Positions 1-43,461 of a DNA stretch of 43,461 nt are shown piece after piece. Location of the stretch: positions 1-43,461 of IMG/VR virus record IMGVR_UViG_3300047297_000136; one strand, 5' to 3'. The position numbers were made by a program, and so were the translations under genes. The notes under the pieces were generated by a model. The model was not told the DNA's origin. It did no database searches and was given only the letters and a program-made list of their open reading frames with translations. The stretch is from a virus. Numbering within the stretch: the first letter of the stretch is position 1; each line of letters starts with the position of its first letter.

Positions 1-127
1 GGGTGGTGCCTAGGGTGGTGCCTAGGGTGGTGCCTAGGGTGGTGCCTAGGGTGGTGCCTAGGGTGGTGCCTAGGGTGGTGCCTAGGGTGGTGCCTAGGGT
101 GGTGCCTAGGGTGGTGCCTAGGGTGGA
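1..127. repeat. Left terminal direct repeat, 12-bp tandem array
   Basis: Ten perfect copies of the 12-bp unit GGGTGGTGCCTA followed by GGGTGGA. The same 127 bases close the window at 43335-43461, so the ends are directly repeated. Tandem repeats next to the terminal repeat are known in T7. The exact length of 127 is also a common maximum assembly k-mer, so the physical repeat length and the copy number are uncertain. Confidence 0.85.
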
Positions 128-434
128 TCAGAACACGAGAAAAATAGCTTGCAGGCGCGAACTGTGACGCGGCACTGCACGCAGCCCAAAGGGCCACGCG
201 TGGTGCCACATGCGGTATGCGCGAGGAAGCCTGTGGATGTCGTATCCAGCGCGGAGCCCAGTGTTTACTGGGTATCCAGCCCCGTCGGTGGCGCGCGTGG
301 TGGCGCGAGGGTGCCCCGCCGCGGTCCCAGGCGTGCGCGCACACGCGATTGCGGGGGGGCACGGGGGGCGCGACGCGCGGGCACCCCTCACAAGAGGCGC
401 TCAGATTTTTGCAACAGAAAAGTCGGCCGGCAGC
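128..434. other. Non-coding GC-rich left-end region
   Basis: I see no convincing gene here: the open frames have skewed, arginine-rich composition and no ribosome binding site. The stretch holds G- and C-runs and short palindromes. The clearest is a perfect 6-bp hairpin at 257-272 (stem CCCAGT, loop GTTT). It is the far end of the last rightward-to-leftward transcript, and could hold packaging signals. Confidence 0.5.
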
Positions 435-521
435 CTAGGCCAAGAACGTCTTGTAGAACATCGTCGCCAGGCACACGAGGCACGCGAAGACGTACACGGC
501 TACTGCGATGATAGATGCCAT
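435..521 (-). CDS. 28-residue membrane microprotein at the left end
   Basis: The minus-strand frame starts at ATG 521 and ends with TAG at 435. It encodes 28 residues beginning MASIIAVAVYVFACLVCLA, almost all of which can form one transmembrane helix, with a short MFYKTFLA tail. An AAGGAG ribosome binding site lies 8 bases before the ATG, which is the main reason for calling it a gene. It sits after the large terminase, the position of the small gene 19.5 of T7, and would be read from the promoter candidate at 978-999. The function is unknown. A role in lysis or membrane is only an inference from the hydrophobicity and the late position. Confidence 0.6.
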   Translation of the reverse strand: MASIIAVAVYVFACLVCLATMFYKTFLA

Positions 522-549
522 AGGTGGTACTCCTTAGTCGGATGGATCG

Positions 550-716
550 GTGGGCGTCAATCAAGAGAGTACCCAGGGGTTCGGGTACGCGGTGCAAGCC
601 TCCGTAGGTGTCCCTGCGACGAGCGCGGGAGCCTTGCGGTAACACCGCTGCCTTCCCCAGGCCTTCCAGGGTCTTCCCCTGGGTACTCCGTTGACTGCCT
701 AAACTGTGGGCGTCAA
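550..716 (-). other. Structured untranslated RNA candidate
   Basis: A perfect 13-bp inverted repeat (567-579 with 676-688, GAGTACCCAGGGG) encloses 96 bases that contain further hairpins, for example GCGGT-GTT-ACCGC. The direct repeat GTGGGCGTCAA flanks it at 550-560 and 706-716. There is no coding signal. It lies in the leader between the promoter candidate at 978-999 and the microprotein gene. It could be a structured leader RNA or a DNA element used in concatemer processing. I recognise no known RNA family. Confidence 0.45.
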
Positions 717-756
717 CCTAAGGGGCTCCCTCACAGGCAGTAGGCTAGGTAGCTCA

Positions 757-883
757 TCATCGACGTAACTACCCAGCCTACCACCATGGTTGACCAGGCG
801 TAGAACTAGAGTAAGAGAGGTGGTAACGTCATCGACGTAGCCACACTCCCTACCACCATGGTTGACCAGGCGTAGAACTAGAG
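757..883. repeat. 72-bp imperfect tandem duplication
   Basis: The segment from 757 recurs at 829 with an offset of 72 bases. The outer TCATCGACGTA (757-767, 829-839) and a 34-bp core (778-811, 850-883, containing CCACCATGGTTGACC) are identical, and the bases between them differ. There is no coding signal. It is one of three repeat types crowded between the last gene and the left terminus. Confidence 0.75.
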
Positions 884-892
884 GAAGACCTA

Positions 893-935
893 AGGTAATA
901 CCAAAGGTAATACCTAAGGTAATACCTAAGGTACC
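893..935. repeat. Short 12-bp tandem repeat related to the terminal unit
   Basis: Units beginning AGGTAATACC start at 893, 905 and 917, with a partial unit at 929. The period is 12 bp, the same as the terminal array. AGGTAATACCTA and GGGTGGTGCCTA differ only by A/G transitions at four positions. Confidence 0.7.
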
Positions 936-977
936 ACTCTAGGTATATACACTGTAGTATGACACAGAGGGAGCCTC

Positions 978-999
978 TCCTACGGGTCGGGGAATTGGG
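978..999 (-). promoter_or_regulatory. Phage RNA polymerase promoter candidate (left-end copy)
   Basis: Contains the minus-strand element AATTCCCCGACCCGTAGGA, identical over 22 bases to 34700-34721 and nearly identical to 24091-24111. The three copies lie after the RNA polymerase gene, before the virion genes and near the left end, as T7 class II, class III and terminal promoters do. The length and the AT-rich 5' edge ending in TAGG resemble T7-type promoters. The predicted start is about G980. Promoter activity is inferred. Confidence 0.65.
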
Positions 1000-1035
1000 A
1001 ACCTATTGATTTCATTAGGTTCTTTTAGACCCTCT

Positions 1036-2820
1036 TTAGGTCCTTAGTATGAGACCGTCCCTACGGCTCTCGCGCCGCGATTGACGCTGCGAGAAGGGCT
1101 TATCGACAGACCCTACCTGGTTGGCGAGGTGGGCCTTGATGTCCTTCTCCATGAGCTTGTCACGGGCCTTGGCAGCGCTCTGCTGGGCGTCGATGGCCAT
1201 AGCCTCGACCCAGTAGGCCACAGCGCCGGCTAGGGCATCCAGGCGGTCATCGTGGGCCAGCGCCCCCTTGTCCTTGGTGATGCGAGACATTTGGTAGAAC
1301 AAGCGGTAGTTCGCCTGGTCTTCCGGGCGGTAGCCCTGCACGGAGGTGTCATCCTCCAGGATCACCTGCTCACCGATCACCAGGCGGTGCTGGTCCATGA
1401 TCGGTTCGAGGGTCTGGACGATGCGCTGTTCCTTGGCGGCCTTGGCGCGTTCGCTGCGGACTTCGCAGTTGTGGCCGATCTCGCGCAGGTGGGGCTTCAA
1501 CAGCTCTCCGAACATGCCCTGACCGAAGTTGTCTTCGACGAGGATCAGGTTCACGCCGTAGGCTTTGGCGTCCTTGGCGATTCGCTTCATGACGGCGTCC
1601 TCGAAGCCACCCTGGGTCCCCACAACGCGAGGCACGAAGACCATCCCGTTGAGCTGCGAGGCGATGGCCCAGGCGGTCTCGTCCTTGCCGCGGCCGGCAG
1701 GGTCGATCTGCATGACCGTTCCGGTGTATTCCTGGAAGGTCTGATCGGTGAATGCCGGGGCGAAGAAGCCGTCACCGTCGAGCCCGGGGGCGATCAGGTG
1801 GTTGAGCGCCTGGTTCTGCTTGGGTCCCCACGCGAGGCTTGAGGGGCCACGCTTGGGGTCCAGCGGGATGACGAGTAGGTTTCTGAGCTTCAGGGGGTAG
1901 CGGTCAGCGTCAGAGAGGCTCGTGTCGAGGAGGAACTGGAGGGCGTAGCCAGAGTTGCCATAGGAGAGCCTACGTTCGCTCAGCTCGTCCTGCGTGAAGC
2001 GCTTGGGGTCAAGGCTGCGGCCGAACTTGAAGCGGCCCTGAGCGAAGCCCTGGGTGACGTACGGGGCCAGCTTGTGGACCATCCGGTCGAGGTACTCTTG
2101 GTCGGGGACTTCAGAGGGCCATATGCGGGCTTCATAGCCACGACTAGCCACTCGGTTGTACAGGGACTGCTCCGTCTGGGGCGTCCCGAGGTAGATCACG
2201 GCGCCGCCTGGGATCAGAACAGCGTCGAACTCTTTGACCAACTCGTTCGTCTTGTCGCGCTGGGCCTGGGTGAAGGAGTTGCCGGGGACTTCGATGTCGT
2301 CGGCCACGATTAGGTTTGCGCGGCTACCAGCCAGCTGGCCGGTGACGCCCACGGATTTGACCGAAGGGGAGTGCTTCGCTTTGGCCGGCCCTACGTCGAA
2401 GGCCACGTTGCTGTCCCGCTGGCCCGGGCGGGCCTGGAGGTGTTGCAAGATGGTCATCTCGGAGATCAGACGCTTGGTGAACGTCGAGAAGTCGTCGGCG
2501 CGCTGCTTGGAAGCGGACACCACCATGATCGCCATGTCGGGATCGCGGAGTAGGTTCCAGCAAACGAAGGCTGAAGTGATGTAGGACTTACCGACACCCC
2601 GGAAGGCCATGACGATTTCTCGCCTGGGGCCGTGCTGGAGGTAGTCGGCGATGTCGAGTTGGATCGGGGTGGGCCGGGGGAGGGCCAAGTGGGTCCAGAC
2701 GAGGTGCAGGAAGACCTTGAAGTCCTCGTACATGGTCCATATTTCGGGGTTCTCGGGGTATTCTCGGCGCCACCACATGTCCAATTGCTTGGTTGGGGTG
2801 CGCTGGGCTCTAGTTTGCAT
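1036..2820 (-). CDS. terL: Terminase large subunit (T7 gp19-like DNA maturase B)
   Basis: The 594-residue ATPase-nuclease packages concatemeric DNA into proheads through the portal and cuts it at the ends. The length matches T7 gp19 (about 586). The Walker A motif is AFRGVGKSY near residues 72-80, and the Walker B is NLIVADDIEV near 170, followed by the GTPQTE coupling motif. In the C-terminal nuclease, MQIDPAGRGKD, ILVEDNFGQG and HDDRLDALAG supply the acidic metal ligands. It is the last large gene of the late block, after the small subunit, with a 133-base gap. The AGGG before ATG 2820 is a weak ribosome binding site. All key residues are present, so it should be functional. Confidence 0.97.
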   Translation of the reverse strand: MQTRAQRTPTKQLDMWWRREYPENPEIWTMYEDFKVFLHLVWTHLALPRPTPIQLDIADYLQHGPRREIVMAFRGVGKSYITSAFVCWNLLRDPDMAIMVVSASKQRADDFSTFTKRLISEMTILQHLQARPGQRDSNVAFDVGPAKAKHSPSVKSVGVTGQLAGSRANLIVADDIEVPGNSFTQAQRDKTNELVKEFDAVLIPGGAVIYLGTPQTEQSLYNRVASRGYEARIWPSEVPDQEYLDRMVHKLAPYVTQGFAQGRFKFGRSLDPKRFTQDELSERRLSYGNSGYALQFLLDTSLSDADRYPLKLRNLLVIPLDPKRGPSSLAWGPKQNQALNHLIAPGLDGDGFFAPAFTDQTFQEYTGTVMQIDPAGRGKDETAWAIASQLNGMVFVPRVVGTQGGFEDAVMKRIAKDAKAYGVNLILVEDNFGQGMFGELLKPHLREIGHNCEVRSERAKAAKEQRIVQTLEPIMDQHRLVIGEQVILEDDTSVQGYRPEDQANYRLFYQMSRITKDKGALAHDDRLDALAGAVAYWVEAMAIDAQQSAAKARDKLMEKDIKAHLANQVGSVDKPFSQRQSRRESRRDGLILRT

Positions 2821-2953
2821 TGAAATGCCCTAGGATTGCTCAGGATGGCCCAGGACGGCGATCTCCAGTCTGCGCTACCAGCGTGTGGTAGAGCCTCCTG
2901 AAGCCCGTCCTGGGCTTATCTGGCGTGGTTTTCGGGACGTATCGGTCGATTTG

Positions 2954-3196
2954 CTACTGGAGAAGCTGATCGAGGGCGTCCGGGTCGTTATCCCGGCCGA
3001 TCTGGGCGATCTGCTCGCTCAGTTTGCGGATTGCGGAGTTCTCGACGTCACGCGCCGGCTCGACGCCGTTGTTCTTCAGCATCTTGATGGCTTCGGCGAT
3101 GGCTTTCATATCGCCCTGCTTGACCAAGTCGGTCAGTTGCTTGGTGACCTCCGCGTGGAGGACCTCCAGCTCTGTCATATTGGCTGCTTTGGACAT
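2954..3196 (-). CDS. terS: Terminase small subunit (T7 gp18-like DNA maturase A)
   Basis: 80 residues, close to the 89 of T7 gp18. It is mostly helical and charged, with a predicted coiled N-terminal half (MTELEVLHAEVTKQLTDLV) and the segment KAIAEAIKMLKNNGVEP, which suits a small DNA-recognition subunit. It lies directly upstream of the large terminase and three bases after the preceding small membrane gene, as in T7 (17.5-18-18.5-19). I recognise it mainly by size and position. The residues alone are not diagnostic. Confidence 0.75.
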   Translation of the reverse strand: MSKAANMTELEVLHAEVTKQLTDLVKQGDMKAIAEAIKMLKNNGVEPARDVENSAIRKLSEQIAQIGRDNDPDALDQLLQ

Positions 3197-3199
3197 GGG

Positions 3200-3457
3200 T
3201 TAGTCTTTCCGTACTGCGTTCTTGATCTCGGTCAGGTCATCCTTGATGGTGCTGATGCGCTCTTCGACGCGGCCGAGGGTGATGGCCATGGCTCCGTGAG
3301 CGATGGAGGTGGAGCGGGTCTCTTCTTCGAGGCGCTCGATGAGGTCTGATTGGCTCTCGACTTTCTGGTGGAGCCGGCCCAGTCCGAAGACCGAGCCGAC
3401 CGCCGCCACGAAGCCAGAGGCCCCGACGAAGTCGAGGACAAGGGAGATGTTGGACAT
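3200..3457 (-). CDS. Small membrane-anchored coiled-coil protein in the gp17.5 position
   Basis: 85 residues. An N-terminal hydrophobic helix (LVLDFVGASGFVAAVGSVFGLG, about residues 7-28) is followed by a charged heptad segment (KVESQSDLIERLEEETRS) and a lysine-rich end. It lies between the tail fibre and the small terminase, where T7 has its holin gp17.5. It could be a holin or a spanin-like partner, but a separate Rz/Rz1 pair exists at 31 kb and a two-helix holin candidate at 20.5 kb. The lysis assignment therefore rests on position and topology only. Confidence 0.6.
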   Translation of the reverse strand: MSNISLVLDFVGASGFVAAVGSVFGLGRLHQKVESQSDLIERLEEETRSTSIAHGAMAITLGRVEERISTIKDDLTEIKNAVRKD

Positions 3458-3472
3458 TGGGTTTCCTGAGGG

Positions 3473-6097
3473 TTATCCTGGGATGTTTTCGACGTAGATG
3501 GTCCCTTGAATTGGGACGGTTCCCGAGCCGCTAAAGCGGTAAATCTGAAGCTCCAGTATGGTGCTCCCGTAATGCACCGGGCTGTTCAAGCGGGGCGCCG
3601 GCTGGGTTATGCTATTGACAGTGACGGGCTCTCCAGCGCCGCCTGCGACGGTGGTGAAGTAGTCGTATGCGAGGAGCGTGGCCACTCCGGGATTTCCTGA
3701 TGGGTAGGCCATAATCCGCCAATACCAGTTGGCGTTCCTTCCTGTGCCGTCCGCCGCGCCAACGCCCGCAAGGTCCACGTAAGGAAACTTGTAGAAGGAT
3801 GGGTTGGAAACGTTCGGAAACGCGACGGAGCACACAGAGGTCCACGCTCCGGCAGAACTCACGTTTGCGGACCCTGTAGCCGTCTTAGCGGACACACTAC
3901 TGCCGCCGCCGCCCAGCTCCGCGTTGCCGTAGTAGACCTTGCCGTCCGTGGCGAACGCGAAGTGACCGTTGGTCTTCGTCTCGGAGTTCAAGGCGACGGA
4001 CGTCGGGCCATACCAGATGACGAGGTCGTTGGACGTGCCGAACGGGCCTAGGATACGAAGACGCCGGCCGGCGCTGGTCGTGTAGATCGAGCCTTTGGTG
4101 TCCTCGAAGACCGTGTTGGTTCCGAAGTTGATGGACTTCGCCATGAGCTTGATGAGGTCGGCGTTCAGGGTGATCGCCGAGCCGTTCCAGGCGCCGTCTC
4201 CCGCGAAGGCAGCAGCCTCGATAGTCGCCGCGTTGGTGGCGGTGTTGACCGCGAGGAGGAGCCGGGCGAGCGACGAGGAGCCGGTAGTAATTGCCTCCCT
4301 CAGGTCTGACACCCCGGCGACGCCTGCTCCAACTTCGGAGATGGAGCACTCGTACCAGTCGAGGGATTTAGCCGTGCCCGTTCCGAGCTCGGACGGATAG
4401 TTAGCCATCGGGTAAAGGATGATGTGGGCCGTGTTCGCCGGGCACACGAAGGTCTTCTCGTAGGTTGTCCTACCCGCGTGAGAGTTCGATATAATGCCGC
4501 TGGTGTTGGCCTCAGTAGAGAATTTGAGCCAGGCGTTTCCCAAGTGGGTCGCGTACCCCGCGGTGTAAAATGCAACGTACACGCCAGCGCCGTCGAAGTT
4601 TCCAGCCACGAGCCGTACCTGTGCGCGCACTGCGATGCGGCGCTGAGACCACACCCCCCCTAGTGTTATGTACTGCGACAGTCCGACGAAGCTGGTAGCA
4701 GACGGAACAACCATGCGCGCGTTGAAGCCCACATTGGGTGGCGCTGACTTGGTAACCTGCGTCGTCGTCGCGCCGGCAATCCAGTCGGTCCATCCTGGAG
4801 GGAAGCCGGGAGATGCGGACGGCGCGTCGAAGTACGGGTTCAGTCCGAGGCTCGTTCTGGAGTGGGTCTCAGCGCGCAGGGCGGACACCAGGGTGGCGTT
4901 CGCGGCGTCTCCGTTCGACCTGGCGGTTGCCTCGGTCGCGATGGCGCTCTCCGCGGTACCCACTCGGGCGGTCAGGGAGTTCAACGCAGTCACTTCAGCC
5001 TTATTGGTCTCCACAACCGCGACCCTGCTTTCCAGGGCCGTCGCCCGCGCAGTCAATCCCGTTACAGGCGTAGTCAGCTGCGCCTGGATTGCGGTATCAG
5101 CCGAGGCGCGCGCCGCTGTTTCGGTTGCCACGGCCACTTCGACAGCGTTGATGTCCGCCTCGGCGGTGCCGACGCGTGCCGACAGGCTTCCGATCTGTGT
5201 TGAGAGAGCGCTGTCTGCTGTCGACCTGGTGGTTGCCTCGGTCGCGATGGCGCTCTCCGCGGTACCCACTCGGGTGGTCAGGGCGGTCAGCGCCGACGCT
5301 TCAGCCTTGTTGGCCTCGACGGACGTTACTCGGCTCTCCAGGGAGGTTGCACGCGCCTTCAGGCCGGTCGATGGGGTATTGATCTCGGCGAGTATCGCGG
5401 TGTCTGCGGTGGCACGCGCGGTAGTCTCGGTGGCGACGGCGTTCTCTACCGTGATAATCTTGGCTTTGACGCCAGTGGTCGGCGTGTTGAGGTCTGCCTC
5501 GATCACGTCCAGACGGCCGTATGCCGCTGCGTCCGCCGCGGTCAGGGCCGAGACCGCTGCGGTGCGGGTGGCTGCCTCGGCGGCGAGCGCCTGACCACGG
5601 GCGAGCGTCTCGGCAGCGAGGGCGTTGGCACGCGCAATGGCCTCAGCTGCGAGGGCATCGTCAATGGCGCCGAACTGGGGAGCAGCGGCGAGGTTGGCCT
5701 CAAGCTGGGCCTGTATCCAGGCTGCGGTGATGTAGCCGCTGCCGGGGTTGATGACCGACACGTCGCCGGCAACAACGCCTTCCTCGATCTGGTCGATCAT
5801 CTCCTGCGCGATGTAGAATACCTGGAGGTCCCCAGCGTTGAGGCTCTGGGCGAGAAGGGTCTGGCCGTCCGTGAACGTCGTAACTCGGTTGGCCCGGTCG
5901 GTCAGGCGGCGGATGGTGACCACCTCGGCGGGAAGTGGGGTGACCAGGAGTTCCACCTGGAAGTCCCCGGTCCACTTGAAGGCGGCCAGGGTGTTGTTGA
6001 CGAATACGAATACGTGGGAGCGCGAGAGGTACCCGAAGTTGAACCCGAAGGTCTTCTGGATGCCGTCCGCCTCCCACCGTTGTATTGAGAGGGCCAT
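3473..6097 (-). CDS. Tail fibre protein (T7 gp17-like N-terminal domain)
   Basis: 874 residues, longer than T7 gp17 (553). Residues 1 to about 105 match the T7 tail-fibre attachment domain, with landmarks GIQKTFGFNFGYLSRSHVFV and AQEMIDQIE, which binds the tail tube. Residues about 140-400 are a long alanine-rich coiled coil of repeated blocks (TRVGTAESAIATEATTRS), partly duplicated at DNA level. The rest is a beta-rich distal part with FGTNTVFEDTKGSIYTTSAGRR near the middle and a C-terminal head likely to contact the host receptor. It starts at ATG 6097 after a short gap from the gp16-like gene. The receptor is not predictable. Confidence 0.93.
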   Translation of the reverse strand: MALSIQRWEADGIQKTFGFNFGYLSRSHVFVFVNNTLAAFKWTGDFQVELLVTPLPAEVVTIRRLTDRANRVTTFTDGQTLLAQSLNAGDLQVFYIAQEMIDQIEEGVVAGDVSVINPGSGYITAAWIQAQLEANLAAAPQFGAIDDALAAEAIARANALAAETLARGQALAAEAATRTAAVSALTAADAAAYGRLDVIEADLNTPTTGVKAKIITVENAVATETTARATADTAILAEINTPSTGLKARATSLESRVTSVEANKAEASALTALTTRVGTAESAIATEATTRSTADSALSTQIGSLSARVGTAEADINAVEVAVATETAARASADTAIQAQLTTPVTGLTARATALESRVAVVETNKAEVTALNSLTARVGTAESAIATEATARSNGDAANATLVSALRAETHSRTSLGLNPYFDAPSASPGFPPGWTDWIAGATTTQVTKSAPPNVGFNARMVVPSATSFVGLSQYITLGGVWSQRRIAVRAQVRLVAGNFDGAGVYVAFYTAGYATHLGNAWLKFSTEANTSGIISNSHAGRTTYEKTFVCPANTAHIILYPMANYPSELGTGTAKSLDWYECSISEVGAGVAGVSDLREAITTGSSSLARLLLAVNTATNAATIEAAAFAGDGAWNGSAITLNADLIKLMAKSINFGTNTVFEDTKGSIYTTSAGRRLRILGPFGTSNDLVIWYGPTSVALNSETKTNGHFAFATDGKVYYGNAELGGGGSSVSAKTATGSANVSSAGAWTSVCSVAFPNVSNPSFYKFPYVDLAGVGAADGTGRNANWYWRIMAYPSGNPGVATLLAYDYFTTVAGGAGEPVTVNSITQPAPRLNSPVHYGSTILELQIYRFSGSGTVPIQGTIYVENIPG
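4925..5274. repeat. 44-bp direct repeats inside the tail-fibre coiled coil
   Basis: The 44 bases at 4925-4968 recur exactly at 5231-5274, inside longer diverged repeat blocks. They encode the same coiled-coil stretch (TRVGTAESAIATEAT). Such repeats allow length change of the fibre shaft by recombination. Confidence 0.8.
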
Positions 6098-6154
6098 GGG
6101 AAACTATTCCTTTTGAGAGGGGCGAAGCCCCCCTCGCGAGGAGGGGAGCTTGCC

Positions 6155-9100
6155 TTATTGAGCAGTCTCTTCGACCGATCCTTCTTCGTCCGGAAGGAAC
6201 TCAAGAAGGTGATCGAGGAGGGCATTCATGACGATGTGGTTGCCCATTGGGGCGAAGTGGCGGACCACTTTCTGGACGTCCTGTTCGGACACAGGGGTTC
6301 CCTCAGTCAGGCCACCGAGCACGTTCGCTGAGCGGTCGATGAACTGATACGAGGGGTTACCAGTGACGACGTCACCAGCCAGGCCCGATGCACGGGTCTT
6401 GGCGAAGATCGGGCCAGCGCCCGGGACGTTCATCGCACTACCGAGCTGGCCGGCCGTGTCGATGACGTTAGGAGCCACCGAGAGGTGGGCACCGTAGTAG
6501 AACATTGCCTTGCCGAACTCTGGGAGGGTTGCCCTCTCCGCGCGGTACTGCTGGCGTTCTTCGTCGGTGTCCTGGGTTAGGGCCGTTGCGTGGGTACGCG
6601 CGAGGTAACCGAGGGCACCACCGAGCGACATTGCCATCATCTCGGCGCCAACGCTGGTGTCCTTCACGTTCAGGGCAAAGCCTGTATGCTTCGAGAAGGC
6701 GTTGATCGGGAAGCTCAGGAACTGGAACAGCAGCTGGGCGCTAGGCCGGTTGCGGAGCCAGAAGGCCTGATGACCGATGTCACCTTCCAACACGATACGC
6801 CGCGCGTTGCGGTCCAGCGAGTTGATGAAGAGGCTGAGGGCGTCTCCGTCCTCCCACCCAGCGAGGTCCATGTTGGGCACCATGCGCTGGCTGTCGGGCG
6901 ACTGGGTGTCACCCCATTTGCGGAGTTCCGCAGAGATACGCCGCCACTCCTCAGGTCCTACCCCGAGTGCCGCCATGCGACGCTCAGAGTACGGAGCCTT
7001 GCCAGCACGAGCAGCCTTGACCCAGTCCTGTGCCTCAGCTGTCACGATGGACATGCGGAGGAACTCCTGGATCGGCGTCATACCGGAGAAGCGACCAACG
7101 AGGTTGGCCTGCTTGCGAGTGAACGTGTCGATCTTCTTCCCGAGGATCGATCCTTGGTCCTCGATTGAGGCGAAGGCACCTTCCTGCGCGTCCGCCATCT
7201 GCCCCACGCGGGAGCGGACTTGAGCGGACCCGTGGCCCATCGTGATGTCAGCCAGGTAGAAGATGTTCTCCGACACCGCAGGGTCGCCTGAGCGGACCTG
7301 ACGGTAGTACTTGAGGAACTCCGGGAACATGCCCATGAGGCGGGTAAGTCCAACGGACGCGATGGCACCGCCGACTTCTGACAGAGCCAGGAAGCCGGTG
7401 TTGTTCATCAGGCGGCCGTAGTTGTACCGCCGCATCTGGTTGGCGAGCCAGGTCCAGTGCGGGTTCGACATGAGGTCTTCCGCTGGTCGACCCATGATGG
7501 CGTCGAGGGTGGCCTCCAGCATCTCCACTTCCCGCTTCGCCCTTGGCTGGCGTTTCGGGTCGCGGCCGGCATTGGTGCGGACCTCGTCGATCATGTTTCG
7601 GACTTCGCTCTCGGATCGGAAGCCAGCCTTGAGGAGGCCGGCGAAACCCGAGGTCGTCCGCATGTACTGCACGAAGAGGTTCTCAGCGTTCCACTCGAAC
7701 ATGTCTAGGATGTCTCCATCCTGTTCCGCGTCGAGCTGCATCTGCACACGCTGGCGCATGCGAGGGTTCTCGGTCGACGACTTGCGGATCGGGGCAACGA
7801 GGTCGAGGATCATCTCCATCGCTTCCTCGGTGTCGAAGTCCGCCAGGGGTCCACCTGTGAGGCTCTCGCGTACGATTTCCTTGGCGGCCTCGCGGTCGTC
7901 CAGGGACACCTTGCGGAACGGGCTCTTGCCTTTGTTCGCAGGGTTCATCAGCTCGGCGACAGTCTTTGCGTACTGCACGCCGATGCGCAGGGCCAGGTCT
8001 TCACCGGAGATCGGTGTCGGCCGGGCGGCTGCCATCTCGTCCAGCCCCGTGGGGTTGGTGCGGTAGATGATTTGACCGATGCGGTTGCCGAGGGCGTTCG
8101 TGCTACCGCGGAACTGCGGCGACAGGAACACACGGTCGTAGCCGGCCTTGTTGAAGCGGCGCGGCAGGAAGGCCGGGTCGTAGTCAACGAAGCGTGCTTC
8201 TTCGAGGCCGAGGTAGTTGTCCGCAGGCGGAGCATTGGTGGCCGGCTGGGCCGGCTTGGATGCCGGGTTCATAGGCTTCGCAGAGCCCTTCGTGGGGACG
8301 ACTTCAATCGACACGTTGCCAAGGCGGATGCCTTGCCAGACTTCACCGAGGTCCATGCCCTCACGCGAGTAGGCGAACGCGGACCTAGTAACCTCGACCA
8401 TCTCCCCCGTATCGGGGTCCTTCACCTTGCTCTTCCAGGTTCCTTTCGAGGCGACATACCCGGGGGCATCACCGCGGCCCATGAGGAACTCCTGAACGCG
8501 CTCGTGGCCAGAAGCATCGCGACCTGGCTTGGCCTTCTTCAGGCCTTCGAAGGTCATGACGTTCGGTCCCTCTTCACGCAGAATGCGCTCGAAGGCGGCC
8601 TGGGCAAACGCGAAGGCACGCGCGGACTGAGCCGGCGTGGCGTTCGGGTTGTCCCCGAAGAGGCGCATGTTGTCGACGTTGTCGTTCCAGTCCCAGTTGA
8701 ACGTGATCTCCCCGGCGTCGACCTCTTCGGTCCACACCGTGACGCCTTGTCCGTCCGGGGTATCCATCCGCCAGTATGAAGAGCCTTCTAGCTCGTTCCC
8801 GGCGAACACACCTTCCTGCACGTTCTGGCTCCACCAGTCGTCAGCCCGGAAGCGGCGAACGTCTGATGCCAGCGAGAACGCGCGCATACCGGCAGTGCCG
8901 GTCCACAGGTCGTCCTCAGGGACGTCGAAGTCTTTCCAAGGTGGCCGGTCGCGCCGCTGCTTGCGGGACAAGCCCATGCGGCGTTCGACCATGCGGCTCT
9001 CGGCTTCGATGTCCTGACGCAGGTAGTTGTAGTAGCGGTCACTGCGAGCCACAGCGTCTTCGTAGGCGGCGTAAATTTCGTCGACTATGTCGTCCTGCTT

Positions 9101-12100
9101 GGTCTGTAGCGCGTTGACGTAGGCGTCCCACAGCTCGTCCGCTTCGATGCGGGCCTGGCGGGCCAGCTTGTCGAAGTCCTCCTCGTAGGCGCCTTTGCCA
9201 CCGCGGAACGATTGAGCGACGTGATTTAGCTCGTGCATGAACGTGCGCAGTCTTTCGACCGGCCCAGCGTTCGTATTCACAGCAAGCGACGGGTTCATCA
9301 TGTCGTAGACTTCGGCAACGCCCAAGTCGTTGGTATCCGCGATGTGGCGGAGAAGTGCCTCGGTCTGGATAACCGTGGCCCGGAGGCGGGGCTCGATCTC
9401 GAAGATGCGCTTGGCGCGCAGGGCCTTCTCAATCGGGATGTTGCGGTCAATTAGGTCGTCGATAAGACCACCCATCGGCTCGTCCGCTTCAGTGATCCAT
9501 CCACCAGTCGGGCCGCGACCCCATACGGTTTCCTTCCAGATTTTGTCACGGTCGACGCCGCTGGTCTCCATATCATGAGCCCGCTTGAGGGCTTGTAGAT
9601 CGGCGCCGGCCGCGTTGGGTCCGACGAACACGGCGATACCCGGGGTGTTCATGTCCCACCGCTTCTGTCGGCCTTTGGTGGCCACCGCGGCAATCGCAGA
9701 CCCCAGCGCGGCGCCCACGAGGGCGGCTGCCGAAAGCTCTTCAGGCTCGAGACCACCCAGCCAGTACTCGGCAGAGGCCAGAGCAACAGTCGACGTGGCG
9801 GCTGCACCCGCAGCTGCACCGACAGAGACACCCTTGATGGTACCCGGGCGGGCACCCTTGCCGGTGTACTCGAACGCAGCGCGGATCGCGTCGTAAGCCG
9901 CGGCTATCGCTGAGTTCTCGGTGTCGACCGCGCGGGCCTCAGTCACAGCATCCTTGGCGCTGGTCCGGCGGCTCGACGGGAGGACACGCTTGGCGGCCTC
10001 ATCAGCTGCGAAGCGACCCATGCCGCTGTCCATGTCTTCGACGATGGCAGCCAGCAGGCGTTCACCTTCAGGCAGGTCTTCGAGGACCTGGGCCAGGCGG
10101 TTGGAGGCCTCAGCGTAGCGAGCACGGAAGCCCTCGGAGGACCCCATGGCGTGCCCCTTGTAGACCTTCTGGAGGTACGTCAGGGCGTCCAGGAGTTGGA
10201 CCTCGGAGCCGGGCTCCAGCTTAGTCGCGATCTCCTCAGCCTGCTTGATGTAGGAGTTCAGCTGGCGACCCATGAGGACGCGGGACGGGGCCTTGTCCTC
10301 GACCTCGATCACCTTCTCGGCGGCCGGCTTCAGGTCTTCCTTGGCCTGCTTCACGATCACCGGGGCGGCCGGGCGAGACGGCTTCGGCTTCGCCTTGGCG
10401 CGGACGTCCTTCTTGCGCTCGATGAGCTGCTGGGCGAAGTGCTCGCGGATGACGGTGATGGCCTTGTTCTTCGTCTTTGGCGGGGCGTCGAGGTTGGCGT
10501 ACGCTTGCGCGATTGCCTTGGCCTCGGGGGCCTTCATCCGCTCGACGACAGCGAGGACCTCTTCGAACGCTTCCCGCTTAGGGCCGGCAGCTGCCAGGCC
10601 TTCGATAGCGTCGGCGACTGGGTCACCCGTGGGGGCTTCCTCGGGCACCTCGCGGAGATTGGCTTCCGGTATCTCCGCAGATTTTGCGGAGGGTTTCGGC
10701 TCTTCAATCTGGCGAACCTTCTCGATTGCCTCGGAGCGCTCGACCACCTTGGCCTTCTCGGCTTCGGGCTTCTCGCGGAAGCTCTTGCGGCCGAAGTAGT
10801 CGGAGCCCTTGCCAGGCTCGACGGGGGCGTCGGGTTGGACGATAGGCTCATCTACGGCGGCAGTTGCCGGCGCTGCCTTCGGTTCCACCGTGGCTGTCCC
10901 CTCGCCGCCGAACGACTTGCGTCCGAAGTATGGGGACTTCACCTTGTCCGAAACCACGAAGGTCTCTTCGGGTGGGGTCGAGTATGACAGCTCACGCGCC
11001 TGCTCCACGGCCTCTTCGCGGACGTCCGACGAGAAGACGACCTCGCCTTCCTTGTCGGTCACCACGAAGCGGCCTTCGGAGGCCAGGGCCTGCGCTTCCT
11101 CCGCGCCCGTGGCGGCATCTTCAGCCTCGGGGGTTACCGACCTACCGGCCGGAGCCGGAGACGGCTGAGGGGCCGCCTCAGTGATCGCCTGGGGTGCATC
11201 AGGTTCCACAGCGTTGATCGTCTGTGGTGAAGCAGGGGCCGCTGGGGGCGGGGCAGGTGGCGACCCCGGGCCAGTCGAGTTGACGACAGGCTTGACGGTC
11301 GGCGGCCGCTGCCGGCCTGGGACGTAGTTGGGGTCTTTCAGGTAGGCGAGGCCATCAGCGAAGCCTTCCACGTACTCGTTCGTCGCGGCGATGATGTCCG
11401 GGTCGTTCGAGATACGGACCTCCATGAGGTGCTGGCCTACCTGCTGGAAGAAGTCGTCCAGCTGGTCTTGATTGGGCTGGAAGAGCTTCTTCTCGAAGTA
11501 GCGCTTGGCGGCCTGGCGACCGGCGCGGATGCGGACAGCCGATGCCTCATAGACACGCTTCTGACCCTCGGCCGCGGTGACGCCTTGGCGGCTGCGGGTG
11601 TTGGGGTTCCACGAGAGGCGGTCGGCGACGGTGCGGACGATAGGGTCTGCGGATCGCGCTAGGTAGTTCAGCGGGGTCCCGATGGTGAACCGGCCGGCCC
11701 GCTTGGGGGCGCCGGGGATACCATCCTCGTCCACCATGAACGGCACGGGGCCGCCCTGAGCTGCACCACCGGCACCGCCGTCAGTGCCTACGGGTTGGTA
11801 CTTGAACGGCTTCTCGATGTTCTCCGCGAGCTTGTTGTCGAGGTACTTCGTGGCTTCCACCAGCTCGTCGGCGCGGGAGCGACCGATGGAGTTGAGAGCA
11901 CCACCCAGGATCGGGGTGAGCGCGAGGAAACCTGCGGACATCAGGGGGTCACGCTCGGGGTCCGCGAGGGTGTTGAGACCTTCGAGGGGAACGTCGACAG
12001 CGAGGCCCGTGGCCGCACCGATCTTGAAGCGCTCGGCTTTCGTCAGCCCGTCAGACGCGAAGCGGATAGCCGCCCCGGTCTTCGTGGCGCTGTTCGCGAT

Positions 12101-12727
12101 GCGCGTCGTGATGGCGCCGGCAGCCGCCGACCCTGCAACAAGGAACGTCGGGTCTGCCATGTTCCAGAGGATGCGCGTGCCCATGCCCACGATGCCCGGG
12201 TTGTCAACCAGGATTTGCTGTTCGCGTTCCTGACGCCGGGAGTAGACGAGGGCCTGTGCTTCGAGGTCCTCTGGCGAGGTCGACGAGAGGAGCTTGCCAA
12301 TGGTCCGGTCGTTGTCGATGATGTTGTACTTCTTGGTGACCGCGAGGATTTCAGCGTCGGTCGGGCGGTAGCCCGTGACGTTGTTCGCGTCGATCAGGTC
12401 ACCGCCCAGTCGCACACGCTCCGCGGCAATGTTGGCCGGGATCGTGAAGAAGTTGCCGAAGTCCTGCGTACCGATGGTGCCCAGTTTCGGGAAGCGGACA
12501 CCCGGGATGAACGATGGGTCCTCCCGGCGTTCGAACGGGTTCTCGAACTCGATCAGGTTTTGCTCGGCCGGACCACCCACGGCAGCCGCTTCAGCAGCTG
12601 CAGCAGCTTCTTCCTCAGCCCGCGTGATGTCGGCGGGGTCGTACATCTCTGCGATGTCCGCTTCGGAATAGGCTACGCTGTCGGGTTGGCCGGTTTTTTC
12701 GAGCCATGACTTGCGCCATTCTGTCAT
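6155..12727 (-). CDS. Giant internal virion protein (gp16-like) with HELNH zincin motif
   Basis: 2190 residues, against 1318 for T7 gp16. The position after gp13-gp14-gp15 and the C-terminal segment LLFQFLSFPINAFSKHTGFAL support the internal core and ejection role, forming part of the trans-envelope channel. The N-terminus lacks a lytic transglycosylase signature that I can see. Instead, HELNH at residues 1165-1169 (FMHELNHVAQSF) is a zinc metallopeptidase-type HExxH. Residues about 470-760 are a low-complexity Pro/Ala/Glu linker, and residues about 965-1010 look hydrophobic. It starts at ATG 12727, which overlaps the gp15 stop in ATGA. The peptidase activity is inferred from the motif alone. 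Confidence 0.88.
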   Translation of the reverse strand: MTEWRKSWLEKTGQPDSVAYSEADIAEMYDPADITRAEEEAAAAAEAAAVGGPAEQNLIEFENPFERREDPSFIPGVRFPKLGTIGTQDFGNFFTIPANIAAERVRLGGDLIDANNVTGYRPTDAEILAVTKKYNIIDNDRTIGKLLSSTSPEDLEAQALVYSRRQEREQQILVDNPGIVGMGTRILWNMADPTFLVAGSAAAGAITTRIANSATKTGAAIRFASDGLTKAERFKIGAATGLAVDVPLEGLNTLADPERDPLMSAGFLALTPILGGALNSIGRSRADELVEATKYLDNKLAENIEKPFKYQPVGTDGGAGGAAQGGPVPFMVDEDGIPGAPKRAGRFTIGTPLNYLARSADPIVRTVADRLSWNPNTRSRQGVTAAEGQKRVYEASAVRIRAGRQAAKRYFEKKLFQPNQDQLDDFFQQVGQHLMEVRISNDPDIIAATNEYVEGFADGLAYLKDPNYVPGRQRPPTVKPVVNSTGPGSPPAPPPAAPASPQTINAVEPDAPQAITEAAPQPSPAPAGRSVTPEAEDAATGAEEAQALASEGRFVVTDKEGEVVFSSDVREEAVEQARELSYSTPPEETFVVSDKVKSPYFGRKSFGGEGTATVEPKAAPATAAVDEPIVQPDAPVEPGKGSDYFGRKSFREKPEAEKAKVVERSEAIEKVRQIEEPKPSAKSAEIPEANLREVPEEAPTGDPVADAIEGLAAAGPKREAFEEVLAVVERMKAPEAKAIAQAYANLDAPPKTKNKAITVIREHFAQQLIERKKDVRAKAKPKPSRPAAPVIVKQAKEDLKPAAEKVIEVEDKAPSRVLMGRQLNSYIKQAEEIATKLEPGSEVQLLDALTYLQKVYKGHAMGSSEGFRARYAEASNRLAQVLEDLPEGERLLAAIVEDMDSGMGRFAADEAAKRVLPSSRRTSAKDAVTEARAVDTENSAIAAAYDAIRAAFEYTGKGARPGTIKGVSVGAAAGAAATSTVALASAEYWLGGLEPEELSAAALVGAALGSAIAAVATKGRQKRWDMNTPGIAVFVGPNAAGADLQALKRAHDMETSGVDRDKIWKETVWGRGPTGGWITEADEPMGGLIDDLIDRNIPIEKALRAKRIFEIEPRLRATVIQTEALLRHIADTNDLGVAEVYDMMNPSLAVNTNAGPVERLRTFMHELNHVAQSFRGGKGAYEEDFDKLARQARIEADELWDAYVNALQTKQDDIVDEIYAAYEDAVARSDRYYNYLRQDIEAESRMVERRMGLSRKQRRDRPPWKDFDVPEDDLWTGTAGMRAFSLASDVRRFRADDWWSQNVQEGVFAGNELEGSSYWRMDTPDGQGVTVWTEEVDAGEITFNWDWNDNVDNMRLFGDNPNATPAQSARAFAFAQAAFERILREEGPNVMTFEGLKKAKPGRDASGHERVQEFLMGRGDAPGYVASKGTWKSKVKDPDTGEMVEVTRSAFAYSREGMDLGEVWQGIRLGNVSIEVVPTKGSAKPMNPASKPAQPATNAPPADNYLGLEEARFVDYDPAFLPRRFNKAGYDRVFLSPQFRGSTNALGNRIGQIIYRTNPTGLDEMAAARPTPISGEDLALRIGVQYAKTVAELMNPANKGKSPFRKVSLDDREAAKEIVRESLTGGPLADFDTEEAMEMILDLVAPIRKSSTENPRMRQRVQMQLDAEQDGDILDMFEWNAENLFVQYMRTTSGFAGLLKAGFRSESEVRNMIDEVRTNAGRDPKRQPRAKREVEMLEATLDAIMGRPAEDLMSNPHWTWLANQMRRYNYGRLMNNTGFLALSEVGGAIASVGLTRLMGMFPEFLKYYRQVRSGDPAVSENIFYLADITMGHGSAQVRSRVGQMADAQEGAFASIEDQGSILGKKIDTFTRKQANLVGRFSGMTPIQEFLRMSIVTAEAQDWVKAARAGKAPYSERRMAALGVGPEEWRRISAELRKWGDTQSPDSQRMVPNMDLAGWEDGDALSLFINSLDRNARRIVLEGDIGHQAFWLRNRPSAQLLFQFLSFPINAFSKHTGFALNVKDTSVGAEMMAMSLGGALGYLARTHATALTQDTDEERQQYRAERATLPEFGKAMFYYGAHLSVAPNVIDTAGQLGSAMNVPGAGPIFAKTRASGLAGDVVTGNPSYQFIDRSANVLGGLTEGTPVSEQDVQKVVRHFAPMGNHIVMNALLDHLLEFLPDEEGSVEETAQ

Positions 12728-14913
12728 TTCATGTTCCCAAACTGTAAGGGGTTGGCAGGATCGGCTGGTCGTTCAAGCCGCTCCCTCCTAGCCCTGACGG
12801 CTGAGATGTCTGCGGCGTCAACAACGCCATTAGGTTTCGCTGGCTCTGCGGCCGGCGTAGTCTTGATGCTCTGTACACCGACGTAAATCTCGGTGGCACC
12901 GAAGTAGTCGAGTGCTTCTGGAAGCTCTCCATCCTTGCCAGCCCGCATGAGGCTGTAGGTGGAGCCGTCGTTCCACACGAGGCGGAGTTCATCGGCCGGC
13001 ACGTTGAACGCAGCGGCGCGATCCTTCAGGAAGGTGTCGACGGTCTTGGCCCACTCCTCGGCGCTCGGGGTGACACCCGAGGCGAGAGGCTTGGCGGGGA
13101 GACGCACGGTACCGCCGTTGACGGTCACGAAGTTCTCCGAGGCGCTCTTGGCAGCTTCCTCGATAGCGACGTCTTGAGGGACCCCGGCGAGCATGCGCCA
13201 GGAGATTTCCTCTTGGAGATAATCGTCGACCTGGAGCTTCTCAGGGTTGACCTTCTTGGGGCCACCCCAGCCGAACCAGGTGCGGTCGCCGAACGGGTCC
13301 AGGAGCTTGACCTGCTTGGCCGCCGTGGAGACTGCCTTGCTGTCTTTCTGAACGCGCACGCCGGATGTCTCAGCGGCGACTGCGTTGATGATCGCAGCTT
13401 CGGGGGACATCGTCGGGTTGTTTCGAACGACGCTCTCTGCTGCTTCGAGGATCGCTCGGGACCGCCTGTCGGTGACAAAGCGCTCGCGTGCGGCGGTGCC
13501 CATGTTCTTCCAGATGGTCAGTGCCTGCACAGCGCCTTCCGGGTTGCTCCGAAGACCGTCCGGGGAGAGACCTGAGGTCAGGCCGGCCATCGTCCGTTGG
13601 AACACTGGGTCCTGTTCGCCGCTCTTCACGAGGGCGTCCGTGTACGCACGATACTTCAGAGCGTCCGGTCCCTTGAGGCCGGCGAAGTCTTCACCTAGCG
13701 CAAGGGTACGCCACATGTTGATGGCGCCTGCGCGGAGGGACGAAGCGGTCACCTTGGTCGACTTCCCGGTGTCCGGGTTCACGACGGTCTGATCGGTGAT
13801 CTTGTAGCCGGCACCTGACGCGAGTAGCGACAGGGCGTTCTTCTCCATCATGATGCGCTGCTCTTCGAGTTCGCGGCGGAGGTTCTCCTGAGCATAGCGA
13901 GCCGCGGCCTGCTCCCGGTGGGAACGATAGGCGGCCAGGGCCTGGCGCTGGAGTTCGGACTGCTCTCCGTCCTTCTGTTCGAAGTTGGCGAGGGCAGCGT
14001 ATTCCGGCGACTTCAGGAGGGACTGCTCGGACATGTTGTCGAAGCGAGTGGTGAGATCGGAGAAGGCCTGGTTGCGGACGCCGCGGAGGCGCTCGTCTCG
14101 TTCGCCCACAGCGCGTTCACGCAGGGCCGCCAGGTCGCCGCCGTACTGGGCAGTGTCCATGAGGGACGGCGCGTCGCCACGCTTGGTGCCTACGATGGCA
14201 TCGAAGTCTTCGACGTTGCCCTCGATAGCCAGACGCCGGGCGAAGCCGACCTGGATTTCCGAGAGCTGTTCGCCGGAGAGGCTCTTACCGAAGACGCTGG
14301 ACTTCACCGCGGCGGTCGCTGCGTTGATGTCCTTGGTATCAGACCAGGTGTCGAACCACAGCGTGCTCGATGCTTCCACCGCGTCCTGCTCCGCCTTGAC
14401 GAGGGCTTCCTTCAGCTGCTGCTGATTGAACTGCGCTTGGAGGCGGGAGTTCTGTTCGTTGAAGCCGCGGGCGAAGAACGGGTCGTCTAAGGTAGGGGCG
14501 TTCGTCTTGTAGAACTCGTTGACCGCATCGGCGTCCCCGGTGTCCACACCGGACTTAGCCATTTGCAGGGCGAGGTCGTCGGCCTGGCGCCGGCCGCGGT
14601 AGACGTTGATCGCCGGCAGCAGGTACGGGTTGGCCTTGAACTTGGCGGCCATAGGCTCGCTCTCAATCTCGGCGCGGAGCTGCTCGGAGGTGTAGCCTGC
14701 GGTCGTCTGTTCGAAGACAGCGGCCTCGTCCACGGCCAGCTTGCGGGTGTTCTCGATGCGGGCCGAGAAGTTCTCCCGGAGGCCACCGATGACTTGCTCA
14801 CCGGCGACCCCGAGGGACCGAGCGAGGTCCCCCAGGCGCGAGGGAGCCTGCGCGTCGGGGCCGGTGAAAACGCCGCCCGCGAAGCCGCCGCCTTGGGTTT
14901 GTTCTGGTTTCAT
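12724..14913 (-). CDS. Internal virion protein C (gp15-like)
   Basis: 729 residues against 747 for T7 gp15, in the canonical place between gp14 and gp16 and overlapping both by ATGA. In T7 this protein forms the middle of the internal core and the periplasmic tunnel during ejection. Here it is alpha-helical and charged, with long segments such as EQAAARYAQENLRRELEEQRIMMEKNALSLL. No signal peptide or membrane helix is evident, as expected for an ejected protein. The assignment comes from size, order and composition. Confidence 0.88.
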   Translation of the reverse strand: MKPEQTQGGGFAGGVFTGPDAQAPSRLGDLARSLGVAGEQVIGGLRENFSARIENTRKLAVDEAAVFEQTTAGYTSEQLRAEIESEPMAAKFKANPYLLPAINVYRGRRQADDLALQMAKSGVDTGDADAVNEFYKTNAPTLDDPFFARGFNEQNSRLQAQFNQQQLKEALVKAEQDAVEASSTLWFDTWSDTKDINAATAAVKSSVFGKSLSGEQLSEIQVGFARRLAIEGNVEDFDAIVGTKRGDAPSLMDTAQYGGDLAALRERAVGERDERLRGVRNQAFSDLTTRFDNMSEQSLLKSPEYAALANFEQKDGEQSELQRQALAAYRSHREQAAARYAQENLRRELEEQRIMMEKNALSLLASGAGYKITDQTVVNPDTGKSTKVTASSLRAGAINMWRTLALGEDFAGLKGPDALKYRAYTDALVKSGEQDPVFQRTMAGLTSGLSPDGLRSNPEGAVQALTIWKNMGTAARERFVTDRRSRAILEAAESVVRNNPTMSPEAAIINAVAAETSGVRVQKDSKAVSTAAKQVKLLDPFGDRTWFGWGGPKKVNPEKLQVDDYLQEEISWRMLAGVPQDVAIEEAAKSASENFVTVNGGTVRLPAKPLASGVTPSAEEWAKTVDTFLKDRAAAFNVPADELRLVWNDGSTYSLMRAGKDGELPEALDYFGATEIYVGVQSIKTTPAAEPAKPNGVVDAADISAVRARRERLERPADPANPLQFGNMK

Positions 14914-15584
14914 GCGACGGCCTCTTCAGCTTTCATGGATTTGAACATGCGGAGGCCTTGAAAGACCGATCCGCCGATGTTAGCGCCCAGCGAGAGAAGG
15001 CTGGGAGGCGTGGCGCGGGCAACGCTGCCGATGCGACCCCGGGCTGTCTCACCAGCTGCGCGCGAGGCGTACTGGTAGCGGACAGCCGAGAGGCCTTCGT
15101 TGCGGTCGATAGCTGCAATGCCGGTGCCCTCAGCCGCGAGGAGATCGCGCTGGATGGCTGCGGCCGTGAAGCCGCCGATGCCCGCCTCGCCAGTCGCCAC
15201 GTTGGCGGCCGCGCGGGATGCGAGCGCTTCGCCGCGGAGGCTGTTGCGTCGCTCGGTGGCCTGATCCTGGGACACCATGGTCTCTGCGTTGAGAGACACG
15301 ATGTCGTCCTGGTACGCACGAATGGCAGAGGCCTGGTTCTGAGCGAAGGCAGCGTTCTGCATCGCAGCTTCCTGGCGCTGGCCCATGTAGCCCAAGGCAC
15401 TCTGCCCAATGCCGAGGCCGGTGCTGAGCGCTGAGATACCCTTGGCGGTCTTCGCAAGGGCAAAGGCGCCCTTGGCTGCGCCGGCTACAGACGCAAAGCC
15501 TGGGATGGCCGCCACGGCGCCGCCGATAGCCGCGCCAGCGCTAGATACGAGTGCCGGTACTGCGGCGAGTGCTGGAAGGCACAT
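14910..15584 (-). CDS. Internal virion protein B (gp14-like)
   Basis: 224 residues, against 196 in T7. The N-terminus is hydrophobic and rich in small residues (ALVSSAGAAIGGAVAAIPGFASVAGAAKGAFAL), typical of gp14, which inserts in the outer membrane at ejection. A helical middle (YMGQRQEAAMQNAAFAQNQASAIRAYQDDI) and a Ser/Ala C-terminus follow. It overlaps the gp13-like gene by 44 bases and gp15 by an ATGA junction, so translation is probably coupled. Confidence 0.9.
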   Translation of the reverse strand: MCLPALAAVPALVSSAGAAIGGAVAAIPGFASVAGAAKGAFALAKTAKGISALSTGLGIGQSALGYMGQRQEAAMQNAAFAQNQASAIRAYQDDIVSLNAETMVSQDQATERRNSLRGEALASRAAANVATGEAGIGGFTAAAIQRDLLAAEGTGIAAIDRNEGLSAVRYQYASRAAGETARGRIGSVARATPPSLLSLGANIGGSVFQGLRMFKSMKAEEAVA

Positions 15585-16089
15585 AGGTGAACTCCGTGAA
15601 GTATTCGAGCAGCGGGCCGCGCTTCCGGGTTTCCCCGAGAGTGCAGCCCAGCGCCTTGATGAAGCGGATGTGAGAGTGGTTCTTTGAGTGGACTACGTTG
15701 CTCAGGAGGCCCCTGCGATAATACCACCGGCGCAGGAGGCCCCTGCCGTGCCGAAGCATGAAGCGGGCGTGCCCCTTCACACCGGGGGTACAAAGAAGCC
15801 ACGGGTGGTGACCCTCGGCGTCCTGAGCGCACCCGTAGATCGCCACCGGCACTCCATCGACGTACGCAACATGCGTGTTGAACGGAAGGGAAGCCGCGAG
15901 AAACTTCGGGTCTCTCCCGGTGGCAGCGACCACTTCAGCGTAATCCCCGTCGAGTAGGTTGCTCAGTACAAAGTGAACGCCGGCTGGGTCGCCTATGTGA
16001 ATGCCTATCCTACCCGACCCTTTGGGACTTGCTTTCGACAAGACCCCGCCAGGAGGCTGCGAGGAAGTTGCTGGGGAAGATGCTGTCAT
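15541..16089 (-). CDS. gp13-like internal virion protein A
   Basis: 182 residues from ATG 16089, against 138 in T7 gp13. The core from about residue 27 (RIGIHIGDPAGVHFVLSNLLDGDYAEVVAATGRDP) through LCTPGVKGHARFMLRHGRGLL and NHSHIRFIKALGCTLGE resembles the acetyltransferase-like fold of this family, whose phage members help assemble the virion. It lies between gp12 and gp14 in the T7 order. The 80-base overlap with the gp12-like gene suggests the true start may be downstream, for example at a TTG near 16041, but AGGA does precede the ATG. Confidence 0.85.
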   Translation of the reverse strand: MTASSPATSSQPPGGVLSKASPKGSGRIGIHIGDPAGVHFVLSNLLDGDYAEVVAATGRDPKFLAASLPFNTHVAYVDGVPVAIYGCAQDAEGHHPWLLCTPGVKGHARFMLRHGRGLLRRWYYRRGLLSNVVHSKNHSHIRFIKALGCTLGETRKRGPLLEYFTEFTYVPSSTRRSTGTRI

Positions 16090-18367
16090 TCTCGATCCTG
16101 AGGTTCCAGTGTTTGTTCTTGGTGGGGGTCTTCATGCGGAACTTGTCGTCATCCAGCCCGGGTACGGACAGAGCGCTGGCGCCCAGGATCGTACCGGAGA
16201 AGACCTTCGTCACGCTGTCCCGATACCGGGGCGAGAAGATCATCCTGAAATACCCAGTCTTCGTGAAGTCGACGGAGTAGTCCCGGACCCTGATCTCGGT
16301 CTCGGTGTTGGCCACCGGGTCCACGCGATCTGGCGGGTTGAAGTAGGGACGCGTCGGGTCGAAGCTCATGGTGTACTTGATGCCGGACACGAGGTTCCAC
16401 GCTGTCTTGTCGCCGGCCACGTAGATGGTGTTGCCGGCGGTAGCCACGATGGGGACTTCCACGCCGGGGGCATGGAGGCCACCCGAGGAGAACCGGGTGA
16501 AGACCTGCTGACCCGTGAGCGGGCGATACGGCAGGGTGATCGCCGTGCGCTGCGTGACGCCGCTGTACGCCACCGTGCATTGGTCCATCGTCACGCGGTG
16601 GTCCAGGTGGGAGAAGTACGGGAGCGACGGGTCCTTGAGATCGGGACGGAAGCGGCATCGTTCGAGGTGGTAGCCATCGGCCCGCTTGAAGATTGCATAG
16701 CCGACGTTGTTCACGAAGAAGAACGCCTGGAGCGTATTCTCGATGGACATCTCCCAGCGGCCCCAGGCGGACTGGAGCTTCTCGTTGCCGTTCCACAGGA
16801 ACTCGTAGACCCACAGCTTGCTGGGAAAGTCCGACGAGCGGGCCACCAAGGTGTTCTCCAGGGTGGTCGCTGAGAGCGACACGATGTTGGGCGGGAGGTA
16901 TGTCGGGCACTGGCTGGTGACCTCTGCTGCGTCCTCTGTCTGCGCTGCTCCGTCGATGTAGAACTCGCGGAGACCCGAAGCGCCGTCACGGTCGAACGGG
17001 AAGTAGATGTTCTTGCCGGCCGCAACTGGTCGACACACGGGGGAGCATGCGAAGGACGTGACCGGGTCGATCATTGCGCTTGCCGGCGTCAGGCCTCCAT
17101 CACTGTCCATGATGAACTGGCCATTGTCAGCGAAGAGGGCGAGCTTCTTGTCGAAGGCCACGGCGTGGTGAAGGTACGTGACAGGGCTGCTCTCGCCTGA
17201 GGCATCGCCGGCCGGGGTGTCGATGGGATCGTCCGGGAGGAGCTGCGTCAGGGTCGTGCGGAAGAAATTGAAGTAGTCGCCAGCCTTCGAGAGGATGACG
17301 TTCTCGTCTGCGAGGAAGCCGAGGCGGTTCCGCCAGTAGAACACTGCGCGGATCGGGAGGCCCTCGAACGAGGCGAAGGGGTTGCTGTCATCGTTACCGA
17401 CTGCGCGGTCCACCCACGGGAGGTACTCCAGCGTGAAGGTGTCGTTAGACTGGCGCACGAGGCCGACCGGGAGGGTCTGCTCGTTCCACTCGATGTTTGC
17501 GCCTGGCTCCAGGGTCTCCTCCCAGACGTCGCCGGTGAACCGGACCCAGTAGTCGTCAAACGCGGAGGTCGGATCGCCGGCCACCCGGAGTACCACTCCA
17601 GGTTTCCCCGTGCGTGGAAGCTCGGTGAAGCGCTGGATGTTGTCCTTGAGGGCGCGCATGGCTTCGTTACCTTGGCCGTCCTCGGTGACGATGGTGAAGT
17701 CGTGGGTGTCGTCGCCGATGTAGATCAGCGAGCCGATCCGCTCCAGGCGCGAGTACCCGGTGATCTGGGACACGAGTTGCTCCGCGATGTTCTCCGTCGA
17801 GATGGACGCAGAGTGGGCAGCTGTGGAGCCATCCGGCGTGGTGTACTGGGCGGTGATGGTCACGCCGTTCTTAACCAGGGTGATGCGGTAGGTGCGGCCG
17901 TAGGCTCCCGCGCGAACGAAGATTAGGCCTTCGTTGGGACGCAGGGCGGCCGTCGTGGATTTCCTGCCGGCGACCTTGGTCTTGTTCAGGAGGATCGTGT
18001 AGTCGGCAATCGTCAAGGCGCGGAGGTCGTTCTCCGGGTCCGGGCATTGGAGGTACGTCCCGACCGAGCCGGTGACAGTCTTCTCCACACCATCGACGAT
18101 GTCGAACACGCGGACTGCGCCGTCAGCCACGGAGGCCACGTAGCGGTTGCTCGTGTCGCGGTCGATGTAGAACCAAGCTGGTTCCTGGGAGGGCGGGGTG
18201 GAGATGAGACGGGCGACGTGCTCGAAGGGCGGGCGCTTACCCAGGCCCTCGACGGGGTCCGCCACCGCGTTGACGCACTCACTGAGTTGGTTCAGGTAGC
18301 GAGACAGCGGGGGCTGCTGGGATACGCCGCCGATGAGGTTCGGGATCGGCTGGTCGTACAGGGACAT
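16010..18367 (-). CDS. Tail tubular protein B (gp12-like nozzle)
   Basis: 785 residues, matching the 794 of T7 gp12, the nozzle of the short tail. The N-terminus MSLYDQPIPNLIGGVSQQPPLSRYLNQLSECVNAV is the hallmark of the family, which begins with a gene-wide conserved NLxxGVSQQPxxxR stretch. The rest is beta-rich. Its start overlaps the gp11 stop by one base, so the two tail genes are coupled, as in T7. Confidence 0.96.
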   Translation of the reverse strand: MSLYDQPIPNLIGGVSQQPPLSRYLNQLSECVNAVADPVEGLGKRPPFEHVARLISTPPSQEPAWFYIDRDTSNRYVASVADGAVRVFDIVDGVEKTVTGSVGTYLQCPDPENDLRALTIADYTILLNKTKVAGRKSTTAALRPNEGLIFVRAGAYGRTYRITLVKNGVTITAQYTTPDGSTAAHSASISTENIAEQLVSQITGYSRLERIGSLIYIGDDTHDFTIVTEDGQGNEAMRALKDNIQRFTELPRTGKPGVVLRVAGDPTSAFDDYWVRFTGDVWEETLEPGANIEWNEQTLPVGLVRQSNDTFTLEYLPWVDRAVGNDDSNPFASFEGLPIRAVFYWRNRLGFLADENVILSKAGDYFNFFRTTLTQLLPDDPIDTPAGDASGESSPVTYLHHAVAFDKKLALFADNGQFIMDSDGGLTPASAMIDPVTSFACSPVCRPVAAGKNIYFPFDRDGASGLREFYIDGAAQTEDAAEVTSQCPTYLPPNIVSLSATTLENTLVARSSDFPSKLWVYEFLWNGNEKLQSAWGRWEMSIENTLQAFFFVNNVGYAIFKRADGYHLERCRFRPDLKDPSLPYFSHLDHRVTMDQCTVAYSGVTQRTAITLPYRPLTGQQVFTRFSSGGLHAPGVEVPIVATAGNTIYVAGDKTAWNLVSGIKYTMSFDPTRPYFNPPDRVDPVANTETEIRVRDYSVDFTKTGYFRMIFSPRYRDSVTKVFSGTILGASALSVPGLDDDKFRMKTPTKNKHWNLRIENDSIFPSNFLAASWRGLVESKSQRVG

Positions 18368-18954
18368 TAGAAGGGTCTCCGGTGGATACTCGCGATGCCC
18401 CGCGGGGTGCGGAAGTGGCCGCGGCGGCGGGCGCGCTGGTCAGCCTTCTTGCACTCGGCTTCGGCTTTGATTTCGTGTTCTTGGGTGAAGGCGTCCTGGC
18501 GCTGGGAGCCGGTGCTCGTCGATTGGTAGCGGCGCGCGGCGCGGATCGCGATGAAGGTACGCGCGTAGACAGGCAGCTCGTTGAACGGCAGCAGCCGGCA
18601 GATGTCGATGTAGACCGGGCCGGTGAAGACGTAGGTGTTGCCCTGGTTGTTGTAGAGCTTGCGGCCGCGCTCCACGATGTCGAGGCCGTACGAGTAGGAC
18701 GCTGGGCGTACCCAGAGTACGTCATCAGTCAGCGCTATGTGGCCGGTGAGGGCATCAGGCAGCACACGGACGGCATACTCGGTGTTGAATGCCCAGCCGC
18801 GAACCTGCTCCTCGTTAGAGATGTTGCGGAGGAAGGCACGGGCATCTGCCACTTCCGAGAAGCCGGTGTCGTCGAGGGTGTCGACCGGGGCCTCGCCGTC
18901 GTTGCGGAGTATCATGTTGACGGCTTCAAGCTCCGTCAGAGGTGCGATTTCCAT
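18367..18954 (-). CDS. Tail tubular protein A (gp11-like adaptor)
   Basis: 195 residues, against 196 in T7 gp11. Conserved family features are LTELEAVNMILRNDGEAPVDTL at the N-terminus, the ISNEEQVRGWAFNTE segment, and YIDICRLLPFNELPVYARTFIAIRAARRYQ in the middle. It forms the ring linking portal and nozzle. It lies directly after the capsid gene and its terminator, with an AAGGA ribosome binding site before ATG 18954. Confidence 0.96.
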   Translation of the reverse strand: MEIAPLTELEAVNMILRNDGEAPVDTLDDTGFSEVADARAFLRNISNEEQVRGWAFNTEYAVRVLPDALTGHIALTDDVLWVRPASYSYGLDIVERGRKLYNNQGNTYVFTGPVYIDICRLLPFNELPVYARTFIAIRAARRYQSTSTGSQRQDAFTQEHEIKAEAECKKADQRARRRGHFRTPRGIASIHRRPF

Positions 18955-18970
18955 GGTGGTTCCTTAAGAG

Positions 18971-19002
18971 AAAAAGAGGGGGACCTCGAAAGGCCCCCCT
19001 CC
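18971..19002 (-). terminator. Terminator after the capsid gene (T-phi position)
   Basis: A hairpin of about 11 bp (GAGGGGG-GCCT, loop TTCG, AGGT-CCCCCTC) is followed by five T residues on the minus strand, directly downstream of the capsid gene. T7 has its main phage terminator at exactly this point. Readthrough must supply the tail and packaging genes. Confidence 0.9.
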
Positions 19003-19028
19003 AGAGGTGGTGGTGTACGAACTATCCG

Positions 19029-20006
19029 TTAGACAGGAGCTGCCGTGCGGATGAGCTGGGCGCCTTCAGGGCGGAGAACGCCGTGACCGGCGAGCATGCG
19101 GGACACAACCAGGGTCGCGTTGTGCGTGACCTTGTAGTCGTTGCCGGTCATGCCAACCGAGAGGTCGCGGACTTTCAGCGTACCGATTGCCCACGGCTTC
19201 AAGATCAGAGCCACCGCGTTGCGAGCGTCGACGTTGTACTTGTTGGAGTACGTGCCGGTGACGTTCGTGGTCGGGAGGTTGTTGGTCTTGATGAGGTTGA
19301 ACGAGTAGAGCTGCGGGATGCGCAGCGCTTTGATCGTCTGGCCAGCGCCGTAGTCGGCCGACGTCACTTCCTTGTCAGCGGCGAGGAGGTGGTAGGTCGC
19401 CGGCTTCAGGTAGACGTTGCGGTCGCTGTCGTCGATGTCCTTCTCGTCGAACGCGGTTGCGGCGGCGATGAGGGCAGTCTTCAGGACAGCCACGTCGGTG
19501 TTCGAGTTCGCGACGTTGGCAACGCGGCCAACAGTCTTGGCTTCATAGATGTCGCCCGTGCCGGCAAAGCGCGAGGTCGTCGTGAGAGCAGCTTGGACAC
19601 CCACCTGGGCCACGTTCTTGTCGAAGGCGCGGGCGATTGCCTTGCCATCTTCTTTCGTGAACTGGATGCGATAGTCGAAGTGCGTCATCGCTTCGTCGAT
19701 CTCGGCGATGGCCGAGGATGCTTCCATGAAGTCGTCAACCGTAAGCACGGTCTCGGTCAGGTTACCCGCCTGGCCGGTCGTCATCGTGCCGGGCGTATGA
19801 TAGCCCGCAGTCTTGCCGCCGATGCTCGGGAACGCAGCGGACTTACCGCCTTCAAAGTTGCGGACCATGTGACGGTCCATGAAGACGTTGCTTTCCTCGA
19901 ACGAGGCGAAGACTTCGCCGCCGTATTTCTTGAGGAAGAGCGCGCGGACGTCGCCGGCGCTGAGGTTCTGACCACCACGGATCAGGTCGAAGTTTGGAGC
20001 AGCCAT
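19029..20006 (-). CDS. Major capsid protein (gp10A-like)
   Basis: 325 residues, against 345 for T7 gp10A, with the HK97-type capsid fold expected for the family. Landmarks are GDVRALFLKKYGGEVFASFEESNVFMDRHMVRNFEGGKSAAFPSIG in the N-terminal arm and axial region, FDKNVAQVGVQAALTTTSRF in the middle, and GTLKVRDLSVGMTGNDYKVTHNATLVVSRMLAGHGVLRPE at the end. A GAAAGGA ribosome binding site precedes ATG 20006. A terminator and the gp11-like gene follow. There is no obvious frameshift site for a longer 10B form. Confidence 0.96.
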   Translation of the reverse strand: MAAPNFDLIRGGQNLSAGDVRALFLKKYGGEVFASFEESNVFMDRHMVRNFEGGKSAAFPSIGGKTAGYHTPGTMTTGQAGNLTETVLTVDDFMEASSAIAEIDEAMTHFDYRIQFTKEDGKAIARAFDKNVAQVGVQAALTTTSRFAGTGDIYEAKTVGRVANVANSNTDVAVLKTALIAAATAFDEKDIDDSDRNVYLKPATYHLLAADKEVTSADYGAGQTIKALRIPQLYSFNLIKTNNLPTTNVTGTYSNKYNVDARNAVALILKPWAIGTLKVRDLSVGMTGNDYKVTHNATLVVSRMLAGHGVLRPEGAQLIRTAAPV

Positions 20007-20203
20007 GCTGCATTCCTTTCAGGGTGTGAGGTTCAAAGATGAACGGCTCACTCGCCTCGCCTCGTCGCAGAAGGGTGTCCTTTAGGTCGCCCCCTCGGGG
20101 GCTTCGGTCAGGGCCAACGGTCTGAAGTTGGGGAGGGCCATACTGCCTGCATAACAAGCAGCACACGTATGGTCCGAGAAAGGGGTAGTATGGAGGCGGA
20201 CGG

Positions 20204-20275
20204 AAGTACCGCCGGGGATCGAACCCGGATTACCAGGTATGAGCCCGGCGCTCTCACCTTTTGAGCTAGCCCGCA
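20204..20275 (-). tRNA. Degenerate tRNA-like element, CAT anticodon
   Basis: The minus strand has TA at positions 8-9, a D arm with stem GCTC/GAGC, an anticodon arm CCGGG/CCTGG around CTCATA, and a perfect T arm (CCGGG, TTCGATC, CCCGG). The anticodon loop is one base short, and the 7-bp acceptor strands (TGCGGGC and CGGTACT) do not pair. It is therefore not a normal functional tRNA. It could be a decayed tRNA, an RNase P or RNase processing signal ahead of the capsid gene, or part of an attachment site. The first two fit the position better, as the integrase is 17 kb away. Confidence 0.35.
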
Positions 20276-20445
20276 TTGTCGAGGGAACCCCCTGTATCGT
20301 GACCACATCATATGGATCATGGTACGTCGTGCAGGGAGGGGTTTCCCTCTGAGTGACCCTCCGGGTGCCCGGCGCCGCGTACAGGCAGCTGAGCCATGAG
20401 GCTGGCGCTGGATGGGCGTCTTATTATTCCGGGTGGAGGGTCGTT

Positions 20446-20482
20446 CAGAAGGAAAGGACCCCCAGGATTTCTCCCGGGGGCC
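20446..20482 (-). terminator. Terminator-like hairpin after the holin-like gene
   Basis: The minus strand forms CCCCCGGGA-GAAA-TCCTGGGGG, nine pairs with a GAAA loop, extended by GG/CC around a bulged T and followed by CCTTTCCTTCT. The T-run is interrupted, so it may be a weak terminator or a stability hairpin rather than a strong stop. Confidence 0.55.
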
Positions 20483-20525
20483 AAGGCACACACACATGGC
20501 GCCGAAGCGCACACGTTTCAATTCC

Positions 20526-20783
20526 TTACTTGATGGGCTTCTTCGCCGTCAAGCGACCGATGATACCCCAGATGGATGCGAGGGCACCCACGATGGCGGT
20601 CACGGAGGCGACGATAGTTTCGACCTCAAGCGTAGTCGCGTCGATACTCACGAGGGTGAACAACCACATGAGGACTGCGGCGATGCCACCCTGAACGCCC
20701 TTGGAGGCGAACCAGGACTTGGCATCAGGGTTCTCGACGACGACTTCGTCAGCCGGCCGAGTGATGATGACTTCGTTGGACAT
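20526..20783 (-). CDS. Two-helix membrane protein, holin candidate
   Basis: 85 residues. A polar N-terminus is followed by two hydrophobic helices (GGIAAVLMWLFTLVSI, about 31-46, and ETIVASVTAIVGALASIWGIIGRL, about 54-77) and a basic tail AKKPIK. Two helices with a basic C-terminus match class II holins. It lies between an uncharacterised gene and the capsid gene, away from the endolysin and spanins at 31 kb, which is a split lysis layout. There is no diagnostic sequence motif, so holin is an inference from topology. Confidence 0.65.
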   Translation of the reverse strand: MSNEVIITRPADEVVVENPDAKSWFASKGVQGGIAAVLMWLFTLVSIDATTLEVETIVASVTAIVGALASIWGIIGRLTAKKPIK

Positions 20784-20809
20784 TCAGGATGACTTTCGTT
20801 TGGAGTTGG

Positions 20810-21193
20810 TTACAGCGGGCCGACGACGGCCTGGTTGTCCACGGTCACTTCGACAGCCACCGGGGCGCGGTCGGCAGGGGCAGGGACTTCGGCGAGGGTC
20901 GGCTCGTAAGCGATCTCGATGGCTTTGGTGGGCTCGGGTGCAGGCTCTGCTTCGGCAGCCAGACTTTGGCGTGCAGCAGCGACGCCGCGTGCGAACGCAT
21001 CAGCATCGCCAACGGCAACAGCCGCTTCGTATGCGGTGACGAACGCGGCGGTGTCAACTTCGGCTTCCGCCTTCAGCTTGGCCAGCTTGTCTTCGATAGA
21101 AGCGATCTCTGCTTTGCGGGCGAAGAATGCCTCGCTGGAAATGACTGCCTCTGCGGCGACGACGGCTTTGAAGACTTGAATGTTGTCCGACAT
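20810..21193 (-). CDS. Unrecognised virion-region protein
   Basis: 127 residues. The N-terminal half is helical and Ala/Glu/Lys-rich (IEDKLAKLKAEAEVDTAAFVTAYEAAVAVGDADAFARGVAAARQSL). The second half is a Pro/Ala/Glu linker ending in a short beta-like segment (VAVEVTVDNQAVVGPL). It lies between the scaffold and the holin candidate, in a region where T7 has no gene. I do not recognise it. A small head accessory protein is possible from position. An AGGAGG ribosome binding site precedes ATG 21193. Confidence 0.75.
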   Translation of the reverse strand: MSDNIQVFKAVVAAEAVISSEAFFARKAEIASIEDKLAKLKAEAEVDTAAFVTAYEAAVAVGDADAFARGVAAARQSLAAEAEPAPEPTKAIEIAYEPTLAEVPAPADRAPVAVEVTVDNQAVVGPL

Positions 21194-21220
21194 AGTGGAC
21201 CTCCTAGTGGACGGGTGAGA

Positions 21221-22063
21221 TTAGACCGAGCTGATCTCGATGCGGCGTTCGATCTCCCGCGTGTACGCGCGGTCGCGCCCATAGCGGGGGTCGTTGATTG
21301 CGGCGGATTGCTCGGAGCGGTTTGCGAACGGCTGGATGGCTGCTTGGCCCACGCCAGTCTGGGACTGAACGTAGGACGGAGCACCCCCGGCCATCTTGGC
21401 TTTGACCGCTGGGACCATGAGAGAGATCGCGGCGGTGTCACCCTCGTACAGCGCTTTGTCGAGCGCGTTGTTGAAGGCTGCTTGCTCTGCCGCAGGGAGG
21501 TTCGCAACTCCCCATTCGACGAGCGATTTGTATTCCTCGGCAGAACCCGCCAAGGATTGAACCGTGGCGGATCGCTGACCGATGATGGCTTCGATGCCTG
21601 CGTAGAACAGGCCTGTGACCTCGGGGGTTATCCCAAGTTTCGTCAGGTTGGCCTGGGTCTCATCCGAGAGCTTGCCCTCGTTGGTCTGCCATTCCTCGGA
21701 GAGCTTCGCGAAGTCCAAGACGGGAGCCTCGGCGGTCTCCGCGGGTTTCTCTTCGGTGGCCTCCGCAGGTTTCTCTTCGGTGGTCTCGTCCGGCTTCTCT
21801 TCCGGCTTCACTTCGTCTGCCTTCGGAGCTTCTTCCTTCGGGGCGCCGAGTTTCTTCTGGAGTTCGGCGTAGGCCTTCTCCAGCTCCTCAGGCGTCTTGA
21901 ACTTGCCAGCCAGGAGTTTCTCCTCGGCCTTCTGCTCCGGGACGACCTCAGCGGGAGCCTCTGTCTTCTCAACGAAGAAGCCCTCGTACTCTTCGAGGTT
22001 ATGGAGCGACGGGCCGATCTGGGTGCTGCCGTCTTCAGTGTGGGTCGCGTTGATCGTGGTCAT
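21221..22063 (-). CDS. Capsid assembly scaffold (gp9-like)
   Basis: 280 residues, against 307 for T7 gp9. It is very acidic with a Glu/Lys/Ala-rich low-complexity stretch (EEKPDETTEEKPAEATEEKPAETAE), a helical C-terminal half (SLAGSAEEYKSLVEWGVANLPAAEQAAFNNALDKAL) and a basic end REIERRIEISSV suited to capsid binding. It lies between portal and capsid genes, as scaffolds do, and overlaps the portal stop by an ATGA junction. Confidence 0.92.
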   Translation of the reverse strand: MTTINATHTEDGSTQIGPSLHNLEEYEGFFVEKTEAPAEVVPEQKAEEKLLAGKFKTPEELEKAYAELQKKLGAPKEEAPKADEVKPEEKPDETTEEKPAEATEEKPAETAEAPVLDFAKLSEEWQTNEGKLSDETQANLTKLGITPEVTGLFYAGIEAIIGQRSATVQSLAGSAEEYKSLVEWGVANLPAAEQAAFNNALDKALYEGDTAAISLMVPAVKAKMAGGAPSYVQSQTGVGQAAIQPFANRSEQSAAINDPRYGRDRAYTREIERRIEISSV

Positions 22064-23670
22064 TCAGTTGCCTGTGGTTGGGCGGCGGCTTGAGCGAGAG
22101 CACCTGCGGCAGGACCTGCCGCGCGGGCTGCAATGTCAGCGGCCTGTTGTTGCTGTTGGGCTTGGGCGTCTTGTTGCTGGATCACCTCTTCTGGGATCAG
22201 CGCAGGTTCGATGTTCACGCCGCGACCGTTGGCCATCATCATGATGATCTGGGTCGGCTTGAAGTAGCGGCCGATGGGGCCTTGCAGGATGGCCGCCACA
22301 TTGGCGAGGTCCTGGAAGAGGCCGTTGAGGCGCATGAGGTTCTGGCCGCGGCCGAGAGCGTCGACGCCGGTAATGATCTTCGGGCGGATGCTGTTCTTGG
22401 GGAACTTCTTGAGTTTCCCCTCGCGCTGCATCTTGGCGACCCACAGGCGGACAATCGGGAGCTGGAACTCCTGACCCAGGAGCGAGTAATACCCGCCGAG
22501 GGTGTCTTCGATCTCCTGCGACATGACGCTGATCTCGTACGCGGTGACGCGTTCGGCCTGGCGCTGCACGGAGGAGGTCATCAGGAAGCCGCGCTCAAGG
22601 CGAGAGATGACGGAGGACAGGGTCTCGCCTGCGACGCGGAAGTCCGCCAGCTTCTCAGCTCGCAGCGCAGCCACGTCGTCCATGCGTCCCGGCACGTAGT
22701 CGCCGACTTCGCTCTCTTCGAGGTCTTCGATGTCTGTCATGCCCGACGGGTTGACCAACCACTTAAGCTCGGCCGAAACCATAGCGCCTTGGGCGATGGC
22801 CTTCGAGAGGTCTTCAGCGGTCTTGAGGTCCCCATAGAGTTCCTCGACGTAGGACCGGCCGTAGTCTTCGCCGTCCACCGAGATCATCCGAAGGACGATC
22901 CAGGGGTTGTTCTCGTCAGAGAAGCGACCACGGGTACCGGGCACTTCGTAGCCGAGGACTTCTTGCCAAGACACCCACATCTTCTTGGAGACGCGTTTGA
23001 CGACGGTGTAGATGTCCAGGTCCTTGCCCTCGGCGACGACCTTGGCGTGCTGCACGTTTCCTGAGGTGGCTGCTTCGAGCCATCCCTCGGGGAGGGAGGC
23101 CTGAGCCACGATCTCTTTGACGATCAGCTTGGTGACGTTACCGGAGCCGTCCCTGCGAACCACAAAGCGGTTCAGGGGGAAGCCCTTGATGTCTTCGGGC
23201 GCCATGTACAGAACGTAGTTGCCTCCGACCAGGAGGTGCTTGAACGTCGAGAAGGCTTGGCTGCGCAGGGTCGACAGCTCGATGTCTTCGAGGACGTCCT
23301 GCTCCATCTTCTGTAGGCGCGCTTCGATCTGAGCGGCGAACTCTGCCTGCTGCTCCTCGGGGAGACCCAGGAGTTCCTCGCGCTCTGCCACGCCCATGAC
23401 GAACTGGAAGAATGGCACGGAGGAGGGGAGCAGCGTCATGACGAACTTCGCCGCCATGGTGTTCACGCCAGACGAGCCGACTGACTGCCAAGGCTGCGGG
23501 AGGTCGAGGGTTTGGTTGCGCTCGGTGATGTCGGTGTCCGAGGGTATGAGCGCCGGGATGGTGATCTTGCTGCACAGGTGGGCACGCCGAAGGAAGGGCT
23601 GCCTGACCGTGCCCATGGCCGTGTACTCAGCGGAGAGCGTCGACTGGTTTCCGGTTTCTGGCTTCTCCAT
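22060..23670 (-). CDS. Portal protein (gp8-like head-tail connector)
   Basis: 536 residues, the same length as T7 gp8. Typical features are the N-terminal TLPSDTDITERNQTLDLPQPWQSVGSSGVNTMAAKFVMTLLP-like segment (here LIPSDTDITER and GVNTMAAKFVMTLLP), GGNYVLYMAPEDIKGFPLNRFVVRRDG and the Gln-rich C-terminus QQQDAQAQQQQQAADIAA. It forms the dodecameric ring through which DNA is packed and ejected. TGATG couples its start with the upstream gene. Confidence 0.97.
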   Translation of the reverse strand: MEKPETGNQSTLSAEYTAMGTVRQPFLRRAHLCSKITIPALIPSDTDITERNQTLDLPQPWQSVGSSGVNTMAAKFVMTLLPSSVPFFQFVMGVAEREELLGLPEEQQAEFAAQIEARLQKMEQDVLEDIELSTLRSQAFSTFKHLLVGGNYVLYMAPEDIKGFPLNRFVVRRDGSGNVTKLIVKEIVAQASLPEGWLEAATSGNVQHAKVVAEGKDLDIYTVVKRVSKKMWVSWQEVLGYEVPGTRGRFSDENNPWIVLRMISVDGEDYGRSYVEELYGDLKTAEDLSKAIAQGAMVSAELKWLVNPSGMTDIEDLEESEVGDYVPGRMDDVAALRAEKLADFRVAGETLSSVISRLERGFLMTSSVQRQAERVTAYEISVMSQEIEDTLGGYYSLLGQEFQLPIVRLWVAKMQREGKLKKFPKNSIRPKIITGVDALGRGQNLMRLNGLFQDLANVAAILQGPIGRYFKPTQIIMMMANGRGVNIEPALIPEEVIQQQDAQAQQQQQAADIAARAAGPAAGALAQAAAQPQATE

Positions 23671-23888
23671 CAGGCGGCCATCCTAGGGATGTTCACACCC
23701 GTGCGAGTACCCGGCACTCGGATGTCGGTGCGCAGGGTGCGGCGTGCGCGGGCGGTGTCGGGGTTGACGGTGCCGTCCGGCGAGGCGGTGCGCTCTTGCA
23801 TGCGCAGGCTATCGGCGGTCGGCAGAGGAGCGGCGGGGGCTGCACCGACCGGGGCGGGAGCCGAGGTCTTAATCTTGGGAGCGCACAT
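23670..23888 (-). CDS. Small virion protein in the gp7.3 position
   Basis: 72 residues from ATG 23888. It is Pro/Ala/Arg-rich and without obvious hydrophobic helices, ending in RVPGTRTGVNIPRMAA. T7 gp7.3, a tail assembly protein just upstream of the portal gene, is similarly short, basic and disordered and ends in a GGGINI tail, which the GVNI here recalls. It overlaps the gene before it by 20 bases. The identification is by position and the C-terminal pattern. Confidence 0.65.
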   Translation of the reverse strand: MCAPKIKTSAPAPVGAAPAAPLPTADSLRMQERTASPDGTVNPDTARARRTLRTDIRVPGTRTGVNIPRMAA

Positions 23889-24054
23889 GACGCTGTACCT
23901 CTCTGTCGTGGAGTTGTTGGAGCTTGTCGATGATCTCCTGGTGCCCCACTGCTCTCCCCTGTTCAAACGCCGACCGTTCTTCACGGGGGTGCTTGTCAGG
24001 GAAGAGCTTGCGTAGGTGCGCGAGGAGGCCAGAGGAGACGTTAAGTATGTCCAT
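23869..24054 (-). CDS. Unrecognised small protein, first gene of the virion block
   Basis: 61 residues (MDILNVSSGLLAHLRKLFPDKHPREERSAFEQGR), charged and helical, with a strong AGGAGG ribosome binding site 5 bases before ATG 24054. It is the first gene after the promoter candidate at 24091-24111, so it should be highly expressed late. T7 has small virion genes (6.5, 6.7) in this place, but I see no clear sequence match. Confidence 0.75.
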   Translation of the reverse strand: MDILNVSSGLLAHLRKLFPDKHPREERSAFEQGRAVGHQEIIDKLQQLHDREVQRHVRSQD

Positions 24055-24074
24055 GGGTCCTCCTAAGGTGGGAA

Positions 24075-24626
24075 CTAGAGTTGATCTTCGTCCTGCGGGT
24101 CGGGGAATTGGCTTTCGCCCGCGTTCCGCTGGCGGTTTTCCTCGAAGATGTCCTCCAGGGCTTCGGGGTCGAAGCCGGCGATGCGGTCGTCCTTGAGGGT
24201 TCCCGCGGCCTGTGCGTCGAGGAGGATCATAAGGTTGGAGGCGGCGGCGGCAACGTGGTTGATGCCGGTGTCGCTGGTTTCATTCTGACCGCACAGCCAG
24301 AGAAGCAGGTGACGGAAGGCAGCGTCCGCGTAGACACGCGCCGAGACCGGCTGAGCCCGCCAGTTGGCAGGGCCGTACTTGGCTGCGCCATCCCGGAACG
24401 CCGGCTCCAGCTGCGCGAGAGCAGCCGGGGGGAGGAGCGAGAGGGAGAACTTCACGCCGCCGATGGCGTCCTTCGGGTTGATGTCCTTCGGTTGGTCGGC
24501 CGCGGGGGCCACCGCGATGTTGAAACGGCCGAGGTACGCAGCGTTCTTGCAGCCTTCATCAGGCTTGGCGCCGCAGACGCCACACGGGAGGCTCGCATTG
24601 TTTTCGCATGGGATCATGTCGGACAT
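24075..24626 (-). CDS. dATP/dGTP diphosphohydrolase-like protein (DUF5664 family)
   Basis: 183 residues. The core KFSLSLLPPAALAQLEPAFRDGAAKYGPANWRAQPVSARVYADAAFRHLLLWL, followed by DTGINHVAAAASNLMILLDA, is the pattern of the phage family annotated as dATP/dGTP diphosphohydrolase, an all-alpha nucleotide pyrophosphohydrolase. The N-terminus has a CxxC...CxxC-type cysteine set (C7, C15, C18, C26). The likely role is adjustment of the dNTP pool or of modified nucleotides. No PurZ-type gene is present, so there is no sign of a Z-genome. The gene body carries the class III promoter candidate at its 3' end. Confidence 0.75.
   Translation of the reverse strand: MSDMIPCENNASLPCGVCGAKPDEGCKNAAYLGRFNIAVAPAADQPKDINPKDAIGGVKFSLSLLPPAALAQLEPAFRDGAAKYGPANWRAQPVSARVYADAAFRHLLLWLCGQNETSDTGINHVAAAASNLMILLDAQAAGTLKDDRIAGFDPEALEDIFEENRQRNAGESQFPDPQDEDQL
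24091..24111 (-). promoter_or_regulatory. Phage RNA polymerase promoter candidate (virion block)
   Basis: A near-identical copy (one mismatch over 21 bases) of the element at 34700-34721 and 978-999. It lies inside the 3' end of the upstream gene, where it encodes FPDPQDED, and about 40 bases before the first gene of the virion block. Conservation of a DNA element across coding and non-coding contexts supports a regulatory role. The predicted start is near 24093. Confidence 0.65.
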
Positions 24627-24842
24627 TCAGACCTCGTAGGTATAATCGTGGATGGGCTGGTTGATCTCGACGAAGTTGCCGGGAGCCAGGTAGTGGACGG
24701 GGGTGTGGGGGTACGGGGTGGCCAGCATTGGTTTGCCGGCCAGGTCCGTGATGAGGTAGCCGCCGAGCGGCATGGGGAGACAGGTGAAGCCCTTGGTGCG
24801 GAGCTTCTTCAGCTGCGCTACTTGGTGTTCGTCGGGTGCCAA
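24627..24842 (-). CDS. Unrecognised small protein between exonuclease and diphosphohydrolase
   Basis: About 71 residues if it starts at TTG 24842, which has a GGAAGTG site upstream. The next ATG would give 48 residues. The sequence contains LKKLRTKGFTCLPMPLGGYLITDLAGKPMLATPYPHTPVHYLAPGNFVEINQPIHDYTYEV, with a beta-rich look. The stop TGA directly abuts the next ATG, so it fits the operon. The start is uncertain and I do not recognise a family. Confidence 0.6.
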   Translation of the reverse strand: MAPDEHQVAQLKKLRTKGFTCLPMPLGGYLITDLAGKPMLATPYPHTPVHYLAPGNFVEINQPIHDYTYEV

Positions 24843-25612
24843 AGCTTCACTTCCTTCTTCTTGGGGTCGTAGTCGGAGGCACGCAGGATGCGAGCCACGC
24901 GGGCTTGGGTGAGGGCGAACTCTTCGTCGAGGCCAGCCTTCTCGTAGAGTGGGACGATGATGTCCTTCCAGACAGCGAGGACTTCCTTGCGGGCCACGCT
25001 CTCGGGGATCAGCTTCTCGGCGCGGACCATGCCCATGCCGGGACACCCAGGGTATCCATCGGTGCGGTCCCCGGCGAGCGCCTGTACGAGGTGGAAGGCG
25101 TTGGCCTGGCCCTCGGTTATCTCGAACTCTTCGTCCTTACCCGGGTTATAGTGGAGGCCCGGGATCGTCTTCATGTCCTTATCGGAGGACACGATGATCG
25201 GCACAGGGGCGCCGGCCTTGCGGGGCTTGGTTGCAAGGATGCCGAGGACGTCGTCACCTTCGAGCGGCGGGATGTGGCGGCCGTAGTCTTCCTGCGCCAC
25301 GAAGTCCCGGAGGACCGGCACGAGGATCGGCTTGACGCCGCCGTTGCGGTTCGACTTGTACTCGGGGTACACGTCCTTCCGCCAGTTGGCGCCGCCGATG
25401 GTGACCGCTCCGATGTAGGACTGGGCGTTGAGGCGGGTCAGGTAGTGGTCGAAGATTTCGTCCAGGGCCACCTGGGCCATCTCGAAGTTGGCCGTCCGTG
25501 TCCAGAGCACCGAGCCGTGTTCGTCGTAGGGCCAGGGGATGGACTTCTCGTTGCGGGCGGCGACCTCGTAGATCGGGATGTCGGCGTCGATGAGGATAAT
25601 TGTCGGGGTCAT
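24818..25612 (-). CDS. 5'-3' exonuclease (gp6-like, flap nuclease family)
   Basis: 264 residues, against 300 in T7 gp6. Acidic metal-site motifs of the FEN/5'-3' exonuclease family are visible: IILIDADIPIYE at the start, EGDDVLGILA near residue 118, SSDKDMKTI and DRTDGYPGCPGMG, the last being the helix-hairpin region that binds DNA. It removes RNA primers, supports recombination and degrades host DNA in T7. It overlaps both neighbours in an operon-like run downstream of DNA polymerase. Confidence 0.93.
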   Translation of the reverse strand: MTPTIILIDADIPIYEVAARNEKSIPWPYDEHGSVLWTRTANFEMAQVALDEIFDHYLTRLNAQSYIGAVTIGGANWRKDVYPEYKSNRNGGVKPILVPVLRDFVAQEDYGRHIPPLEGDDVLGILATKPRKAGAPVPIIVSSDKDMKTIPGLHYNPGKDEEFEITEGQANAFHLVQALAGDRTDGYPGCPGMGMVRAEKLIPESVARKEVLAVWKDIIVPLYEKAGLDEEFALTQARVARILRASDYDPKKKEVKLWHPTNTK

Positions 25613-26193
25613 GTGGTTTCCTTGAGGGCTGCCATGATCGACGGGGCGTACTGCTGCCAGCCAGCAACTAGGTCGATGGCCGCCGTGCGGGCATCCGGGT
25701 GGAACAGGCCGGGGCGTTTGCCGATGGCGCGGTAGAGGTCGTAGGCGTCCCGCGCGGTACCCGTGAGGGTGACCTTGCAGTAGGCCGACATGGGGAGCAT
25801 GGAGAAGGCCTGCCCGACGTTGATGCCACCTGAGAGCATGGCCTGGGCGAGGATGACGGCCTCTTCCTCGTGCGCGCCTGCCATTCCTTCGTAGTCTTCG
25901 CTATCGGCGTGGAAAAGGTGCTCTTCGCCAGCCTTGCGGCGGTAGAAGCCATCCCGCTCGGGGACCTCAGCGTTGACCAGAGCAACCGTGGCTCGGCCTG
26001 GGTAGACCCGGGTCAGCTGGATGAAGGCGAATGCGGACATGAACGCCAGGAAGGTCAGAGACGAGTCGAGGGCCAGGCCCTGCGCGAGGATGTCCTTGAC
26101 GTGGGCGCGGCGTGAGCCGGTGGAAAGCTCGGAGATTTCGTCCGGGCTGAAGGCGCCACTGAGGGCAGCTTCTTCGGGGGAGATGAGTTTCAT
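25609..26193 (-). CDS. Unrecognised replication-block protein with a ThyX-like segment
   Basis: 194 residues from ATG 26193, which overlaps the upstream stop. A longer frame to 26217 uses a non-ATG start. The N-terminal half is helical (SSLTFLAFMSAFAFIQLTRVYPGRATVALVNAEVPERDGFYRRKAGEEHLF). The second half, SMLPMSAYCKVTLTGTARDAYDLYRAIGKRP, weakly recalls the C-terminal part of flavin-dependent thymidylate synthase, but the RHRxxSxNxxSxR motif is absent. I therefore do not assign a function. Confidence 0.75.
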   Translation of the reverse strand: MKLISPEEAALSGAFSPDEISELSTGSRRAHVKDILAQGLALDSSLTFLAFMSAFAFIQLTRVYPGRATVALVNAEVPERDGFYRRKAGEEHLFHADSEDYEGMAGAHEEEAVILAQAMLSGGINVGQAFSMLPMSAYCKVTLTGTARDAYDLYRAIGKRPGLFHPDARTAAIDLVAGWQQYAPSIMAALKETT

Positions 26194-26423
26194 TTCGTCA
26201 ATCCTCGGAGGGACCACAGGACTTCGAGCCCTTGTGGAGTGATGAGGTGGATGTCGGAGTAGGTGGAAGGTCCGACACGGGTGGTGATTAGGCCGCGCTC
26301 GGTGGCCATAGAGATGACTTCGGCGCGGGACCGGGCGATGTCAGAGCGAGACTTGATCCCGCCCTGCCATGCCTTATCCAGGACTTCCACGAGGCCGGCC
26401 AAAAGTTCCGGCTCCAGGATCAT
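26190..26423 (-). CDS. Small winged-helix-like protein, unrecognised
   Basis: 77 residues. ARSRAEVISMATERGLITTRVGPSTYSDIHLITPQGLEVLWSLR has the helix-turn-helix-wing spacing seen in small winged-helix proteins, but the match is only by eye. It overlaps both neighbours by four bases, so translation is coupled through the run from DNA polymerase to exonuclease. Confidence 0.7.
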   Translation of the reverse strand: MILEPELLAGLVEVLDKAWQGGIKSRSDIARSRAEVISMATERGLITTRVGPSTYSDIHLITPQGLEVLWSLRGLTK

Positions 26424-26674
26424 CCCTCTTGGCGCTCCGAGATCGACACCGAGTAGTGCAGGGTGGCTTGGAGCTTGCCGTTGATGAGGGCGCTTGCGGC
26501 GATTTCCTCCACTGCCAGGCGATCTGGTTGCCCTTCTTCGAGAACCCGCTTGACGCGAACCTCGAAGCCAGCCGCACGGGCGGCCGAGACTGCGTTGACG
26601 AGGTCGTCTAGGGCTCCCGCCACGCGGCTCATGTGTTGGGCGGAGGCGTCGGCGATGATTTGCTTGATGTCCAT
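26420..26674 (-). CDS. Unrecognised small protein after DNA polymerase
   Basis: 84 residues from ATG 26674, whose A is shared with the DNA polymerase TAA. The frame extends upstream, but that extension reads through polymerase sequence. The N-terminal half is helical (MDIKQIIADASAQHMSRVAGALDDLVNAVSAARAAG) and the second half mixed alpha/beta (VEEIAASALINGKLQATLHYSVSI). The function is not recognised. The coupling to the polymerase gene suggests a replication role. Confidence 0.75.
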   Translation of the reverse strand: MDIKQIIADASAQHMSRVAGALDDLVNAVSAARAAGFEVRVKRVLEEGQPDRLAVEEIAASALINGKLQATLHYSVSISERQEG

Positions 26675-27161
26675 TAGTGGGTGTCTTTCCAAGATGATCC
26701 GTGAGCGGCTGAACCGCGCAGAGGGATGTTGAACTTGAGGCGCCGTCCCGCCTCTTCGATGGACCACAATGCGGCTGCTTTGATAGCCTCCCGGTGGCGC
26801 GGGTCGTGGGTGATCTGGAACTCGTCGTGGACGTGGGCGACCATTGCCCAGTCCTTGCCCCACACCAGGCCCTCTTCAGTCAGGCGTTGGTACAGAAGCA
26901 CGGGGGCGAGCTTCATGGGCACGGCACCGGCATTCTGGAGGAGTGAGTTCAAGGCCGCGTGTTGCGCCCGGACAGGGACGCGGCGGCCGTCTACGCCCCG
27001 GACATAGCCGAGAGCGCCAGCGGCTTGCTTGACCGCTTTGATGAGGCCTGAGAGGCCGGGGGTACCCTTCAAGAACTTCTTCTTGAGGGCGCCGCCTTCT
27101 TCGGAGCCGCCACCGATGATCTCGCCGATCTTCTCGTTGCCGGCCCCGTAGAGAAATGCAT
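26674..27161 (-). CDS. DNA polymerase, exon 2 (C-terminal part)
   Basis: 3' exon of the T7 gp5-like polymerase. It resumes inside the codon of the O-helix tyrosine and continues AFLYGAGNEKIGEIIGGG, which aligns with FLYGAGDEKIGQIVGAG of T7. It also contains DGRRVPVRAQHAALNSLLQNAGA and the catalytic motif C, VHDEFQI. Read without splicing, this stretch has only an artificial start inside the intron. The joined product keeps frame: exon 1 leaves one base and this exon supplies two. The full protein is about 690-700 residues, against 704 in T7. Confidence 0.93.
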
Positions 27162-27467
27162 CGTAGTGTTCAGCGGGGGTCGCTACTCCCCGCCCGCCTT
27201 TCGGCTGCTGCATGTCGCCATGCAGTCCAGACTATATCTTCACCCTATCACTAGGGGCTGTGCGCTTCCGGCCGCTTGGCCGTACTCCCTTGCGGGATAG
27301 TCGTTGCACCTTCCAAGTACGCGATAGCTTTTAGGATTGCTGCGTTGGTACATGCGGGCTCCTTTCGGATGCTCCGCGTACTTGGCTTGGCTCAGAGTTT
27401 TCTCGGTGAGACGTTCTCTGAGTTCACACAGTTTTAGTCGAGGGGTCTCCCCCAAGTCATCCCATTG
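27162..27467 (-). ncRNA. Group I self-splicing intron in the DNA polymerase gene
   Basis: 306 nt. P1 pairs exon UCAUCU with the guide GGAUGA, giving a U-G pair at the 5' splice site. Core elements are visible: GGUGCAACGACUAUCCC and AAGAUAUAGUCUGGAC, whose CGACUAU and AUAGUC (27297-27303, 27230-27235) form P7. There are also a GGCC-AAGC-GGCC P8-like hairpin and a 7-bp P9-like hairpin with a GCGA loop. The last intron base is G. Removal restores the T7-like KTFIYAFLYGAG sequence. No homing endonuclease is encoded; the 71-codon open frame inside is intron sequence. Introns in T7-like polymerase genes are known (phages PhiI and W31). Confidence 0.93.
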
Positions 27468-29058
27468 AGATGAAGGTCTTCGCGTTCGCTCGGGATGGCA
27501 GGCCAGCTGCCTTCTGGTTCACGGTGTGGATGTCCGTGCCCAGCTCCTTGTCACCCTCGTCGACGATCTTGGCGTAGCGGCCGCCGTCCTTGATGAAGTG
27601 CGCGAGGCACCGCAGCTCCAGGCCGTCAGCGTCGACGCCCATCAGCGCGTGGCCTTCGTCGGCGACAAACAGCGCGCGGCAATCTGCACCATACGGGACG
27701 ACGCCCCTGGCGTTCTCGATGGATGGGACCTGAGCGATGTTCGGGTAGGAGTGAGTGCAGCGGTGCGTGATGGCGCCCAGGGTGTTTACGCTGCCGTGGA
27801 TGCGGCCGTTCTTGACCAGCTTGAGCCAGGCCTGCTTGCCATCAGCGAGCTGACCCAGGCGTTTCTCCAGCATGAAGTACTCAGCCAGAGCCTTGGCAGG
27901 CGGGTAGGGGAGCGCCGACAGGATGTCGTCGTCGATGGTGGGTTCGCCGTTGTCGGTGAACTCAGTCGGGACCCAGCCGTACAGCTTCTGCAATCGGTCG
28001 GAGATGTGCAGCCTGCTGGCGGGGTTGAAGACGCGGAGTTCCACCCGGGTCTGCGGGGTGTCCGGGTCGAGGGTCTCGTAGTAGCCCCGCTGCTGGACGG
28101 TGTCGTAGACCTTACGCTCGACGACCTTGCCGTTCTTCTGGGTAACCGCCTTGGTCTCGCCGCTGTCGATCTTCTGATCGCGGACGATGAAGCCCTCATC
28201 TGAGGAGACCCAGCGGGTCATCTTCTTGGCGGCCTTGCGTGGCCCGAGATTGACGTACCACGGCTTGAACAGGCCGAGGAGGTCGTCGTGAAGGGACGCC
28301 TTGCGTTCGCGGAGGATAGCTTCGAGCTTGCGGGCTGCGGCTTCGTCGAAGCGGAAGCCGTGTTGCTGCTGCTTGAAGATCAGCTTGGCGAACTCGTGCT
28401 CCGTCCACAGAGCACCGACAGCCTCGGCGTAGCCCGGCCGGGCGACCAGCATGTCCCAGAGCTTGGCAGTGACGCGGACGTCCTGCTCGCAGTAGACCTG
28501 CATGTGGCGGTTCCAGGCGGCCCAGGGGTCGATCCCGAGGTCCTTGGCAATCGCCGTGTACTCGCCCTTCATCTCGCCGAGGCGGTAGCCCCAGGCTTCG
28601 AGCTTATGGTTCCCGATGAGGTTCCCGGGGAGCTTCGGCTCCTGCCGCAGGCGGATCGCCTTCTCGCGGACGCGGAAGTCCATGTCCTTGATGTCCCCGA
28701 AGAGGAACCTTGAGAGGATCAAGGTGTCTTCGAGGTTGTCCGTGAGCGGCAGCTCGGGGTAGAGCTTCGAAATGACGGGGACGTCGTACGTGACAATGTT
28801 GTGGCCGATCAGCTTGCCAGCGCGGGAGAGCATCTCCAGGCCGTCTGCGATTGTCGTTGGATCGGGCGGCCGGCGCTTACGGCTCCCATCGGGGTGGAAG
28901 TCGCAGAACGAGAACATCTCCCGCGTCTCGACATCCATGATGACCAGCGAGTGGATCACCGAGACCTCGTCGAGGAGGCCGTTCGTTTCGAGGTCGAAGA
29001 AGTAGGCCTTACCCGAACTCGTATCCGTCTTGGGGCTTGAAGCCATAGTTCTTACCAT
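27468..29058 (-). CDS. DNA polymerase, exon 1 (3'-5' exonuclease and palm)
   Basis: 5' exon of the T7 gp5-like family A replicative polymerase, which in T7 uses host thioredoxin as processivity factor. The exonuclease motif I is FFDLETNGLL. Polymerase motif A is GVDADGLELRCLAHF, nearly identical to T7. The exon ends in SRANAKTFI plus the first base of the tyrosine codon, then runs into the intron, where an unspliced reading stops after three more codons. The start is uncertain: ATG 29058 or ATG 29046 are more plausible than the GTG at 29085, since the gene overlaps the primase-helicase end. Confidence 0.93.
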
Positions 29059-30667
29059 CCTTGGGTTCTTCTTGAGGAGCGTCACACTCCTCCTGGAGGG
29101 TGGTCGTCGGGTTGTAGTGGAGGTGATAGGTACGGCCGGTTGAGCGGCCAGAGGCTCGATCCTTCAGCACACGGAAGGTGGACACCGAGCGGATGTATTC
29201 GTCATCGTGCTGGGAGTTGCGCTCTAGGCCCCACAGGTAGTCGGCGTAGCGCATGATGGCGCGGGAGCCGGTGAATTGCTTGGCCTCGACCTTGCCGCCC
29301 TCCTCGTGCCCAGCCCCGCCAGCCGGCGTTGTCAGGTGCGAGAGGAAGTGGATGTCGATGCCGAGGTTGGAGGCCAGCGACTTGGCGTCCTTCATGAGGA
29401 AGTCGAGGAAGCGGCGCTCGTCTTCAGCGTCAGCCGAGAGGAGCGTGAGGTTGTCGATGTACGCCGACTTGACGTCGAACGCTTTGACGACCCAGCGCAG
29501 CCAGGTCTTGACCTCGTCCCACGTAACTTCGAGGACGCGGTGGTCGTAGATGAAGAGCTTGTCTTCATATCCGTCGAGGACGCCACGCAGCTCTTCCTCC
29601 GTGTACTCACAGTCTGGCAGGAAGTAGGGCTTGCCGGTCAGCTTCGCCGCGATCCGCTTGGGGGTCTCCGGGGGTGGCTGCTCAGCGTGGAGCACAGCGA
29701 TGGCTCGGCCTTGCTTCAGGTCATGGGCTTCCATTTCGGTGAAGATGTCGGTCTTGCCGATGCCTACGCCAGCGCCGCCGACCCAGACGTGTCCGGGCTT
29801 CGGGCCGTAGGACCACTCGTAGACCTTCGCCATGCAGTCGGGTAGGGTCTTGCCCCACTCGGCCGGCTTAACGGCTTCGTCGATCAGGGAGGAGAGTGTC
29901 GCGACGCCGTCCGGCCGATAGGGCTTCGCCTCGTACACCGAGCTGGTGATCTGCGCGGTGAGGCCAGCCTGGAGGAGGGCGTTGGGGTCCATGCCGTCTG
30001 GCATGTGGGCGATCTTCGCCTTACCGGGGGACAGGATCGCAGCGCATTCGCGGGCGCCGTTGCGGCCAGGCTCGTCGCCGTCGAACATGAAGACGACCTC
30101 GTCGAAGGTCTCAAGCCAGTCGACGTTCTGCTCGATGGCCTTGAGGCTCGTCGCGCCGTCAGGGACGGACACCACGGGCCACTTCAGGTCGAGCACTTGG
30201 GCCACAGTGAGGGCGTCGATCTCGCCTTCGGTGACGATCACGCGGCGCGAGCCTGCGCCCCACGCATGCTGCCCGAAGAGGAGCTTCTGGACTTCCTTTG
30301 GCCCCCGCCAGCCGAACTTCTTCCCGGCCTTGCGGACCTTCTGGGCGACGACCTCGCCTTTCCGGTTGCGGTACTCGGCGATCTGCACGGGCTCGCCGTT
30401 GACAGTCGCCAGCTTGTACCCGAGCTTTCTGAGGGCGTCAGCGCGCAGGCCTCGCGAGGGGAGGTCGGCGTATTCGCCTGATGGGATGAGTTCGATCACT
30501 CGGGGTTCGTCCTTTCTTGAAGCGGAAAAGGCCCCGGAACCTTTCGATCCCGAGGCCTTCTCGTAGTGTTTGCATCCGAAGCAGTGCGCTGAGCCGTCAA
30601 CGTAGCGGGCCAGGTTGTCCTTTGACCCGCAGTTGGGGCACGGCTCGTGCCGTAGGAACTCAGCCAT
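29009..30667 (-). CDS. Primase-helicase (gp4-like)
   Basis: 552 residues from ATG 30667, against 566 in T7. The N-terminal zinc ribbon has C10, C13, C29 and C32 with the same spacing as T7. The TOPRIM primase centre shows VTEGEIDALT and MFDGDEPG, and the helicase Walker A is GAGVGIGKTDIF. Walker B and other RecA-type segments follow (YIDNLTLLSADAEDE, IDIHFLSHL). The C-terminal tail is acidic (GYEFG end), as required for contact with polymerase. It overlaps the amidase stop by eight bases. Confidence 0.96.
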   Translation of the reverse strand: MAEFLRHEPCPNCGSKDNLARYVDGSAHCFGCKHYEKASGSKGSGAFSASRKDEPRVIELIPSGEYADLPSRGLRADALRKLGYKLATVNGEPVQIAEYRNRKGEVVAQKVRKAGKKFGWRGPKEVQKLLFGQHAWGAGSRRVIVTEGEIDALTVAQVLDLKWPVVSVPDGATSLKAIEQNVDWLETFDEVVFMFDGDEPGRNGARECAAILSPGKAKIAHMPDGMDPNALLQAGLTAQITSSVYEAKPYRPDGVATLSSLIDEAVKPAEWGKTLPDCMAKVYEWSYGPKPGHVWVGGAGVGIGKTDIFTEMEAHDLKQGRAIAVLHAEQPPPETPKRIAAKLTGKPYFLPDCEYTEEELRGVLDGYEDKLFIYDHRVLEVTWDEVKTWLRWVVKAFDVKSAYIDNLTLLSADAEDERRFLDFLMKDAKSLASNLGIDIHFLSHLTTPAGGAGHEEGGKVEAKQFTGSRAIMRYADYLWGLERNSQHDDEYIRSVSTFRVLKDRASGRSTGRTYHLHYNPTTTLQEECDAPQEEPKDGKNYGFKPQDGYEFG

Positions 30668-31097
30668 GAAGCAGCGCGCGGACGTCGAACTGAGGGCAGG
30701 TTTTTCCACTGTCCAAGTCGCCGTGGCCCACCACCTCTTCGATGGTCGGGATTTCTTCCTTCAGGTCCTCGATCAGCTGCATGAGAACAGTCAACTGACG
30801 GAAGGTGAAGTTGAAGCCACCCTTGCCGCCAACGAGGCAGACACCCACGGAGGACGCATTGTGGCCGGCCACATGCGCGCCGATCTCGTCGAGGCTGGAG
30901 CCATCACGGTCGGTGTCGCGGCCAAGCTCCACAGTGCCATCGCGTCGGATGACGTACTGGTAGCCGATGTCTTTCCAGCCGCGGCCGCGTGGGGGAGGGA
31001 GAGTGTGCCACTGGCGGATTTCCTTCACGCCCACGTCCAGATTGGCGGGGGTGTCGGAGCAATGCACGACGATGCGCGTGTACTTACGATTTGCCAT
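30660..31097 (-). CDS. N-acetylmuramoyl-L-alanine amidase endolysin (gp3.5-like)
   Basis: 145 residues, against 151 in T7 lysozyme. The zinc ligands H12, H125 and C134 and the catalytic Y46 and K132 fit the T7 set with nearly the same spacing (VVHCSDT, GHGDLDSGKTCPQFD). It cleaves the amide bond between muramic acid and peptide. In T7 the same protein binds and inhibits the phage RNA polymerase, which its place among replication genes suggests here too. No signal peptide is present, so export needs a holin. Confidence 0.95.
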   Translation of the reverse strand: MANRKYTRIVVHCSDTPANLDVGVKEIRQWHTLPPPRGRGWKDIGYQYVIRRDGTVELGRDTDRDGSSLDEIGAHVAGHNASSVGVCLVGGKGGFNFTFRQLTVLMQLIEDLKEEIPTIEEVVGHGDLDSGKTCPQFDVRALLHG

Positions 31098-31404
31098 AGA
31101 GCTTCTCCATGTGGGTGACGAGGGCGTTGTGACGGGCGAGGCAGATGTGGTATTCGAGCGCCCATGCGAGCGCCCAGCCGTCTTCGAGCGCGGCCTGCTC
31201 GCTGGGTGTCAGCGAGGACCACGTCGTGTCGTCAATCTCTGGCATCTCCAAAGGCTGGCACCGGACCATCGCCGAGGGCGGGTACGCCGGAAGCGGCTTC
31301 GTCACTTCCACCACCAGCGGAGGGACCGGACGCGGCGCGCTGGTACATGCGGACGACATCATAAGGACGCCGACAATCAGCGCCGACAGGAATGGTTTGA
31401 GCAC
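31084..31404 (-). CDS. Outer-membrane spanin (Rz1-like lipoprotein)
   Basis: About 106 residues from GTG 31404, which has GGAG seven bases upstream. The signal peptide LKPFLSALIVGVLMMSSAC ends in a lipobox with the modified cysteine, followed by a Pro-rich stretch (TSAPRPVPPLVVEVTKPLPAYPP) typical of Rz1. The 5' part lies in another frame inside the inner spanin gene, the classic overlapping arrangement. The mature lipoprotein would link to the inner spanin and fuse the membranes at lysis. The open frame extends further upstream without a good start. Confidence 0.85.
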   Translation of the reverse strand: MLKPFLSALIVGVLMMSSACTSAPRPVPPLVVEVTKPLPAYPPSAMVRCQPLEMPEIDDTTWSSLTPSEQAALEDGWALAWALEYHICLARHNALVTHMEKLYGKS

Positions 31405-31687
31405 GGAGCTTCTCCAGGTGTTTGACAGTTGCGGTGAGGTGGGCGTCGAGTGCCTGGTCGGCTTCGGCTGCCTCAGCGGCGGCTCGCTCAACAGTGGCGA
31501 TGTTCTGCTCGTTCAGGTCGGCGACCTTCTGGAGCTGCTCGTACATGGCGAGGGAGTTCGCCGAGGTGCAGGCGCTCTCCGCGTCAGCCTTGCCTCGGGC
31601 GTATCCACTGCGGTCTGCCCCGAACATGAGGAGGGACAGAAACAAGACGACCCCGAAGATCACTGCTAGGTCTTTCAGAATGGACAC
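31232..31687 (-). CDS. Inner-membrane spanin (Rz-like)
   Basis: 151 residues. An N-terminal membrane anchor (LAVIFGVVLFLSLLMFGADRSGYARGKADAE) is followed by a periplasmic coiled coil (LAMYEQLQKVADLNEQNIATVERAAAEAAEADQALDAHL), the Rz layout. The C-terminus (DVVRMYQRAASGPSAGGGSDEAASG) overlaps the outer spanin gene. It lies just before the endolysin, together forming a lysis group without a holin. Confidence 0.88.
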   Translation of the reverse strand: MSILKDLAVIFGVVLFLSLLMFGADRSGYARGKADAESACTSANSLAMYEQLQKVADLNEQNIATVERAAAEAAEADQALDAHLTATVKHLEKLRAQTIPVGADCRRPYDVVRMYQRAASGPSAGGGSDEAASGVPALGDGPVPAFGDARD

Positions 31688-32145
31688 GGTGGGCCTTTCT
31701 TGTTGGCAGCCATGAGGGCGCGGACACGGGAGAGGGACCGTTCATTCACGGGCTCTCGGAACCACTTCGGGTCGATCACTCGGTGGTGAAACAGGAAGCC
31801 CTTCTGGTGGCACCAGGCGGCGTAGGTTGTGGAGGACGTCTTCGAGATGCGCGCGTTGGCGTTCGAGAAGACGAAACGGATGTCTAGGTCGGGCTCTTGA
31901 GCCTTGACGATGAGGTGCTTCTGGCGGTCGCTCGTGAGGAACCGGCCCTTGCCTTCGATGATGATCCCGTTGGGGAGCACGAAGTCGGGGCGGTAGGTGC
32001 AGCTCTTTTGGAGCGTCCACGGGATGACGAGCTTCTCGTACACCACGGGTTTGCCAGCGGCGGCGATCTGGGACTGGAGGTCTTCCTCCAGCCCCGACCG
32101 AAAGCCATACTTCAGGCCGACTCCTTGCGGGGTCAGCTTACTCAA
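31675..32145 (-). CDS. Endonuclease I, Holliday junction resolvase (gp3-like)
   Basis: 156 residues, against 149 in T7. The active site is complete: E20 in RSGLEEDL, then D54, E64 and K66 in YRPDFVLPNGIIIEGKGRF. The enzyme resolves branched DNA before packaging and breaks host DNA. It overlaps the spanin gene by 13 bases and the SSB gene by eight, as part of the class II operon. Confidence 0.96.
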   Translation of the reverse strand: MSKLTPQGVGLKYGFRSGLEEDLQSQIAAAGKPVVYEKLVIPWTLQKSCTYRPDFVLPNGIIIEGKGRFLTSDRQKHLIVKAQEPDLDIRFVFSNANARISKTSSTTYAAWCHQKGFLFHHRVIDPKWFREPVNERSLSRVRALMAANKKGPPCPF

Positions 32146-32755
32146 AGTCGTAGTCTTCGCCGACTGCTGCGTCCGCGCCTTCGACTTCGTCCTCCGTGTA
32201 GCCGTCTTCGACAGCGCCGAAGCCGAGCGCCGATGCGGACGCGCCGCCCGAGCCCTTCGCGAGCTTGATGACCTGAACGCCTTCGAGGTAGCAGGTGACG
32301 GAGCACTCGCCCTTCGGGTTCGCCCAGCCCCTCGGCTCGATGGAGAGGATCAGCTCGGAGCCGCCATAGATTTGCGGATTGGCCGGCTTGCCTTTGGCGT
32401 CGAAGATCGGGACGACACGCGACCACGGCTTGCCTGTCTTCTTCGAGACGCCCGATGCGGTCATCTTGGCTTTGAGCAGGTAGGTGCCCGTCTCGTTGCC
32501 TTCTTCATCCAGCTTCGGGACGAGCGGCAGGTCGGCTTCCTTCGGCTTCTTGCCTTTCAGCTTGACCTTCGCGGCTGCGATCTCGGCGGCGCGGATGTCT
32601 TCGAACTGCGAGAGGAGCGGCTCGGCCGTCTCAGCGTCGATCTCCAGGTCCACCTTGAACTGACCTTCGGCCTTGAACTTGGTGTCCGGCTTGTTGAGCC
32701 ACGGGTAGCGGGCAACGCCGCGGACCTGGATGAGTGTCTTTTCTTGCTTGGCCAT
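32138..32755 (-). CDS. Single-stranded DNA-binding protein (gp2.5-like)
   Basis: 205 residues, against 232 in T7 gp2.5. An OB-fold-like body (LIQVRGVARYPWLNKPDTKFKAEGQFKVDLEID, YGGSELILSIEPRGWANPKGECSVTCYLEGVQVIKL) is followed by a long acidic tail ending VGEDYDFE. The acidic C-terminus with aromatic residues is what gp2.5 uses to contact polymerase and helicase. The position before endonuclease I matches T7. Confidence 0.93.
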   Translation of the reverse strand: MAKQEKTLIQVRGVARYPWLNKPDTKFKAEGQFKVDLEIDAETAEPLLSQFEDIRAAEIAAAKVKLKGKKPKEADLPLVPKLDEEGNETGTYLLKAKMTASGVSKKTGKPWSRVVPIFDAKGKPANPQIYGGSELILSIEPRGWANPKGECSVTCYLEGVQVIKLAKGSGGASASALGFGAVEDGYTEDEVEGADAAVGEDYDFE

Positions 32756-32767
32756 GGGGCCTCCTGT

Positions 32768-32902
32768 TTACTGTTCGTAGCGGCGGTAGATGGACGCGAG
32801 GTCGCACCCTTCTGCGTCCGCCTTGGCGAGAATGTCGGTGGGGATTTCGTTCTGGGTACGGCCGGCTTTCAGCAGGCGGATCACGCGGTTGGTGTACTTC
32901 AT
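32768..32902 (-). CDS. 44-residue basic protein, unrecognised
   Basis: 44 residues beginning MKYTNRVIRLLKAGRTQNEIPTD and ending IYRRYEQ. It is helical, and the spacing resembles a small helix-turn-helix (VIRLLKAGRTQNEI), but too little is present to assign. GAGGAAGG lies ahead of ATG 32902, whose start overlaps the stop of the preceding acidic gene in ATGA. The SSB gene follows after 12 bases. Confidence 0.7.
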   Translation of the reverse strand: MKYTNRVIRLLKAGRTQNEIPTDILAKADAEGCDLASIYRRYEQ

Positions 32903-33054
32903 GCGGCCTTCCTCAGGTCTTCTTCTGGTTGGTCTTCGGGCTCTTCGTCTTCTTCGGCATCTTCAGCCTCAGGATCGGAGTGATCCGGGAGCGGACTAGC
33001 TTCGTCGCCTCCGTGGTCAGACGAGAGGTCCATCGGGGGAAGTACGGTGGACAT
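32899..33054 (-). CDS. 51-residue acidic protein, unrecognised
   Basis: About 51 residues, with a C-terminal half of nearly pure Asp/Glu runs (EAEDAEEDEEPEDQPEEDL). The ribosome binding site before ATG 33054 is weak, and translation may depend on coupling to the gene ending at 33063. The ATGA junction with the next gene supports reality. Strong acidity could mean a DNA mimic or simply a disordered tail, and no function can be assigned. Confidence 0.6.
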   Translation of the reverse strand: MSTVLPPMDLSSDHGGDEASPLPDHSDPEAEDAEEDEEPEDQPEEDLRKAA

Positions 33055-33062
33055 CTTGAGGG

Positions 33063-33332
33063 TCACTTTTCGATCTCGTCGCGGATGTAGGATCGCAGGG
33101 CGATGACGTAGTTGTCGTCGTCGAGGCCCTCAGTGCGGAGCATGTTGGTGACCTTGGTCATGATGTCGGAGCGGTCGAGGTTCTTCTCCTCGGCGACCGC
33201 CTCAAGCACCATCGCGACTGCGGAGATGAAGTATTCCAGCTCCTCGTCTTTGACGGCGTCGAGGATGGTGAAGGCCAGCCGGGAGACCCGCTTGCGGGCC
33301 AGGTTGGCGAGGTCGAGGTTGCGGTATGTCAT
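33063..33332 (-). CDS. Unrecognised small helical protein
   Basis: 89 residues, largely helical (LDLANLARKRVSRLAFTILDAVKDEELEYFISAVAMVLEAVAEEKNLDRSDIMTKVTNML). It has no motif I know. It starts at ATG 33332 overlapping the stop of the nucleotidyltransferase-like gene by four bases and lies upstream of SSB in the class II operon. Confidence 0.75.
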   Translation of the reverse strand: MTYRNLDLANLARKRVSRLAFTILDAVKDEELEYFISAVAMVLEAVAEEKNLDRSDIMTKVTNMLRTEGLDDDNYVIALRSYIRDEIEK

Positions 33333-33904
33333 GGGACGATTGTGAACTCCGGGTATTTCTCTTGGATGCGCCGCGCTCTGATTAGGCTGCGGTCAACGTC
33401 CCGCTTATCCACAATGGTGATCGTGCGGGACACAACGTCGGACGTGAACTCGGGGGCGAACACCCAGGACCCGTTTGCCTTCAGACCCGTGCGGCACAGG
33501 CCGATGTCGATGCGGTTGAGGACGTGGTGTATGTTCCACTCTGCTTCGGAAGGGACCTTGAGGCCTATCAATTGGATAGGAGGGCCGTCCGGCAGGCAGA
33601 AGGTATTGTCGAACACCGCGTTGCCACCGTTCTCGAATACAAAGATAGGACCGACTTGCTTTGCCATGTTGCCTTGGAAGTAGTCGGTCGTAACATCCTG
33701 CGTGAACTTCCAAGGGGCGCCGAGAGCCGCTGCGATGGCTGTAGGCTCTGCCTGGTTCAGCACATGATCCGGGACAAAGATGTCGTAGTCCTTGATGGGG
33801 CGCTGGTTGTAGTCGTCGCGGCAGGCGCCCCCAGCGAGGAACGCAGGCACGCCGAGGTGTTCCTCAAGTCGCCGCAGAATTTCTGGGATACGCGCGAGGG
33901 TCAT
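33329..33904 (-). CDS. Nucleotidyltransferase-fold protein
   Basis: 191 residues. FLAGGACRDDYNQRPIKDYDIFVPD contains the GG...R-D...D-x-D signature of the poly(A) polymerase / tRNA nucleotidyltransferase head domain (G25, G26, R29, D39, D41). The tail RDVDRSLIRARRIQEKYPEFTIV is typical of phage copies. The C-terminal RNA-binding domain of cellular enzymes is lacking, so it is a stand-alone head domain. Candidate roles are nucleotide transfer to RNA or a small-molecule ligand. The substrate is unknown. Confidence 0.75.
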   Translation of the reverse strand: MTLARIPEILRRLEEHLGVPAFLAGGACRDDYNQRPIKDYDIFVPDHVLNQAEPTAIAAALGAPWKFTQDVTTDYFQGNMAKQVGPIFVFENGGNAVFDNTFCLPDGPPIQLIGLKVPSEAEWNIHHVLNRIDIGLCRTGLKANGSWVFAPEFTSDVVSRTITIVDKRDVDRSLIRARRIQEKYPEFTIVP

Positions 33905-33907
33905 GGG

Positions 33908-34096
33908 CTATTCCTTCTTGGCGGCGTAGTGCGCCTTGTTCAGCCACATGGCGGCTGTCTCGAGGTGGGTGATTGCGATTGCGATCTCGCGGCGGGTCGG
34001 CCGGATCGCAGCTGCGTCGACTGCCAGGTCTTCGACCTTGCGGGCCACCTGGTAGGCGTATACCGGCTTGGTGAAATCGTCTGCCTCGTCGGGCAT
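33908..34096 (-). CDS. 62-residue helical protein, possible Acb2-like sponge
   Basis: 62 residues from ATG 34096. The body is two helices, with AYQVARKVEDLAVDAAAIRPT and RREIAIAITHLETAAMWLNKAHYAAKKE. The second helix resembles by eye the conserved end of phage Acb2 proteins (the cyclic-nucleotide sponges that block CBASS), where an IA/LA-T-L-A-MW-A pattern is found. The match is short and untested, and other small helical proteins could show it. The TGATG junction links it to the gene before. Confidence 0.6.
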   Translation of the reverse strand: MPDEADDFTKPVYAYQVARKVEDLAVDAAAIRPTRREIAIAITHLETAAMWLNKAHYAAKKE

Positions 34097-34350
34097 CAGC
34101 GCGGTTCTCCCAGGGCCGTGCGAACGGCGCCTTGACTGGTGTTGAGGGCTTTGGCGATCTCGCGCTGGGACATCTTGTGTTGTCTCAGGGCACGCGCGGC
34201 GATGACGATGTGGCCGGTGAGGGCGCGAGGGCGACCCCGCTTCTCGGTTGGTTCGAGAGCGAGGCCGCGTTCGCGATCCACCACGCACTTGTAGGTGCGG
34301 CCGACTTCGAGGTCCGCGAGGTCGTACAAGAGGCGGATCACTTCGGTCAT
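34096..34350 (-). CDS. Helix-turn-helix DNA-binding protein
   Basis: 84 residues. The C-terminal ALTGHIVIAARALRQHKMSQREIAKALNTSQGAVRTALGE is a clear helix-turn-helix of the resolvase / sigma region 4 type. The N-terminal part (MTEVIRLLYDLADLEVGRTYKCVVDRERGLALEP) is unassigned. It may regulate transcription of phage or host genes. It overlaps both neighbours and is the second gene after the class II promoter candidate. Confidence 0.8.
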   Translation of the reverse strand: MTEVIRLLYDLADLEVGRTYKCVVDRERGLALEPTEKRGRPRALTGHIVIAARALRQHKMSQREIAKALNTSQGAVRTALGEPR

Positions 34351-34640
34351 GCAACGGCGCCCGTTGCGATGGCAGCGAGGGAGGTCACAGCGGCGACCGC
34401 GGCGTCCTGTTGCTCAATGGCAGCGGCAACGTCAGCGGCGGCGTCCGGGGCAGCGGCGGCCTTCTCAGCCTTGATGGCTTCCTTGCCGGCGTCGACGAGG
34501 AACTTGCCCAGCTCGACCAAGCCCTCGGCACTGGTGTAGGCGTCGTCGGACAGGTCGATGCCGTATCGGCTCGCCGGGTCAGGACGCGAGGAGCGGACGG
34601 TGAGGTAGGCGCGACCGCCCGGAAAACTGAATGATTTCAT
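34347..34640 (-). CDS. Unrecognised protein, first gene of the replication block
   Basis: 97 residues. The beginning is beta-like (MKSFSFPGGRAYLTVRSSRPDPASRYGIDLSDDAYTSAEGLVELGKFL) and the end is an Ala-rich helix (AAAAPDAAADVAAAIEQQDAAVAAVTSLAAIATGAVA). It is the first gene downstream of the class II promoter and the adjacent terminator hairpin. I do not recognise it. Confidence 0.75.
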   Translation of the reverse strand: MKSFSFPGGRAYLTVRSSRPDPASRYGIDLSDDAYTSAEGLVELGKFLVDAGKEAIKAEKAAAAPDAAADVAAAIEQQDAAVAAVTSLAAIATGAVA

Positions 34641-34669
34641 GGAGTTGATCCCTGTTAGAAACGCAGAAA

Positions 34670-34693
34670 CCCCCAGCTCGTGAGAGCCAGGGG
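34670..34693 (-). terminator. Terminator hairpin directly after the class II promoter
   Basis: The minus strand forms a 10-bp hairpin CCCCTGGCTC-TCAC-GAGCTGGGGG (with G-U pairs), followed by GTTTCTGCGTTTC. It begins about 10 bases after the predicted phage transcription start. It may stop host RNA polymerase at the end of the early region while the phage enzyme reads through, like T7 TE, or protect the 5' end of class II RNA. Confidence 0.65.
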
Positions 34694-34699
34694 TCGTTG

Positions 34700-34721
34700 T
34701 CCTACGGGTCGGGGAATTGGG
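34700..34721 (-). promoter_or_regulatory. Phage RNA polymerase promoter candidate (replication block)
   Basis: Contains AATTCCCCGACCCGTAGGA on the minus strand, 12 bases downstream of the RNA polymerase stop codon. It matches 22 of 22 bases with the left-end copy at 978-999 and all but one with 24091-24111. The spacing of an AT-rich upstream edge and TAGG at the start is consistent with T7-type promoters. The predicted start is about 34702. Confidence 0.7.
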
Positions 34722-34733
34722 GGAGTGTGTCGA

Positions 34734-37235
34734 TTACGCGAAGAAATACAAGGAGTTAAGCACGTCGGTGATATCAAGATCGCCTTGCGCCGGAACCTCA
34801 GGAACCTTCTCAGCGTAGGTCTCAGGAAGCTGTGAGATGATCTCGTCCCGGAAGGACGTGAGCCAGCAGCGCTCCTGGTACATTTCCACGAAGGCCTGTC
34901 GAAGCGCGAAGGCCAGAGCCTCAGTATCGCTGGCATGCGTGGCGTAGCTGTCGTGGACCATCGACAAGTGCATGTCCTGCCGGCCGCGATCCGTGAGGAA
35001 CTCGACCGTCCTGAGCATATGCCCCGCGTCCATGCTGTGGACGAAGTTCGGGGCGATGGCCATGGCCATGCGGCGCTTGCTGATGCGATCCTCGACGCCA
35101 TCGGCGACCATCACCCGAATGCGCTGGCCGAACGTGAGCAGCTCGACCTCTCGGGTCTTGTCGTCACGGTAGTCCTGCCGGACCTTGAAGCCTGTCGGCG
35201 TGGTCCATTGCAGGGGCACGTTCGCCTCGGCTGCCACCTTGGCGACCGACTGGAGCCAGTCCATGGCCACCCGAGCGGCGACCACGACCTGTCCGGTCGA
35301 GGCCCACACGATGTGGGACAGGTACTGGGCAGCCATCGGCCCCCCTGTTCCGAAGGGGCTTGCACCGGCCTTCTCGATGGGACGAATGGTGTCCTCGACG
35401 ATCTGGTCAGCGAAGCCCTGACGGGTGGCACCGTAGGGTAGGGTCATGACGGGGCGCTTGACAACGCCGCGCGCCATGACAGGAAGCCACTGTGCGGCCA
35501 CTGTGTCTCCGCCCTTGGCTTTCCCTTCGAGATCGGCGACGGCCACCTTGAGTACCACCGAGTAGATGTCGCTGGGACGTTCACTCGGAAGCAGGTTGAC
35601 CGCCGCACCGCCGATGGGATCGCGCAGCATGGCAGAGAGGTGTTGGAGGCCGTTGCAGGAGCCGTCCATTGCGATGGGCAGGTGGGACACGAAGCCGTCG
35701 CCGGCCTCGCGCGCCGCAGCCCACTCGTAGCAGAACGCGAGGAACTGGAAGGGCTTGTCAGCCTGCGTCCAGAAACGCTCCCCTATGGGGTCCTCAGCGA
35801 CCCGGAGGATCGCCTCTTCGTTCTGAAGGACCCACTCGACACGGTCGTCGAGGGGAACCTTGTCGACCCCGTAGGTGTTCGCACCGTGGATGGCCAGCCA
35901 GTAGCCTCCGCCCTCACCGAGGGCCTTGCCATTGCCGAACTCCAGGATGCCCTTGGAGAGGTCGTCGCCCTGTGGCTTCAGGAAGAGCGGAAGGTCGTAC
36001 ACCCGGCCCCGGAAGTCGATGACTTTGGGGAACCAGATGGACGGGTAATCCGCCATGTCCTGGGCCACGAGGACCACCTTGTCACACGCGAGGGAGGTCG
36101 ACTGGATACGCCGGTTGGCCTCTCGGACCTTCCGGGCAGCCGTGCGCCACACCTTGCGTGCGTCTTCGTTGGTGTCGATGTCGTGGGGCACAGGCGGCAG
36201 GGGGATGAACTGCGAAGGGGGCAAGCCCGCCTCGGCGATGTTCATCTTGCGCATGTACTCGACGACCGCGAGCACCTTCTTGTTGATCCTCCAGGGGGTG
36301 TTCTGGAGGAAGTTCAGGGCCTCGAACATTCGCGGCATGTGTTCGGCGTCCGCCGTCTTCACACCGTTCGAGGCGCTGCGTTTCACCATCAGCCGGCTCA
36401 TCCGGCCCTTCCGCCAGTACCCGCCGTCGCTCATGGAGGTCCACGGCTTCGGAGGAATGATGGTCGGCAGGAACGTCGGACGCAGGAGTGAGGCCGCGAG
36501 GCCTGCCTTCTGGAGCGCCTCCGCAGTCTCCTGCGTGAAGGCAATGTACCGCTTCGTGTGCGTCTTGCTCAGCTTGAAAGATTGCTCCTCAATAAAGCCG
36601 AGCGACACCATTGCCATCACGAGGGATGAGCCAAGGCGGAGCATTTCCGTCCCGGTCATGATCTCCTCCATAGTCAATGGTTGCGCGTCTTCGCCGCGCT
36701 CCGCCGCCTCGGCCACCTGACGGGCAGCCTTGAGGATTTGGCGGACACGTTCGGACGTGTTCGAGGTGCGCTCGGCGATCTGCTTCACGCGGGCCTCGAA
36801 CAGGGGCCGCTCTTCCTTGCGAAGGATGCGGGCAATCGTCTCGGCACATATGAGCTTGCCGATACGCTGGCCAACCCTCTGGACCGAGGCGGCCTCCTCG
36901 CCGTACTGCGCGATGAAGTCGACCACGCACCGAAGCGCAATGGCCGCGCTGTCGCGAGGCGGGAGGAGCAGGAGAGATGCCAGCTCGGGAGGCTTGCGCT
37001 TGACGCGCCCCTCGGAGAGCCGGTCGATCTCCTCCCGGATCATTGATGCCAGCGGGTCGACCATCCCGGAGATGACGTACCGACCGGACTTCGTGCTTCC
37101 CGCGCTGCCACGCTCGGCAGCCTTGCGGTCGGCGGCCAGGCGCTGGTCGCGCCCGAGAACCACCATGTGTTCCTCCCACAGCTCTTCGAGAGCAAGTTCC
37201 TCGGCGGTGGGCGGAGAATACATCAGGTTTGTCAT
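34734..37235 (-). CDS. Single-subunit phage RNA polymerase (gp1-like)
   Basis: 833 residues, against 883 in T7. Catalytic motifs are complete: WRG-like FRGRVYDLP (about 408-416), motif A AMDGSCNGLQHLSAMLRD with D524, motif B KRPVMTLPYG with K593 and Y601, and motif C MVHDSYATHASD with D762. The C-terminus ends in FFA, like the FAFA foot of T7. It transcribes class II and III genes from its own promoters. It lies after the integrase and a strong terminator, so it needs readthrough or a local host promoter, which I cannot identify. An AGGAG site precedes ATG 37235. Confidence 0.97.
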   Translation of the reverse strand: MTNLMYSPPTAEELALEELWEEHMVVLGRDQRLAADRKAAERGSAGSTKSGRYVISGMVDPLASMIREEIDRLSEGRVKRKPPELASLLLLPPRDSAAIALRCVVDFIAQYGEEAASVQRVGQRIGKLICAETIARILRKEERPLFEARVKQIAERTSNTSERVRQILKAARQVAEAAERGEDAQPLTMEEIMTGTEMLRLGSSLVMAMVSLGFIEEQSFKLSKTHTKRYIAFTQETAEALQKAGLAASLLRPTFLPTIIPPKPWTSMSDGGYWRKGRMSRLMVKRSASNGVKTADAEHMPRMFEALNFLQNTPWRINKKVLAVVEYMRKMNIAEAGLPPSQFIPLPPVPHDIDTNEDARKVWRTAARKVREANRRIQSTSLACDKVVLVAQDMADYPSIWFPKVIDFRGRVYDLPLFLKPQGDDLSKGILEFGNGKALGEGGGYWLAIHGANTYGVDKVPLDDRVEWVLQNEEAILRVAEDPIGERFWTQADKPFQFLAFCYEWAAAREAGDGFVSHLPIAMDGSCNGLQHLSAMLRDPIGGAAVNLLPSERPSDIYSVVLKVAVADLEGKAKGGDTVAAQWLPVMARGVVKRPVMTLPYGATRQGFADQIVEDTIRPIEKAGASPFGTGGPMAAQYLSHIVWASTGQVVVAARVAMDWLQSVAKVAAEANVPLQWTTPTGFKVRQDYRDDKTREVELLTFGQRIRVMVADGVEDRISKRRMAMAIAPNFVHSMDAGHMLRTVEFLTDRGRQDMHLSMVHDSYATHASDTEALAFALRQAFVEMYQERCWLTSFRDEIISQLPETYAEKVPEVPAQGDLDITDVLNSLYFFA

Positions 37236-37461
37236 GGGAATGTTCTCCTATTGAGCGTGTGCCTTCGACGCCGCGGAACACGCGCCGCGTCACTTTTGAC
37301 ATCCGAACTGCAAATACCGCGCGGTCGGACCTTTCCCGCTGGCCGTGTTCGCCAGTGTGGTTAACTATCGCTGCTGGGAATGCACGCGACGTGGGAAATT
37401 TAAGCTGCTGGAACCTAACACGGTGTGCCACAGCGTCACTGATGCGTCACCACAAAAAGCA
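37236..37461 (-). other. RNA polymerase leader region
   Basis: About 225 bases between the integrase terminator and the RNA polymerase gene. It is less GC-rich than its surroundings in the middle (TTAAATTTCC, GATAGTTAACC) and could hold a host promoter, but I see no good -35/-10 pair. Short repeats of GTGACGC flank the upper part. It may also be an attachment site for the integrase, judged only by location. Confidence 0.4.
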
Positions 37462-37490
37462 GCCCCCTCAGCGCGGACGCCAAGGGGGCC
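37452..37490 (-). terminator. Strong intrinsic terminator downstream of the integrase
   Basis: On the minus strand, GCCCCCTTGGCG-TCCG-CGCTGAGGGGGC forms a 12-bp hairpin with two G-U pairs, followed by TGCTTTTTG. It ends the early transcription unit before the RNA polymerase gene. Confidence 0.9.
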
Positions 37491-37525
37491 AAGGTTGCAC
37501 ACACCAGAGGTGTTTCGGAGGGATG

Positions 37526-37547
37526 GGGGCCGCCCGAAGGCAGCCCC
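37526..37547 (-). other. UUCG-capped hairpin right after the integrase stop
   Basis: GGGGCTGCC-TTCG-GGCGGCCCC, nine pairs with a TTCG loop, starts six bases after the integrase stop. There is no T-run, so it is more likely an mRNA 3' protection hairpin than a terminator. Confidence 0.6.
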
Positions 37548-37552
37548 GTTGG

Positions 37553-38572
37553 TCATTGCTCAAGCAGGTCCCTGGCCCGCTCAAGGGAGATCGGCGCCAG
37601 CTTGGCGTACCGCTCAGTCATTTTGATGTTGGTGTGACCCAACCAGTCCCTGACCAGCATCAGGTCGCGCGTCCGCTCGTACAGGCGCGTGGCGCATGTG
37701 TGGCGGAGGGCGTACGGGATGAACCCATCGTCGCCGGCGAGCCCCATGCGGACCTTCGCGTAGTCCCAAGCGTGGCGAACCACGCCGGACGTTGCCCAGT
37801 CGCAAGGGTGTGCCGGGTCGAGGGCCTTCAGGTACACCCAGGCCTCCTCTGCGCGGTGGGTAAGGGGCACCACGCGGGTGCGGCCCGTCTTCGTCTCGCG
37901 TAGGGTCATCAGGCGACCGGTCACGGCATCGCCCTTCGAAGCAGCCAACTCGGACCGGCGAGCGCCAGTGTCCATGAGCAGGGTGAAGAGGGCAACGAAA
38001 CGCCGCTGGTCGACGCCGGGTGGCATGCTGGCGAGGAGGGCTTGAAACTCCCCCTCGGTCAGCACTCGGTCCCGCAGGTTGTCGCCAACCTTGGGCAGCT
38101 CGACGGTGGGGACAGTCTTCAGGTTGCCCCGGCGATGGAAATGCCGGAACGCCTTGGACATAACCGCGTGCTTCGAGCGGATCGTCGAGGGTGTGTAGCC
38201 CTTGCGGGTCATCCACACCACGAAGTCGTCGAGGTCCGCCGAAGTGATGGCCGCGAGGTCGCGACCTTCTCCGAAGAACTCGACGCACACCGCCATGTTG
38301 GAGCGTACCGTGCGGGCTTGGCCGCCGCTGCTCCAGTAACGCTGCCAGACATCCTCCAGCGCCGCCTTGAGGGGCAGGCCTTTGGATACCGCAGCGTGTT
38401 CACTGTGGGGCACAGGGTCAACACCGGCCAGTAGGTCGGCGCGAACGCGTGCCTCAAAGGCTTTGGCTGCGGTCATGTCGGCGCGGATCGTCTCGCGGTA
38501 CCGGCGCTTATCGCCAGCCACGGTGACCTGCACGTCTACTTCCAGGCCTGAGCCTCTCGGTCGAATGGTCAT
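37553..38572 (-). CDS. int: Tyrosine recombinase / phage integrase
   Basis: 339 residues. The N-terminal arm-binding and SAM-like core-binding domains (ALEDVWQRYWSSGGQARTVRSNMAVCVEFFGEG) precede the catalytic domain with R205 (TGARRSE), K228, YALRHTCATRL (R290, with Y287 where a His is usual), H313 and nucleophile Y322 (GHTNIKMTERYA). The enzyme should be active and suggests a temperate or once-temperate phage, as in several T7-like relatives with an integrase before the RNA polymerase gene. It is the last gene of the early unit and is released by hammerhead 10. GAGGAGAG precedes the ATG. Confidence 0.95.
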   Translation of the reverse strand: MTIRPRGSGLEVDVQVTVAGDKRRYRETIRADMTAAKAFEARVRADLLAGVDPVPHSEHAAVSKGLPLKAALEDVWQRYWSSGGQARTVRSNMAVCVEFFGEGRDLAAITSADLDDFVVWMTRKGYTPSTIRSKHAVMSKAFRHFHRRGNLKTVPTVELPKVGDNLRDRVLTEGEFQALLASMPPGVDQRRFVALFTLLMDTGARRSELAASKGDAVTGRLMTLRETKTGRTRVVPLTHRAEEAWVYLKALDPAHPCDWATSGVVRHAWDYAKVRMGLAGDDGFIPYALRHTCATRLYERTRDLMLVRDWLGHTNIKMTERYAKLAPISLERARDLLEQ

Positions 38573-38614
38573 GCGTCTCTCCTCTTCAGGTGTGTGTGCA
38601 TTATGTCAACCTGT

Positions 38615-38674
38615 GGTCTCATCAGTCAGGGCTTGACCCTGAGACGCCGACCCCTAAGGGCCAGCGTTTCGACC
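38615..38674 (-). ncRNA. Hammerhead ribozyme 10, type II (before integrase)
   Basis: Order on the RNA: stem II GGUC, GAAA, stem III ACGCUGGCCC/GGGGUCGGCGU, GUC, stem I UCAGGG-UCAAG-CCCUGA, CUGAUGA, stem II GACC. The predicted cleavage is between 38643 and 38642. Stem II directly follows the upstream TAA (38675-38677). Cleavage separates the last unknown early gene from the integrase mRNA. Confidence 0.92.
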
Positions 38675-39052
38675 TTACGTCAGGTAGTTGATCGCCTTGC
38701 GGAACTCATCTTCGAAGTACGCCCGTTCTGGCGACGTCACAGATCGAGCGTATTCAATAACCCGGTCGTGCGCGGCTTGGATCGCCCGTATCTTGCTAAA
38801 GGCCTCAACGCTCTCGAAAGCGACGTAGCCCCTATCCTTCAGCGACCAGAGGTCCTGACCGTTGAGGCGTTGATCCTCCGCGATTTTGTCACGGAGTTCC
38901 ACCGGGAGGGCTGCGCCGACAGCGCACGGGGCGCCGGTGGCGTCACCCTTGTACTTGCACAGTATTTCGCCATTCTGGAAGCCAAGCTCCCCCCTCGAGT
39001 AGGCCTCGCGGGCAGCGCTTTCGACGGCTTCGAGTGTAAGCAGGTAGGTCAT
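38675..39052 (-). CDS. Early protein of unknown function (125 residues)
   Basis: 125 residues with a mixed alpha/beta look, including LEAVESAAREAYSRGELGFQNGEILCKYKGDATGAPCAVGAALPVELRDKIAEDQRL. The start ATG 39052 has GAAAGGCACACACATG, the shared early-gene leader. It lies between hammerheads 9 and 10, so it would be monocistronic after cleavage. I do not recognise a family. T7-like early proteins commonly act on host defence or host enzymes, which is only context. Confidence 0.8.
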   Translation of the reverse strand: MTYLLTLEAVESAAREAYSRGELGFQNGEILCKYKGDATGAPCAVGAALPVELRDKIAEDQRLNGQDLWSLKDRGYVAFESVEAFSKIRAIQAAHDRVIEYARSVTSPERAYFEDEFRKAINYLT

Positions 39053-39087
39053 GTGTGTGCCTTTCAGTTTCGCCGCAGTGCGGCTGT

Positions 39088-39145
39088 GGTCTCATCAGTG
39101 CCCGCGTGACGGGCAGACCCCCGGGTTTCCCCGAGGGTTTCGACC
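39088..39145 (-). ncRNA. Hammerhead ribozyme 9, type II
   Basis: Stem II GGUC/GACC, GAAA, stem III ACCCUCGGG/CCCGGGGGU with a GAAA loop, GUC, stem I UGCCCG-UCACG-CGGGCA, CUGAUGA. The predicted cleavage is between 39116 and 39115. The upstream stop codon UAG overlaps stem II by its G (39145). Downstream lie a GCCGCA-CTGCGGC hairpin and the GAAAGGCACACACATG leader. Confidence 0.94.
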
Positions 39146-39453
39146 TACGACCAGCCGTCCCGTTTAGAGCTCGGGTCCTGATCTTCTGGAACGCGTTCAA
39201 GGAACGTCGAGTGGACCATGGTCCGTGTACCGCGATCCCATCCGACCACGAAGACCGCGTTGGGCAGGCCGCCCTCGGCGACCGTGCCGCAGTCATCGTC
39301 GGTGCTGAGGTGCAGCTTGTGATCCCGGAGGGTCAGCTTGTGCGCCTCCGTGTAGCGGACGCGGTCGCCCTTCGTTAGGGTGCGCGCCTGCTCCACTTGG
39401 CCTGCTGTGTGGAGGCCGTTGTTTCCGAGCGTGTTGCCATTGTGATAGAGCAT
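39145..39453 (-). CDS. Early protein of unknown function (102 residues)
   Basis: 102 residues from ATG 39453, which has a GAAAGG site; a frame extension upstream lacks a better start. LTKGDRVRYTEAHKLTLRDHKLHLSTDDDCGTVAEGGLPNAVFVVGWDRGTRTMVHSTFLERV looks like a small SH3-like beta barrel (KGDRV, GTV, VVGWD, HSTFLERV). Such barrels bind nucleic acid or protein, and no specific function is claimed. Its stop TAG is shared with ribozyme 9. Confidence 0.78.
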   Translation of the reverse strand: MLYHNGNTLGNNGLHTAGQVEQARTLTKGDRVRYTEAHKLTLRDHKLHLSTDDDCGTVAEGGLPNAVFVVGWDRGTRTMVHSTFLERVPEDQDPSSKRDGWS

Positions 39454-39488
39454 TGGTGTGCCTTTCAATGTCGCCGCAATGCGGCTGT

Positions 39489-39540
39489 GGTCTCATCAGT
39501 GGGCGCTTGACGCCCAGACCGGGTTGCCCCGGTTTCGACC
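39489..39540 (-). ncRNA. Hammerhead ribozyme 8, type II
   Basis: The most compact copy. It has stem II GGUC/GACC, GAAA, stem III ACCGGG/CCCGGU capped by GCAA, GUC, stem I UGGGCG-UCAAG-CGCCCA and CUGAUGA. The predicted cleavage is between 39517 and 39516. The upstream stop TAG overlaps stem II (39540). Confidence 0.94.
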
Positions 39541-39743
39541 TAGTCGAGCTTTCGTTCGACGCCGAGTTCTTCCTCGATCCACGCCATCGCGGTGCAGATG
39601 TCGGACCATTGCTCGTCGTACGCGGGGTCTCCCTCTGGTATGCAGTCTTCCCGAAAACCGGCGAGGGCTTCCCAGACTGCGTCAACCCAGCTCTTCGGGT
39701 CTCCTGCGCGAACTGCCTGTGCGGCGGTTTCCTTGTCGCTCAT
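39540..39743 (-). CDS. Early acidic protein of unknown function (67 residues)
   Basis: 67 residues from ATG 39743 with the shared CACACACATG leader. About a third is Asp/Glu (EDCIPEGDPAYDEQWSDICTAMAWIEEELG). Small acidic early proteins of T7-like phages include DNA mimics such as Ocr, but no sequence resemblance is seen here. It lies between ribozymes 7 and 8. Confidence 0.75.
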   Translation of the reverse strand: MSDKETAAQAVRAGDPKSWVDAVWEALAGFREDCIPEGDPAYDEQWSDICTAMAWIEEELGVERKLD

Positions 39744-39762
39744 GTGTGTGTGCCTTTCATTG

Positions 39763-39818
39763 GGTCTCATCAGTGACGGCTTAACCGTCAGACCACGGAT
39801 TGCTCCGTGGTTTCGACC
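39763..39818 (-). ncRNA. Hammerhead ribozyme 7, type II
   Basis: Stem II GGUC/GACC, GAAA, stem III ACCACGG/CCGUGGU with an AGCAAU loop, GUC, stem I UGACGG-UUAAG-CCGUCA, CUGAUGA. The predicted cleavage is between 39791 and 39790. The upstream TAG (39818-39820) overlaps stem II. Confidence 0.95.
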
Positions 39819-40594
39819 TAGTCGGCCTTCTTGCCGCTCAGCTTCTCAGCCAGCGACTTGAAGATAACTACGTTCGGCCCCGCCGGGGCGGCCTTGCGGC
39901 GCGGCTTGCGAGAGGCCTGCTTGACAGGGGCGCGGGCAGCTTGTGCCTGAGCCTCTGCCTTGCGCTGCATCTGACGCTCGGCCCGCGCGATGGCGAGGTG
40001 GCCGAAGATCAGGGCAAACGCGGTGAGGGCCATGACGCCCCCGGATAGCCAACGCGGGAATAGCTGCTTTGGCTCTGGCTTGACGAGTGCATCCACTCGG
40101 GCCTGAGCGGTCTCAAGGTTTGCCGTGAGGACCGCGTGTGTCGCCACGTAGGTGTCGGCCTTCCGGATTGCTCCGGTGGCGTCCGGCGTGGGAAGGGCAG
40201 CGAGCTTGGCCTGAGCCTCGTCCCGCGCGGCGGTGACCTTGTCAGCCTCCGCCTGATACTCCGTGAGCGCCCTTTCGTTCACGGCTTGGTTTGCGACGGC
40301 ATCGAACTGCCATATCGCATTGGCGTGGCTTCCGGCCTCCATCGCCGTGAAGACGATGATGGTGAGCCACGCCAACACCCCGCCGCCGTGCATGGCTGGC
40401 CCGGATAGGGCAGCAGCCACAAGGGGCGCCACGAGGGCCACGAGGGCCGCCATGATTGCGAGGTGGTGAGACACATCCCAGAAGGCAAGCGTCCATCCTG
40501 CCGCGCCGAACCCGGCGAGGACAAGGGTTGCCGCCCAGAGGGCCAAGCGTTCCGCGAGGAAGTGGGGACGCTTGTGTTTCCGACGTTTAGCCAT
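39818..40594 (-). CDS. Early membrane protein with periplasmic coiled coil
   Basis: 258 residues. It has three hydrophobic helices near the N-terminus (LALWAATLVLAGFGAAGWTLAFW, LAIMAALVALVAPLVAAALSG, GVLAWLTIIVFTAMEAGS), a charged helix with likely coiled coil (VNERALTEYQAEADKVTAARDEAQAKLAALP) and another membrane helix (LSGGVMALTAFALIFGHLAIA) before a basic tail (ASRKPRRKA). A membrane protein made first in infection could act in superinfection exclusion or host takeover, but that is inference. The start ATG 40594 has a weak GGAG site. Confidence 0.82.
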   Translation of the reverse strand: MAKRRKHKRPHFLAERLALWAATLVLAGFGAAGWTLAFWDVSHHLAIMAALVALVAPLVAAALSGPAMHGGGVLAWLTIIVFTAMEAGSHANAIWQFDAVANQAVNERALTEYQAEADKVTAARDEAQAKLAALPTPDATGAIRKADTYVATHAVLTANLETAQARVDALVKPEPKQLFPRWLSGGVMALTAFALIFGHLAIARAERQMQRKAEAQAQAARAPVKQASRKPRRKAAPAGPNVVIFKSLAEKLSGKKAD

Positions 40595-40632
40595 TGAGTG
40601 CTCCGTGTGTGTGTCTGTGTGTGTCTGTGAGA

Positions 40633-40695
40633 GGTCTCATCAGTGCCCGCATGACGGGCAGACTAGGCAGCCGCGAGGGCCACCTAGTTTCGACC
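40633..40695 (-). ncRNA. Hammerhead ribozyme 6, type II
   Basis: Stem II GGUC/GACC, GAAA, an 11-bp stem III ACUAGGUGGCC/GGCUGCCUAGU with a CUCGC loop, GUC, stem I UGCCCG-UCAUG-CGGGCA, CUGAUGA. The predicted cleavage is between 40661 and 40660. The upstream stop is six bases before stem II. A CA-rich leader of about 30 bases follows. Confidence 0.93.
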
Positions 40696-40701
40696 TGACA
40701 A

Positions 40702-41322
40702 CTATGCCGCCAAACCGAAGGCGGTGACGTGCAGACGGGACACTTCCGAGCCGTCAGCGAAGCGATCCGGGCGGAGGCTGGCGACGTAGTCGCACCAGCT
40801 ATCCCAGAGCGCCGCGCCGCCGCCGACAGTGGCCACCAGAGCGCAGTACTCGACGATGCGAGTGATGCGTGCCTCAGGTGTGCGCAGTGCCTTGAACGCA
40901 GAAGCGGAGAAGCGACCGGCGTTGGCCCCGAAGCGCTTCATGTTGTGGCTATCCATGCAGCCGCCGACGCCGAACGCCAGCTGTGCCACGAAGGCACCCT
41001 TGACCAGACCGAGGCCGGGCAGGGTGGCCAGATAGGCAAGCAGGGCAACTTCGCGGCCAGCCTGCTCTTGCACGCCCTCATGGATCGCCATGAGGTCGGC
41101 ATAGATGGTCTCCCGGTGTGCCGCGTAGTGCCGCAGCGCCTCGGATTTCCAGCCCCAAGCGTACTTGGAAGCCGGGCCATTCTCGCGATAGTCGGCGAGG
41201 ATGGCGGGCACCTGTTCGATTGGCTGCTGAATTGTCGCCGTCACGAACATGAACACGGCCTCAAGGTTCTCGGCGGATTGCCGAGCCCAGTGGCCAATGA
41301 TCGGATTATGTGTGTGAAACAT
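40702..41322 (-). CDS. Early protein of unknown function (206 residues)
   Basis: 206 residues. The segment LLAYLATLPGLGLVKGAFVAQLAFGVGGCMDSHNMKRFG (about 93-131) has the LPGLGLVKA-type turn of helix-hairpin-helix DNA-binding motifs. The N-terminal half contains YRENGPASKYAWGWKSEALRHYAAHRETIY and the C-terminal half RIVEYCALVATVGGGAALWDSW. A DNA-binding role is plausible. The start ATG 41322 has AAAGGCACACACATG. Confidence 0.8.
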   Translation of the reverse strand: MFHTHNPIIGHWARQSAENLEAVFMFVTATIQQPIEQVPAILADYRENGPASKYAWGWKSEALRHYAAHRETIYADLMAIHEGVQEQAGREVALLAYLATLPGLGLVKGAFVAQLAFGVGGCMDSHNMKRFGANAGRFSASAFKALRTPEARITRIVEYCALVATVGGGAALWDSWCDYVASLRPDRFADGSEVSRLHVTAFGLAA

Positions 41323-41345
41323 GTGTGTGCCTTTGTGTTTTCTGA

Positions 41346-41405
41346 GGTCTCATCAGTGACGGCTTAACCGTCAGACCACGGAGGGTGACCCCCGTGGTTT
41401 CGACC
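41346..41405 (-). ncRNA. Hammerhead ribozyme 5, type II
   Basis: Identical in sequence to ribozyme 4: stem II GGUC/GACC, GAAA, stem III ACCACGG/CCGUGGU with an extended GGG-UCA-CCC tip, GUC, stem I UGACGG-UUAAG-CCGUCA, CUGAUGA. The predicted cleavage is between 41374 and 41373. The TAG of the upstream gene overlaps stem II (41405). Confidence 0.95.
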
Positions 41406-41680
41406 TATTCCCAACACTTTGCGATGCCGAACTTGGCGAGGTTTGGGTAATCCGCGACCGCGCCTTCGGCGAAGCGCACAGCATCCGTTCTGTTGTCGTA
41501 ATCGGCAATCCAATCCACGCCGCCTTCCGGCAGGTGGACGTATACGGACCAGAAGTCCGCACCGGCAGCCTTGGTCTGGCGCTCGACGGCGTCCCCCACT
41601 ATTGTGCAGGGTGCAACCTCCAGCCCGTCGCCTCTCTCCGCGATGTCTCTCCAGTATTGTTCCCTGTCGATAACGCTCAT
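41405..41680 (-). CDS. Early protein of unknown function (91 residues)
   Basis: 91 residues (MSVIDREQYWRDIAERGDGLEVAPCTIVGDAVERQTKAAGADFWSVYVHLPEGGVDWIADYDNRTDAVRFAEGAVADYP). It is acidic with Trp and Tyr residues, and a mixed alpha/beta fold is likely. The start ATG 41680 has GAAAGGCACACACATG. No family recognised. It lies between hammerheads 4 and 5, which share the same sequence. Confidence 0.78.
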   Translation of the reverse strand: MSVIDREQYWRDIAERGDGLEVAPCTIVGDAVERQTKAAGADFWSVYVHLPEGGVDWIADYDNRTDAVRFAEGAVADYPNLAKFGIAKCWE

Positions 41681-41697
41681 GTGTGTGCCTTTCAGGT

Positions 41698-41757
41698 GGT
41701 CTCATCAGTGACGGCTTAACCGTCAGACCACGGAGGGTGACCCCCGTGGTTTCGACC
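41698..41757 (-). ncRNA. Hammerhead ribozyme 4, type II
   Basis: Same 60-base sequence as ribozyme 5, 352 bases away. The predicted cleavage is between 41726 and 41725. The TAG of the upstream gene (41757-41759) overlaps stem II. Identity of the two copies suggests recent duplication or conversion. Confidence 0.95.
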
Positions 41758-42137
41758 TATGCTGCGATCAGGTGCTGCGTGATCTGGCGCCCGGTGGGGC
41801 TCATGTACTCTTGGCCGAAGAGGCGAGCGGTGAACTCACCCTTGGCGAATGACACGGCTACCTTGCGTTTACCGAAGGCCGCCGCGCCAAAGTCAGCAAT
41901 GGCCTGCCGCGTGGTGGCGGTAGGGTAGCCGCAGTGGTCAAGGATCAGCGCGCCGCCCAGAAAGATCGGTTTGTACCGGGTGAAGGTGAACACCGGGTGC
42001 CCGTGAAGGAGCCCGATGATCTGATCCTCATGCTCGCACCGGACGTGTGACACCTCCCGATTGTTACCCACCTTCTTGCGAAGGCCGGGCTCAAAGCTAG
42101 CGAAGCGAAACAGTTCCGGGTGTGTGATTTCAGCCAT
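41757..42137 (-). CDS. Early protein of unknown function (126 residues)
   Basis: 126 residues from ATG 42137; the frame extends upstream, but the ribozyme and leader occupy that region. ELFRFASFEPGLRKKVGNNREVSHVRCEHEDQIIGLLHGHPVFTFTRYKPIFLGGALILDHCGYPTATTRQAIADF suggests alternating strands and a final helix. No family recognised. GAAAGGCACACACATG precedes the start. Confidence 0.78.
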   Translation of the reverse strand: MAEITHPELFRFASFEPGLRKKVGNNREVSHVRCEHEDQIIGLLHGHPVFTFTRYKPIFLGGALILDHCGYPTATTRQAIADFGAAAFGKRKVAVSFAKGEFTARLFGQEYMSPTGRQITQHLIAA

Positions 42138-42152
42138 GTGTGTGCCTTTCGT

Positions 42153-42215
42153 GGTCTCATCAGACGGTGCTTGACACCGTGACAGGCACGCCGCGAGGGC
42201 GCACCTGTTTCGACC
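42153..42215 (-). ncRNA. Hammerhead ribozyme 3, type II
   Basis: Stem II GGUC/GACC, GAAA, an 11-bp stem III ACAGGUGCGCC/GGCGUGCCUGU with a CUCGC loop, GUC, stem I ACGGUG-UCAAG-CACCGU, CUGAUGA. The predicted cleavage is between 42181 and 42180. Ten bases separate it from the upstream stop codon. Confidence 0.94.
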
Positions 42216-42225
42216 TGACAAATAC

Positions 42226-42591
42226 TCAGGCAGCAACAGCCGCCTGTGCCAGTCTCTCGCCATTCGGCAAGAGGAAATATTCAGCGTTGAAGCTGCCCCA
42301 CGCCGAAGCGCGGGGACCGGCGAGGAAGCCCCTCCCGGTGTGTGTATCGAAGAACGCAATTGCGTCCTGATCGAAGGCCTTGGAGAGCCGTTCGACCTGC
42401 CCCGTTGACACCGGAGCCGCCACGTCTACGACGAGCGTGGGTTCCGTGTCCGAGGTGTGCACATAGGCTTGTGCGGCGCGGCCCCAAAGGGCTTTGACGC
42501 AATCCATCAGGACCGCCACATTGAGTGGAGCCTTTGGTGCCACCTGAGAAGCCTCAGAGCGGAGCAAGCCAATGTTGAGAATGGTACGCAT
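42226..42591 (-). CDS. Early protein of unknown function (121 residues)
   Basis: 121 residues from ATG 42591 with a GGGGAG site; an upstream frame extension carries no better start. NVAVLMDCVKALWGRAAQAYVHTSDTEPTLVVDVAAPVSTGQVERLSKAFDQDAIAFFDTHTGRGFLAGPRA shows a helix, strands and a second helix. No family recognised. Confidence 0.78.
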   Translation of the reverse strand: MRTILNIGLLRSEASQVAPKAPLNVAVLMDCVKALWGRAAQAYVHTSDTEPTLVVDVAAPVSTGQVERLSKAFDQDAIAFFDTHTGRGFLAGPRASAWGSFNAEYFLLPNGERLAQAAVAA

Positions 42592-42623
42592 GTGTGTGTG
42601 TCTCCCCGGGAGCTGCCCGGTGT

Positions 42624-42688
42624 GTCTCATCAGGCTAGGAGCGACCTAGCGACCCTCGGGGACCAAAAGGGGTCCCCTAGGTTTCGAC
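42624..42688 (-). ncRNA. Hammerhead ribozyme 2, type II
   Basis: Stem II is only GUC/GAC (3 bp). GAAA is followed by a long stem III ACCU...GGGU continued by GGGGACC/GGUCCCC across a small internal loop, then GUC, stem I GCUAGG-UCGCU-CCUAGC and CUGAUGA. The predicted cleavage is between 42651 and 42650. The upstream TAA directly abuts stem II. Confidence 0.88.
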
Positions 42689-42916
42689 TTAGTTAAAGCG
42701 CCAAGCGCCCTTGGTTGCCCAGTTAATCTGGACAAGAACGCCCGTTGACAGCTCTTGGCCGTCATCACCGCTACGGAACCAATCAATGGCTCCGCAAATG
42801 TGCTCAATACGTGATGAAATCGCGGCTCGGACCCTAGGACCCTTGGCCGACGCATAGTCCTTTTCAGCCGCCTTGAGGGCGTCTTCGAGAATAGCGATTG
42901 CGTCTTCGTCATGCAT
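42689..42916 (-). CDS. First early protein, unknown function (75 residues)
   Basis: 75 residues from ATG 42916, which has AAAGGACACACACATG, the early leader. The frame extends to 43048, but that part overlaps the type III ribozyme. DAIAILEDALKAAEKDYASAKGPRVRAAISSRIEHICGAIDWFRSGDD is helical, and the tail GQELSTGVLVQINWATKGAWRFN is beta-like. As the first gene made, it should meet host defences first. No family recognised. Confidence 0.78.
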   Translation of the reverse strand: MHDEDAIAILEDALKAAEKDYASAKGPRVRAAISSRIEHICGAIDWFRSGDDGQELSTGVLVQINWATKGAWRFN

Positions 42917-42931
42917 GTGTGTGTCCTTTGT

Positions 42932-42985
42932 GTGTGTTTCGGGGTCTCTGCCCCTCATCAGACCGCCTCTGTGGCGGTGACACAC
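42932..42985 (-). ncRNA. Hammerhead ribozyme 1, type III, in the early leader
   Basis: Topology differs from the others: stem III GUGUGU/ACACAC encloses the molecule, then GUC, stem I ACCGCC-ACAGA-GGCGGU, CUGAUGA, a closed stem II GGGG-CAGAGA-CCCC, GAAA. The predicted cleavage is between 42979 and 42978. It would give the first mRNA a defined 5' end about 60 bases before its start codon. Confidence 0.9.
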
Positions 42986-43155
42986 TCCCCTCACTAGGTG
43001 GCGTTTCGCATTGCTCCCCTCCGCAGGGGCCTCGCTTGAGGGCCGCACCTAATTCCCATGTACCGGCCACCGCATGTGGCCTAATGGCGCCGCCCACTGT
43101 TATCCGGGAAGGGCAGGTGTCCCGACCGATCAGCGTTGTCGCCGTCGATGAGTGA
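42986..43155 (-). other. Early-region leader
   Basis: About 170 bases between the host promoter candidate and the type III ribozyme. It holds hairpins (for example GGCCAC/GTGGCC near 43060-43080 and CCCC-TGCGGA-GGGG near 43020) and no gene I can support. Other host promoters may be present but are not recognisable. Confidence 0.5.
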
Positions 43156-43184
43156 AAGATCGCACCAATCGCCGAAAATGTCAA
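43156..43184 (-). promoter_or_regulatory. Host sigma70-type early promoter candidate
   Basis: The minus strand has a perfect -35 TTGACA (43184-43179), a 17-base spacer and a -10-like GATCTT (43161-43156, three of six matches). It lies in the AT-rich part of the right end and directs transcription into the early genes. The start would be near 43149. The -10 is weak, so confidence is moderate. Confidence 0.5.
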
Positions 43185-43262
43185 ATCCCCAGTGTTTGCT
43201 ACAGGATGCGGCTCATCGGGTCGGGCGGTCGGTGTCACCTTCACCGTGTTCGCGCGCGCCAG

Positions 43263-43461
43263 GGGTGGTACCAAGGGTGGTGCCACGGGTGGTGCCAAGG
43301 GCGGTGCCTAGGGCGGTGCCTAGGGTGGTGCCACGGGTGGTGCCTAGGGTGGTGCCTAGGGTGGTGCCTAGGGTGGTGCCTAGGGTGGTGCCTAGGGTGG
43401 TGCCTAGGGTGGTGCCTAGGGTGGTGCCTAGGGTGGTGCCTAGGGTGGTGCCTAGGGTGGA
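43263..43461. repeat. Right terminal 12-bp repeat array
   Basis: Sixteen consecutive 12-bp units from 43263 and a final GGGTGGA. The first six units are degenerate (GGGTGGTACCAA, GGGTGGTGCCAC, GGGTGGTGCCAA, two of GGGCGGTGCCTA, GGGTGGTGCCAC). Units from 43335 are perfect and identical to the left end. Confidence 0.88.

Follow-up and report, generated by a model that had tools for sequence, protein, structure and literature searches.

Organization of the early region

The window analyzed here spans positions 1–43,461 of virus record IMGVR_UViG_3300047297_000136, and the hammerhead array that we describe occupies positions 38615–42985 on its minus strand. As listed in Table 1, nine early genes are followed by a tyrosine integrase and a T7-like RNA polymerase. 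A T7-like polymerase with early genes upstream is likewise found in the temperate T7-like phage LUZ100 (PMC10134795) and in the phages HTVC019P, HTVC031P and HTVC109P, and in LUZ100, HTVC019P and HTVC109P the integrase also precedes the polymerase. We infer that the hairpin at 37491–37460 is the end of the early unit; LUZ100 has a terminator, T4, at the matching position after its integrase (PMC10134795). The interval from integrase to polymerase contains no hammerhead. DNA similarity to named phages is limited to an 80-base match with Dickeya phage DchS19, and a peptide-pattern search of viral contigs based on the integrase returned no relatives.

Table 1. Features of the early region, given from 5' to 3' along the minus strand (bits are covariance-model scores unless marked Rfam).
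Feature	Position	Strand	Predicted cut	Details
Leader hammerhead, type III	42932..42985	-	after 42979	GUGUGUC/ACCGCC; stems I/II/III of 6/4/5 pairs plus A15.1-U16.1; core CTGATGA, GAAA
Early gene 1	42689..42916	-		75 aa, no known family
Gap hammerhead 1, type II, weakest copy	42624..42688	-	after 42651	35.6 bits, E 8e-9, model built without this copy
Early gene 2	42226..42591	-		121 aa, phrog_11722, no function known
Gap hammerhead 2, type II	42153..42215	-	after 42181	descriptor; 62.0 bits
Early gene 3	41757..42137	-		126 aa, no function known
Gap hammerhead 3, type II	41698..41757	-	after 41726	descriptor; 68.9 bits; fold z -3.9
Early gene 4	41405..41680	-		91 aa, no function known
Gap hammerhead 4, type II, same sequence as gap 3	41346..41405	-	after 41374	descriptor; 66.2 bits
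Early gene 5	40702..41322	-		206 aa, no function known; homologue in L127
Gap hammerhead 5, type II	40633..40695	-	after 40661	descriptor; 63.3 bits; Rfam RF02276 26.5 bits
Early gene 6	39818..40594	-		258 aa, weakly DUF4407-like; of the small early genes, the only one that L126 also has
Gap hammerhead 6, type II	39763..39818	-	after 39791	descriptor; 67.2 bits; fold z -4.7
Early gene 7	39540..39743	-		67 aa, no function known
Gap hammerhead 7, type II	39489..39540	-	after 39517	descriptor; 74.6 bits
Early gene 8	39145..39453	-		102 aa, no function known
Gap hammerhead 8, type II	39088..39145	-	after 39116	descriptor; 68.6 bits; Rfam RF02276 36.4 bits, cut-off 37
Early gene 9	38675..39052	-		125 aa, phrog_38685, no function known
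Gap hammerhead 9, type II, before integrase	38615..38674	-	after 38643	descriptor; 64.7 bits
Tyrosine integrase, final gene of the ribozyme-divided operon	37553..38572	-		phrog_1, 4e-48
Terminator-like hairpin 3' of integrase	37460..37491	-		14 pairs, then CTTTTTG
T7-like RNA polymerase	34734..37235	-		phrog_414, 1e-239

Ten hammerhead motifs in the leader and gaps

A reading of this DNA from its sequence only had proposed a type III hammerhead for the leader and a type II hammerhead for each of the nine gaps that follow. All ten proved to lie at those places, on the minus strand; every gap of the early unit as far as the integrase has a single candidate cut site. The claimed CUGAUGA and GAAA cores and GUC triplet, together with the A-U pair adjoining the cut, are present in every copy, and the ten cut sites in Table 1 coincide exactly with those predicted. 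A strict independent descriptor scan recovered nine of the ten copies and gave no further match on either strand of the window. The same descriptor found nothing in 200 shuffled sequences, which rules out chance similarity as the origin of the motifs. The copy that it missed, cut at 42651, was confirmed by hand and by a covariance model built without it.

All ten copies carry the hammerhead core C3 U4 G5 A6 N7 G8 A9 / G12 A13 A14 / A15.1-U16.1 / H17, surrounded by three helices with compensatory change (the 42651 copy having an internal loop in stem III). Stems I and III are closed by loops and stem II is open in the nine gap copies, as in type II elements, while the leader copy has stems I and II closed and stem III open, the type III arrangement. 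Taken as a whole, the array has multiple hammerheads on either side of individual phage genes, all transcribed in the same direction, the pattern described by Perreault et al. in 2011 (PMC3088659). By every sequence criterion the ten elements are hammerheads. The copies cut at 41726 and 41374 are identical, leaving eight distinct type II sequences.

Two copies deserve separate mention. The 42651 copy has a stem II of only 3 bp and the internal loop in its stem III is bounded by CCUAG..CGAGGG; a module resembling it recurs in the closest relative, the locus L126, which suggests a variant form and not a decayed element. The GUGUGUC of the leader has a competing partner, a downstream GACACAC, with which its pairing is slightly more stable than with the active one (-27.0 vs -23.4 kcal/mol). 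The leader region is conserved in L126, where the type III element is the minimum-energy fold. If the leader is instead read as type II, with use of the upstream GCGAAACGCC that is also conserved in L126, the element scores 19.8 bits and its stem III has only 3 bp, for which reason type III was retained. The conserved leader also contains a TTGACA element, at which a promoter scan made no call.

Structure, covariation and Rfam scores

Aligning the nine gap copies alone with MAFFT gave a poor result owing to their hairpin lengths, and alignment A4 was used instead. In this alignment the window type II copies have a 4-bp stem II flanked by a conserved A, and a stem I with a UNANG loop. For the seven gap copies that were folded with a complete stem II, the minimum-energy structure from RNAfold was the three-way junction every time. 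The claim of compensated stems also held up: pairing in stem I is 100% within copies vs 47% across copies, and the outer five pairs of stem III, with the imperfect 42651 copy included, pair at 96% vs 51%. The covariation score was 0.67, compared with 0.13 in shuffled alignments and at most 0.11 when slid, the outside rows of the alignment having been picked by pairing. The covariance model recovered elements that were left out of it, namely the window 42651 copy (E 8e-9) and those of HTVC109P (E 5e-14) and HTVC031P (E 9e-12).

An Rfam hammerhead search, which the sequence-only reading had suggested as a check, did not return the array, as none of the ten copies reached the gathering score (best 36.4 vs 37, others at most 26.5 bits). 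This score is a curated threshold and not a structural definition. The Rfam type II family, RF02276, has in common with the window gap copies the permutation with stem II open, the core and the GUC triplet; the copies differ from it in falling below the cut-off, in the stem II and stem I loop features given above and in the loop I–3' tail pseudoknot, which by eye is absent in eight of the nine type II copies, a 4-nt partner just past stem II being present only in the 38643 copy. The pseudoknot occurs in a majority of type II and ~40% of all hammerheads and is not obligatory (PMC3088659). Because the Rfam cut-off misses them, arrays of this kind are probably under-counted.

Recurrence in other T7-like phages

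Comparison with the gaps of related T7-like phages showed that the arrangement recurs there, which the sequence-only reading had not seen. Across 155 T7-like RNA-polymerase loci we found 71 sense-strand hammerheads upstream of the polymerase (in 503 kb), two matches downstream of it (in 838 kb) and one antisense match, with about two matches expected from shuffled sequences for the survey. A second set of 79 genome loci gave eight hammerheads upstream, none downstream and one antisense; this genome scan met T7-like prophages in many hosts, with polymerase-strand hammerheads at only four loci. In the closest relative, L126, a type III leader is accompanied by nine type II copies and one element with a variant core. 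Only gene 6, the integrase and the polymerase are recognizably common to the window and L126, and most early genes differ. This sense-only and early-only placement, kept despite turnover of the neighboring genes, fits a role in processing of the early transcript.

The cultured pelagiphages HTVC019P, HTVC031P and HTVC109P each have one to three hammerheads, all unannotated, in sets that are smaller than the window array and mix types I, II and III. Predicted cuts fall at 296/297, 1333/1334 and 2148/2149 in HTVC031P and at 593/594, 1158/1159 and 2350/2351 in HTVC109P. Strict and relaxed scans found no hammerheads in pelagiphages HTVC120P, HTVC121P and HTVC200P, nor in LUZ100, Pasto, Lo5R7ANS, BB8, RHEph21, CRP-125 and CRP-227, which are unrelated integrase-bearing T7-like phages. 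Since many T7-like phages do without hammerheads, hammerhead processing is not essential to the group.

Ribozyme type, position and stop codons

A position rule that the sequence-only reading had missed emerged from these arrays: type III is confined to the 5' end, and the gaps are occupied by type I or II. The type III element lies ahead of every type I or II element in its array, and an ORF stop lies within 60 nt upstream of 64 of 74 type I or II elements compared with 3 of 14 type III elements (Fisher 3e-6); both statistics ignore shared ancestry. Of 143 type II elements in phages, 116 have an upstream stop that ends no more than 12 nt 5' of the stem II inner base; the distances peak sharply from -2 to -6, and the stop almost never ends within the core. 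In the window the upstream stop lies at -3 or -4 in seven of the nine gaps, the stop of gene 1 and that before the 39116 copy being at -3 each.

Proposed processing of the early transcript

In T7, host RNase III cuts the early polycistronic RNA between genes to give smaller mRNAs with hairpin ends. We consider it likely that hammerhead cutting divides the early operon described here in a similar way, giving mostly monocistronic mRNAs without an enzyme. The early transcript of this T7-like, integrase-bearing phage, presumably made by host polymerase, would be cut once after the leader and once per gap in the nine gaps that precede the integrase, with neither RNase III nor another enzyme. Compared with T7, the predicted cuts would thus be RNA-catalyzed, would leave 5'-OH and cyclic-phosphate ends, would need no host enzyme and would be confined to the early region. 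The resulting pieces compute to 274–870 nt, in agreement with the sizes claimed earlier, plus a last piece of ~1.2 kb holding the integrase and ending at the strong terminator-like hairpin. From the leader cut onward the predicted lengths are 328, 470, 455, 352, 713, 870, 274, 401, 473 and about 1,180 nt.

At a type II site the upstream mRNA would keep the stem III hairpin at its 3' end, with a 2',3'-cyclic phosphate, and the downstream mRNA would start with a 5'-OH and the stem I hairpin. Type II cuts at both ends would therefore cap each early mRNA with hairpins at both ends. Types I and II would alike leave a hairpin on the upstream mRNA 3' end. The leader has no upstream mRNA in need of one, which would account for its type III element; the cut there would give the first mRNA two 5' hairpins. 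The analysis shows the identity, positions and covariation of the motifs, their restriction to the early sense strand and the position rule; cleavage, mRNA stabilization and an advantage to the phage we infer. The literature holds no published RNA ends that we could find for the window phage or its hammerhead-bearing relatives.

The stop codon spacing described above, with the upstream stop abutting or overlapping stem II, would also suit ribozymes that cleave but chiefly regulate. A terminating ribosome would then sit over stem II and the strand with GAAA, delaying cleavage until translation of that gene slackens, with cleavage timing mRNA decay or release. We regard this as unlikely. The compact gaps of phages could by themselves produce such spacing.

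We assign a much lower probability to the elements being mainly DNA-level cassette joints or selfish repeats for early-gene swaps by recombination, with incidental ribozyme activity. Early-gene content has indeed changed from the window to L126, whereas the gap elements were retained, and the copies look shuffled or converted: those at 41726 and 41374 are the same, and the copy that precedes gene 6 in L126 resembles the window 39791 copy at 91% and the window copy before gene 6 at 67%. However, recombination needs sequence identity, and here the stems diverge freely, yet their pairing persists along with the core, A15.1-U16.1 and the cleavage triplet. In addition, equivalent gaps in relatives are filled by permutations I, II and III on the sense strand, with the single antisense match noted for the 155 loci. 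Stems that diverge with their pairing kept, and permutations that are interchangeable, show selection on RNA function. A selfish repeat as the main cause was rejected because the stems vary while pairing persists, and cassette exchange may be a side effect.

Religation of neighboring hammerhead ends into circular single-gene RNAs, by the ribozymes or by host RtcB ligase, is least probable of all: pieces between two cuts would bear the 5'-OH and 2',3'-cyclic phosphate of RtcB substrates and the T7-like relative Lo5R7ANS has genes annotated as tRNA splicing ligase, but that phage has no detected hammerheads, no ligase is among the window proteins examined, and Perreault et al. sought circular or spliced products and found none (PMC3088659).

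Relation to known systems

Enzyme-free processing thus stands as our preferred account. The part of the sequence-only reading that proposed it agrees with the sequence criteria, the placement in every gap and the comparative data; its claim of novelty was overstated. Perreault et al. reported in 2011 that serial hammerheads flank single genes in prophage and phage DNA, proposed for small prophage clusters that they make single-gene mRNAs from long phage transcripts, and found cleavage of tandem phage and prophage hammerheads in vitro and of a triple set in E. coli (PMC3088659). The kind of system and its processing rationale are known. Those clusters were tandem sets, up to triple in the text, among variable genes, whereas the window has ten hammerheads in a row that begin with a type III leader, continue as type II copies in every gap of a T7-like early operon and belong to an arrangement recurring across a phage group. 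The scale, the T7-like early setting and the position rule appear to be new. LUZ100, despite its similar layout, differs from the window in having no hammerheads.

A broader proposal is that a whole lineage uses all-RNA early processing in place of enzymes, with type III at the 5' end, types I and II in the gaps, stop-fused elements whose cleavage is gated by ribosomes, and mobile gene-plus-ribozyme modules; this we offer tentatively, as something rather doubtful. What hammerheads do for bacteria and phages has been an open question since 2011, and a ten-fold early sense-strand array with a permutation rule yields sharp predictions of RNA ends. Enzyme-free processing, if true, would explain how T7-like phages could divide their early mRNA where host RNase III is unsuitable. 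HTVC019P, HTVC031P and HTVC109P are cultured phages of Pelagibacter with like elements, which makes the idea testable now.

Hammerhead motifs in the window

The window contains ten CTGATGA cores, from 42961 to 38625, every one inside a gap. The first belongs to a type III hammerhead (GUGUGUC / ACCGCC..GGCGGU CUGAUGA GGGG..CCCC GAAA CACAC), and the remaining nine are type II, laid out as GGUC GAAA, stem III hairpin, UC, stem I hairpin and CUGAUGA GACC. These copies were found by core letters; a strict descriptor requiring the core, A15.1-U16.1, NUH and three stems recovered nine of the ten, with no further match on either strand of the window and none in 200 shuffles. Copy 42651 (copies are named by predicted cut site) was missed because its stem III has an internal loop, and a covariance model built without it scored it at 35.6 bits (E 8e-9). 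Both searches bear out the succession of one type III and nine type II motifs described in the sequence-only reading. The Rfam search suggested there matched the top copy at 36.4, just below the cut-off of 37, which means that none of the ten would be picked up in routine annotation.

The stems vary with compensation: pairing within copies versus across copies is 100% versus 47% for stem I and 96% versus 51% for stem III. The 100% pairing of the covariation alignment is biased, since its outside rows were chosen partly by pairing. Of the gap copies, the seven folded with the whole of stem II all came out as the three-way junction by folding alone, and gap-copy z-scores were mostly near -4; the leader copy has a competing fold. 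Across a widespread type II subclass found in phages, the gap copies included, the stem I loop (consensus UNANG) and one A next to stem II hardly vary (columns 44-46 of A4, the type II alignment). They probably form a tertiary contact in place of the known pseudoknot. From sequence, we infer that the window hammerheads are active.

Hammerheads in other phages

With no more than GTCGAAA and CTGATGAGAC fixed, a pattern search of viral contigs gave at least 120 matching stretches, and 134 of 143 distinct middles fold as stem III and stem I hairpins versus 0.6% of shuffled middles. Comparison with T7-like relatives, also called for earlier, shows that such hammerheads recur: 155 loci anchored on T7-like polymerases hold 71 hammerheads upstream on the polymerase strand, 2 downstream and 1 antisense (8, 0 and 1 in 79 bacterial-genome loci), and relatedness inflates the statistics. 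Descriptor scans under-count; L126, the closest relative, yields 2 by the strict and 9 by the relaxed scan.

The L126 polymerase is 70% identical to that of the window, and its hammerheads comprise a type III leader, nine type II elements and one more whose core is altered to CUGAUGG. Gene 6 (258 aa, weakly DUF4407-like) is the only small early gene recognisable between the two, and the array therefore persists during gene turnover. In L126 an extra U follows CUGAAGA in the leader and in two of the type II copies; these variants and the CUGAUGG copy are natural material for core mutants. Between the window and L126 the leader, in which TTGACA and the stretch GCGAAACGCCAYCYAGTGAGGG occur, shows strong conservation that exceeds that of the early genes; the early promoter or a different RNA element may reside there.

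Covariance-model searches gave E values of 5e-14 and 9e-12 for the type II copies of the cultured pelagiphages HTVC109P and HTVC031P. HTVC019P, HTVC022P, HTVC201P and HTVC021P, listed in the table, are likewise named phages in culture whose hammerheads had escaped annotation. Annotated HTVC109P gene starts fall within predicted hammerheads, which suggests wrong start calls. Type II hammerheads also follow one another, seven to eight in number and with pseudoknot-type loops, in L042, an unrelated phage, where they lie near resolvase (RusA-like) and anti-restriction (ArdA-like) genes.

Features of the window and of other phages
Genome	Feature	Positions	Detail
Window	Terminal direct repeats	1-126 and 43263-43460	12-bp unit GGGTGGTGCCTA, about 10 and 16 copies
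Window	Repeats	757-898	72-bp unit
Window	tRNA-like match	20212-20268	Rfam 32.7 bits
Window	Group I intron	27208-27479	Rfam 75.8 bits
Window	DNA polymerase gene parts flanking the intron	27457-29085 and 26674-27213	
Window	Conserved leader	42985-43180	
L126	Core variants	3972-4038, 6230-6307, 7649-7726	
L042	Type II array	8156-11322	
HTVC109P (L133)	Gene starts within hammerheads	589-816 and 1121-1387	
HTVC109P	Hammerheads II, I, II		unannotated
HTVC031P	Hammerheads III, II, I		unannotated
HTVC019P, HTVC022P, HTVC201P	One type I hammerhead each		unannotated
HTVC021P	One type III hammerhead		unannotated

Proposed processing of the early transcript

The predicted cuts would divide the early RNA, as first proposed, into single-gene pieces (274-870 nt) and a last piece of about 1.2 kb with the integrase, which ends at a 14-pair terminator-like hairpin; the stretch of the window between the integrase and the polymerase is free of hammerheads. 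The best-supported reading of these sequences is that serial self-cleavage would yield hairpin-capped monocistronic mRNAs. T7 early mRNA is processed by RNase III, and we propose the array as an RNA-only counterpart.

Throughout the T7-like set, type III stands ahead of all type I and II elements in every array that has it (chance under random order in 11 arrays about 3e-6, ignoring shared ancestry). An ORF stop lies within 60 nt upstream of 64 of 74 type I/II elements versus 3 of 14 type III (Fisher 3e-6). In types I and II, unlike type III, the piece upstream of the cut retains the stem III hairpin at its 3' end. We infer that position follows this 3' hairpin on the upstream mRNA: type III would be affordable solely in the leader, because the piece upstream of it is no mRNA, and type II alone would place hairpins on both cleavage products.

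The upstream stop codon ends 3-4 bases before the inner end of the stem II 5' strand in seven of nine window gaps, and of 143 phage type II elements 116 are spaced just as tightly. Ribosome gating through a stop codon abutting the hammerhead is a plausible addition to serial self-cleavage. Less likely are hammerheads serving as cassette joints, or cleavage that leads to circular RNAs.

The sequence-only reading named no phage known to self-process an early operon serially in this way. Perreault et al. 2011 (PMC3088659) had already described prophage hammerheads that flank single genes and proposed processing into single-gene mRNAs; in their work tandem sets cleaved in vitro, and in E. coli a triple set did so. 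Among open full texts, no paper joins hammerheads with Autographiviridae, and one, a general perspective, joins them with pelagiphages; such absence is weak evidence.

Other features of the genome

The virus record, 43,461 bases long with terminal direct repeats, is possibly a complete linear genome. On its minus strand, T7-like genes encode RNA polymerase (phrog_414), primase/helicase, DNA polymerase, connector, capsid, tail, internal virion protein and terminase. The integrase directly precedes the RNA polymerase, as in LUZ100, a temperate T7-like phage, and integrase-bearing pelagiphages. A group I intron interrupts the DNA polymerase gene; no homing endonuclease was noticed. The tRNA-like match is without an acceptor stem, ARAGORN called no tRNA, and the match is possibly an attachment-site remnant. 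Adjoining the terminase end is a 72-bp unit repeated twice, followed by 12-bp ACCTAAGGTAAT repeats.
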